From positions 1 to 42,456 of the forward strand of contig JANSYQ010000029.1 in assembly GCA_024742305.1 (NCBI GenBank): a stretch of DNA of 42,456 bases, in the 5' to 3' direction. This stretch comes from a bacterium (GTDB lineage: Bacteria; Bacteroidota; Bacteroidia; Flavobacteriales_D; Crocinitomicaceae). A program made the translations under genes and the position numbers. Below are positions 1-42,456 of this stretch, one piece after another; the first letter of the stretch is position 1; each line of letters starts with the position of its first letter. A model generated the notes under the pieces. The model did not search any database, was not told the DNA's origin, and saw only the letters and a program-made list of their open reading frames with translations.

Positions 1-245
1 CTATTCCGAGATTGAATCGTTTCAAGAAGAAAATGCCTTGGGTACTGAAGGACGGACAGCACTAAATTGCTTTTATTTGGGGCGACCACAGCGCCTTTGC
101 CGTAGCTTCGGCGAAGGAACAAAGGCACAAAGAGCACGGAGACAATTAGAGTTTTGAAGTGCACGGGGTGATCACTTTGTGATCATTGGGCGGTGTCTAT
201 TCCGAGATTGAATCGTTTCAAGAAGAAAATGCCTTGGGTACTGAA
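1..245. repeat. Direct repeat, 49 bp (1-49 and 197-245)
   Basis: Bases 1-49 are repeated without mismatch at 197-245; the copies diverge directly afterwards. Read from base 2, both copies encode a peptide beginning YSEIESFQEENALG that soon meets a stop (at about 156 and 268). This looks like a duplicated 3' end of a gene lying left of the window, with about 147 bp of repeat-rich DNA between the copies. The parent gene is not visible, so the function is unknown. Confidence 0.6.
91..118 (+). repeat. 28-bp dispersed palindromic element, copy 1
   Basis: This GC-rich element contains the partly self-complementary core CCGTAGCTTCGGCG. An inverted copy with 27 of 28 matching bases lies at 25386-25413, directly after fumC. 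It is followed by a CACAAAGAGCACGGAG segment resembling the CACAAAG/CACGGAG sequences at 2401-2431 and 2469-2490. Such short intergenic elements are of the REP type; no protein is encoded. Confidence 0.6.
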
Positions 246-267
246 AGATGGAGAACATTAAGTAAAT

Positions 268-355
268 AGTCAGAAGTAAAAAGAGATAAGTACACTAAGG
301 TTCTCGAAGTGTACTTTTCACTTCTCACTGATCTCTTCTGACTCAATAATTGAGT
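268..355. repeat. Nested inverted repeats (long imperfect hairpin)
   Basis: AGTCAGAAG (268-276) is complementary to CTTCTGACT (335-343), apart from the end bases. Nested inside are the perfect arms AAGTACAC (288-295) and GTGTACTT (309-316). A third inverted repeat, ACTCAA/TTGAGT, spans 341-355. It could be a MITE-like or REP-like element; there is no U-tract typical of a terminator. The rest of 356-451 holds the TTGTTG/CAACAA arms just before the first gene and nothing else recognisable. Confidence 0.5.
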
Positions 356-451
356 TCTATGGATAATATGAAGGTGTTCGCGGAGCAAAATTGAGTGTGA
401 GAGTGGTATCGTGAGGTTGTTGTATATTCACAACAATAGAAACTACAACCA

Positions 452-955
452 ATGGACAAATCCCCTCAAATAACGATTGCCACTCAAAGTAAATCATCCT
501 TATATATTGGTATTTCCATTGTGATTCTTGCAAACTTGGGAGGTGCTGGAATTTTGATTTTCAAGTGGGACGATCTTGAGTTCTATCAATTTGGTCTGCT
601 TGCATCCATACTTGCCTCTATCGTTTTTCTTTGGCTCTATGCTTTGAAATTGGAGTATGCGGATGGAGAAATCTTTTTGAAGTTCTTGTTTGGTCGAAAG
701 CACTATACAACGCAAGATATTGCTGATGCTCGCATGTACAAAAGAAGAGGCTCGGAATACCTTCGTTTGAAGTTTAAACGAGGCTATGGACCGAGAAAAG
801 TTTTCCAATTTGCTCTACACCAAAACGGACAAGAAATCGCTGATTTTTTGAATGAGCTAATGAAACACGGGGTAAAAGTGTATGCCAATCGTTCGTTGGA
901 GACCAAGGTATATTTCAGTAAAGAGCGCGGGCAGTTTGAGTGTTTTCAAGATTAA
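452..955 (+). CDS. Hypothetical two-helix membrane protein
   Basis: A 167-residue protein of unknown function. Two hydrophobic helices (about residues 17-37 and 46-66) are followed by a roughly 100-residue soluble, basic domain rich in alternating beta-type segments (residues 68-167). The arrangement resembles small bacterial membrane proteins with a PH-like domain behind a helical hairpin, but I cannot name the family. The gene stands alone: the region upstream is repeats, and dinB converges from the right. The start is the first ATG after the inverted repeat TTGTTG/CAACAA at about 418-436, and no strong Shine-Dalgarno sequence is present, as is usual in Bacteroidota. Confidence that it is a real gene comes from its length and plausible topology. 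Confidence 0.65.
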   Translation: MDKSPQITIATQSKSSLYIGISIVILANLGGAGILIFKWDDLEFYQFGLLASILASIVFLWLYALKLEYADGEIFLKFLFGRKHYTTQDIADARMYKRRGSEYLRLKFKRGYGPRKVFQFALHQNGQEIADFLNELMKHGVKVYANRSLETKVYFSKERGQFECFQD

Positions 956-1019
956 TGTTTGCTTCTCGATGTCCGGGAAATAGTCTTCGGATAATTAATT
1001 CAATTTTGGTACAACATCC

Positions 1020-1107
1020 TACCCCTAGCCCCCTCCAAAGGGTGAATGGTTCCTGTCCTTGATTATCAATTTTTCAGGAAATGCGGCTTCCCCCTCTAGG
1101 AGGGGGA
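1020..1107. repeat. CCCCTAGCCCCCTCC-type intergenic repeat with strong palindrome
   Basis: The stretch between the 452-955 gene and dinB begins with CCCCTAGCCCCCTCCAAAGG and contains a perfect hairpin, TCCCCCTC (1089-1096), TAG, GAGGGGGA (1100-1107). Similar C-rich repeats are common between genes in Bacteroidota. It sits downstream of both converging genes and could also act as a transcription end, though neither strand shows a clear U-tract beside the stem. Confidence 0.5.
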
Positions 1108-1142
1108 TTCGAGGGAGAGGACCACAACGATCCCTAATTCCG

Positions 1143-2348
1143 TCACTGTCTTCGATTCGCCAACAGCGGCGGTGGCTCTCCATTAAACGGGTTCCAGCGA
1201 CTGATACTTTTTGCCTCCATTCCTTTGGCGCGCATCACGGCACGATCTCCATATCGATCTCGGATGTGATCCATTGCTTTGTACAAGTCGAGCACCTTGG
1301 GGTCCTCAAACAAGCTGATTTGGTGCGCTCCTTCGACCAAGTGACTGAAGCGAACTCCAATCAATCGGACAAGTACACGGCGGTTGTATAATTTACGGTA
1401 CAACTCCAGCACAATGGGCAAAATAGTGTGATCGGAGGCACTGTACGGAATCATTCGCTGTAGGGTGTAGGTTTGGAAGTCAGAATAGCGGATTTTTACG
1501 GTAATACACGCCGTTAGTTTGTTCCCTCGACGTAATTGAAAGACCAAGTTTTCTGCCATGGCAATCATGATTCCTTCCAGTTTGTTGACATCAATGGTGT
1601 CTTTGTCGAAGGTGCGTTCTGTAGAAATCGACTTGCGTTCCTGATATTGAATCACCGGGCTATTATCAATGCCATTCGCCTTTTTCCAAATGGTGGTTCC
1701 GTGTTTTCCCAGCACTTTTTCGAGTAGCTCGATAGGCATTTCCTGTACGGTTTGAATTCTCTTCACACCCAAATCGCACAAGGTTCGGTAGGTTTTGTCG
1801 CCCACCATAGGAATTTTCTTCACGGAGAGCGGCGCTAGAAATGGTTTTTCGGTTCCGGCAATCACGCTGATTTCGTTATTGGGCTTGGCTTCTCCCGTTG
1901 CTACTTTGGAAACGGTTTTATTGATGGACAACCCAAAGGAAATGGGCAATCCAGATTCTCGAATGATTTTCTGTCGGAGTTCGGAAGCAAATTTCTGACA
2001 ACCAAAAAAGCGATCCATCCCGGAAAGATCGAGGTAGAATTCGTCTACGGAGGTTTTTTCATAGAGCGGCACTTCTCCTTTAATAATTTCGGTAACAATA
2101 CCGGAGTATTTGGAATACAAACCCGAGTTTCCACGAAGGATCACAGCTTCGGGACAGAGCTGTTTGGCCATTCTCATGGGCATTGCCGAGTGGATTCCAA
2201 AACGACGTGCCTCGTAACTACAAGAGGCTACCACTCCACGGTCGGAGGTACCTCCAATGAGAATAGGTCGCCCATTCAGACGGCTGTCTACCAATCGTTC
2301 GCAGGAAACGAAAAAGGTATCGAGATCGAGATGTAGTACAGATTTCAT
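1143..2348 (-). CDS. dinB: DNA polymerase IV (Y-family translesion polymerase)
   Basis: A 401-residue Y-family polymerase that copies past damaged template bases. The palm carries HLDLDTFF with Asp8, and SVDE with Asp102/Glu103, the three metal-binding acidic residues. SYEARRFG follows the finger signature, and helix-hairpin-helix and little-finger regions occupy about 175-340. QISLF at 343-347 is a canonical beta-clamp-binding motif. I chose the ATG at 2348 because the family begins right before this first beta strand; an in-frame upstream extension of 19 residues is unlike the family. It lies 310 bp downstream of, and in the same direction as, the DnaE2-like polymerase, which fits joint work in damage tolerance. 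The gap is filled with repeats, so shared transcription is not certain. Confidence 0.95.
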   Translation of the reverse strand: MKSVLHLDLDTFFVSCERLVDSRLNGRPILIGGTSDRGVVASCSYEARRFGIHSAMPMRMAKQLCPEAVILRGNSGLYSKYSGIVTEIIKGEVPLYEKTSVDEFYLDLSGMDRFFGCQKFASELRQKIIRESGLPISFGLSINKTVSKVATGEAKPNNEISVIAGTEKPFLAPLSVKKIPMVGDKTYRTLCDLGVKRIQTVQEMPIELLEKVLGKHGTTIWKKANGIDNSPVIQYQERKSISTERTFDKDTIDVNKLEGIMIAMAENLVFQLRRGNKLTACITVKIRYSDFQTYTLQRMIPYSASDHTILPIVLELYRKLYNRRVLVRLIGVRFSHLVEGAHQISLFEDPKVLDLYKAMDHIRDRYGDRAVMRAKGMEAKSISRWNPFNGEPPPLLANRRQ

Positions 2349-2658
2349 GGCAGTTTGGGGTGTGAGGTTCAAGTTTGAAGAGAGAGTGTGAGAAAGGAAA
2401 ACCACGGAGGCACAAAGAACACAAAGATTTCATTTGAATGTGATGTATGTTATAAAGAACACTAAAGGCCCTAGTGCCCTCCGTGTCTTTGTGGTAAACT
2501 ATGCCCTAGTTTCATCAAAAAACGCAAGAAACACAACATCGGAGCACTGTAGTGTACACAACTACACGCAAACCAAAACTATACATGTACAACACTTCTT
2601 GTCATGTCTCTTGCGCCTTCCCACCTGTGACAGGCAGGTCTCCCATAGTGGTTAGGGA
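2349..2658. repeat. Repeat-filled gap between dnaE2-like gene and dinB
   Basis: No gene is seen. The gap contains the CACGGAGGCACAAAGAAC-type repeat (about 2401-2431) and an inverted relative (about 2469-2490), a GTGTGAG-type repeat (about 2353-2393) related to copies at 3055-3078 and 14031-14057, and a small palindrome near 2618-2640 (CCACCTGTGACAGGCAGGTC). These are typical short dispersed intergenic repeats. Their presence between two genes expected to be expressed together suggests the gap grew by repeat insertion. Confidence 0.55.
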
Positions 2659-5600
2659 TTACTCATCTTTTCTGTTCGTTCGTTTTCCATAATCTCTTCG
2701 TTTGTTCCATGTTGTTTCATTTTTATCAGTTCGCACTTCCGCGTAGCGCGGATCTTCTATAATTGGCATCTTCTCCATGTAGTTTGCCTCTACAATCAAG
2801 GCGTCGTATTCGATGGTCACTTTTCCTCTGACTTTGTACACGCCTGCTCCGCGAATTCGGTATTGCTTTGCGACGTCGGGAAAGTGGACCGTATCCAGCC
2901 AGTTTCCTTCTACATCTAGGAAAGTTCCGAAGAACATGTGCTCTCCACCCGATGTTGTGGTACGCTTGGCATGGATGTAATGTCCCATGATCCAAACTTC
3001 CTTGTTTTTGTAGTTGGGGAGATCTTTGGCGAGGACGTATGGGGCATCAGTGGAAGTTTGGGTGTGAGAGTTCGTGTTAAGGGCATCTTGATTCGGCATC
3101 TTGGCATCTCGACAAGCTCGATGACCTTCGACTGCCTCTTTCTCTTCTTCCGGGATTAAGTTGAAGGGGGAGTAGACCGAGAAACCCAACAGCTCCATCT
3201 GATCAAATGCATCTTCTTGCCATGTGTTTTGCAAGGCTGGGATTTCGAATTCTTTGGGTTTGACACGAAACAAATCGGCCATCAGGATATCTTTTTGCGA
3301 TTCCTTATTCCATTTTACGTGCGCCTCCCATAAAAGCGTTCTTTTATCCTTTCCAGTGAATCGAAGTGCATTGATGCGGATGAGAATGACAATCTGCTCC
3401 ATCGATATGGGAATTCTATCGAGGATGTCGTCCAAATCTTCATACGGACCGTTGATTTCCCGATCTCTCATTATCATAGTGGCGGTTTTCGTATCAAACG
3501 AGTGCAACAAGTGGAATCCAAGGTAGATGTCCGTTCCCTTCAATACTGTATACAAGTTGCTGGTATTGATACACGGCGGGTGTATCGTGGCACCGAATAA
3601 TTTTGCTTCGTAGACGTAGAGTTCCGTTCGGTAAAACCCTCCGTAATTGTTGATGGTCGCCACCATGAATTCCAGCGGATAGTAGGCTTTGAGGTACAAG
3701 CACTGATAACTTTCCACGGCATACGAAGCCGAGTGTCCCTTCGCGAAAGCATAACCGGCAAAACTTTCCGTTTGCATCCAAACATCTCGCGTTAGTTGAT
3801 CGTCGTAGCCTTTCTTTCGGCAGTTTTCGAAAAATTTTCGCTTCACAGCTTGAAATTCTTCCCGCGAGCGATACTTCCCCGACATCCCCCGACGCATTTT
3901 GTCCGCTTCGCCCAAATCAAGTCCAGCAAAGTGGTGCGCCACTTTAATCACATCTTCCTGATACACCATTACGCCGTAGGTTTCCGGCATCAACTCCAGC
4001 AGTACCGGGTGTGCTTCTTTTCGCTTTACGGGATCACGAAATCGTTGAATGTACGCTTGCATCATTCCCGACTTGGACACCCCCGGACGAATCACAGAAC
4101 TTGCCGCAACCAGCCCCAAGTAATCATCTACACGTAATTTTGTGAGCAACATGCGCATGGCGGGAGACTCCACATAAAAACATCCAATGGGCTTGGCTTC
4201 GATCAACATCTCTCGAACTTTTGGATCCTTTTTCAGCATCGTCATATTGTGGATGTCGATTTCAGTATGCGGATCGTTTGCCCGAATTATGTCGATGGTG
4301 TCTTTGATTTTACTCAATCCGCGCTGACTCAGAATATCGAACTTGTAGAGACCCACATCCTCAGCAATATGCATATCGAACTGAATAGTTGGGTAGCCTT
4401 TTGGAGGTAAAAATGTCGCTGAAAATGACGCAATAGGCTTTTCTGAAATGATGATTCCGCTGGCGTGAACGCTCAAATGACTAGGGAATCCGTGGATGTA
4501 TTTTGAATACTTGATCACCAAGGATGACAAATGGTTCAACTCCCAAGGTTGCACATCGCCTTTGGAGAGTTTGTCAATTTCCTCTTTTGGCAAACCAAAC
4601 ACTTTTCCCAATTCACGAATCACCGCCCGATCTTTGAAGGTGTTGTACGTTGCCACCAAAGCGACATTATTAAAGCGCTCAAAAATGTAACGGGTGATGT
4701 CTTCTCGGTCGCGCCATGAAAAGTCGATATCAAAATCCGGGGGATTCTGTCGGTACAAGTTGATGAAGCGCTCAAAGTAGAGATCCAGTTCAATGGGATC
4801 TACATCGGTGATACGCAACAAATATGCTACCACACTGTTCGCACCGCTTCCTCTCCCAACGTAGAAATAACCTTTGCTTCGTGCATACTTTACAATGTCC
4901 CAGTTCATGAGGAAATACGAGACAAATCCCATCTGCTTGATGGTGTCCATTTCCTTTTTGATGCGGGCATATATTTCGTCCGTAATATTTGGGTATCGAT
5001 AGAACAACCCTTCATTGCACAGGCGTTCCAACAGGGCGAGGTCGCTTTCTTCACTTCCCGTGTAATGCTTCTGATTTTGCGGAACAACGTTTGGTGCGAA
5101 GGAGAAAGAAATCTTGCAGGCATCCAAAATCGACTTGGTGTTTTCAATCAAATCGGGGAATTCGCTGAATGTTCGGTGTAGGGCTTCTCTGCTCCACAAA
5201 ACATCCGTTTCTTTCGCTTGTTCGGTAACGGGTAATTTGCTCAGTAGAATATTTAGGTCAATCGCTCGAAGCAATCGGTGCGCGTTGAAGTCTTTCTTAT
5301 GTCGGAAAGTCGCCGGTTGTAAAATCACCATGCGCGAAGTATCCAATTGGTGAAGGCGGATTTGCGGTAAATCTTCCGAGCGTACTCCCACATATTCACA
5401 GCGTTTCAGCTCTCGATTTACTCCCTTTTTGAAAGGATAAATAGTCACGGTGTGCTTCAACTGCGGTGCCTCATCAGGAAACTGTTTTTCTTCGTGCAGC
5501 ATCTGAGACAGGTAATTGTTAATCGCCTCAAAGCCTTCGTTATTACGCGCTAGGAGAATGAACTTTTGATCCACACCATTGCGAAAATCAACACCAAGTA

Positions 5601-5775
5601 CAGGATCGATCTCCAGCTTTGGTGCCTCTCTGAGTAGTTCCAAACAAGCCGATGTGGTATTGATGTCTGTTATCGCGAATCGGAAGCAATCGTTTTTCTT
5701 CGCTTCTTCTGCCAATTCTTTTGGCGACATAGCCCCATACCGCAGACTGTAATATGTGTGCGCATTCAAATACAT
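2659..5775 (-). CDS. dnaE2: DnaE2-like DNA polymerase III alpha subunit (error-prone type)
   Basis: A C-family polymerase of 1038 residues. An N-terminal PHP domain (about 1-220) is followed by the polymerase core with VGRGSGAN (306-313), the catalytic PDFDIDF (346-352; Asp349 and Asp351) and a later KFDIL aspartate. A helix-hairpin-helix region and a C-terminal OB domain (about 910-1000, VWIMGHY onward) follow. The replicative DnaE is usually longer; size and the neighbouring dinB favour the damage-inducible DnaE2 type. The PHP metal site is degenerate: the usual HxH reads NAH (residues 4-6) and the usual TDH reads TDI (36-38), so proofreading by PHP is unlikely. The start at 5775 (MYLNAHTYYS) matches the family; earlier in-frame ATGs at 5817 and 5862 add unconserved sequence. 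A linker near residues 880-910 contains repeat-derived sequence. Confidence 0.88.
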   Translation of the reverse strand: MYLNAHTYYSLRYGAMSPKELAEEAKKNDCFRFAITDINTTSACLELLREAPKLEIDPVLGVDFRNGVDQKFILLARNNEGFEAINNYLSQMLHEEKQFPDEAPQLKHTVTIYPFKKGVNRELKRCEYVGVRSEDLPQIRLHQLDTSRMVILQPATFRHKKDFNAHRLLRAIDLNILLSKLPVTEQAKETDVLWSREALHRTFSEFPDLIENTKSILDACKISFSFAPNVVPQNQKHYTGSEESDLALLERLCNEGLFYRYPNITDEIYARIKKEMDTIKQMGFVSYFLMNWDIVKYARSKGYFYVGRGSGANSVVAYLLRITDVDPIELDLYFERFINLYRQNPPDFDIDFSWRDREDITRYIFERFNNVALVATYNTFKDRAVIRELGKVFGLPKEEIDKLSKGDVQPWELNHLSSLVIKYSKYIHGFPSHLSVHASGIIISEKPIASFSATFLPPKGYPTIQFDMHIAEDVGLYKFDILSQRGLSKIKDTIDIIRANDPHTEIDIHNMTMLKKDPKVREMLIEAKPIGCFYVESPAMRMLLTKLRVDDYLGLVAASSVIRPGVSKSGMMQAYIQRFRDPVKRKEAHPVLLELMPETYGVMVYQEDVIKVAHHFAGLDLGEADKMRRGMSGKYRSREEFQAVKRKFFENCRKKGYDDQLTRDVWMQTESFAGYAFAKGHSASYAVESYQCLYLKAYYPLEFMVATINNYGGFYRTELYVYEAKLFGATIHPPCINTSNLYTVLKGTDIYLGFHLLHSFDTKTATMIMRDREINGPYEDLDDILDRIPISMEQIVILIRINALRFTGKDKRTLLWEAHVKWNKESQKDILMADLFRVKPKEFEIPALQNTWQEDAFDQMELLGFSVYSPFNLIPEEEKEAVEGHRACRDAKMPNQDALNTNSHTQTSTDAPYVLAKDLPNYKNKEVWIMGHYIHAKRTTTSGGEHMFFGTFLDVEGNWLDTVHFPDVAKQYRIRGAGVYKVRGKVTIEYDALIVEANYMEKMPIIEDPRYAEVRTDKNETTWNKRRDYGKRTNRKDE
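3055..3126. repeat. Intergenic-type repeats inside the dnaE2 coding region
   Basis: Bases 3106-3126 (core CTCGACAAGCTCGATGACC) match 19 of 21 bases of the intergenic element at 13941-13961. Bases 3055-3078 (AGTTTGGGTGTGAGAGTTC) resemble the repeat at 2353 just before dinB and one beside gcvP. Both sit in-frame in the linker between the helix-hairpin-helix and OB domains of the polymerase, encoding a hydrophilic stretch around EGHRACRDAKMPNQD. Confidence 0.6.
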
Positions 5776-5894
5776 GATGTTGTTTATTTTCTTGCTTTCG
5801 TGAGGTTTCTCCTTCATAGCAAGTATTGCGGCGAAGGAACTGCAGCGAAGCAATAAGTACATCCGAAGGTTGGTCGGACAATGAGGCTGAGGGA

Positions 5895-5961
5895 CAAAAC
5901 TATGAAAATCTAATCGTATTTTGATTAGTTTTTAATCAAAAAGTTTTTAACCGTTGATTAG
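5895..5961 (-). promoter_or_regulatory. Predicted dnaE2 promoter with clustered TTGATTAG operator half-sites
   Basis: On the minus strand TAGTTTTG (5902-5895) matches the Bacteroidota -7 box TAnnTTTG exactly. Directly upstream lies a perfect palindrome with 9-bp arms TTTTGATTA (5919-5927) and TAATCAAAA (5933-5941) around GTTTT. Additional copies of the half-site are CTAATC (5910-5915) and TTGATTAG (5954-5961). The palindrome covers the -20 to -40 region, a position where a repressor would block transcription. The regulator is unknown; a LexA-like or XRE-type damage-response repressor is an inference from the gene controlled. It could also act on the divergent operon starting at 6081. Confidence 0.55.
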
Positions 5962-6080
5962 AAGGTTAGCAACAAGAAATGAACAACAAGACTCCTGGAG
6001 CATCGGCACGAGCCTCGTTGACTTCAAGAACCTCAGTCAACAGGGAATCCGTTATCTTTACCAAAAACGGAAACTAACGA

Positions 6081-6950
6081 GTGAAACTCCTACGTGCATT
6101 ATCCATCCAACAATGGCTGAAGAATATATTGATCTTCATCCCGGCGGTCTTCGCCTCAGTTGTTTGGGACATGGATTTAATTCTTCCTTTGGCGATGGCG
6201 TTTTTCGGTTTCTCACTAATAGCATCAGCCGTTTATGTTCACAACGACATTACCGATAGAGCTTTTGATGCACAGCACCCCGAAAAGAAGAAGCGCAGTA
6301 TTGCCGCCGGAGTTATTTCCATTCAGCGTGCACGGATTCTCCAACTAACACTAATCATCACCGGAGGAATCCTACTTTCTATGATTTCCTGGAAGGTTTT
6401 TCTCTTGGGAGCCGCCTACCTCATCATCAACCTGCTGTACTCTCAAGTGCTCAAGCAAATTCCGTTGATTGATTTGATCCCCATCATTTCCGGCTACTTC
6501 ATTCGCTTGTTGATTGGAGAAGATATTGCTCACGCGCCCTTAAGTATTTGGGTACTCGTAGTGGTTGGATTGCTTGCCACTTATTTGGTGCTCATGAAAC
6601 GACAAGGCGATGTGACGATTTATCAAGCAACGGGTGTATTGCACCGAAAAACGGTTCCTTTTTATGCAAAAATGAATCTTCCGCTCATCACACAAATTCT
6701 CGTTCACGTGATAGCTTTGGTTTTTGCAGCCTACATTCACTTCGTCTTTGTACACTACTCATCAACATCAGGCTACTTGCCGTACGTAGCAATTCCTATC
6801 GCCTATCTCGCCATTTTAAGTTATCACAGAAAGGCAGCACAAGAAATCCAAAAAGATCCCATTACAGTTTTGCTGAAGAATCCATCCAGTTTTATTTTGG
6901 CTGCAATAAGTTTTGTACTGTTATTAGTAACGCTCTATCTGACGCAATGA
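6081..6950 (+). CDS. UbiA-family polyprenyl-phosphate phosphoribosyltransferase (DPPR synthase-like)
   Basis: A 289-residue integral membrane protein of the UbiA superfamily with about eight or nine helices. The first Asp-rich motif is NDITDRAFD (Asn55, Asp56, Asp59, Asp63), followed by KKRSIAAG, the pattern of decaprenyl-phosphate 5-phosphoribosyltransferases (mycobacterial Rv3806c type) rather than of quinone prenyltransferases. The predicted reaction is transfer of 5-phosphoribose from PRPP to polyprenyl phosphate at the inner membrane. The DprE1/DprE2 homologue directly downstream, overlapping by ATGA at 6947-6950, strongly supports this role. Translation starts at a GTG (6081). An in-frame upstream ATG is not evident. 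The 5' region (5962-6080) shows no clear gene. Confidence 0.85.
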   Translation: MKLLRALSIQQWLKNILIFIPAVFASVVWDMDLILPLAMAFFGFSLIASAVYVHNDITDRAFDAQHPEKKKRSIAAGVISIQRARILQLTLIITGGILLSMISWKVFLLGAAYLIINLLYSQVLKQIPLIDLIPIISGYFIRLLIGEDIAHAPLSIWVLVVVGLLATYLVLMKRQGDVTIYQATGVLHRKTVPFYAKMNLPLITQILVHVIALVFAAYIHFVFVHYSSTSGYLPYVAIPIAYLAILSYHRKAAQEIQKDPITVLLKNPSSFILAAISFVLLLVTLYLTQ

Positions 6951-8914
6951 AAATAAGCAATTGGAACAATCGTCCGGTGGTGGAAAATGCGACGCTAATT
7001 CCATTCAAAAGAGGAGAAAAAACTCCTTCCAATTATTGCATGCGCGGTAATGGAAGAAGCTACGGAGACGCATCGTTACAGCACACAATAATCGACTGTA
7101 CTATCAACCGACAAACGATGGAACTCAAGGGTGACATTCTCACCGCAAGCGCCGGATTTACCGTAACAGATATTCTCAATTTTTGTATTCCGAAAGGATA
7201 TATTTTACCCGTAATTCCCGGCACGCAACATGCCACAGTTGGAGGAATGATTGCCGCCGATGTACACGGTAAAAATCACGAACAAAATGGGACGCTCGGA
7301 CGCTGGATTGAGTCCATAGAAATACAAAACCAACAAGGCGAAATTGTCGTTTGTAGTCCAACAATAAACACGGATTTATTTCAACTAACCATCGGTGGAT
7401 TGGGACTAACAGGGATTGTTATTTCCGCAAAATTCAAATTAAATCCGCTTAATACAGTAACATTTGAGCAAAAAGTAAGCAAATTCCCATCTTTAGAAGC
7501 TTTGCTAGAGGCATTGGAATTAAGCGTCGCGAGTCACAAAACGGGCTGGTTTGATTTCTTCCAAATGGACCAATTTCTCCTCTTGGAAAACGCGCCCAAA
7601 GGAGGTCTTACTGTACCCTCAGATTTTCAATTGCGAAAAGCAAAATTGAAGGTTCCTTTTAAGTCTTTGCCATTTGTGCAACCGGCACTCATGAAAATCT
7701 ACAACAAGCGATATGCAAGAAAGCTGCTGAAGCACAAAAAAGACGTTTGGATCGATGAAGTTCTCTTTCCACTGGACGCCATTTCCAACTGGAATTATTT
7801 GTACGGAAAACAAGGATTTTACCAATTGCAATTCTCTTTTCCTAAGGAGGGAATTTCAGATAAAATGAAAACCATTATCCTAAGAATACTCGAGTCGAAA
7901 TTTGTTCCAGTTTTAGCGGTGGTGAAACATCATGGAGAAATGGAATCACCCGGAACGCTCTCCTTTGTACAACCGGGTTTTTCTTTCGCTTTCGACTTCG
8001 TCTACAAAAAAGGGCTGGTAGATTTTCTCCGCGAATTAAATGAGGAAATCGCTGATCTAGGTGGGCGCGTATATCTTGTGAAAGATGCCGTAATGAATGG
8101 AGAAACGTTTGAGAAAATGTATTCCGAAGCTGAAGAATTTAAGGCACGGCTTTCCAAGTATAACGACGGATCGATACAATCACTTCTCTCCAATCGCATT
8201 AATTTAACGACCAGTATGAATCAACGTTTCTTGATTATCGGTGCCAATTCGGATATCGCTCAGGCATGCATCCCTCACTTTGAAAAAGGTGGAGCGCAAC
8301 TTATTCTCGGCACTCATAAGCCAAATGAGCTTAAAGACAGTGGTCATGAAGTCGTGGAAATCGACGTAACGCAACCCGAGGCAGCTATTGAGAAGATTGC
8401 CTCCTTGCAGTTTGATGGCGTTTTGTACGCCGCCGGAAGTCTTCCAGAGAACGAAGAAGCGTTATTTGGTACAGCGGCAGATAAAACAATAGCGGTCAAC
8501 TACACGGGTGCGGTTCGGATTCTTGGCGTCATTGCGAAGAAGTTCATCGAGCAGCAAAAAGGAACCATCGTTGGAATAAGTTCTGCAGGTGCCGTGCGTG
8601 GTAAGACTACCAATATCGTTTATGGTTCGGCAAAAGGTGGTTTTGATCACTATCTCGCCGGATTGCGTCAGTACTTGCACCCCAAGGGCGTTCGAGTAGT
8701 TACCATACGTCCGGGCTTTGTTGCCACCAAAATGACGAAAGGGCTGAATCTGCCTGAAAAACTAACGGCAAGCGCTGATGAAGTGGCTAAAACGATTGTC
8801 AAACATGCACTCAAAGGAAATCGAAACATCGTATATACAAAATCCATTTGGCGACCGATCTCCTGGATTATTCGCAACGTTCCTGAGCCCATTTTCAAAC
8901 GTAGACAACTATGA
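6947..8914 (+). CDS. DprE1-DprE2 fusion: polyprenyl-phosphoryl-ribose 2'-epimerase
   Basis: One 655-codon open frame joins two enzymes normally encoded separately. Residues 1-423 are a DprE1-type FAD oxidase: RGNGRSYGDAS (33-43), PGTQHATVGG (91-100) and ADVHGKN (104-110) are its FAD-binding signatures. Residues 424-655 are a DprE2-type short-chain reductase: GANSDIA near its start binds NAD(P)H, and a conserved serine with YGSAK supplies the catalytic Ser-Tyr-Lys. Together they would oxidise polyprenyl-phosphoryl-ribose at C2' and reduce the keto intermediate to the arabinose form. The DprE1 part ends SLLSNRINL, just where free DprE1 proteins end, and DprE2 begins at Met424 (ATG 8216) three codons later, so there is almost no linker. 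The other operon junctions are 4-bp overlaps; here an ATGA also exists at 8216-8219 but its TGA is in another frame. A real fusion or a single-base sequencing error are both possible. Confidence 0.85.
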   Translation: MKISNWNNRPVVENATLIPFKRGEKTPSNYCMRGNGRSYGDASLQHTIIDCTINRQTMELKGDILTASAGFTVTDILNFCIPKGYILPVIPGTQHATVGGMIAADVHGKNHEQNGTLGRWIESIEIQNQQGEIVVCSPTINTDLFQLTIGGLGLTGIVISAKFKLNPLNTVTFEQKVSKFPSLEALLEALELSVASHKTGWFDFFQMDQFLLLENAPKGGLTVPSDFQLRKAKLKVPFKSLPFVQPALMKIYNKRYARKLLKHKKDVWIDEVLFPLDAISNWNYLYGKQGFYQLQFSFPKEGISDKMKTIILRILESKFVPVLAVVKHHGEMESPGTLSFVQPGFSFAFDFVYKKGLVDFLRELNEEIADLGGRVYLVKDAVMNGETFEKMYSEAEEFKARLSKYNDGSIQSLLSNRINLTTSMNQRFLIIGANSDIAQACIPHFEKGGAQLILGTHKPNELKDSGHEVVEIDVTQPEAAIEKIASLQFDGVLYAAGSLPENEEALFGTAADKTIAVNYTGAVRILGVIAKKFIEQQKGTIVGISSAGAVRGKTTNIVYGSAKGGFDHYLAGLRQYLHPKGVRVVTIRPGFVATKMTKGLNLPEKLTASADEVAKTIVKHALKGNRNIVYTKSIWRPISWIIRNVPEPIFKRRQL

Positions 8915-9504
8915 AAGGAGTAAAACTCGCGATATTGGATTTTGACGGTACTTTGTATCGTGGCGACTCCATGCGCGACTTTGCTCGATTTTTAAATCCG
9001 GGGAGGTACTATTTTTCGCTCTTGAAATTGTTGTTTGTCTACCTGCAAGTACTCACAAATAACGCCTCGCGCGATGATCTCAAAGCACTTTTTCTCAAGT
9101 ACAATTTTCAAGGGTATTCGGAGCAAGAATTGAACGAAAAAGGTAAGAAGTTTTACGATAAATACGTGAAGAGATGCTATCCTTCGGCCTTGGAGTGGAT
9201 TGCCCGGGAACAGCGCGAGAATACCAAATTGCTGATTCTTTCCGGATCCTGTCCACCGTGGTTGCGTCCTTTTTCCAGAGCGTTTGGCGCGGACCTGATT
9301 TGCACGGAATTATCCTACGAAAACGATATCTGCACCGGCAAATGGATCGGGAAGAATATGACAGGCGAAGCAAAATACGAAGCTTTAAAGCATTATTTGA
9401 GTCAATTTCCGGAGGTCGATTACTCCATTGCCTTCGGAGATAAGAAAAGTGATGCAATTTCAGGTGCATTGGCAGATGAGTATCATCAGAATTACTTTCA
9501 TTGA
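8911..9504 (+). CDS. HAD-superfamily (class IB) phosphatase, probable sugar-lipid 5-phosphatase
   Basis: A 197-residue HAD hydrolase related to phosphoserine phosphatase. Motif I is DFDGT with nucleophile Asp10 and Asp12, motif II is ILSGS, and motif IV is FGDKKSD near the C-terminus. A short helical cap between motifs I and II marks subclass IB. It overlaps the DprE fusion by ATGA (8911-8914) and the glycosyltransferase by TTGA (9501-9504). In mycobacteria the polyprenyl-phosphoryl-5-phosphoribose made by the UbiA enzyme must be dephosphorylated before epimerisation, by an unrelated PAP2-type enzyme. By position, this HAD protein is the best candidate for that missing step. The substrate is inferred from context only. 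Confidence 0.85.
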   Translation: MKGVKLAILDFDGTLYRGDSMRDFARFLNPGRYYFSLLKLLFVYLQVLTNNASRDDLKALFLKYNFQGYSEQELNEKGKKFYDKYVKRCYPSALEWIAREQRENTKLLILSGSCPPWLRPFSRAFGADLICTELSYENDICTGKWIGKNMTGEAKYEALKHYLSQFPEVDYSIAFGDKKSDAISGALADEYHQNYFH

Positions 9505-10997
9505 AAACGTTTCATCAATATCGGTACGTCCTCTACGGTATTGTCGCGTTTTTGGTGATACTACGCTTCTTTCATTTGGATTCGGAGGTAGATGACCCAC
9601 ACGCGTGGCGCCAATACGATACCAAGCAATACATTGAAGGATATTATTACGATGACGTTCCGTTTTTGGAGCCAACCGTTTGTTGGATGGGACAGCACAA
9701 GACCCTCATTTTAGAGTTTCCCCTTCCGGAGTACATGGTTGCACAGCTCTTCAAGGTGTTCGGACCTAATTTGGTAGTTGCACGATTATTCTTCCTGACG
9801 TTTTTCGTTCTTGCTATACTCTACTTCTACAAATCGCTTCGACTTGTTTTTGATAATTACGTACCCGAACTAGCGACTTTTTTCGCAGGTGTTGTCCCAC
9901 TTTCCTTATTCTATTCAAGGGCCATTCATATTGATTTCTTCGTGATTTCTTTGGGGATGTCCATGCTCTATTTTTCCATGAAGGCCATTCGGAATCAACA
10001 TTTCGCATCGCTTTTAATTGCCGTTGCTTGCGGCTCGTTAGGAATGTTAATCAAAGCGCCATACATCTTCTATTTGGCGCTTCCGATTTTGTTTTTCGCT
10101 TATACCGAAGGGCGATTTAAGTGGTTAATCATCCGCGCCCCTTTGTTTTTAATTTCGGGCATACTGCTCTTCTTTTGGATTCAATATTCACACCGAGTGA
10201 ATGCTCAAATTCCCGATTGGGACTACATTCCCAACTTCAACAAGTTTACGGATATGTCGTATTGGTACTTCGGCACCTTACAACAACGTTCCGTTGGCAA
10301 CAATTGGATACTGATTGGCGAGCGAATTTTCGATGAAATTTTACGTGCAGCCGGAACATTCTTGGCAATTATCGGTCTGCTTTTTTATCGCAAAAACGCG
10401 GCTTTTAAGTGGTCGTTTCTGCTTTTACTGGGAACGATTCTTTACGTCGTTATTTTCTTCAACTTGAACGTAAAGCATAACTACTATCAACTTCCGTTTG
10501 TGCTCTGCTGTGCCTTGTTTATGGCGATGGGCGTTCAGTGGACTGTAGATCGTCTTCCTTCCACAAAAGCATCAAAAAACGTCTTACTTTTCTTGCTTCC
10601 TGCCCTTGTGCTGTTCGAAGGAATGCAATACGCCGAAACGAACTACTACACGAAGCATACGGAGTCAAGAAAGGTAGCTGAAGAAATACGAAAGTTCACT
10701 GATAGGGACGATGGCGTAATTGTTTGCTACGGTGGATTGACGCCGCAATGCCCATTGATTCTACAAGAGGCGCAACGTTATGGTTGGTCCATCCCCATTA
10801 ACGACTTCACCCCTGAAATAGCGCACAAACTATACAAGGAAGGCAGGGCAACGAAATTCGCGATTTACATTGGCGGCTACTTTCCCGAAGGTGATTTACG
10901 CAGCTTCTACGAATACATGATTGTCAAGAAATCGGTGCAAATTACTGACGAAGGCATGGTGCTGTATATGTGCGATTTGGATTTTTCGCAGCGTTAG
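9501..10997 (+). CDS. GT-C membrane glycosyltransferase (ArnT/PMT-like), predicted arabinosyltransferase
   Basis: A 498-residue protein with about ten to twelve hydrophobic helices and a C-terminal periplasmic domain (about 385-498). The first outer loop contains DDPHAWRQYDT (31-41), matching the acidic HxWRQxDT pattern of the ArnT/PMT-like GT-C family, whose loop acids bind the lipid-phosphate sugar donor. The start is TTG at 9501, overlapping the stop of the HAD gene, so translation is likely coupled. As the last gene of the operon it presumably uses the polyprenyl-phosphoryl-arabinose made by the upstream enzymes and moves the sugar to a periplasmic acceptor: glycan, lipid or protein. The acceptor is unknown. 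A similar logic is known for arabinosylation of pilins and Nod factors in proteobacteria. Confidence 0.8.
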   Translation: MKTFHQYRYVLYGIVAFLVILRFFHLDSEVDDPHAWRQYDTKQYIEGYYYDDVPFLEPTVCWMGQHKTLILEFPLPEYMVAQLFKVFGPNLVVARLFFLTFFVLAILYFYKSLRLVFDNYVPELATFFAGVVPLSLFYSRAIHIDFFVISLGMSMLYFSMKAIRNQHFASLLIAVACGSLGMLIKAPYIFYLALPILFFAYTEGRFKWLIIRAPLFLISGILLFFWIQYSHRVNAQIPDWDYIPNFNKFTDMSYWYFGTLQQRSVGNNWILIGERIFDEILRAAGTFLAIIGLLFYRKNAAFKWSFLLLLGTILYVVIFFNLNVKHNYYQLPFVLCCALFMAMGVQWTVDRLPSTKASKNVLLFLLPALVLFEGMQYAETNYYTKHTESRKVAEEIRKFTDRDDGVIVCYGGLTPQCPLILQEAQRYGWSIPINDFTPEIAHKLYKEGRATKFAIYIGGYFPEGDLRSFYEYMIVKKSVQITDEGMVLYMCDLDFSQR

Positions 10998-11034
10998 GGA
11001 GTAATTGCCTCCTTGTGACCTTGTAGTGAATCTC

Positions 11035-11697
11035 TTAAAGGTATTTATCCAACCTCGTCAACTCCAACTTCTCAATAGGGTGTTCGACGCCTTCCAATTT
11101 GTCAAATTTAACATTGGACAATTGATCTCGGATTGCTATTGTCTCGGTTTCGGTTACCATCGCATCTTTTTCTCCTAGTAAGAGATGAACGTGGCACTGC
11201 ACTTCAGATAAATTCACTTCATCTAATGGTGGATTCTCACCCATTGCTTCCATCATTGCGGCCGTATTTCGCATGTTAACCTTCCAATCCTTGGGTTGGT
11301 GCATACGCGATAGGTGGTCGGCAAACTTGGGCACTTTCTCCTCCACGATTTCAGGGTTGAGCATGCGAACCTCACGAGCGGCTATGTCAGGCGCCCAATG
11401 AAATTTTGTTCCGAGCGTTACTATTTTCGAAAACGTTCCCGGTGACTTAGCCTCCGTGTACAAAGCCACATATCCACCCATGCTGTAGCCGAAAACTAGC
11501 GGATTTTTGAGGGAATTCTCTTCCAAAAAAGCCGTAAGGTTTTCCGAAAAATTTTGAATGGATAACTCCCCATCTCGATGACCATGTCCCTGAAAGCAGA
11601 GCACATGAACGTCGAATTTGTCAGAAAGATGATTTTTTAATGGTTCCATTTGTCGGTCGGAACCCAGTGCTCCATGGAGCAGAACGATTGATTGCAT
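11035..11697 (-). CDS. Alpha/beta hydrolase
   Basis: A 220-residue alpha/beta-hydrolase fold protein without a signal peptide. LHGALGS near the N-terminus forms the oxyanion-hole region, GYSMGG carries nucleophile Ser72, GEKDAMV supplies the acid, and the His lies in VEHPIEK near the C-terminus, so the triad is complete. The substrate is not predictable; the size and cap are like MenH or esterase-type proteins. Its ATG overlaps by one base (TAATG) the stop of the small membrane protein upstream, so it is the last gene of a ybjQ-microprotein operon. It converges with the glycosyltransferase across only 37 bp. Confidence 0.85.
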   Translation of the reverse strand: MQSIVLLHGALGSDRQMEPLKNHLSDKFDVHVLCFQGHGHRDGELSIQNFSENLTAFLEENSLKNPLVFGYSMGGYVALYTEAKSPGTFSKIVTLGTKFHWAPDIAAREVRMLNPEIVEEKVPKFADHLSRMHQPKDWKVNMRNTAAMMEAMGENPPLDEVNLSEVQCHVHLLLGEKDAMVTETETIAIRDQLSNVKFDKLEGVEHPIEKLELTRLDKYL

Positions 11698-11843
11698 TAT
11701 TTGTTTCTTTTTTCAAAATGATTTTTACGTTCTTCAAGAATTCCTTTTACACGAAGGACTATAGCAAGAATTACACCACCTCCAGTTAAAATACAAGCTA
11801 GAATAAGGATCACTTCAATAAACCTTGTGCCACTTAGAATCAA
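11697..11843 (-). CDS. Single-helix microprotein, paralogue 3 of 3
   Basis: A 48-residue protein of unknown function, read from a TTG start at 11843; an in-frame stop lies just upstream and there is no ATG. One hydrophobic helix (about residues 9-30) is followed by a charged tail ending in FEKRNK. The tail FEKR(D/N) and the overall layout match the two microproteins upstream (starts at 11993 and 12134), so the three are tandem paralogues, this one the most diverged. Its stop overlaps the hydrolase start by one base. Short length is offset by conserved sequence, tight spacing and paralogy. Confidence 0.6.
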   Translation of the reverse strand: MILSGTRFIEVILILACILTGGGVILAIVLRVKGILEERKNHFEKRNK

Positions 11844-11855
11844 AATGAAATGGGT

Positions 11856-11993
11856 TTAATTATCTCTTTTTTCAAATGTTTCTTTTCGCTTTTCTTGCGC
11901 TCTTTTTCCTATTAGGACGAGTATAACGACCACCACAGCTATCCCCAGTATGGGAAATAGGATGGACAAATTAATAATCGCGCCGATGCTCAT
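11856..11993 (-). CDS. Single-helix microprotein, paralogue 2 of 3
   Basis: A 45-residue protein of unknown function with one transmembrane helix (about 7-29) and a basic/acidic cytoplasmic-type tail, KRAQEKRKETFEKRDN. The final eight residues, ETFEKRDN, are identical to those of paralogue 1, and the lengths are equal. It starts three bases after the stop of paralogue 1 and ends 12 bases before paralogue 3. A role as a small membrane-anchoring or modulating subunit for a neighbouring operon product is possible but only inferred. Confidence 0.7.
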   Translation of the reverse strand: MSIGAIINLSILFPILGIAVVVVILVLIGKRAQEKRKETFEKRDN

Positions 11994-11996
11994 GGA

Positions 11997-12134
11997 TCAA
12001 TTATCTCGTTTTTCAAAGGTCTCTCTTTCCTTTTCCTGCACACGTTTGATGATCAACCAAATGATTAATCCTAAAAAGCCAAGAATGATGAAAATGGGAA
12101 TAAGCACGGCAGCAAGAGCGAATAAAAGGTTCAT
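11997..12134 (-). CDS. Single-helix microprotein, paralogue 1 of 3
   Basis: A 45-residue protein of unknown function. A long hydrophobic helix (about 2-29, ending in WLIIKR) is followed by VQEKERETFEKRDN, a charged helical tail nearly identical in its end to paralogue 2. The ATG (12134-12132) overlaps the stop of ybjQ as ATGA, indicating translational coupling. Equal length and conserved tail with the next gene show tandem duplication and argue strongly that these short frames are real genes. Confidence 0.7.
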   Translation of the reverse strand: MNLLFALAAVLIPIFIILGFLGLIIWLIIKRVQEKERETFEKRDN

Positions 12135-12445
12135 GACAATTTCACGGCGGTACCGTATGCCAAAATTTCAGAGGCTCCTTGCATGATGGTGCTCGTCGTG
12201 AAACGTACATTAACAACGGCGTCTGCGCCTAATTTCTCTGCGTCTTGCGTCATTCGTTGCAAGGCTTGCTCACGTGACTCGGCCTGAAGTTTGGTGTATC
12301 CGTCAATCTCTCCTCCAACGATATTTTTCAATCCTGCCAGCATATCGCGCCCAACATTTCGAGCTCGAACAGTGCTTCCGCGGCAAATGCCGACAATTTC
12401 TGTGATTTCTTTTCCTGGAACAGTCTCTGTAGTGGTAACAATCAT
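12131..12445 (-). CDS. YbjQ-family (UPF0145, putative heavy-metal-binding) protein
   Basis: A 104-residue cytoplasmic protein of the YbjQ/UPF0145 family, which forms pentameric rings; a metal-binding role has been suggested but the function is not established. Characteristic segments are the N-terminal TTTETVPGKEI, GICRGSTVRARN and the AEKLGADAVVNVRF region followed by a C-terminal YGTAVKL strand. It is full length for the family. Downstream it overlaps a microprotein by four bases, forming an operon with three microproteins and a hydrolase; the cupin gene upstream lies 60 bp away on the same strand and may belong to it. Confidence 0.88.
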   Translation of the reverse strand: MIVTTTETVPGKEITEIVGICRGSTVRARNVGRDMLAGLKNIVGGEIDGYTKLQAESREQALQRMTQDAEKLGADAVVNVRFTTSTIMQGASEILAYGTAVKLS

Positions 12446-12505
12446 AATTCTGTGTTTACGAACTTGAAAATACGAACTTCCATTGGTATTTCCATACTTT
12501 GATGA

Positions 12506-12910
12506 CTACTCCCTTTCGGTGAAAATCCGATCCTTCCCATCGAACATAGGCGTTTGCGTAGAAAGTACTTTCAATGGTTTGTGCGATGTCACTTCCAAAA
12601 CGGCGTGCTTCGTTCCTTCGGGAATATTAATGAAATCGCCTTTTTTGATGGTAAATTCTTCGTCATTTAAGGTCATTCGTGCTTTTCCCTCAAGTACCAC
12701 GATGTTTTCTGTATGCGAGGCATGATAGTGTTCCGCGACACTTTCCTTCACCCAAATTATGTAGGTGGAATGTAAGTCGTCTTCGGCAATTTTCAGTACG
12801 TGGATGTTGTCGTATTCACCCGTTGGCTCGTAATCTTTGAGGGATTTGTGTTCTTGGGAGAAAGATGAAAAAATGAAAAGACAAAAGAGTAAAGACAGGA
12901 TGATTTTCAT
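12506..12910 (-). CDS. Exported cupin-domain protein
   Basis: A 134-residue protein with an N-terminal signal peptide (about 1-19, ending FSSFSQ) and one cupin domain. Cupin motif 1 is visible as HYHASHTENIVVLEG with His61, His63, Glu69 and Gly75, motif 2 as GDFINIPEGTKH with Gly91, Pro97, Gly99 and His102. A mononuclear metal site is therefore likely; the reaction is unknown. The export signal suggests a periplasmic role. It is transcribed divergently from the gene at 12993. The shared 82-bp region includes the palindrome TAAATC/GATTTA (12956-12971), a candidate operator for either gene. Confidence 0.82.
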   Translation of the reverse strand: MKIILSLLFCLFIFSSFSQEHKSLKDYEPTGEYDNIHVLKIAEDDLHSTYIIWVKESVAEHYHASHTENIVVLEGKARMTLNDEEFTIKKGDFINIPEGTKHAVLEVTSHKPLKVLSTQTPMFDGKDRIFTERE

Positions 12911-12992
12911 GATGGATGCTTTATCTTAAAATTACGAAATAGAAATAATTTCAGATAAATCTTTAGATTTAAAGCCATAAACACTATTCAAT

Positions 12993-13847
12993 ATGTCCCT
13001 ATCTGATGAAGAGAGATCAAGAATTATTGAGGAAGAGCAATTACGTAGCAGTATTCAAAAGGAGTTAAACCCATCGGCTAAAAAAAGTAAACTGATTGAA
13101 TTCTTGAACTCCAATTTGGGAATGTTTATTCTTTCTACTGTTATAGTGGGAGTAATATCTTTCGCGTACGATTACGTACAAACGGACTTGGAAGAGCAAC
13201 GAAAACAGAGTCAAATTGAAATCGAGAAAAAACGTGCTGAGCGTAAAGCCTTAGAAGAACGTATATTCACTGAGACCAAATTACGAGATGAAGTTCACCT
13301 TCGATTTAGCATCCTCGAAAAGATTAATGACACACTCGATAAAAACGAAGCCATGGATATCGACCTTGTTATTCACGGGAATTCTATAAGTGAAAAAATC
13401 AAGGCAAAGTATCTAAATTTTGGTTCGCTTTATCAAGAGTATAAAAACTGGAGTATTATAAGGTTATTACGTGAATATTGCAGAGTTGAACGCAATGAAA
13501 AAAACAAAAGTAATGCATTCAATGTCCTAGAATTGATATCTAAAAATCGAAAAACGATCAATGAGTTGAGTTTGAATTATCATGTTACGACGAGAGAAAA
13601 CAGAATTCTACCGAGAGGAGCGGTTATTTATGAGGATTATTTCCCCAAGAAAGATAAGTCAAACAAAAACATTCTCAACCCCAAAACTAGAGGATTCAAG
13701 TACTATACACGCTACTACTATTACGAGAACGGGAATCGCAAAGTATTACCTTTAAGCGACCAGCCGATAGGTAATATCTATGTTCTAAAGGATCAAGTTC
13801 CTGACTTGGTTCTCGCCATTAAAACTTTCTTGAAAGAATTTAAATAA
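12993..13847 (+). CDS. Hypothetical membrane protein with coiled coil
   Basis: A 284-residue protein I do not recognise. An acidic/basic N-terminal helix (1-41) precedes one transmembrane segment (about 42-59), then a strongly charged coiled coil (about 62-110, rich in E, K, R). The C-terminal half (about 115-284) is soluble and ends with a Tyr-rich segment (YYTRYYYYENG, around 238-248). Base composition is more A+T-rich than its neighbours, as seen in many AAA/AGT codons, which may point to recent acquisition. It is alone between a divergent cupin gene and the converging gcvP. Confidence 0.7.
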   Translation: MSLSDEERSRIIEEEQLRSSIQKELNPSAKKSKLIEFLNSNLGMFILSTVIVGVISFAYDYVQTDLEEQRKQSQIEIEKKRAERKALEERIFTETKLRDEVHLRFSILEKINDTLDKNEAMDIDLVIHGNSISEKIKAKYLNFGSLYQEYKNWSIIRLLREYCRVERNEKNKSNAFNVLELISKNRKTINELSLNYHVTTRENRILPRGAVIYEDYFPKKDKSNKNILNPKTRGFKYYTRYYYYENGNRKVLPLSDQPIGNIYVLKDQVPDLVLAIKTFLKEFK

Positions 13848-13848
13848 A

Positions 13849-13887
13849 AACCCCACTCTTCCGATAACTTTCAGAATGAGCGGGGTT
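13849..13887. terminator. Bidirectional intrinsic terminator (12993 gene / gcvP side)
   Basis: AACCCC (13849-13854) pairs with GGGGTT (13882-13887); CTC (13856-13858) pairs with GAG (13878-13880) after one mismatch. The minus strand runs from the stem into TTTTTATTT, so it works best for transcripts coming from the gcvP direction; it starts two bases after the stop of the plus-strand gene. Confidence 0.6.
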
Positions 13888-13940
13888 GGTTATCAATTAA
13901 ATACTCTGTTTCGTTGTCACCCTACTAAATCCTCCCTCAT

Positions 13941-14057
13941 ATCTCGACAGGCTCGATAACCGGGAAGAGGGACATCCGCAATGCACTTAAACATTCCGGA
14001 CTTCTCGATAAACTCGAAGACCTACACGTTCAAATCTCACACGCGAACTCTAAACTG
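13941..14057. repeat. Dispersed repeats next to the gcvP 3' end
   Basis: Bases 13941-13961 (CTCGACAGGCTCGATAACC core) are flanked by TCCCTC/GAGGGA arms, forming a REP-like hairpin, and match the element inside dnaE2 at 3106-3126. Bases 14031-14057 contain TCTCACACGCGAACTC, a relative of the GTGTGAG repeats at 2353 and 3055. No gene is present between 13888 and 14058. Confidence 0.55.
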
Positions 14058-14058
14058 C

Positions 14059-16890
14059 TTACGCGTATTCTTCCACGCTTGGACACGTACACACGAGGTT
14101 ACGATCTCCATAAGCGTTGTCTACGCGGCGCACTGGCACCCAGTATTTAGACTCTTTCAAGTAATCCAATGGGTACACAGCTTCTTGCGGTGAGTACGGA
14201 TAGCTCCAATTTTGGTTAATGATACAATCTGCAGTGTGAGGTGCATTTTTCAACAAGTTGTTTTCCTTATCTGCATGTCCGTTTTCAATTTCACGGATTT
14301 CCTCACGGATTTTAATCATCGCTTCAATGAATCGATCCAATTCCGCCTTGTCTTCACTTTCCGTTGGTTCAATCATCAAGGTTCCAGCCACTGGGAACGA
14401 TACCGTTGGTGCGTGGAATCCAAAATCGATCAATCGTTTGGCGATGTCCGCCACTTCGATATCTGCAGTTTTCTTGAACTCACGACAGTCCACAATCATT
14501 TCGTGTGCTACCGTTCCATTCTTTCCTGAATACAGCGTATCGTAGTGTCCTTTCAATCCTGCTTGGATATAGTTGGCGTTCAGAATCGCGATTTCTGTAG
14601 AGTGACGCAATCCTTTTGCACCCAACATTTTGATGTATCCGTAAGAAATCAACAAGATCATGGCACTACCATACGGTGCCGCAGAAATTGCCTTAATTGC
14701 TTGATCTCCTCCTGTACGAATCATTGGTGATCCCGGTAGGAATGGCACTAAGTGTTCAGCAACTCCAATCGGTCCCATACCTGGTCCTCCACCTCCGTGC
14801 GGAATCGCAAAGGTTTTGTGTAGGTTCAAGTGACAAACGTCCGCTCCAATATTCCCTGGATTGGTCAATCCAACCTGAGCGTTCATGTTTGCACCATCCA
14901 TATACACCTGCCCTCCATTTTCGTGAATGATGGAAGTGATTTCTTTAATTCCTTCTTCGTACACCCCGTGCGTTGATGGATACGTTACCATCAAACCGCC
15001 TAAAGTATCTTTATGTTCTGTCGCTTTATCGCGCAATTCTTCGATGTCTATGTTTCCGTTCTCATCGCATCCGGTAACTACCACCTCAAATCCTGCCATT
15101 ACAGCAGATGCCGGGTTGGTTCCGTGTGCAGAAGATGGAATAATCATCGTTTTGCGTTGATGATCTCCACGAGATTCGTGGTACGCTTTGATCACCATCA
15201 ATCCTGCGTACTCACCTTGCGCACCCGAGTTTGGCTGCAAGGACATTCCTGCAAAACCTGTACACTCACAAAGGTCTTTCTCCAATTCTGCGAGCATTTC
15301 TTGGTAACCAACCGTTTGCGTTACTGGCGCAAATGGGTGAATTTTTGAAAATTCAGGATCGGTAATTGGAATCAACTCACTTGCCGCGTTCAACTTCATA
15401 GTACAAGAACCCAATGGAATCATACTGTGAACTAACGACAGATCTTTGTTCTCTAAGCGTTTCAAGTAACGCATCATTTTGGTTTCAGAATGATACGCAT
15501 TGAAGGTTTCATGTGTCAAGAAATCGTCGTAACGAAGGTACACCGCATCAATGGCTTTTGGCTCTGCCATGTCTTCCGGCTCGATATCAAACACACTTAA
15601 AACAGCTTCAAGATCCTCGTTGTTGTGTGCTTCACCGAAACTAATGGAAAGCTCATCTTCGTTAATGTAGAAGAAGTTTAGCTTCCTTGCTTCCGCTTTT
15701 CCGAGGTATTCTTCCGTTCGAATATTCTTGATTCGAATGGTATCGAAGAATTCATTCTCTTCCACATCGAAACCAGCATTTTTCAATGACTCAGCCGCTT
15801 TCGAAGCCATATCGTGTACTTCGTTGGCAATCTCTTTCAATCCTTCCGGACCGTGATACACCGCGTACATACTTGCCATCACTGCTAGTAATGCCTGTGC
15901 TGTACAAATATTTGATGTTGCGCGTCCACGTTTGATGTGCTGTTCACGCGTTTGAAGCGCCATGCGCAAAGCGACGTTCCCATCGGCATCTTTTGAAACT
16001 CCGATAATACGTCCTGGCATGTGACGTTTGTAGTCATCTTTTGCTGCGAAATACGCTGCGTGCGGTCCACCAAATCCCATTGGAACACCAAAACGTTGGG
16101 TAGAACCAAATACGATATCTGCACCGAGCGACCCCGGTGATTTTAGTAACACTAACGCCAAAATGTCTGCCGCTACAGCTACCTTAATGTCTTTGTTGTG
16201 CATTTTGGTGATAAACCCTTCCAAATCGCCAATTTTCCCGTATCGATCCGGGTATTGAACGATAGCTCCGAAGAAGTCTGCATCCCCTTCGAACTTTTCA
16301 GGGTTGTCGATTATCAACTCTACCCCAAGGGCCGTTGCACGTCCTTCAATTACTTCAATAGTTTGTGGGAATAAAGTATCCGCAATGAAGAACTTGTTTC
16401 TTCCTTGTTTTACTTCTTGACGCGAACGTGCGTTGTACAGCATAATCATGGCTTCCGCAGCAGCGGTTCCTTCATCCAACAAAGATGCGTTTGCCAACTC
16501 CATTCCTGTGAGATCAATCACCATAGTTTGGAAGTTCAAAAGTGCCTCCAATCGTCCTTGTGAAATCTCTGCTTGATACGGTGTATATGCGGTATACCAT
16601 CCTGGGTTCTCCAAAACGTTTCTGAAAATCACGGAAGGCACAACCGTTTCGTTGTATCCCATTCCGATGAACGATTTGAAAACTTGATTTTTAGACGCTA
16701 ATTCTTCTACATGATTCAAATACTCCTGCTCGGTCATCCCTTTGGTGATATCCAATTCAGAATCCAAACGGATGTGTGCGGGAATTGTTTGAGCCACTAA
16801 CTCCTCAATCGACCCTACTCCAATTTTGTCCAACATTGCCTGCTTTTCCGCGGCGTCTGGACCAATGTGTCTATTCGAAAATCCTCTCAT
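14059..16890 (-). CDS. gcvP: Glycine dehydrogenase (decarboxylating), glycine cleavage P-protein
   Basis: A 943-residue PLP enzyme that decarboxylates glycine and passes the aminomethyl group to lipoyl-GcvH, the first step of the glycine cleavage system. It is the fused single-chain form (P1+P2), near the usual 950-960 residues. The N-terminus shows the family's NRHIGP motif. The PLP-binding Lys692 is in NLHKTFAIPHGGGGPG, and SHGTNPA and GGMNA-type cofactor segments are present (AHGTNPASAV, MDGANMNAQ). The other cleavage-system genes are not in the window. It is preceded by a predicted promoter (TATATTTG), and no glycine riboswitch could be recognised in the 75-bp leader. Confidence 0.97.
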   Translation of the reverse strand: MRGFSNRHIGPDAAEKQAMLDKIGVGSIEELVAQTIPAHIRLDSELDITKGMTEQEYLNHVEELASKNQVFKSFIGMGYNETVVPSVIFRNVLENPGWYTAYTPYQAEISQGRLEALLNFQTMVIDLTGMELANASLLDEGTAAAEAMIMLYNARSRQEVKQGRNKFFIADTLFPQTIEVIEGRATALGVELIIDNPEKFEGDADFFGAIVQYPDRYGKIGDLEGFITKMHNKDIKVAVAADILALVLLKSPGSLGADIVFGSTQRFGVPMGFGGPHAAYFAAKDDYKRHMPGRIIGVSKDADGNVALRMALQTREQHIKRGRATSNICTAQALLAVMASMYAVYHGPEGLKEIANEVHDMASKAAESLKNAGFDVEENEFFDTIRIKNIRTEEYLGKAEARKLNFFYINEDELSISFGEAHNNEDLEAVLSVFDIEPEDMAEPKAIDAVYLRYDDFLTHETFNAYHSETKMMRYLKRLENKDLSLVHSMIPLGSCTMKLNAASELIPITDPEFSKIHPFAPVTQTVGYQEMLAELEKDLCECTGFAGMSLQPNSGAQGEYAGLMVIKAYHESRGDHQRKTMIIPSSAHGTNPASAVMAGFEVVVTGCDENGNIDIEELRDKATEHKDTLGGLMVTYPSTHGVYEEGIKEITSIIHENGGQVYMDGANMNAQVGLTNPGNIGADVCHLNLHKTFAIPHGGGGPGMGPIGVAEHLVPFLPGSPMIRTGGDQAIKAISAAPYGSAMILLISYGYIKMLGAKGLRHSTEIAILNANYIQAGLKGHYDTLYSGKNGTVAHEMIVDCREFKKTADIEVADIAKRLIDFGFHAPTVSFPVAGTLMIEPTESEDKAELDRFIEAMIKIREEIREIENGHADKENNLLKNAPHTADCIINQNWSYPYSPQEAVYPLDYLKESKYWVPVRRVDNAYGDRNLVCTCPSVEEYA

Positions 16891-16915
16891 GCTCGTACAG
16901 ATAAAATATGAGGTA

Positions 16916-16923
16916 CAAATATA
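16916..16923 (-). promoter_or_regulatory. Predicted gcvP promoter -7 box
   Basis: TATATTTG on the minus strand is an exact match to the Bacteroidota -7 consensus TAnnTTTG, 25 bp before the gcvP start. A T-rich stretch lies at the expected -33 position but no clear TTTG, so only the -7 element is well supported. Confidence 0.45.
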
Positions 16924-16965
16924 CGTGCAATCCGAAGTAAAAAGAAGCCTTATTTGGTGAAAAAT

Positions 16966-17931
16966 CTAACGCTTGCGTTTACGATTGTACTTACGCTTGT
17001 AATCCCTTCTGAAGCGTCCTTTGTTGCTGATGTAGCGACGCTCACCGAAGTCGTAACGATCGTTTCGATAAGGGAACCCAAATCCTAGGTGCAATTCGTT
17101 GGACATTCCCTTGTATCGGGCGAGTCCAGCCACGTCGTGATTGAAGGAATAACCAGCACGCATAAACGGCGTAATGAGGAAATCTACACCGGCAATTATT
17201 GAATTCTCAGAGCGATATCCAACAACAATACTCCAGCGTCCATTGAAGGTATTTCGAAGTAGTAAATCTCCTTGTACCGGAACTCCGCGAACGACTTTCA
17301 ACTGAAGGTTGGGCTGGAAGGTATAGCGATCTGAAGGGCTGAGATACCATCCTGTAGAAACGTAGTAGTGGAAATTACTTGGGCGGAATCCGTCATCACT
17401 ACCAAAATTCGTTTGAAACATCTGCGGAATGGATGCTCCGATGTAGAAAATTGGTGAGTAGTAGTACATTCCGAAAGAACTTTGGAAGAATACCTTGGAG
17501 AAACCCTGAGCGAAAGCAGGATCATTCGGTTGTATCGTGAATGATGAAGCCAAATCGGCTGACTTGCTCTCGATTCCTACGCCTACTCCAAATATCAAGG
17601 CGTTTGCGTTATCATACAAAAGTCGGTAAGAATACTGCGCATTCACCGCATTGTTGCTGTACTTCCCGATTTGATCGTTGTAAAAGTTCAATCCAACTGC
17701 CATATCTGGTGCCAACTCGTATTGACCGCTCGCGGCAAATGTTGATGGCGCACCATCAAAACCAAACCACTGATTTCGGTAGACCAAATCCACCTCGTAC
17801 TTGGCATCAATTGCCAATGCCGCAGGGTTCAACAAACTCTGCGTAAAGTTCAATTGTGAAAACCGCTGGAAATTCTGAGCTGAACTCCAACTGCACGTCA
17901 TTATTGCTATAATTGCTACCCATCCTTTCAT
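16966..17931 (-). CDS. PorP/SprF family type IX secretion outer-membrane protein
   Basis: A 321-residue outer-membrane beta-barrel protein of the PorP/SprF family. A signal peptide (about 1-18, ending WSSAQ) is followed by the family hallmark SQLNFTQSLLNPAALA and alternating beta-strands with YRNQWFGFDGAP. The C-terminus has a very basic tail (about 300-321, RRDYKRKYNRKRKR). SprF-type proteins are associated with secretion and surface attachment of a partner that carries a type-B C-terminal signal. The partner is evidently the gene directly upstream, whose stop lies only three bases before this start. The pair is a typical T9SS cargo-specific module. Confidence 0.92.
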   Translation of the reverse strand: MKGWVAIIAIMTCSWSSAQNFQRFSQLNFTQSLLNPAALAIDAKYEVDLVYRNQWFGFDGAPSTFAASGQYELAPDMAVGLNFYNDQIGKYSNNAVNAQYSYRLLYDNANALIFGVGVGIESKSADLASSFTIQPNDPAFAQGFSKVFFQSSFGMYYYSPIFYIGASIPQMFQTNFGSDDGFRPSNFHYYVSTGWYLSPSDRYTFQPNLQLKVVRGVPVQGDLLLRNTFNGRWSIVVGYRSENSIIAGVDFLITPFMRAGYSFNHDVAGLARYKGMSNELHLGFGFPYRNDRYDFGERRYISNKGRFRRDYKRKYNRKRKR

Positions 17932-17934
17932 CGC

Positions 17935-19167
17935 CTATCGTAATAATGTGATGTACCCCTCTTTCTCAACGCCTCCTACATTTAAGTGGTAGAAATACGT
18001 TCCATCAGTTAATGCCCCGCCGTTAGGAAAGCAAAAATTACTCAGGCAGGTTCCGTTCCAATCGTTTTGATAGTCTTTGGCTTCAAAGACAATGTCTCCC
18101 CAACGGTTCCAAATGACCAATTCGCCCATCAGACTGTCTAGTTCAGGTATCACAAACGTATCGTTGATCAAATCACCATTAGGCGAAAATCCATCGGGAA
18201 CAGTTAAATCTACTACTATGACAGTAAATGTTTCTTCGAACACACAACCATCGGGGTGCGTTGCTGTAAGTGTAATTGTTTGTGTTTCCGTTCCATTAAA
18301 AATGACAGAACTTGTCGTTGAATCTTGTAATTGCTCCCCTGGTGACCAAACGTAGGTAGAGAATCCATCAGGACCAAGAATCATGAGGTTCTCTCCCGCT
18401 TCAACATAGGAGGTATCTGGAATACTAAAGTTTCCAGTGTTTGAAGGAGTCGGAGCCACCGTAATGGATTCATTCAAAACGCAGGAACCCTCAACAATGG
18501 TAACGTCGTAGGTAGTGGATTCTTCTGGTGAAACGACAATTACATCGGATGATTCTCCGGTTGACCAGCTGTATTGCGATCCGCCGCTTGCCTGAAGTGC
18601 AAAAGTATTTAAGCAGCTATTTTCTGAAACGATTTGAATATCTCCAGTAACTATTCCGATATCGAAAGTAAAGGTGGCAACACAGTCATTTCCATCAACA
18701 ACGCTTACACTGTATGTTCCTGATTCAGAAACTTGTAAAGAAGGTGTAGTTACACCACCTGTCCAATTGTACATGGAGTAAGAACTGCCGAGACTCAAGG
18801 TAGATGTTCCTCCCCCACAAAGCGTATCTCCTGCACTAGAAATAATGTTGTCAACAGGAAGCGGATGTACAATTACCTCGATAGTATCGGAAGAAATACA
18901 TCCGATGGCATCTTCTGCAAAAACAATATGCTGACCTGATCCAGTGGGAAAATATTGCTGAGTGGAGCCCGGCGTTGATCCCGTCCAAACGTAATCTACA
19001 TAGCCTCCTGTAGCATTCAAGGGAGCAATAGCATTTGCACACATTTCAATGCTGTCTCCTTCAATAATTTCTACGTCGATATCACACTGAATTTGCGCTT
19101 GAGACAAACTTGAGAACCCAAAAGTAAAGAGTACGATTACGGCCTGTTGTATAGTTACTAGTTTCAT
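17935..19167 (-). CDS. Secreted surface protein with type-B (gliding-motility-associated) C-terminal domain
   Basis: A 410-residue T9SS cargo. A signal peptide (about 1-24, ending LSQAQ) is followed by four or five short Ig-like/SprB-type repeats of 70-80 residues in which Cys, Trp-Ser/Thr-Gly and Tyr-Val/Thr-Val patterns recur (YVWTGS, YSWSTGE, YVWSPGE). The end is a CHU_C-like type-B sorting domain: VPDGFSPNGDLINDTF, LVIWNRWGDIVFEA, DGTYFYHL and GYITLLR. The protein is short for an adhesin and probably sits on the cell surface. It forms an operon with the PorP/SprF gene three bases downstream. Confidence 0.92.
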   Translation of the reverse strand: MKLVTIQQAVIVLFTFGFSSLSQAQIQCDIDVEIIEGDSIEMCANAIAPLNATGGYVDYVWTGSTPGSTQQYFPTGSGQHIVFAEDAIGCISSDTIEVIVHPLPVDNIISSAGDTLCGGGTSTLSLGSSYSMYNWTGGVTTPSLQVSESGTYSVSVVDGNDCVATFTFDIGIVTGDIQIVSENSCLNTFALQASGGSQYSWSTGESSDVIVVSPEESTTYDVTIVEGSCVLNESITVAPTPSNTGNFSIPDTSYVEAGENLMILGPDGFSTYVWSPGEQLQDSTTSSVIFNGTETQTITLTATHPDGCVFEETFTVIVVDLTVPDGFSPNGDLINDTFVIPELDSLMGELVIWNRWGDIVFEAKDYQNDWNGTCLSNFCFPNGGALTDGTYFYHLNVGGVEKEGYITLLR

Positions 19168-19244
19168 GAGCGAAGCAAATTTACGTCATTTCTAAAGTAA
19201 GTAGCGAATCAATTTGCTTCGAGTTGTTCACAACAGTGCAACGA

Positions 19245-20669
19245 TTAATCCACATAACTCAATTTCAACATGTTGGAATTCCCATGTTCTTCGATAGGCA
19301 TGGAAGCAATATTGATCACCAAATCTCCCGATTTAATCCTACCTGCTTCCCTCAACATGTTCTTGATATCTGCGATAGTTTGATCGGTACTTTCTGTTTT
19401 GTCGTAGTAGAAGCCTTTCACTCCCCAAACCAAGTTCAATTGTGTGAGAATTCGTCGATTGCTCGTAAACACGAAAATATTGGCATTTGGTCGTTGAGAT
19501 GCTACTTTATACCCTGTATATCCCGTAAATGACATCGTAAGAATGGCTTTCGCATCCACGCGTTTACAGAGTCGAACTGCGTTAAAGCAAATAGAATCTG
19601 TAATAAAGCGGCGCTGATCTTTCTCTGGTGGTTCGTGCTTGTTGTACAATTCGTCGTAGGCCTCAATTTCCGTCACAATGTTTGACATAGCTTGAATGAC
19701 TTCAACCGGATATTTCCCTACGGAGGTTTCCCCGGAAAGCATCACGGCATCCGTCCCATCGAAAACGGCGTTTGCCACATCGTTTACCTCTGCTCTACTT
19801 GGCGTGGTATTATCGATCATGCTTTCCATCATTTGTGTTGCTACAATTACCGGCTTGGCATTCGCGCGACACTTTCGAATGAGCATTTTTTGAATGAGTG
19901 GTACGTTTTGGAAGGGAATTTCTACCCCGAGGTCACCGCGAGCCACCATCAATCCATTGCTTTCCGCAATAATTTCATCGATTTGCTGGATGGCTTCTGG
20001 CTTTTCAATTTTTGCAATGACTTTGGTGTGTTTGCCTTGCTTGGCGATAATCTCTTTCAGCTCTCGCATATCAACCGCATTTCGAACAAAAGACAGGGCT
20101 ATCCAATCTACCTCGTGCAATAAGGCAAAGTCTAGGTCTGTACGGTCTTTCTCGGTGAGAGACGGCATGGAAATTTCTGTATTTGGGAAGTTGACCCCTT
20201 TTCTTGAAGAAAGTGTCCCTCCTAGGATAACTTTCGCTGTAATTTCATCTTTCCCATTCGAATTTACTACCTCCAGGGTCAATTTTCCATCGTCTAGCAA
20301 CAAGCGTTCACCTGCTTTTACATCTCTTGGCAAATCTTTGTAATTGATGGAGAATCGTTTGGCGGTACCCAAAACATCCTTTGTGGTAATCTTCACGTTT
20401 TTTCCATCCTCGAGTAAAACACCGTTATCCGTCATTTTACCTGTTCGGATTTTCGGACCTTGCAAGTCAGCTAGTATCGCCACACTCATTCCCGTTTCTG
20501 TGTTCAAATCACGAATCATTCGGATAATGTTTTCGTGATCCTCATGCGACCCATGGGAGAAGTTCAATCGGCAGACGTTCACGCCCGATTCAAACATTTT
20601 CTTCAACACTTCCCTTTTGGAAGTGGAAGGTCCCATTGTTGCTACTATTTTCGTTCTTTTCATATTCAA
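19245..20669 (-). CDS. pyk: Pyruvate kinase
   Basis: A 474-residue glycolytic enzyme converting phosphoenolpyruvate and ADP to pyruvate and ATP. Diagnostic motifs are MKRTKIVATMGPSTS at the start, CRLNFSHG, the catalytic IAKIEKPEA lysine, MVARGDLGVEIP and MLSGETSVGKYPVE, followed by the C-terminal domain. The start may be ATG 20669 or ATG 20663; the former overlaps the stop of the IPExxxVDY gene by ATGA, which favours it by coupling. The length is standard for the short bacterial form. Confidence 0.97.
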   Translation of the reverse strand: MNMKRTKIVATMGPSTSKREVLKKMFESGVNVCRLNFSHGSHEDHENIIRMIRDLNTETGMSVAILADLQGPKIRTGKMTDNGVLLEDGKNVKITTKDVLGTAKRFSINYKDLPRDVKAGERLLLDDGKLTLEVVNSNGKDEITAKVILGGTLSSRKGVNFPNTEISMPSLTEKDRTDLDFALLHEVDWIALSFVRNAVDMRELKEIIAKQGKHTKVIAKIEKPEAIQQIDEIIAESNGLMVARGDLGVEIPFQNVPLIQKMLIRKCRANAKPVIVATQMMESMIDNTTPSRAEVNDVANAVFDGTDAVMLSGETSVGKYPVEVIQAMSNIVTEIEAYDELYNKHEPPEKDQRRFITDSICFNAVRLCKRVDAKAILTMSFTGYTGYKVASQRPNANIFVFTSNRRILTQLNLVWGVKGFYYDKTESTDQTIADIKNMLREAGRIKSGDLVINIASMPIEEHGNSNMLKLSYVD

Positions 20670-21094
20670 AATACAATGTTTTGTGCCGAGCTTAATTCAG
20701 TAGTCTCAAAAGGAAACACTCCCAAAACACTCGGTACTGCTTTCAATGCGGTTACCAATTCCGGAATTTCTACCGCCCAATTATCACAGAGAAACATAAA
20801 AAAATCTATGCCGGGCTTTTCAGGAATAAGGTATTTGCCTTGATGTTTGTTTTTGATGAGGTAATACACCAATCTGTCGTTATCATCTGCATACTCGTAC
20901 ATGGAATGACTGGAAACAATCACGCCTTTCCTATCAGTAACACAATAGGGCTCCTCGCATTTTTTAAGATGCAAACCTACACCTTGGTTGATTCCCCATG
21001 CAAGACGATAATCGCTATGGTGAGAACTGATCCCGATAATATCAAATTCGAGATCATCATCCAACTCCAGCGTGTATTTCTTTTTTTTCGCCAT
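20666..21094 (-). CDS. IPExxxVDY family protein
   Basis: A 142-residue protein of a Bacteroidota-specific family of unknown function, named after a conserved motif seen here as IPEKPGIDFF (about residues 91-100). It is soluble, begins with a lysine-rich MAKKKKYTLELDDD and shows no catalytic signature. The family is characteristically encoded just before pyruvate kinase, as here with a 4-bp overlap. This suggests a role linked to glycolysis or pyruvate kinase, but that is inference from gene order. Confidence 0.85.
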   Translation of the reverse strand: MAKKKKYTLELDDDLEFDIIGISSHHSDYRLAWGINQGVGLHLKKCEEPYCVTDRKGVIVSSHSMYEYADDNDRLVYYLIKNKHQGKYLIPEKPGIDFFMFLCDNWAVEIPELVTALKAVPSVLGVFPFETTELSSAQNIVF

Positions 21095-21189
21095 AAACGA
21101 ACACCAAATACGAAAATACTCAATTGTCGCAGAATGGTATCACAGAAGCGATAAGTTAGCCGGGAATTAACAATTTGATGATAACCGGT

Positions 21190-22809
21190 TTATTGAACTA
21201 TCACCTTTTCATTGGCAACAACTCTTCCTTCTTGAAGAAGCTGGAGAAAATACACACCCGAATGATGCAGCGATATTTCTGTGAATGAAACGCTTGAAGG
21301 TAGATCCTGAACTGCAACAAGTTGTCCTGCCGCATCTGTAACTCTAACCTCGTTTAGATTCAGTCCCGCCCAAGTTACCTGAAAAGTACCCTTGTTTGGA
21401 TTGGGAAACAGCTTTACTTCGTAAGAGGTAGACAAAGATGAAGTATTTGCAGTTTGATTGGCATGCGATGCGTTCGGTGTCAAGTTAGATCCTGAGGTTC
21501 CTGTTGGCTTTGGATTGTTTATGGAGATGAGTCCCACAGTTGTATCCACAACCATTGGAGCATCTACACAGTTATAGCCGGCAAGATACTCTAGAGCTGC
21601 ACCGGCATCCAATCGACCGGCACCCAATTGTCCGTAGTAATCCGAAGGATTTGAAGCATAGACATCTGCTGCGGTAATACTGAGAATGTCAATAACTTCT
21701 TCACGGCTCAGACATGGGCGCAGTGAAAGCATTAAACCAATGGTTCCGGTTACATATGGCGTTGCGAAACTAGTACCGCTTCCGGTAGTATAATACCCTG
21801 GAATAGGCGATCCTGCAATTTGATATCCCGGAGCGCAAATATCTACATACTCATTGTGTTGATGCGTCGTGTTTGGATTTCCAATTACCATTTCGTGATT
21901 ATCATAAGGACCTACGCTGGTTACAGAGATCACGCCATCTAATGATGCCGGATACACCACTCCGTTGGGACCTCCGCACGTATTTCCATTTCCTGCTGCC
22001 GCTACCACGATACAATCGTTATCGAACAGTTCTTGCAGAACCAATTCGTAGTAAGGATTGTACATACATCCCGATGACCAGCTCACATTGATAATGCGCA
22101 CCCCCTCGTAGCACAACTGCAACATTTCATTGTACCCCATAGGTAAGAGTGCTAAACTACAGTCATATCCAATGGCGCTTTTACCAATACCGTTGTTCGT
22201 GTTTCCGGCTACAGCGACAGCAACAGCAGTTCCATGATAGTAGAAGTTCGTGGGTGCAGAAATCGGATTTTCCAAAAGCACCGTAGCACCAACTAACTCC
22301 TCGTGAGTAGGAAAAAAGGCACCATCCGTAATACCGATAACGGTGTTTGGGTCACCTGTGGAATACTCCCATGCTTTCTCGGCGTCAATCAAATCGAGTG
22401 CGTAATCGTTGGAAAAAGTGAGATTGTAATCGTCGGGAAAGGCATTTGTATTGAGTAGCTCATACTGTGGAGCATGTTCTACTGAGTGACAATGACCGAT
22501 TTCTGCAAGGGATTCTGAGAACTGCTCTATATTTCCAACACCTCGTATTTCATATACCTTTTGTAAGGCTTCTTTTCTACTACTCGGCAAAGCAGGTTCG
22601 CAGAAATTGATTTGAAACTGTTGGAAAATTTGCGCTAACCCTTCGTCCTTTGACGTCCATTGCTCATCAACTAATTCGGGGATCAAGGTCTTCTCTTCGA
22701 AAGTCAACCATACATTTAACTCATCATCGTCTTCATTCGCACTTGAAAGATGTGAGAAACACCCAACAAATAGCAATAACAATCCAGCACAAGGAAGTCG
22801 AAGCTTCAT
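21190..22809 (-). CDS. S8 subtilisin-like protease with T9SS type-A sorting domain
   Basis: A 539-residue secreted serine protease. The triad is Asp162 (GITDGAFF), His192 (YYHGTAV) and Ser347 (GTSFATPYV), with oxyanion Asn274 (AAAGNGN). The pro-region covers about 28-135. The C-terminal 75 residues form a Por-type (type-A) sorting domain, VKLFPNPNKGTFQV to VANEKVIVQ, which directs export across the outer membrane. The N-terminal signal contains a possible lipobox FVGC (Cys17), so signal peptidase II cleavage cannot be excluded. A close paralogue lies at 33924-35558; the pair share the same layout and many identical blocks (GYDC, HQHN, DYYGLLGAGRLDAGAA-like). Confidence 0.93.
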   Translation of the reverse strand: MKLRLPCAGLLLLFVGCFSHLSSANEDDDELNVWLTFEEKTLIPELVDEQWTSKDEGLAQIFQQFQINFCEPALPSSRKEALQKVYEIRGVGNIEQFSESLAEIGHCHSVEHAPQYELLNTNAFPDDYNLTFSNDYALDLIDAEKAWEYSTGDPNTVIGITDGAFFPTHEELVGATVLLENPISAPTNFYYHGTAVAVAVAGNTNNGIGKSAIGYDCSLALLPMGYNEMLQLCYEGVRIINVSWSSGCMYNPYYELVLQELFDNDCIVVAAAGNGNTCGGPNGVVYPASLDGVISVTSVGPYDNHEMVIGNPNTTHQHNEYVDICAPGYQIAGSPIPGYYTTGSGTSFATPYVTGTIGLMLSLRPCLSREEVIDILSITAADVYASNPSDYYGQLGAGRLDAGAALEYLAGYNCVDAPMVVDTTVGLISINNPKPTGTSGSNLTPNASHANQTANTSSLSTSYEVKLFPNPNKGTFQVTWAGLNLNEVRVTDAAGQLVAVQDLPSSVSFTEISLHHSGVYFLQLLQEGRVVANEKVIVQ

Positions 22810-23097
22810 GGTTTTATAAGTAGTTTCATGTTTAGTTCCACCGACTATCGAAGTTGAATACGAAGTCGAAACTCGGCGCGAATATATAACATAGATCGAC
22901 AGCTAAAAGCATTTAGTATGTTAAGTTTTCCACATTCGTCGAAATTTTATACAGAATGATTGGAATTCTAACCCTTGAAGAACCGTCGTGTTAACAACTA
23001 TTTAACAGAATCGTCTTGTATCTCAATTGTAGCAAGCAACTCGCGCTTTGGCATACCATTTGCGGTTTTTCAAGCGGAAACTTAAATTTTTTATCTT
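22810..23097. other. Divergent intergenic region, protease / tonB
   Basis: A 288-bp region holding the 5' ends of two divergent genes. It is AT-rich and no RNA gene, repeat or strong promoter match was recognised. ACCATTTGCGG near 23057 is only one base too long for a TAnnTTTG box on the tonB side. Its promoters are therefore present by necessity but not identified. Confidence 0.4.
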
Positions 23098-23808
23098 ATG
23101 ATTGAAAAGAAAAATTCGAGAGCAGATCTCGAGAAAAACAGGGTAACCATTTTTGGTATCGGCCTACTCGCAGCGGGCTCGTTTACCTTGGCTGCCTTCA
23201 CCTACACTTCCCCACTGGAAGTTGAAGAGGCGAAAATTGCTTCGGCACAATCCGAAGTTAGGTATGAATTTCAGCAGGAAGACACTCCGAAAGATGAACC
23301 GGAAGAAGTTTTGGATGAAGTCGTTGAAGACGAGCCAATGCTACAAACAGAAGCGTTGGAAGAGCTGAGCGAGGACATCTTGAAAAAGAAGAACGACAGT
23401 CAAGTTCAGAAAGCGACTTCTACATCGGGAAATCAAGAGCGTATGAAAGGACCTGAAAACGTTCGTTTCGGGTTCCGAAAAGTAGAACCGGCCATTGTTA
23501 AGTATCCCGACAAGGAAGCGTCCTACATTGGTGGTACAGCTGCCATGATGAAATTCATCCAAACCAATGTTGAGTATCCTGAATACTCAAAAGCGATTGG
23601 AGAAGAAGGTCAGGTGTATGTTGAGTTTGTTGTAGAACGAGACGGATCTATATCGAACGTAACGGCAATCAGCAAAAAAGCTGGACGCGATTTAAAACGT
23701 GAGGCCGAGCGCCTCGTAGAATCCTTCCCTAAATGGAAACCGGGCGAGCTAGGAGGGAAGCGTGTGCGTAGCTATGTTCGTTTACCCATAACCTTTGTCC
23801 TGAATTAG
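23098..23808 (+). CDS. Energy transducer TonB-like protein
   Basis: A 236-residue protein with a short cytoplasmic head, one transmembrane helix (about 17-37), a Glu/Asp/Pro-rich periplasmic spacer (about 55-110; acidic rather than the classical Pro-Lys) and a C-terminal TonB domain (about 150-236). The domain shows IQTNVEYPEYSKAIG, GQVYVEFVVERDGSI and a final SYVRLPITFVLN. TonB links the ExbBD proton motor to outer-membrane transporters. No exbB/exbD is adjacent, so this is one of the multiple stand-alone TonB genes common in Bacteroidota. It is followed by a strong terminator. Confidence 0.9.
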   Translation: MIEKKNSRADLEKNRVTIFGIGLLAAGSFTLAAFTYTSPLEVEEAKIASAQSEVRYEFQQEDTPKDEPEEVLDEVVEDEPMLQTEALEELSEDILKKKNDSQVQKATSTSGNQERMKGPENVRFGFRKVEPAIVKYPDKEASYIGGTAAMMKFIQTNVEYPEYSKAIGEEGQVYVEFVVERDGSISNVTAISKKAGRDLKREAERLVESFPKWKPGELGGKRVRSYVRLPITFVLN

Positions 23809-23843
23809 TACAACCAATTTACAACCACTAGCTGCGAATTAGA

Positions 23844-23874
23844 AGGCTGCGTCTTAACGACCAGCCTTTTTTTT
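23844..23874 (+). terminator. Intrinsic terminator after tonB
   Basis: AGGCTG (23844-23849) and CAGCCT (23862-23867) form a perfect 6-bp stem with a 12-base loop, followed by eight T residues. It lies 36 bp after the tonB stop. Confidence 0.8.
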
Positions 23875-23961
23875 GTTGGAAAAAGTTCCCTCAGACTTCC
23901 GCTTGAATATTATGTCCATCCCAAGAGATTGCCTAAATTTAGCGCCATAAAATTGCAACTG

Positions 23962-25371
23962 ATGGAATACAGAATTGAAAAGGATACCATGGGCGAGGTA
24001 CAAGTACCCGCAGACAAGTATTGGGGAGCACAAACGCAGCGATCTCGAAATAATTTCAAAATTGGTGGTGCCAATATGCGCATGCCGTTGGAAGTAACCA
24101 AAGCCTTCGCTATTTTGAAAAAATCTGCAGCGGAAACCAACGCAGAACTTGGTGTTTTACCAAAAGAAAAAGCAGAATTGATTGGGAAAGTTTGTGACGA
24201 AATTCTAGCGGGTAAACTTGACGATCAGTTCCCATTGGTGATTTGGCAAACGGGTTCAGGTACGCAATCTAACATGAATATGAATGAGGTGATTGCCAAC
24301 CGTGCGCATGTTTTAAATGGCGGATCATTGACGGACGCTGAAAAATACATCCATCCAAACGATGATGTGAACAAGTCGCAATCGTCAAATGACACTTTTC
24401 CAACTGCGATGCACATTGCCAGTTACAAGCAAATTGTAGAGGACACACTTCCAAAAATTGAAACGCTACGTAATACGCTCCATGAAAAGTCTCAGCAGTA
24501 CATGAATGTGGTAAAAATTGGTCGTACGCACTTCATGGATGCTACTCCGTTGAGCCTCGGTCAAGAATTTTCAGGATATGTCTCTCAATTGGATCACGGA
24601 ATGAAGGCATTGAAAAACACTTTGCCCCACCTTTCTGAATTGGCGCTTGGTGGAACGGCCGTAGGAACAGGTTTGAACACTCCTGAGGGATACGCGGAAC
24701 TTGTAGCAAAGAAAATTGCTACTTACTCCAACCAACCTATGGTTACTGCAGAGAATAAATTTGAAGCACTCGCAGCGCATGACGCCATGGTTGAAACACA
24801 CGGTGCGTTGAAGCAATTGGCGGTGAGTTTAATGAAAATTGGAAACGACATTCGCATGTTGTGTTCAGGACCGCGAAGTGGTATCGGGGAAATTGTTATC
24901 CCAGAGAACGAGCCAGGATCTTCTATCATGCCAGGTAAGGTGAACCCAACGCAATGTGAAGCATTAACGATGGTCTGCGCTCAAGTAATCGGTAACGATG
25001 TAGCTGTAGCCACAGGTGGAATGACAGGTCACTTTGAATTGAACGTATTCAAACCGATGATGGTGTACAACGTTTTGACCTCAGCACGCTTGTTGGGTGA
25101 TGCTTGTTTGTCTTTCAACGATAATTGCGCCGTGGGAATCGCACCGAATGACGCCGTAATCAAAGAGAAACTGGAAAATTCATTGATGTTGGTTACTGCA
25201 TTGAATACGCATATTGGCTATGAGAATGCAGCGGCTATTGCGAAAAAGGCACACAAAGAAGGTACTACATTACGTCAGGCGGCTATCGCTTTAGAATTGG
25301 TAACCAATGAGCAATTTGATGAGTGGGTAAAACCTGAAGATATGATTGGTAGTATGAAAACGACTTCTTGA
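23962..25371 (+). CDS. fumC: Fumarate hydratase class II
   Basis: A 469-residue iron-independent fumarase of the TCA cycle, converting fumarate to malate. The start [20 protein letters not shown] at 23962 matches the family; an ATG 33 bp earlier adds 11 unconserved residues. The fumarase/aspartase signature [11 protein letters not shown] occupies 319-329 with catalytic Ser320. SGTQSNMN, the substrate-binding SSNDTFPT and [10 protein letters not shown] are also visible. The gene is monocistronic, bounded by the tonB terminator and its own terminator at 25444. Confidence 0.97.
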
Positions 25372-25385
25372 ATAAGAAATAATGC

Positions 25386-25413
25386 TCCTTCGCCGAAGCT
25401 ACGGCACAGGCGC
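25386..25413 (-). repeat. 28-bp dispersed palindromic element, copy 2
   Basis: This is the inverted copy of the element at 91-118, with 27 of 28 bases identical. It lies 15 bp after the fumC stop and before its terminator. Confidence 0.6.
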
Positions 25414-25443
25414 TGAATAAGAGATACGTTTCTATAAGAATCT

Positions 25444-25477
25444 AGCCCTGGTCTAATATTAAAGACTGGGGCTTTTT
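25444..25477 (+). terminator. Intrinsic terminator after fumC
   Basis: AGCCCTGGTCT (25444-25454) pairs with AGACTGGGGCT (25463-25473) over 11 positions, two of them G-U, with an 8-base loop and a T-tract. It separates fumC from the RNA-like units that follow. Confidence 0.75.
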
Positions 25478-25558
25478 CATTGGGAAAACAATAGAAGCGT
25501 TAGGAAATCGAATCAAGGCACTGGGATGAAGTCTCTCTGATAAGCCAGCGTTTATCCC

Positions 25559-25721
25559 GTACTTGTCATCAGAAACGATACGCAATTAGTTAGTTGGTTA
25601 TTTACATGTTAGTTGTTAGTAGACGTATCGCTTTCAAAGGCTTTTATAGTGTAATTAGTAGTTTATAGTTAGGTACTGCCCCGCTATCATCGAGTGAAAT
25701 CGAATTGCGGGGCTTTTTTTT
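25559..25721 (+). ncRNA. Candidate structured small RNA, tandem unit A
   Basis: First of three homologous units. It begins with the shared block GTACTTGTCATCAG (25559-25572). The stem pairs GAAA-CGATACG (25572-25582) with CGTATCG-C-TTTC (25624-25635, one bulged C). The 41-base loop contains TTAGTTAGTTGGTTA and GTTAGTTGTTAGTAG. After the stem, CTTTTATAG leads to another UUAG-rich single strand (AATTAGTAG, AGTTAGG), then the terminator GCCCCGC (25678-25684)/GCGGGGC (25707-25713) and eight T residues. The T-tract fixes plus-strand transcription. No open frame of useful length is present. The 5' end is unknown; a conserved stretch at about 25500-25533 may contain the promoter. Confidence 0.65.
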
Positions 25722-25836
25722 GTCAATTCCAAGAGAATATAACGGAAACTTTCTTTCAATTCTGATCCTTTTTAACGTTGGGAAGATTGGATGGCACGGA
25801 GGGATGAAAATCACAAAAAACTTGAGAGAAAATAGC

Positions 25837-25979
25837 GTACTTAGCTCTCAGAAAAGGTCGTCATAATAGTTGGTTAGTTAGTTGTTTAGTAGAGACCTTT
25901 TCTGAAAGCTTTTATAAGTAGTTAGTAGTTTTATTAGTTAGGTAGTGCCCCGCTTCTTCGAGATAGCGGGGCATTTTTT
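25837..25979 (+). ncRNA. Candidate structured small RNA, tandem unit B
   Basis: Second unit, 278 bp after unit A. It begins GTACTTAGCTCTCAG. The main stem is perfect over 12 bp: TCAGAAAAGGTC (25848-25859) and GACCTTTTCTGA (25894-25905). Its base pairs differ from those of unit A but pairing is kept. The 34-base loop is GGTTAGTTAGTTGTTTAGTAG-like. The 3' single strand (AAGCTTTTATAAGTAG, then TTATTAGTTAGG) is nearly the same as in A. The terminator is GCCCCGC (25947-25953)/GCGGGGC (25966-25972) plus T-tract. TGAGAG upstream (about 25823) could pair with CTCTCA (25845-25850), giving an alternative fold that excludes part of the main stem. Confidence 0.65.
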
Positions 25980-26125
25980 CTACTAATTGAAAGAGCTGAT
26001 ACTTTTTCATCTCGCCCCCTAATTTGAACCATATTCATTTCAATGATCATATCACACATCAGTACTATGGGAAAGGAATTACGTGCGTTGGGTTAAAAAC
26101 ACTTCAACTAACACGCATTTATTAC

Positions 26126-26265
26126 GTACTTGCTATCAGGAACGGTACCAATAATGTTGTTTATTAGTTGTAGCTGGGTACTGTTTTCTGAGGCGTGTTT
26201 AGCGTAGTTTAGTAGCTTTAGGTTTGAAAGCCCCAAGTCGTAATCTCTTCGATTTTGGGGCTTTT
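26126..26265 (+). ncRNA. Candidate structured small RNA, tandem unit C
   Basis: Third unit, 289 bp after unit B and the most diverged. It begins GTACTTGCTATCAG, 12 of 14 bases as in unit A. The stem pairs TCAGGAACGGTACC (26136-26149) with GGTACTGTTTTCTGA (26177-26191) with one bulged T and two G-U pairs. The 27-base loop keeps TTTATTAGTTGTAG. A single strand with TTTAGTAGCTTTAGG precedes a sequence-unrelated but positionally equivalent terminator, AAAGCCCCAA (26227-26236)/TTGGGGCTTT (26255-26264). Change of stem and terminator bases with kept pairing is the main evidence for RNA function. Confidence 0.6.
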
Positions 26266-26275
26266 CACATTTATT

Positions 26276-26567
26276 GCACTACGTGTTTTCACTAATTTGA
26301 GTATTTCATACGAATGAATTAATAAACTGTACAATTCAATGAGTAAACAGCAGGTTTTTGTTAAATTTCTTTGACTTTCGGAGGATTTACCGTCTTCATA
26401 GTGCGGGAACATTTTCGACATTCAATGTGCTGTAAACCTGAATTTTATTGATATCCCAAGTATTTCCCTCTTTTCATTGCCTATTCTTCTCTTAACTACC
26501 GATTTCTACATTTACGAAAAGAAATTAGTAACTTAATAATGCACTTTATCGACCAAATGCTACAACA
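26276..26567. other. Intergenic region before the sensor-kinase operon
   Basis: About 290 bp of AT-rich DNA between the last RNA-like unit and the histidine kinase. I see no gene, repeat or clear TAnnTTTG promoter; TACATTTA near 26507 is the nearest match. Confidence 0.35.
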
Positions 26568-29500
26568 ATGAACGTATTGAGAAAATACAGGTTCAGCTTA
26601 ACGGGCGGGCTCATATTTTTCGTTTGCTCCGGAGTTTTTTTCTTGTTCGGATACACCCTAAACGAAAGCCATCAAGATCGTATCCTTACCAAAAGTGAGA
26701 ATACATTGCTGTACATGAAAGGAAAGCAAGAAAAAGCACTTTACGATCTTGAAGAAGAGTTGCTCTTCATTTCCAATCTCGCTTCCGTTCAAAACTACCA
26801 CCAGAACACTGCCCAAGCGTCCAATGATTTGTACCATTTTATGTTGACAAAGAATGGTTTTGATCAAATTAGAATTCTTGATAATCTCGGTCATGAAACC
26901 ATTCGTGTGAACGCTGGGATCAAACCAACAATTGTAGACTCTACCAATCTTCAAGATAAAAGTCAACGAGCATATTTTCTGAAAGCGAAAAAATTGAAGA
27001 AAGGTGAATACTACAAGTCCCCTATTGAATTGAATAAAGAGTTCGGGAAGGTAGAAATACCGAAGAAGCCCGTAGTTCGCTTGGTTAGTCCTATTTACAA
27101 GGGAGAAGTTAGAGTTGGATACATGGTTATTAATTACCTCGTTCTTCACTTGCTGGATAACTATGACTTTAGAGTTCCCAACGGAAATCGCTTTGACATT
27201 ATTGATGACAGAGGCACATCGTTAGTATCATTGATGGGTGCAGATAATAAAAAACGTTCTGATTTCCCTGCACACAAACGCACGGAATCTACAAATAGAG
27301 AGAATGTACCTATTTCTGAGTTTAGAGATGGTGACTTTCAATATATGGCTGTTCAAATGGACGCTGAAAACAGCAAATTAGCTGACTTTGGTCAAATGAG
27401 ACAAAGTAGTAATTCAAGTACAGAATTTACGTTACTTCATGCCACTCCATTAGAGCATTTCAGTGTGCTAAACTCTGATTTCTTCTGGGTACTCTTAATT
27501 TCTTATTTGCTGTTCACAATGCTCTATGCTTTCGGTTACTATTCCTTGAGAAGGAAGCATATTCAGCATGCCGACTCTGAATTGAAGTTGCATTCCATAT
27601 TCAATAAGTCCTTGTCTTTCGTTGGATTACTAACTCCTGATGGAACGCTTTTGGAAGCCAACGACACAGCATTGAAATTTGGAGGATTTACTCGTAAACA
27701 AGCAGTGGGAAATAAGTTTTGGGACGCTCCTTGGTGGTCGATTAGTGAAGAGATTAAGCAACGTTTGCAATTAGCAATTAATGAAGCAGCTAAAGGTGAG
27801 TCTGTTCGCTACGATGTGGAAGTCCTTGGGGCTGGAGGAAAGCGCATCATCATTGATTTTAGCTTGCAGCCTGTTTTTGATGAGGAAGGCAAAGTGGTCT
27901 ACATCATTCCGGAAGGAAGAGACATCACTGAGAAAGTCGCACTCCAAAAGGAAATTGAATCCAACAACGATATCTATAAAGCCGTTCAGAAACTTTCAAA
28001 TACGGGCGTATGGTCCATTGATCTCAAACAAAACCAATTGGAGTGGGATGATATTGTGTGCGACATTCACGAGGTTGAACACGGTACTATTTTAAACGTT
28101 GAGGAGGCCATAAACTTTTACAGAGAAGATTTTCGTGAACTGGTAAGAAACTATGTAGATGATGGCGTAAAGAGCAATCAGAGCTGGGATTTTGAGGCGA
28201 TTCTTGTGTCCGCAAAAGGCAATGAAGTTTGGGTTCGTGCTTTGGGTTATCCGGTATTTGAAAATGAGGAGTTGGTTGCCTTGAGAGGTACGTTTACCAA
28301 TATTGACGCGCGCAAAAGAAACGAACAAAAGCTCCTTGATCAGGAAAAAAGACTTCGACTGGCGCTTGATTCTGCCAGTTTAGGCATGTGGGACTGGGAT
28401 ATGGAAAATGACGTGTTGAACTGGGACGAGGCGCTTTATGATATTTATGGAATCAAGGAATCGGACTTCTCTGGAGCTTATGATGCGTGGGTACAATCGG
28501 TTCACCCGGAAGACATCGAAGAGGCGCAAAACAGACTCAACAATAGTATTGATCAACGAAAATCATTTCATGCTACCTTCCGCATAATTACTCCAAATGG
28601 AGAAATCAGACACTTGCAGGCAGATGCCTCCGTAATTAAGGACGCATTAGGAAAGCCTATCAGAATGATTGGCGTTAACAAGGACATTACGGAACGCGTC
28701 GAGAACGAAAACAGAATTAAGGAGCTCAATGCCAATTTGGAGGATATGGTAGCTGAGAGAACTGCTGAACTCAATAGCATTCGTATTGAGTTAGAGCAGC
28801 AACTTGGTTTATTGGGTGTATCTGCCATGGTTTCAGAAACCAACCTAAAAGGCGAAATCATTAGTGCCAACGACACCTTCGCTAAAACATGTGGCTACAA
28901 CGCGGAAGAGTTACTAGGAAAAAATCATAACCTCTTACGAAGTGGTGTACAAACTACTGATACCTACAAATGCTTGTGGAGCACTATCTCGAGCGGCGGT
29001 ACTTGGCAGGGAGAGTTGTGCAACAAGAAGAAAACTGGTGAGTTGTATTGGGTACATGCCACTATTCAGCCTTTTATGGATGAAGAGAAAAACATTTCTC
29101 GATATGTTGGCGTCTATTTTGACATTACAGAACTTAAGCGCAGTACGCAGAAACTTTCGGAAATGAACTCGCAATTGGACGCTGCGAATAGAGAACTGGA
29201 GACCTTTAGTTATTCGGTATCGCATGATTTAAAAGCTCCATTGCGAGCACTGCAAGGCTTCAGTAAAAATATGCTGGAGCGCTATGAATCCAACCTGGAT
29301 GAAACTGGAACTCGATGGCTGCATTTTATCCAAGACAATGCCTCTCGTATGGACAACCTAATTGGCGATATTCTCTCTTACTCCAAAATTGGTCAAGCAC
29401 CGATGAAGAAGCTAAACTTCAGTATGAAAACGCTGGTCGAGGAAAGAATTTCTTCCATCAAGGAAGGTTATGGTAACATTCCCGAAATCACCATCATGGA

Positions 29501-29855
29501 AAAGCTACCTGACGTACCATCTGACCCAACAATGATTGGCGTTGTTTGGCAAAACTTAATAGATAATGCTTTCAAGTATTCGCAAAAAACGGACAAACCA
29601 AAGGTTTCCATTTGGGCAGAGTCTTCCGACGAAGGTGTTACCTACTTTATTAAAGATAATGGTAGTGGTTTCGATATGCGCCACTACGATAAACTCTTTG
29701 GCATTTTCCAACGCTTACATGCTCAAAATGAATTTGAGGGAACCGGTGTTGGACTTGCCAATGTGCAGCGAATAATTACCAAACATAACGGCTCCATTTC
29801 CGCCATTGGTGAGGTGGGCAAGGGAGCCACTTTTCAATTCTTTATACCAAATTAA
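26568..29855 (+). CDS. Membrane multi-PAS sensor histidine kinase
   Basis: A 1095-residue kinase. Transmembrane helix 1 (about 11-28) and helix 2 (about 305-327) enclose a roughly 275-residue periplasmic sensor, probably a Cache-type fold (segments such as LDNLGHETIRVNAG and VVRLVSPIYKGEVRVGYMV). Four PAS/PAC units follow (about 340-460, 470-580, 590-710 and 745-865), with a coiled coil around 712-740. The HisKA box is SYSVSHDLKAPLRAL with phospho-acceptor His886. The HATPase domain has N-box NLIDNAFKYS, DNGSGFD and GTGVGLANV. It is the first gene of a four-gene phosphorelay, 10 bp before a single-domain receiver. The sensed ligand is unknown. Confidence 0.93.
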   Translation: MNVLRKYRFSLTGGLIFFVCSGVFFLFGYTLNESHQDRILTKSENTLLYMKGKQEKALYDLEEELLFISNLASVQNYHQNTAQASNDLYHFMLTKNGFDQIRILDNLGHETIRVNAGIKPTIVDSTNLQDKSQRAYFLKAKKLKKGEYYKSPIELNKEFGKVEIPKKPVVRLVSPIYKGEVRVGYMVINYLVLHLLDNYDFRVPNGNRFDIIDDRGTSLVSLMGADNKKRSDFPAHKRTESTNRENVPISEFRDGDFQYMAVQMDAENSKLADFGQMRQSSNSSTEFTLLHATPLEHFSVLNSDFFWVLLISYLLFTMLYAFGYYSLRRKHIQHADSELKLHSIFNKSLSFVGLLTPDGTLLEANDTALKFGGFTRKQAVGNKFWDAPWWSISEEIKQRLQLAINEAAKGESVRYDVEVLGAGGKRIIIDFSLQPVFDEEGKVVYIIPEGRDITEKVALQKEIESNNDIYKAVQKLSNTGVWSIDLKQNQLEWDDIVCDIHEVEHGTILNVEEAINFYREDFRELVRNYVDDGVKSNQSWDFEAILVSAKGNEVWVRALGYPVFENEELVALRGTFTNIDARKRNEQKLLDQEKRLRLALDSASLGMWDWDMENDVLNWDEALYDIYGIKESDFSGAYDAWVQSVHPEDIEEAQNRLNNSIDQRKSFHATFRIITPNGEIRHLQADASVIKDALGKPIRMIGVNKDITERVENENRIKELNANLEDMVAERTAELNSIRIELEQQLGLLGVSAMVSETNLKGEIISANDTFAKTCGYNAEELLGKNHNLLRSGVQTTDTYKCLWSTISSGGTWQGELCNKKKTGELYWVHATIQPFMDEEKNISRYVGVYFDITELKRSTQKLSEMNSQLDAANRELETFSYSVSHDLKAPLRALQGFSKNMLERYESNLDETGTRWLHFIQDNASRMDNLIGDILSYSKIGQAPMKKLNFSMKTLVEERISSIKEGYGNIPEITIMEKLPDVPSDPTMIGVVWQNLIDNAFKYSQKTDKPKVSIWAESSDEGVTYFIKDNGSGFDMRHYDKLFGIFQRLHAQNEFEGTGVGLANVQRIITKHNGSISAIGEVGKGATFQFFIPN

Positions 29856-29865
29856 AACCAGAGAA

Positions 29866-30312
29866 ATGAACCAAGAGAACGTTGTAGATCTATTATTAGT
29901 TGAGGACCGACCAGAAGATGCCGAGTTGGCAATTATGGCCTTGGAAAAACACAAGTTGTTGAACAACATAAAATGGGTACAAGACGGTCAGGAAGCCATG
30001 GATTTTTTGTTTGCAGAAGGGAATTACATCAACCGGGCGGGTGCTGAAAACCCTAAGTTAATCTTACTGGATATAAAAATGCCCAAGGTAAGTGGCTTGG
30101 AAGTTATTGAGGCGGTTCGTGCCAACCCAAAAACAAAAATGATCCCCATAGTAGCGTTGACTACAAGCCGTGAACATACCGATCGCATAGAAGCCTATAA
30201 CCTCGGAGCTAATAGCTATATTGTAAAGCCTGTGGAATTCGAGAACTTCTCAGAATGCGTGAGAGAACTTGGTTTTTATTGGCTCTTATTAAACGAACCA
30301 CCTGTACAATAA
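29866..30312 (+). CDS. Single-domain response regulator (Rcp1-like receiver)
   Basis: A 148-residue stand-alone receiver domain. The acidic pocket is VEDRPED with Glu13/Asp14, the phospho-acceptor is Asp69 (LLLDIKMPKVSG), the switch Thr is in ALTTSR and the Lys in IVKPVEF. There is no output domain, so it probably passes phosphate or acts by protein contact. It is of the Rcp1/CheY type often encoded next to PAS/phytochrome kinases. The start at 29866 (MNQENVVDLLLVED) is chosen because an upstream in-frame ATG lies inside the kinase gene. It follows the kinase by 10 bp and precedes the next kinase by 6 bp. Confidence 0.92.
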   Translation: MNQENVVDLLLVEDRPEDAELAIMALEKHKLLNNIKWVQDGQEAMDFLFAEGNYINRAGAENPKLILLDIKMPKVSGLEVIEAVRANPKTKMIPIVALTTSREHTDRIEAYNLGANSYIVKPVEFENFSECVRELGFYWLLLNEPPVQ

Positions 30313-30318
30313 CGCGCT

Positions 30319-33141
30319 ATGTCTATCCGAATTCTGCATCTTGAAGACAATATTGCTGACGCTGAGCTGATACAGATCGAGTTGGAGAAGGAATATGGCG
30401 AGTATCAAATCAAACATGTAAGCAATAGAGATGAGTATATAGCCGCCTTAGAATTAGGCGAGCATGATATCGTTCTTTCTGATTATAATGTACCGCTCAT
30501 CTCGGGTCTTGAGAGTATTGAGTTATCAAAGTCGTACGGACCCAATGTGCCCTTCATTTATGTTTCTGGTGCCATTGGAGAGGAAGGAGCCGTAGAAATG
30601 CTCAAGTCCGGTGCCGCTGACTATGTTTTGAAAAGCAAATTAGAAAAGCTCCATATTTCCATTTTTAGATCGGTTCAGGCACATAAATATCTGAAACTGG
30701 TAGAAGAGAAAGAGCAACTTATAAAAGAGCAGCAACAAGAGTACCGATATCTCATCGATCGTATAAACGAAGGGTTCATTAAAGTAAACACGAAAAGTGA
30801 AATCACACTAGTAAACCCAGCCGTTTGTGAGTTGTTTCAGTCAGAACAGAGCGAATTAATCGGCCAAAATATCAATACTTTACTCGATTTGCCTGTGAAG
30901 CACTCCGATTTTCAAATCACCGACATCCATCTCTCGCTTGAATTTGATCGGGTGCTTACACGTAGTAATAACGATCGCTTTTGGGCGCACATTCGTATTT
31001 CCAATCAATTGAACGAATTAAGTGAGAGCACCGGTTATGCAATAATCATTCGGGATATTACCGACCAAAAACTGAGCGAAGTTTGGGAGGGGATCATTTC
31101 TAACATTGCAAGAAAATTAAGTACAACGGAAAGTTCCATCCATGCCTTTTTCGATAAACTCCACAGAGAATTAAAAAAGCATGTGCCTTGCGAAAACTTT
31201 TACGCTATGCTTTGTGATGAGAGTGACCAATTGGAGCTTACCTATTTTGAGAACCATGATCAATCTGTAACACCTCAACAGATTATACGTGAGTCTCTAG
31301 CGCTACAAAACCACATTCAACAAACCAAGGAGCCTGTTTGGCTAAAAGGTAACGAGATCAAGGAGTTTGAAGTGAAAAACGATATCAAAAGTAACGGAAA
31401 CGCCATTAAGTCCCTGATTAAAATTCCAATCATCGCAGAAGACAAATGCATTGGTATTATGGGCTGTGTGGATTGTGCATCAAGCGAAACATTCAATGAG
31501 TTCCATTTCAAGGTAATGACGTACGTTGGAAGTCACATTGGTATTTTCATTCGAAAACTGGAGTCGGAAATCAACAGAAATCGAATTCTTCAATTGTCGG
31601 AAGACTTAATTTGCACTATGAATAAGTCGGGTGAGCTTACGTATGTCAACCCAGCGTTTGAGAATCAATTGGGTTACAACCTAGACGAATTGATGTATCA
31701 GCCTTTGTCCAAAATATTTTTAGAGTCGGACAAAGACTCCATACTGGAACTAGAAAATGCTGTTACGGCATTCAATGGCGTGAATAAATTCGACAGTTCT
31801 ATCATCACAAAAAACAGAAAGATAAGATCTGTCTATTGGACCATCATGAGTCAAGAAAAAGACCAAACCTTCTATTGTATTGGACGAGATTTTACCGAGA
31901 GGCAAATTATCCAAAAGCAAATCGAGGAAAGTGAACGTCGGTATCGTGGACTATTTCAACGCATGAATGAGGGGCTAGTAAATTCGAATTCAAAAGGTGT
32001 AATTCTTAGAGTAAATCCAAGTTTTTGTAAAATGCTCGGTTACACTGAAAGCGAATTGATAGGCAAGGTTGGATATGATTTTCTGCACGATAAGGAGACA
32101 GCGAAAAGATTACGTCAGAAAATGAGGCACCGAAAAACAGGGAAGCCCGGACTTTACGAAACTACCTTTTTACATAAGGACGGTTCGACGGTATGGGCCC
32201 ATGTTTCTGCCACTCCAGATTACAATAGCCAAGGAAACTTTTCGGGCGTTATGATGATCATCCTTGACATCACCGACCGCAAAAAAGCTGAAAACGCAGC
32301 CTTTCAAATCAAAGAAGCATTCACAAAAGAGCTAGAAAACAGCGTTGTAGCCAGAACTAAAGAATTAGAGGACGCACGTAAAGAGCTTGCCATCAGCTTG
32401 AAAAAAGAAAAAGAATTGGGACGCTTGAAATCGCGGTTCGTATCTATGGCCTCCCATCAGTTTCGCACACCACTTTCGGTAATTCAATCCAACCTTGGTG
32501 TTTTGTCGATGCACATGGATACCTCGAAAGGTTTTAAGCTGGATAAGGAGTTACAGCCTAAATTCCATAAGATCAGCGATAGAATTAAGTCGCAGATAAC
32601 ACGAATGACCGACTTGATGAATGACGTTCTCATACTTGGTAAAATCAACGAAGGAAACATTACCATACGTTTGGCCAAGCAGCCATTGGTTCCAGTTTGT
32701 CAGGACATCCTCGACAACGAAAACTACATTAAGGAGAAGACACGTAATTTGTTACAAGTAATAGGCAAACCGATTGATTTGTATTTTGATAAACAACTTT
32801 TCAGTCACGCCTTCTCCAACTTGGTTTCCAATGCATTCAAGTACACAAAAGGAAAGGAACAACCTACTGTCTCCATCGAGTTCTTGGAGGAACAAACGGT
32901 GATCAAAGTGAGCGACAAAGGAATTGGAATTCCTGCAGAGGAACTACCACATTTGTTTGAGCCATTTTATCGAGCATCAAACGTAAAAGAATTCAGTGGA
33001 ACTGGGCTGGGAACGGCCATAGCGAAAGAATATATTGAACTTATAGGCGGTACTATTTCCGTGGAAAGCACACTGGGAGTAGGAACCGAATTTACCATCA
33101 CTTTAAACAACAATAACCATGGAGAAAATTCTGATAGTTGA
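30319..33141 (+). CDS. Cytoplasmic histidine kinase with N-terminal receiver, PAS and GAF domains
   Basis: A 940-residue soluble kinase without transmembrane helices. Order: receiver (about 1-125, Asp55 in LSDYNVPL), PAS (about 140-250), GAF (about 260-410), two PAS/PAC units (about 425-535 and 540-660), coiled coil (about 660-705), HisKA with His713 (MASHQFRTPLSVIQ) and HATPase (NLVSNAFKYT, DKGIGIP, GTGLGTAIA). The receiver at the N-terminus suggests it takes phosphate, possibly relayed from the membrane kinase, and then adjusts its own kinase activity. Its 3' end overlaps the LytTR regulator by 23 bp, indicating co-translation. Confidence 0.92.
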   Translation: MSIRILHLEDNIADAELIQIELEKEYGEYQIKHVSNRDEYIAALELGEHDIVLSDYNVPLISGLESIELSKSYGPNVPFIYVSGAIGEEGAVEMLKSGAADYVLKSKLEKLHISIFRSVQAHKYLKLVEEKEQLIKEQQQEYRYLIDRINEGFIKVNTKSEITLVNPAVCELFQSEQSELIGQNINTLLDLPVKHSDFQITDIHLSLEFDRVLTRSNNDRFWAHIRISNQLNELSESTGYAIIIRDITDQKLSEVWEGIISNIARKLSTTESSIHAFFDKLHRELKKHVPCENFYAMLCDESDQLELTYFENHDQSVTPQQIIRESLALQNHIQQTKEPVWLKGNEIKEFEVKNDIKSNGNAIKSLIKIPIIAEDKCIGIMGCVDCASSETFNEFHFKVMTYVGSHIGIFIRKLESEINRNRILQLSEDLICTMNKSGELTYVNPAFENQLGYNLDELMYQPLSKIFLESDKDSILELENAVTAFNGVNKFDSSIITKNRKIRSVYWTIMSQEKDQTFYCIGRDFTERQIIQKQIEESERRYRGLFQRMNEGLVNSNSKGVILRVNPSFCKMLGYTESELIGKVGYDFLHDKETAKRLRQKMRHRKTGKPGLYETTFLHKDGSTVWAHVSATPDYNSQGNFSGVMMIILDITDRKKAENAAFQIKEAFTKELENSVVARTKELEDARKELAISLKKEKELGRLKSRFVSMASHQFRTPLSVIQSNLGVLSMHMDTSKGFKLDKELQPKFHKISDRIKSQITRMTDLMNDVLILGKINEGNITIRLAKQPLVPVCQDILDNENYIKEKTRNLLQVIGKPIDLYFDKQLFSHAFSNLVSNAFKYTKGKEQPTVSIEFLEEQTVIKVSDKGIGIPAEELPHLFEPFYRASNVKEFSGTGLGTAIAKEYIELIGGTISVESTLGVGTEFTITLNNNNHGENSDS

Positions 33142-33865
33142 AGATGAAATTGGCATCCGCGAAACGCTCGAGGAAATATTTGAACTTGCAGGATATGATG
33201 TGTCCAGTGCAAAAGATGGAAAGGAAGGATATCAACACATAATCGATGATACTCCAGACATTGTTGTTTGTGATGTAAGCATGCCCGAGATGAACGGGTT
33301 TGAGCTCTTGGGAGCCATCAACGAGCGCTTGAAGGATTCGCTGATTCCTCCATTCTTGTTTCTTACAGCCAAGGTGGAACCGAAAGACATCCGCACGGGA
33401 ATGAGTCTTGGTGCAGACGATTACATTCTAAAACCATTTGATCACAATGAATTGCTGAATGCCGTTCGATTACGCTTGGAAAAACGCAAGAAACTACTCG
33501 GTAACTCAAAGACAGAAGCTCCGGTCAATCCGTCTGCTAGTTTGGGTAAATTGGCAATTCCTAGCGATTCAGGTTTGCAAATGGTCTCATTTTCTGAGTT
33601 GATTTACTGCGAGGCAGAGCGCGCCTATTGCCGTTTTCACTTAGCTTCCAAGAAGACTATTTTGGTTTCTAAGTCCATGAAGGAGTTCGAGGATATTTTA
33701 ACGCGCAACAACTTTTTAAAAGTGCACAAATCGAATATCGTCAACATTCAACATATTGATAAATATCTACGTGGATCGGGTGGTCAGGTACTGATGACAG
33801 ATGGAAGCATCGTTCCAGTATCTATTCGTAAAAAAGAACAATTATTAAAAGTGTTGAAGCAATAA
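33119..33865 (+). CDS. LytTR-type DNA-binding response regulator
   Basis: A 248-residue regulator. The receiver domain (1-120) has VEDE, Asp52 (CDVSMPEMNG), a switch Thr (FLTAK) and Lys in LKPFDH. The C-terminal LytTR domain (about 150-248) shows YCEAERAYCRFHL, FLKVHKSNIVNIQHI and a closing GSIVPVSIRKKE. Many flavobacterial regulators have this form. As the last gene of the phosphorelay it is the likely transcriptional output. The start lies 23 bp inside the preceding kinase gene. The targets are unknown. Confidence 0.93.
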   Translation: MEKILIVEDEIGIRETLEEIFELAGYDVSSAKDGKEGYQHIIDDTPDIVVCDVSMPEMNGFELLGAINERLKDSLIPPFLFLTAKVEPKDIRTGMSLGADDYILKPFDHNELLNAVRLRLEKRKKLLGNSKTEAPVNPSASLGKLAIPSDSGLQMVSFSELIYCEAERAYCRFHLASKKTILVSKSMKEFEDILTRNNFLKVHKSNIVNIQHIDKYLRGSGGQVLMTDGSIVPVSIRKKEQLLKVLKQ

Positions 33866-33869
33866 ACAA

Positions 33870-33898
33870 AGGGACCGCCACGCAATGTGACGATCCCT
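33870..33898. terminator. Terminator hairpin between converging genes
   Basis: AGGGA (33870-33874) pairs with TCCCT (33894-33898). Inside, CGCCAC and GTGACG add a further mostly paired stem. It lies 4 bp after the LytTR regulator stop and 25 bp from the stop of the converging protease, so it could end both transcripts. T-tracts are weak. Confidence 0.5.
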
Positions 33899-33923
33899 CA
33901 TGTTCTCTCTCTAGTCAATGAGA

Positions 33924-35558
33924 TTAGAGTTTTACGACTTTTTCTGACCAAAGTAATTGTCCGTCTTTTACAAGTCGAACGAGGTACATACCTTTTTGCT
34001 CCAATTCTATTTCTTTTGACAGTCGCGTGTGACTGATCGTTTCGTTTTGAATGATGGCGCCAGTGGCATCAATCACTTGCATTTCTGCCTCAATTTCTTG
34101 GTTCCATTGAACAAAAGTAGATTGGTTGGTTGGGTTCGGGTAAGCCATTGCCTCAAATGGTGCCAATTGTACATCTTCGGTAGTGGCAGCATGACGCACG
34201 GCTTGTTCGGCATCTGCATACGATAATTCTCCACTTTCAAAAGGCTGCATGGGTGCTACGCCATTATTTAAAGACAATATTCCTACTCCGGAACCAACCG
34301 TTGTTGGCGTGGTTGGAAGCTCTTCACAAGGTATCATGTTCGCTACGTATTCAATAGCTGCTCCAGCATCCAGTCTTCCTGCTCCTAGCAAACCATAATA
34401 ATCCGAGTAGTTCACTGCATATACGTCTGCTGAAGTTTCTTGAAGGATGTACAATACTTCGTCGTACGTTAAACAAGGGCGCATTGAAAGCATCAAGCCA
34501 ATCGTTCCTGAAACATACGGTGCGGCAAAACTTGTTCCATTTCCTGTTAAATACCATCCTGGGGCAACAGTGAGCGCCACATCGTATCCAGGAGCACATA
34601 TATCTACTTTACTATTATGCTGGTGCGTAGTATTCGGATCTCCAATAGTGCGCTCATGGTTATCCTGTGGACCGACACTTGTCACTGAAATTACTCCATC
34701 CAATGAAGCTGGATAGACAAAATGATCAGCACCTCCACACGTACTTCCGTTTCCTGCAGCAGCCACTACAATTGCGCCTAGGTCGTTAATTTCATCAATA
34801 ACCATTTGATAATATGCACTGTACCAACATCCTGAACTCCAGCTCGCATTAATCACGCGAGAGCCTCCATACGCTAGCTGCAGTAATTGGTTGTATCCCA
34901 TGGTGTTCAGGGCCAATTTACAATCGTATCCAATAGCACTTTTGCCAATGCCGTTATTCGTTCTGCCGGCTACTGCTGTAGCAACTGCCGTTCCATGGTA
35001 GTAGTAGTACATCGGAATTCCCGACGAATTGGTCATAGAAACGTATTTGTTTGCGAGGTCTTCGTGGTAGCCTAGAAAACTTCCGTCAGACACACCGAGA
35101 ATCGTGTTTGTATCTCCGGTGGTATACCCCCAAGCATCTTCTGCATGAATCAGGTCCAATGCATAATCTTGGTTAAAGTTCAAGGTGTAGTCATCGGGGT
35201 TGGTAGATGATAATAGCTCATATTCCGGAGCGCGTTCAGCACCTTGAAGAATCTCGCTTCTGTTCATCGCTTGTGTTAGGGCGTCAACATTACAATCGCA
35301 CGTAAACTCGTATACCTTCTGTAGGGTCTCTTGTTTGGAAGCGGGCAATGCTTGTTCTACAGAAATAATAGAGAACTCCTCAATGAGTTGCTGCATTTTT
35401 GGCTCCGCTGACATTAGTTTCCCATTCTCGAGATATGGGACTACCGCGGTTTCCTTTACAGTAACCCAAACTGAGGAGGTCGAATTGTCTTGCGCATTAC
35501 TAGTAGTTGATAATAATACTAACGATGCTGTGATTAGTGTAGTAAATAAACTTTCCAT
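33924..35558 (-). CDS. S8 subtilisin-like protease with T9SS type-A sorting domain (paralogue)
   Basis: A 544-residue secreted serine protease. The signal peptide (about 1-22, ending TTSNAQ) is of the standard type without lipobox. The triad is Asp158 (GVSDGSFL), His188 (YYHGTAV) and Ser343 (GTSFAAPYV), with oxyanion Asn270. The C-terminal region (about 470-544; AYPNPTNQSTFVQW to LWSEKVVKL) is a type-A sorting domain. It is collinear with the protease at 21190-22809 and clearly a paralogue. The two are 11 kb apart, so this is an old duplication rather than a tandem one. Conserved Cys pairs near YDC and GCW/GCM suggest shared disulfides. Possible LytTR-type sites lie upstream. Confidence 0.93.
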   Translation of the reverse strand: MESLFTTLITASLVLLSTTSNAQDNSTSSVWVTVKETAVVPYLENGKLMSAEPKMQQLIEEFSIISVEQALPASKQETLQKVYEFTCDCNVDALTQAMNRSEILQGAERAPEYELLSSTNPDDYTLNFNQDYALDLIHAEDAWGYTTGDTNTILGVSDGSFLGYHEDLANKYVSMTNSSGIPMYYYYHGTAVATAVAGRTNNGIGKSAIGYDCKLALNTMGYNQLLQLAYGGSRVINASWSSGCWYSAYYQMVIDEINDLGAIVVAAAGNGSTCGGADHFVYPASLDGVISVTSVGPQDNHERTIGDPNTTHQHNSKVDICAPGYDVALTVAPGWYLTGNGTSFAAPYVSGTIGLMLSMRPCLTYDEVLYILQETSADVYAVNYSDYYGLLGAGRLDAGAAIEYVANMIPCEELPTTPTTVGSGVGILSLNNGVAPMQPFESGELSYADAEQAVRHAATTEDVQLAPFEAMAYPNPTNQSTFVQWNQEIEAEMQVIDATGAIIQNETISHTRLSKEIELEQKGMYLVRLVKDGQLLWSEKVVKL

Positions 35559-35716
35559 TTTGAATAACTTTTAGATTGAGAACTGGAGCCAAATTATTCG
35601 TAGAAAGTGCCCTATCATACCCAAAGTTTCCCAACGAGTGTTTGGGATTTCCCGGTGGGCAAAAAAGGGGGTAAAGGGAATCTTATCTATCTGTTTTACA
35701 AATAGTTATGATTTAT

Positions 35717-35755
35717 TACGTTAATATTAAAAATGGTAACTATCGGAAAGTTAAT
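35717..35755 (+). promoter_or_regulatory. Possible LytTR-type direct-repeat site
   Basis: TACGTTAAT (35717-35725) and AAAGTTAAT (35747-35755) both fit the loose LytTR half-site pattern (T/A)(A/C)(C/A)GTTN(A/G)(T/G). They lie about 160-200 bp upstream of the protease start, near the LytTR regulator gene. The 30-bp centre spacing is three helical turns rather than the usual two, and AT-rich DNA gives chance matches. Confidence 0.2.
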
Positions 35756-35801
35756 GTGGAAATTGGGAAGGAAGGTTCAGGTTGAAATAGAGTAGTTTTC
35801 C

Positions 35802-36455
35802 CTACACTTCGAAATATCCCTTTTTGATGGCATACACGACCAGTCCGGCCACATTTTTCGCGTTTGTTTTACGCAATAGGTTTTGCCTGTGGACCTCCAC
35901 CGTTCGAACAGAAATGCATAATTTCTCGGCTATTTCGTTGTTCTTTTTCTCGTGACAGATTAGCTCTAGTACAGCGAGTTCTCTAGAGCTTAAGTCCTCA
36001 TCAGTAAATTTGGGTTCTACTCCACCGTCGCTAACTAATTTAAAGAGTTGCATTTTAGAAACTTCGTCATCAAAATAGTACCCCTGATCGTGTACTGCGT
36101 AAATGGCATCTACCACCTTTTCGATACTACAGTTCTTAGCAAGATATCCTCTAGCACCTAACTTTATCGCTTGTGAGATGTACTTGTCAGCCTCGAACAT
36201 AGATAACACGATGGGGCGAACATCTGGGTACTTGGTATTGAGTTTCTTTAAGGTTTGTTTTCCGCTAAGAACCGGCATTTCCAAATCTAGTAGAATCACA
36301 TCTACCTTCTTCGTTTTGAGTTTATCCAATAACTCCTCTCCATTCGACGCCTCGAATACCAATGTTATACCTTCCTCTTCTTGTAACAGTGAGGTTAACC
36401 CCTCACGAAAAAGAGCATGGTCTTCTGCAATGGCAATGCGTATCGATTTCCCCAT
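35802..36455 (-). CDS. NarL/FixJ-family response regulator
   Basis: A 217-residue two-domain regulator. The receiver domain has AEDH, phospho-acceptor Asp57 (ILLDLEMPVLSG), a switch Ser (VLSMFE) and Lys in YLAKNC. The C-terminal LuxR-type helix-turn-helix (about 150-215) shows LSSRELAVLELI, NNEIAEKLCISVRTVEVHRQNLLRK in its recognition region. No partner kinase lies next to it, so it is an orphan; in Bacteroidota such regulators often serve hybrid or soluble two-component kinases. It may also be served by one of the two kinases 3-9 kb away. Confidence 0.94.
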   Translation of the reverse strand: MGKSIRIAIAEDHALFREGLTSLLQEEEGITLVFEASNGEELLDKLKTKKVDVILLDLEMPVLSGKQTLKKLNTKYPDVRPIVLSMFEADKYISQAIKLGARGYLAKNCSIEKVVDAIYAVHDQGYYFDDEVSKMQLFKLVSDGGVEPKFTDEDLSSRELAVLELICHEKKNNEIAEKLCISVRTVEVHRQNLLRKTNAKNVAGLVVYAIKKGYFEV

Positions 36456-36763
36456 TCTTAGATTTTTCTTTCCCGAAGGAATATAATTAGTAGTGGCGAA
36501 CAGGTATAAAAAGTGTTATCAGCAGCAACAATGATACGAAAAAGGCAGCAGCAATCTACGCGTAAAAGTGCACAAAAGTGGTTTTTTTCGACGAATGGTA
36601 GAATATCTCCATCAAGTGTCCTGTAAATGAGAGTTCCTTTTTTAGCAATTTTCGATTAATAGAGATTGATGGATCGTCAAATTAAAGGCCGAAAAATATT
36701 CTTCGAATTCACATTACTGAAGCGAATAAATGTTTAATTTTACCGTCAATAAAAATCGACATC
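36456..36763. other. Divergent intergenic region without visible gene
   Basis: A 308-bp AT-rich stretch between the NarL-type regulator and a small membrane protein. No coding frame, repeat or RNA structure is convincing. Promoters for both flanking genes must lie here; TTTAATTTTACC near 36733 is a weak match only. Confidence 0.35.
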
Positions 36764-36916
36764 ATGAGTGTATTTGGTATTGTAACGTTTCTATTGATTG
36801 GTGGAATGGCATTTTGGATGCTATTGTTCTTGTTGGGGTTTGTTGTTCCTTACTGGATTACTTTGGGTGTATTTGAAAAGCTTCAGCCGAAGCGAATCTT
36901 CGAAGACAAAGAGTAA
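36764..36916 (+). CDS. Small hydrophobic membrane protein
   Basis: A 50-residue protein, MSVFGIVTFL at the start, with a long hydrophobic segment (about 4-35, containing FWMLLFLLGFVVPYW) and a charged tail, KLQPKRIFEDKE. The function is unknown. It is supported by an ATG preceded by an A-rich leader, sensible membrane topology and an intrinsic terminator 26 bp after its stop, which makes it a separate transcription unit. Confidence 0.6.
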   Translation: MSVFGIVTFLLIGGMAFWMLLFLLGFVVPYWITLGVFEKLQPKRIFEDKE

Positions 36917-36942
36917 AACTACTCTTCAAAATACAGGAATTT

Positions 36943-36967
36943 GCCTCAACGATGTTGGGGCTTTTTT
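36943..36967 (+). terminator. Intrinsic terminator after the small membrane protein
   Basis: GCCTCAAC (36943-36950), loop GAT, GTTGGGGC (36954-36961; one T-G pair) and six T residues. Confidence 0.8.
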
Positions 36968-37033
36968 GTGCTCAAAACATTTCAATTTCGAGTATTTTAG
37001 TACTTTGAAAACGAAACTATCATAATTACCACT

Positions 37034-38575
37034 ATGAGCGCTGAAACTAATGATAACCACCCCACGGAGATCAATCAAAGTGAAAACAACTCCTACTTTT
37101 TTGAGAAGCAGTGGCTGTACGGACTAAGCTGGTTCCTTGTTTTGACGAAAATTAAAGTTTGGAAGATAGACGACGACCGTTCCCTACTTCTGAAGCGAAT
37201 AAAACTAAACCAAAGTCACGTTTCGGGCGATAAAGAGTTGTCAAACGCCATTGATGCCTACCTGAAACAATGCTTGAAAAACATTTTTTACTACCGTCGG
37301 AAAATCATTAAGGAAAACATTCTGAGGAAAGCGTATGGTTTTTTCACCTTACTCATCGTAACGTGCGTTCCACTATTCATATTTCTGTACACGGACAAAG
37401 CCGTTGGTGGTTATCTTCCGGAAGGCTACAACTTCTTGCAGGTTTCAGAAGAAAAGAAAGAAGACGTAGAGGGTAAAAACGAACAAAACGCTTCCAATAC
37501 CAAGAAAGAACAAACAAAGTCGAGCGCAACTTCCCAAGGCACAAACGTAGATCGGGTTGTTTATTTCGATCCTAACGCTCCATCAAGTTTGATTCACACT
37601 GCCGCACAAATTGATTCAAGTAGAATGGATGGCAGTACAACTCGAGGGCGTAATATAGGAGAGGAGAACTTAACGGAGAAAACGCCTGCACAAAATACCA
37701 AATCTCTCGATTCAAAAACGGAGGAAAAAGCTGAGATGAATGGAGGTAATAAACCATCAGATGGTGCAGATGAAAAACCTGAGAATACAGGAAAAGATGA
37801 AGAGAAGCCCAATGACAAGAATGAAGAAGACAAACAAGAGTCGGACAAAGAGGAAAATCTCGGTGGACTGGAAGCTGTAGGGATTATGATTTCATTGCTG
37901 CTCACTTCACTTTTTGCCGTACATCAAGTGATTTCTCAATGGACAGGAAAGCGCAAGTTTCGTGCACACTTTCATCAGGCCCAAACGGACTTAATGAACA
38001 TTCATTTTGAGCTAGAAGCCATAGCTGAATCTACCTTTGCATTCGATCCGGAATATTATGACATCCCTGGATTGAAAGAAGCACTGCAAAAAGCGACACT
38101 CTCTTGTAGAACCATTGTTCGTGAAGAAACCAAAAAGTACTTCGAAATGAGTGCCTCACCAGCGGTTGAGTTGGGCGGAATCTTTTCTTCGTCTATGACT
38201 ACGGCAAATAGTCTTGTAAGTGCCTTTACGAGTAAAAGATATACTTCGGAAGTAGAGCGTATGAGGAGTGCTGTTCAAGAACAAAGAGCCACCAAAAAAA
38301 CCTTGGATGGTGAATTACAAAAATTAATTATCGAAGAAAAATCAGTGGTTCTGAAGCTCAAAAAGCTGTTGGATCGACAAGAACGCTTGGAGGATGAATT
38401 GGCTGAACTTGATGCTCTGAGTTCAAGTAATGACATCGATCGAAGAAAAAAACTTGCGGATACGCTAGAACTTCTCGAAGACAAAATAGACCAAGCCGAA
38501 ATTGAACTGGAGGATGCACACAGCAAGGTGGATTTGAAACGATTTGAAATTTCCCAAAACGAACGAAATGGCTAA
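37034..38575 (+). CDS. Hypothetical two-helix membrane protein with low-complexity linker and coiled coil
   Basis: A 513-residue protein I do not recognise. The N-terminal soluble part (1-100) is helical and basic. Transmembrane helix 1 is about 101-120 and helix 2 about 280-300. Between them lies a hydrophilic E/K/N/S-rich low-complexity stretch (about 138-275, with repeated EEK, DKE, NTK patterns), probably disordered. The C-terminal half is helical and ends in a long coiled coil (about 410-510, EEKSVVLKLKKLL, DELAELDALSS). It resembles SLATT-like proteins only in general layout. It overlaps the following deacetylase gene by 8 bp, so the two are translated together. Confidence 0.75.
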   Translation: MSAETNDNHPTEINQSENNSYFFEKQWLYGLSWFLVLTKIKVWKIDDDRSLLLKRIKLNQSHVSGDKELSNAIDAYLKQCLKNIFYYRRKIIKENILRKAYGFFTLLIVTCVPLFIFLYTDKAVGGYLPEGYNFLQVSEEKKEDVEGKNEQNASNTKKEQTKSSATSQGTNVDRVVYFDPNAPSSLIHTAAQIDSSRMDGSTTRGRNIGEENLTEKTPAQNTKSLDSKTEEKAEMNGGNKPSDGADEKPENTGKDEEKPNDKNEEDKQESDKEENLGGLEAVGIMISLLLTSLFAVHQVISQWTGKRKFRAHFHQAQTDLMNIHFELEAIAESTFAFDPEYYDIPGLKEALQKATLSCRTIVREETKKYFEMSASPAVELGGIFSSSMTTANSLVSAFTSKRYTSEVERMRSAVQEQRATKKTLDGELQKLIIEEKSVVLKLKKLLDRQERLEDELAELDALSSSNDIDRRKKLADTLELLEDKIDQAEIELEDAHSKVDLKRFEISQNERNG

Positions 38576-39713
38576 TCCGAAAAGTATTTTAATCACAGCA
38601 GATGATTTTGGCATTTGTGATGCTATCGACAATGGTATCTACGAGTGCATTGACAAAACGAATAGCATAGATTGCGTGGATGTTTTTGTTAACTACGAGG
38701 GTACAGAGTCCATGAAACTCAACTCAAGCGGAAACCGAGAAGCTTGGGATAAGTCCTCAGAAGTTCGCATTAAGGAGTTTGTGAATAAGTACCGATCCAA
38801 AATAGTTGCTGGCGACCTTAAAATTGGGTTGCACGTTAGTTTGAATTCTGGGTCATCATTAAGTTTAGGATCTGAAAACTTGGACAAGATAGATCGACGC
38901 ATCCGTCGCAAAGTTTGTCGAGAAGTAGTCGACGGAACGAATGTATGGGAATTCAAATGCCAAGGTGTTCCTGCCATCGCACACAAGCTGAATAATCTTC
39001 TTCGAATTAGTCGACGACATGGTCGAAATTTCCTTCGAGATGAATTGGAAGCGCAGTACAAGCGCTTTCTAGAAATAATGGAAAGTGCAGGTTTAAAGGG
39101 GTACAAACCGTTCCATATTAGTTCTCACAACGGGATTTACGGAGGAATTCAGGAAACGTATGAAATGCTTCGCGAATTTTGCGATAAAGAAGGTGTTGAA
39201 ATGCGCTGTCCAACACTTTTGAATCACACGAGAGATGACGACATGAAGGAATGGAAACGAGAGAAAACAAAGATGGTTTCAGACGTTCAGTTTGACTTAA
39301 TCTCCGCTTTGGGCACTTTGGGACCAATACAAGGAGGACTTAAAATTTCTCTATGGCTAAAACGCGTCGAAAAAACATTCCGATCTGATAAAAGCGAGGG
39401 AAAGATTATCTCCACCGAATTTTTTATTGAGCACTTCTTCCTTCAAGGCAAACGACGCAACTTGCTGGAAATTATGGATCGTGTTCAGTCCAATAAATCA
39501 CCACGAGAGCAAACGTATGAAATGGTGGTTCATCCGGTGCAATGGTCGGGCACTGAAGACACTGATCAAATTCCTCGCGGCGTGATTCATGGCAAGTTCG
39601 AGAAACGCGATATCGAGAGGGCAACGTTATCTGCCGTGGACACCAAAAGACTCCGTAAAACCTTAAAAATTGGAATTTATAAAAATGAGTGGAAGCCTAC
39701 ATTAAACTCCTAG
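38568..39713 (+). CDS. YdjC/ChbG-like carbohydrate deacetylase family protein
   Basis: A 381-residue protein whose N-terminus, SILITADDFGICDAID, is the YdjC/ChbG signature with metal-ligand Asp12/Asp13. GLHVSLNSGSSLSL corresponds to the second ligand His region and FHISSHNG to the third. The family removes N-acetyl groups from small amino sugars such as chitobiose. At 381 residues it is longer than typical ChbG (about 250-290), with extra charged segments (about 65-85 and 215-310). The start at 38568 gives the family N-terminus; an upstream in-frame ATG would add 8 residues. It overlaps the membrane coiled-coil gene by 8 bp; no sugar-uptake genes are adjacent, so the usual substrate is uncertain. 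Confidence 0.75.
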   Translation: MANPKSILITADDFGICDAIDNGIYECIDKTNSIDCVDVFVNYEGTESMKLNSSGNREAWDKSSEVRIKEFVNKYRSKIVAGDLKIGLHVSLNSGSSLSLGSENLDKIDRRIRRKVCREVVDGTNVWEFKCQGVPAIAHKLNNLLRISRRHGRNFLRDELEAQYKRFLEIMESAGLKGYKPFHISSHNGIYGGIQETYEMLREFCDKEGVEMRCPTLLNHTRDDDMKEWKREKTKMVSDVQFDLISALGTLGPIQGGLKISLWLKRVEKTFRSDKSEGKIISTEFFIEHFFLQGKRRNLLEIMDRVQSNKSPREQTYEMVVHPVQWSGTEDTDQIPRGVIHGKFEKRDIERATLSAVDTKRLRKTLKIGIYKNEWKPTLNS

Positions 39714-40318
39714 AAATCGTCTGGTAGACCCTGAACTTCCTCCGCTTCTACTTCACACATAGCACAATTTTCTTCCATGTGCTTGCGAATTTTTTCGCGA
39801 TCCTTCTCCACGTTTTTGTTGTACTCCTCAGGCGTATCGTACATTTCCATGATTTGTTCTAAGTAACAAAGACGATCAAAATCAATCACTTTATCTGTGA
39901 TACTCTTTTTGCTTTCCTTCGTCCACCCGTTACCAGATTGGTGAATTTCAACATAGCCATAAGCACCAATAACAAGCCAAAGTGCTACCCACAACATGGC
40001 GCTTGTTCTGCCAATTCCGCGAACGTTTAGACGAATAAATCGCACACCCACTAGCATCATCATCAAAACGGGTGTTAACAAGGCGATTTTGGCAAAGTTT
40101 CGTACATTATCTGTAGGCCATTCACCATTCACGGCCTTGCTATCGAGTACTGCATAACTGACTCCAATTATAATTACGGCAAGTCCAAACCACCGCATTA
40201 AAGCGACGAATAATTTGCTTGTTTCACGGTTCCCCGAAGCTGTTTGTTTGTTGATCATTGTCCCCAAAACGATGAAGGCAAGTCCGATAACTGAAAATAT
40301 TACAATTGGAATAATCAT
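39710..40318 (-). CDS. Hypothetical four-helix membrane protein
   Basis: A 202-residue protein of unknown function. Four hydrophobic helices (about 3-21, 41-58, 77-95 and 106-123) are followed by a soluble acidic tail (about 130-202) with a CAMC motif (CxxC, around 184-187). The CxxC could bind metal or form a disulfide. Its stop codon shares the CTAG tetramer at 39710-39713 with the stop of the converging deacetylase gene, so there is no space for a terminator between them. Confidence 0.7.
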   Translation of the reverse strand: MIIPIVIFSVIGLAFIVLGTMINKQTASGNRETSKLFVALMRWFGLAVIIIGVSYAVLDSKAVNGEWPTDNVRNFAKIALLTPVLMMMLVGVRFIRLNVRGIGRTSAMLWVALWLVIGAYGYVEIHQSGNGWTKESKKSITDKVIDFDRLCYLEQIMEMYDTPEEYNKNVEKDREKIRKHMEENCAMCEVEAEEVQGLPDDF

Positions 40319-40421
40319 GTCTTTATGGTTATATTTATACCTCTAAATATAGTAAAATGTAGGACTCGGGCATCTTTAGCACGGTGTTTGCATAAAAGAA
40401 CGAAAAATTAAAATTGGTAAC

Positions 40422-40979
40422 ATGAAAAATTTATTAGTAGTCCTTTTTGTGGGGTTGTCAGCAAGCCTATTCGCTCAAGACAGAACAGTAGCTGGAGAAA
40501 CGTTTCCTGCAAAATTGGATGTAAAAGGAACACAATTGGTATTCAACGGCGCAGGTTTGCGTGAGAAATACACTTTGGATTTGTACGTGGCGGCACTCTA
40601 TCTACCTAAGCAAACTACGGATGCAAATAAGGTGATTAGCGGGAATGAAATTCAAGCAATCAACATTAAAATTGTTTCGAACAAAGTAACGCGTGAAAAA
40701 TTCAATGAAACTGTAAAAGAAGGATTTGAGAAAGTAACCGAAGGAAAAGCGACAAGCGCGCAGATCTCTAAGTTTCAAGGATACTTTTCGGCGCCAATCA
40801 AAGATGGTGATGACATTCAAATCATCTACAAGCCAGGCAAAGGAACCGCTGTTATTATTAACGGAAGTTACAAGGGGCTAGTAGAAGGATTGGAGTTCAA
40901 GAAAGCACTATTCTCTATTTGGTTGGGAAGCAAACCAGCTGATTCAGGATTGAAGAATGAAATGCTCGGAAAAGCATAA
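40422..40979 (+). CDS. Exported chalcone-isomerase-like protein
   Basis: A 185-residue protein with a signal peptide (about 1-18, SASLFAQ) and a chalcone-isomerase-like domain. The typical pattern LVFNGAGLREKYTLDLYVAALYLP, an interior KIVSNKVTREKF helix and a final YKGLVEGLEFKKALFSIWLG are visible. Bacterial members are not chalcone isomerases in the strict sense and are thought to bind fatty acid-like or hydrophobic ligands; catalytic activity should not be assumed. The gene stands alone, with its own terminator 20 bp downstream. Confidence 0.88.
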   Translation: MKNLLVVLFVGLSASLFAQDRTVAGETFPAKLDVKGTQLVFNGAGLREKYTLDLYVAALYLPKQTTDANKVISGNEIQAINIKIVSNKVTREKFNETVKEGFEKVTEGKATSAQISKFQGYFSAPIKDGDDIQIIYKPGKGTAVIINGSYKGLVEGLEFKKALFSIWLGSKPADSGLKNEMLGKA

Positions 40980-40999
40980 TTGAACGAAAATATGGAAAG

Positions 41000-41032
41000 C
41001 GCCAATCTCAGATTATGGGGTTGGCGTTTTTT
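41000..41032 (+). terminator. Intrinsic terminator after the chalcone-isomerase-like gene
   Basis: CGCCAA (41000-41005) pairs with TTGGCG (41021-41026), followed by six T residues. The loop contains a smaller AATC/GATT hairpin. Confidence 0.8.
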
Positions 41033-41060
41033 ATGATTGATTATCAGGTAATTGCAGACC

Positions 41061-41082
41061 TTGTTCGCCATTTCGCGAACAA
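41061..41082 (+). promoter_or_regulatory. Palindromic operator candidate before the SRAP gene
   Basis: Perfect 8-bp arms TTGTTCGC (41061-41068) and GCGAACAA (41075-41082) with spacer CATTTC. The first TTG and the downstream TAAATTG (41085-41091) are placed roughly like Bacteroidota -33 and -7 elements, so a bound repressor would block the promoter of the SRAP gene 66 bp downstream. The sequence contains GTTC/GAAC half-sites like those of some LexA boxes. It does not match the TTGATTAG sites before dnaE2. Confidence 0.5.
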
Positions 41083-41147
41083 AGTAAATTGCAAATTTTA
41101 GGAATTGATGGAATATTTCCTTAAGTTCTAGCTAAGCGAAAATACCC

Positions 41148-41927
41148 ATGTGCTACGAATCCGCCCAACTTGCCGAACGCATTTACCGAGACGCTGTCCG
41201 TGCCGGAGCTTCCGAAGAGGAACTCGACTACCTCCGCCGCAACTGGGAAGAAAAAAAACGGCACAAACCAACTTCAAAATATTATCATGTCAGTGGCTTC
41301 GAACACCCGGATCTCGTTGCTTTCTACAAGAAAGATGATCACCTTGAAGTAGACCATTTCACTTGGGGGTTGATTCCGCATTGGGTGAAAGACGCAAACC
41401 AAGCGACCGATATTTGGAACAAGACACTCAACGCCCGCGGCGAAACCATTTTTGAAAAGCCTTCATTCAAAGATGCAGCGCAAAACAGTCGGGTCATCAT
41501 TCCACTTGATGGATTTTTCGAGCATCACCACAAAAACGGCAAGACATTTCCTCACTACATTCAGCAGAAAGATGGCGAATCCATGCTTGTAGCCGGACTC
41601 AGTAGCCATTGGACGAACCCTTCGACAGGTGAGATTATTCCATCGCTTTCTATCGTTACAACGAAAGGAAACGAGCTAATGAGCGAAATACATAACAATC
41701 CGAAATTGAATGGTCCACGGATGCCGCTCATTTTAAACGAAAGCAATGTCCGTACTTGGATGGAAGGAGATGAGAACGAGGTTGAAAAGTTGATGCGACC
41801 ATCAAACGTAGAAATTACGGCGCACACCGTTCGACGATTGAAAGGCAGGAATGCTTTAGGAAATGTTCCTGAGGTGCAGCAGGAGTATCGCTATCCGGAA
41901 ATGGACGATCCGTTGACGTTGTTTTGA
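41148..41927 (+). CDS. SOS-response-associated peptidase family (SRAP/YedK/HMCES) abasic-site protein
   Basis: A 259-residue SRAP-domain protein. It begins MCYES, so Cys2 becomes the N-terminal residue that forms a stable thiazolidine crosslink with abasic sites in single-stranded DNA. Other conserved residues visible are Asn95 and Arg97 (LNARGET), Glu125 (DGFFEHHH) and His182 (EIHNNPKLNGPRMPLIL). Usual members have DGFYEW and a short HDRMP-type segment, so Phe/His replace Tyr/Trp and an extra few residues occur before RMP. The family protects abasic sites during replication; the gene is monocistronic. A palindrome upstream may tie it to a damage response. Confidence 0.92.
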   Translation: MCYESAQLAERIYRDAVRAGASEEELDYLRRNWEEKKRHKPTSKYYHVSGFEHPDLVAFYKKDDHLEVDHFTWGLIPHWVKDANQATDIWNKTLNARGETIFEKPSFKDAAQNSRVIIPLDGFFEHHHKNGKTFPHYIQQKDGESMLVAGLSSHWTNPSTGEIIPSLSIVTTKGNELMSEIHNNPKLNGPRMPLILNESNVRTWMEGDENEVEKLMRPSNVEITAHTVRRLKGRNALGNVPEVQQEYRYPEMDDPLTLF

Positions 41928-42002
41928 GGTAAATAAGCAAAACTAAATTGCCTTTTCTTGATACAAAATCAGTATTTTCATTTCTTCAGCGCTTTAAAAT
42001 AG

Positions 42003-42456
42003 CACTATTTGACATGCCTAAGTTTCACATGGCATTCCAACCATTTGAATTTCAAGTTCTTTTACTATCCATTCGGGATGGTAATGCCGGAACGTAATTG
42101 GACAGCCTCCGGTGCGGAGACGTACAGATATGCATACAACGGTATGGAGCAGGATAATGAGGTTAGTGGCAATGGAAACAGCTACACTACAGAGTTTAGA
42201 CAGTATGACCCTAGATTGGGAAGATGGAAGAGTTTGGATCCTCTGATGGCAAAGTATCCTGATATGTCTCCTTACACAGCGTTCAATAATAACCCGGTAT
42301 TCTTTGTAGATCCTCAAGGATTAGAGGGGGTTAATAACTCGAAACCGAAACCGTTTAGAAAAAGGAAACATCGTTGGACGAACTTAGGAGGCAACTTAAA
42401 GAATGCATTCGTGAAAATTGGCACATTCTTCGGAAACATTGGACGAGGGTTTAAAA
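42003..42456 (+). pseudogene. 5'-truncated RHS repeat-associated core, runs off the window
   Basis: From about 42063 the frame encodes YYPFGMVMPERNW, YRYAYNGMEQDNEV, YDPRLGRWKSLDPL, SPYTAFNNNPVFFVDPQG, the C-terminal core of Bacteroidota RHS/YD-repeat proteins. The frame has a stop at 42000-42002 and no ATG until 42078, and the preceding 60 bp do not resemble RHS sequence. Thus only the last part of the core is present, followed by a basic variable C-terminal segment (KPKPFRKRKHRW onward) that stays open to the window end. This is either an orphan RHS tip left by recombination or a pseudogene; the possible toxin end is not visible. Confidence 0.75.

Follow-up and report, generated by a model that had tools for sequence, protein, structure and literature searches.

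Putative LytTR-linked small-RNA genes in tandem between fumC and a kinase/response-regulator operon of a Crocinitomicaceae genome

The 1.2-kb gap that separates fumC from a kinase/response-regulator operon in a Crocinitomicaceae genome carries three similar units, A, B and C, on the plus strand, and the question raised by this locus is what these units are and what they might do. The window, i.e. the whole stretch of DNA analysed, comprises the 42,456 nt of contig JANSYQ010000029.1. The original prediction had described three homologous tandem units with stems, loops, linkers and terminators, and all of these elements were found in the sequence (Table 1): each unit consists of a hairpin with a UUAG-containing loop, a UUAG-containing linker and then the terminator. 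The unit starts are spaced 278 and 289 nt apart, and the hairpin stems of 11–14 bp have duplex energies of -11.8, -18.1 and -17.4 kcal/mol in A, B and C, respectively. A coding function was rejected, the longest ATG-started frame measuring 20 aa in A and 17 in C, with none in B. The first base of the originally predicted region is at the same time the first base of the direct repeat upstream of unit A, a feature absent from that prediction. The terminator of unit A is of the GCCCCG..TCGA..TCGA..CGGGGC type, which recurs after unrelated genes in the source genome and a sister genome (L046, L048, L049, L052).

Table 1. Coordinates of fumC, the three units with their putative control elements, and the adjacent operon (repeat scores of A, B and C from a matrix that excluded these three repeats).
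Feature	Position	Strand	Remarks
fumC	23929-25371		domains Lyase_1/FumaraseC_C
LytTR-type repeat of unit A	25497..25527	+	second half-site degenerate; score 7.9
Unit A	25558-25720	+	putative -7 element through terminator
Putative -7 element of unit A	25558..25565	+	CGTACTTG; 30 nt after repeat
Predicted sRNA A	25570..25720	+	5' end deduced from -7 element
Stem of sRNA A	25572-25582/25624-25635		41-nt loop
Linker of sRNA A	25636-25677		42 nt
TTAG in sRNA A	25586, 25590, 25609, 25616, 25655, 25669		
Terminator hairpin of unit A	25678-25713		
LytTR-type repeat of unit B	25775..25805	+	score 16.9
Unit B	25836-25979	+	putative -7 element through terminator
Putative -7 element of unit B	25836..25843	+	CGTACTTA
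Predicted sRNA B	25847..25979	+	TTAG n=6
Stem of sRNA B	25848-25859/25894-25905		34-nt loop, 40-nt linker
Terminator hairpin of unit B	25946-25973		
LytTR-type repeat of unit C	26064..26094	+	both half-sites imperfect; score 7.2
Unit C	26125-26268	+	putative -7 element through terminator
Putative -7 element of unit C	26125..26132	+	CGTACTTG
Predicted sRNA C	26135..26268	+	TTAG n=4
Stem of sRNA C	26136-26149/26177-26191		27-nt loop, 36-nt linker
Terminator hairpin of unit C	26228-26263		
PAS-rich sensor histidine kinase	26568..29855	+	first operon gene; HK_sensor_dom_bact, PAS, HisKA, HATPase_c
Stand-alone response-regulator receiver	29866..30312	+	
REC-PAS-GAF histidine kinase	30319..33141	+	
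LytTR response regulator	33119..33865	+	proposed activator of A-C; Response_reg 1.1e-27, LytTR 1.2e-16
Degenerate LytTR-type repeat	35628..35656	-	by eye; first half-site degenerate; under the 9.5 matrix cut-off

Homologues and structure of the units

Homologous tandem pairs occupy the same place in two of the 33 other genomes of the genus, where two units each follow fumC in G018 (Flavobacteriales MAG C15_102_105_13; L032/L098; units G18a and G18b) and in G021 (Fluviicola sp. XM-24bin1; L033/L099; units G21a and G21b); the NCBI lineage of the latter is Crocinitomicaceae, and it falls into the same genus group as the source genome. FumC is 97% identical across these loci, and the unit-A part of the query matched another genome with 83% identity (E 2.6e-28). 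We refer to the source genome, G018 and G021 as the clade and to A, B, C, G18a, G18b, G21a and G21b as its seven units. Identity between units ranges from 53 to 82%, with stems and terminators retained. A small tree joins C to G18b and separates this pair from the remaining units (support 94/91, short of the starred threshold), so that two or more paralogues are probably older than the species split. A covariance-model search, which had been suggested as a check, was carried out with model R1, built from the seven clade units and scoring 105–145 bits on these same units. Six of the 34 genus genomes contained matches at E 0.1 or better, 18 in total, of which seven are the clade units and 11, judged by eye, are terminators without a unit, leaving true members in the three clade genomes only. 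At the position after fumC, no units were found by TTAG density or R1 in the 23 remaining genomes that had a fumC match, the best R1 score among them (26.4 bits, L070) falling on the fumC 5' end.

The original prediction had further held that the units belong to no known RNA family. The Rfam 15 scan of the window gave no match at the gathering threshold, and the seven related loci likewise gave none; 6S-Flavo, Flavo-1 and FopS are presumably among the families scanned. In a permissive scan of positions 25372–26567 we obtained 15 matches, each under its threshold, the one with the lowest E-value (0.003) reaching 27.3 of 75 bits on the opposite strand and outside the units. A known Rfam family was therefore rejected as the identity of the units, and the view of three tandem homologous RNA genes outside Rfam holds up, provided that they are transcribed as noncoding RNA. 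In the open-licence papers searched we found no literature on an sRNA in Fluviicola or on small RNA in the Crocinitomicaceae.

Folding energies were compared with 200 dinucleotide shuffles per unit. No shuffle folded as well as unit B (z=-5.49) or unit C (z=-3.79); unit A by itself deviates only marginally (z=-1.97, matched by 6 shuffles). The mean column identity of the A/B/C alignment is 72%. In a MAFFT alignment of the seven clade units 90.2% of the cells are paired, a value matched by 12 of 500 shuffles, and the slid-register control of the same alignment reached at most 56.7%. Changes on both sides of a pair occurred at three of 16 pairs, which shows no excess as 103 of 500 shuffles do likewise, and the number of further pair types was even lower than in shuffles (9 vs 10.0, reached by 497 of 500). 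This alignment misplaces a one-base bulge; a hand alignment of the seven stems, made from cofolds and without shuffle control, places both-sided changes at four of 11 stem positions, such as the replacement of C-G by A-U in B. Covariation across the seven related sequences is thus modest, compatible with the hairpin and no proof of it. Compensatory changes had originally been taken as the mark of selection on RNA structure; pairing is indeed kept, but the covariation is too weak to carry this claim by itself. The structure appears better supported by a stem that is kept in seven of seven clade units and by a stem of differing sequence in two units of G003 (see below), so that the case for structured RNA would rest on stem retention and repeated co-occurrence rather than on covariation.

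The upstream repeat, the promoter and their distribution in the genus

In the aligned upstream DNA all seven clade units are preceded by a direct repeat of 9 nt whose period is 21 nt. It has the geometry of a LytTR site, is of the CGTTNGGAA-N12-CGTTNGGAA type and, in the three units of the window, begins 61 nt ahead of CGTACTT. Published LytTR sites are described as two 9–11 nt repeats with 11–13 nt between them (PMC4847170, PMC6193735). The repeats of the units, 9 nt long with 12 nt between, fit this geometry of LytTR-controlled promoters; among exact sites, 20 of 21 have 12 nt between the 9-nt repeats, with a pattern that allowed 11–13. CGTACTT begins 30 nt past the repeat in A, B, C, G18a, G18b and G21a, while G21b carries AACCTTTG at this position. 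The Bacteroidota -7 consensus is TAnnTTTG. With at most one mismatch, it was found 30–32 nt downstream of 16 of the 40 genus repeats (a number that includes overlapping registers, L118 and L128), with two or fewer at any other offset. The GTACTT block had previously been assigned to the RNA unit; lying 30 nt after the repeat, it is best explained as a promoter -7 element and most likely not as RNA. CGTACTT[G/A] at offset 30 throughout most of the clade is most simply such an element, which would put the RNA start a few nt later, at the hairpin base.

The operon that begins 3' of unit C encodes two histidine kinases, a stand-alone receiver and a LytTR response regulator (Table 1), and the latter would be the activator of the three unit promoters. 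Beside the LytTR gene, the degenerate repeat on the minus strand precedes a subtilase gene (33924-35558, minus strand) with a Por secretion tail, and a TAnnTTTG with one mismatch lies 31 nt past this repeat. A second subtilase with a Por secretion-system sorting tail is encoded at 21190-22809 (minus strand). Elsewhere in the window an impB/mucB-type polymerase (1143-2405, minus strand) adjoins the DNA polymerase III alpha subunit (2659-5862, minus strand), the usual mutagenesis-cassette pairing. In XM-24bin1 the first kinase of the operon has an internal deletion and the LytTR gene is interrupted by an in-frame stop (L099 13036-14103 and 16911-17417), yet this genome retains two repeat-bearing RNA units upstream despite the damaged operon. 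Either the MAG sequence is wrong, or another LytTR protein serves these units, or the system is decaying.

Exact repeats were identified at 21 places in 12 of the 34 genus genomes, and none with the reversed-pattern controls. Of the 12 genomes that encode an orthologue of the LytTR regulator (tblastn, E 1e-40 or better), 9 carry such repeats, vs 3 of 22 without an orthologue (Fisher p 6.5e-4). As regards the three exceptions, the operon runs off the contig end in G018, the repeat of G003 (a genome 79% complete) is found at a kinase-like ORF on a 5.8-kb contig, and the sites of G020 belong to a 21-nt tandem array. This array (G020:C24 ~57274-57345, L134) is made up of at least 12 head-to-tail 21-nt copies resembling a LytTR half-site (CGTTAGGAAGTCATTTTAGGT type), its period of 21 nt being that of the operator. 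A matrix scan of both strands yielded 24 matches in 427,340 nt of LytTR neighbourhoods vs 0 in 334,678 nt of other loci at score 16, 30 vs 1 at score 12 and 40 vs 2 at score 8, a comparison that is partly circular because the matrix was trained on 15 exact sites, some inside the scanned neighbourhoods; in addition L162 and L163 had been included on account of the repeats they contain, and the overlapping stretches L119/L120, L120/L164 and L125/L158 count some places twice. Genome counts and matrix matches both show the co-occurrence with LytTR regulators expected of a LytTR-controlled promoter.

Regarding the genes next to the repeats, we found a repeat upstream of the ORF preceding the LytTR gene in G017, G012 and G004 and directly upstream of the LytTR gene in G016. 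Repeats also precede ORFs that look kinase-like by eye in G003 and in G032, in the latter on a contig with a LytTR fragment. Genes for large putatively secreted proteins follow a repeat near LytTR in G016, G010 and G027, and by eye their N-termini resemble that of the window subtilase. Each clade genome also has a repeat ahead of a gene for a small putatively secreted protein, and the three genes look orthologous. This protein (L094 1079-1420, L090 1613-1960, L095 1078-1422) has a length of 113–115 aa, and the copy of the source genome has no Pfam match. Outside the genus repeats were present in 5 of 324 genomes vs 9 of 25 sampled within, the reversed control occurring in 4 of 349; of three outside-genus loci inspected one falls within a coding frame and the other two precede large ORFs, and no UUAG RNA was found at these three. 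In G028 C45 a match of a different repeat pattern was taken to fall within a coding frame and set aside, as were three coding rpsD matches of a looser repeat pattern. A Flavobacterium columnare paper, in the portions that deal with them, names LytTR regulators and candidate sRNAs (no Rfam matches) separately and does not link the two, and no report of LytTR-controlled sRNAs was found in the open-licence papers searched.

UUAG-bearing RNAs beyond the clade and candidate partners

Predicted UUAG-bearing RNAs preceded by the repeat are not confined to the clade. G003 carries two tandem units with a UCACAAA/UUUGUGA stem and a UUAG-bearing loop upstream of the kinase-like ORF; in this genome no LytTR orthologue was detected by tblastn at 79% completeness. 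G010, G016 and G028 each contain one repeat followed by a UUAG RNA and a terminator, downstream of the LytTR gene and on the opposite strand, the pre-terminator sequence being GUUAGGUGAUU in G010, GGUUAGGUUAG in G016 and GGUUAGGUGAAG in G028. The repeats of the G016 and G028 RNAs are weak (scores 15.1 and 11.8), and these repeat-driven RNAs of distant genus members were not detected by R1. In G004 and G027 the GGUUAG-terminator element sits in 3' UTRs and not in stand-alone sRNAs. In G004 (G004:C122 8500-10000; L158, L125) tandem duplicated small ORFs lie near the LytTR gene, and GTGGTTAGGTGA plus a terminator, a 3'-UTR version of the element, follows each duplicated ORF and the preceding gene. 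We recognised no UUAG-terminator element in the neighbourhoods of G017, G012, G022, G033 and G032, several of which are at contig edges. UUAG before a terminator was counted in 24 of 223 vs 5 of 167 cases, an exploratory post hoc comparison in which two places are counted twice. GGTTAGGT was rejected as a genus-wide terminator motif after a pattern search, in which it was scattered over 32 of 34 genomes and mostly less frequent than the reversed control.

Ten pooled units contain 41 TTAG vs 20.3 in dinucleotide shuffles, a count reached by 0 of 500, and in the pooled tetramer enrichment TTAG and TAGT rank second and third behind GCTT. Unit by unit the counts are mostly not striking: between 16 and 329 of 1000 shuffles reach them, with four of ten units below 50, and G18b, G3b and G10 contain two TTAG each. 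Several clade units share an unbroken conserved stretch in the linker, which reads UUAGUAGUUUAUUGGUUAGGUAC in G18a.

In Bacteroidota, RRM proteins are proposed RNA regulators. Each of the three clade genomes encodes two RRM proteins, those of the source genome measuring 92 and 209 aa, and the RRM genes are not linked to the unit locus. Self-control of an RRM gene was considered because one GTTAG immediately precedes the start codon of the gene for the 92-aa RRM protein in three of three clade genomes, and was set aside as resting on too little. CsrA (PF02599) was not found in the source genome; of seven genus genomes searched one contains it (G028:C35 5967-6122, L168, 90.3 bits), and G028 thus has both a UUAG RNA and CsrA. 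For the Bacteroides RRM protein RbpB, binding to GUAGGAUA is reported in PMC12119571, citing Adams 2021.

Titration, base pairing and known circuits

We consider A, B and C to be LytTR-linked sRNA genes with a probability of roughly 80%, and they resemble the output side of a sensor circuit acting via RNA. From what the sequence supports, namely anatomy, homologues, repeat-LytTR linkage, repeat-promoter spacing and pooled UUAG enrichment, we infer transcription, activation by LytTR, action in trans, reading of UUAG by a protein, a partner protein and titration as the following model. A, B and C would be tandem small-RNA genes with their own promoter and terminator each, and the LytTR response regulator would bind the direct repeat ending 30 nt before the -7 element and activate the promoter. 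The RNA would start at the hairpin base, end at the intrinsic terminator and display UUAG (GUUAG/UUAGU) motifs both in the loop of the hairpin and along the single-stranded linker. Acting in trans, the RNAs would titrate an RNA-binding protein that reads UUAG/GUUAGG, for which the two RRM proteins of the genome are candidates, so that a phosphorelay signal would raise the sRNAs and free the mRNA targets of the titrated protein. Such a sponge would account for the repeated, position-shifting UUAG in loop and linker as well as for the tandem multiplicity. Several observations speak against it: the damaged operon of XM-24bin1 beside retained units, the low scores of the repeats of A and C and the weak ones of G016 and G028, the unremarkable UUAG counts of most single units, the conserved linker, which would suit a pairing seed as well, the RRM genes lying away from the locus, the 3'-UTR elements of G004 and G027, the lack of a detected LytTR orthologue in G003, and the CsrA of G028. 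We favour the sponge mechanism over the alternatives, if only tentatively, and the same applies to the whole chain in which LytTR-activated trans-acting sRNAs titrate a UUAG-binding RRM protein.

Nearly as likely as titration is that the LytTR-activated sRNAs act in trans by pairing with mRNAs, the seed being the conserved single-stranded 3' linker, together with the loop. Pairing would account for the contiguous conservation of the linker, a well-conserved single-stranded stretch just before the terminator, and would fit GGUUAGG ahead of terminators in several relatives and the Bacteroidota precedent of the FopS sRNAs, which are reported to bind near start codons (PMC11697453); it is at odds with UUAG repeats at shifting loop positions, and a crude duplex screen of 29 gene starts in the window separated no target. 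The best duplex of this screen, which covered the window only and ignored accessibility, had -27.0 kcal/mol at the subtilase gene 35558, closely followed by -26.7 and -26.6 kcal/mol, and duplex energy was therefore dropped as uninformative for target prediction.

It is improbable that the units are instead cis-acting leaders, with LytTR autoregulating its operon, the terminators attenuating read-through into the kinase genes and the short RNAs as by-products. The clade units do lie directly upstream of the kinase gene, and a matrix scan revealed no repeat scoring above 9.5 between unit C and this gene (this separate matrix was trained also on six of the seven clade repeats), in contrast to G017, G012, G004 and G016, in which a repeat lies ahead of the ORF before LytTR or, in G016, directly ahead of a LytTR gene. 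Three complete promoter-terminator units in series would however not be needed for attenuation, and the positions of the RNAs in G010, G016 and G028, downstream of LytTR and on the opposite strand, weaken this explanation further. Least probable are tandem promoter duplications with neutral or decaying transcripts, alike through duplication and shared composition, which the modest covariation, the operon decay of XM-24bin1 with the loss of CGTACTT in its second unit and the cheapness of UUAG in AT-rich DNA would allow, but against which stand paralogues probably older than the species split that keep stems and terminators at 53–82% identity, and the recurrence of the same anatomy with an unrelated stem in G003.

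Returning to the titration of an RRM protein by LytTR-activated RNAs, the closest known logic is that of RsmY/RsmZ (CsrB/CsrC), GacA-activated sponge sRNAs that titrate CsrA. As in the GacA-RsmY/RsmZ system (compare PMC2375449 and PMC4005645), several sRNAs with intrinsic terminators would stand under a two-component regulator, and a short motif is repeated in loops and linkers, where a protein may bind. In contrast to the GGA motif of RsmY/RsmZ, our units carry UUAG. GGA is absent from A and B and occurs once in C (26139), inside the stem, so that multiple GGA-bearing loops were not found. Further differences are the activator family (LytTR), the lack of a detectable CsrA (PF02599) in the source genome, and the tandem arrangement of A–C at one locus. 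The proposed logic thus resembles GacS/GacA-RsmY/RsmZ-CsrA assembled from other parts, with motif, activator and likely partner differing. That it amounts to an independently evolved Gac/Rsm-type circuit of the Bacteroidota, in which a multi-kinase LytTR phosphorelay drives a UUAG sponge array titrating an RRM protein and the LytTR-controlled genes for a secreted protease and small secreted proteins form the transcriptional arm of the regulon, seems to us rather unlikely as a whole. Within the Bacteroidota the units resemble FopS/GibS with RbpB of Bacteroides, which PMC11697453 presents as multicopy sRNAs in a lineage with RRM proteins. According to the same paper, FopS consists of a single-stranded 5' stretch and a terminator, is deposited in Rfam and acts by base pairing (PMC11697453). 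Unlike FopS, here compared by its description, A–C are predicted to begin with a hairpin, as is the 5' part of seven of seven clade units if the RNA starts after the -7 element, and have no Rfam match.

The units would hence appear as an sRNA family that matches nothing in Rfam and whose two-component input can be identified. If A–C are sponges, they would be a natural multi-site ligand, coupled to a signalling input, that would reveal the code read by RRM proteins; should they act by base pairing instead, they would still constitute an sRNA family absent from the catalogues, for which activator, operator and promoter geometry can be identified.
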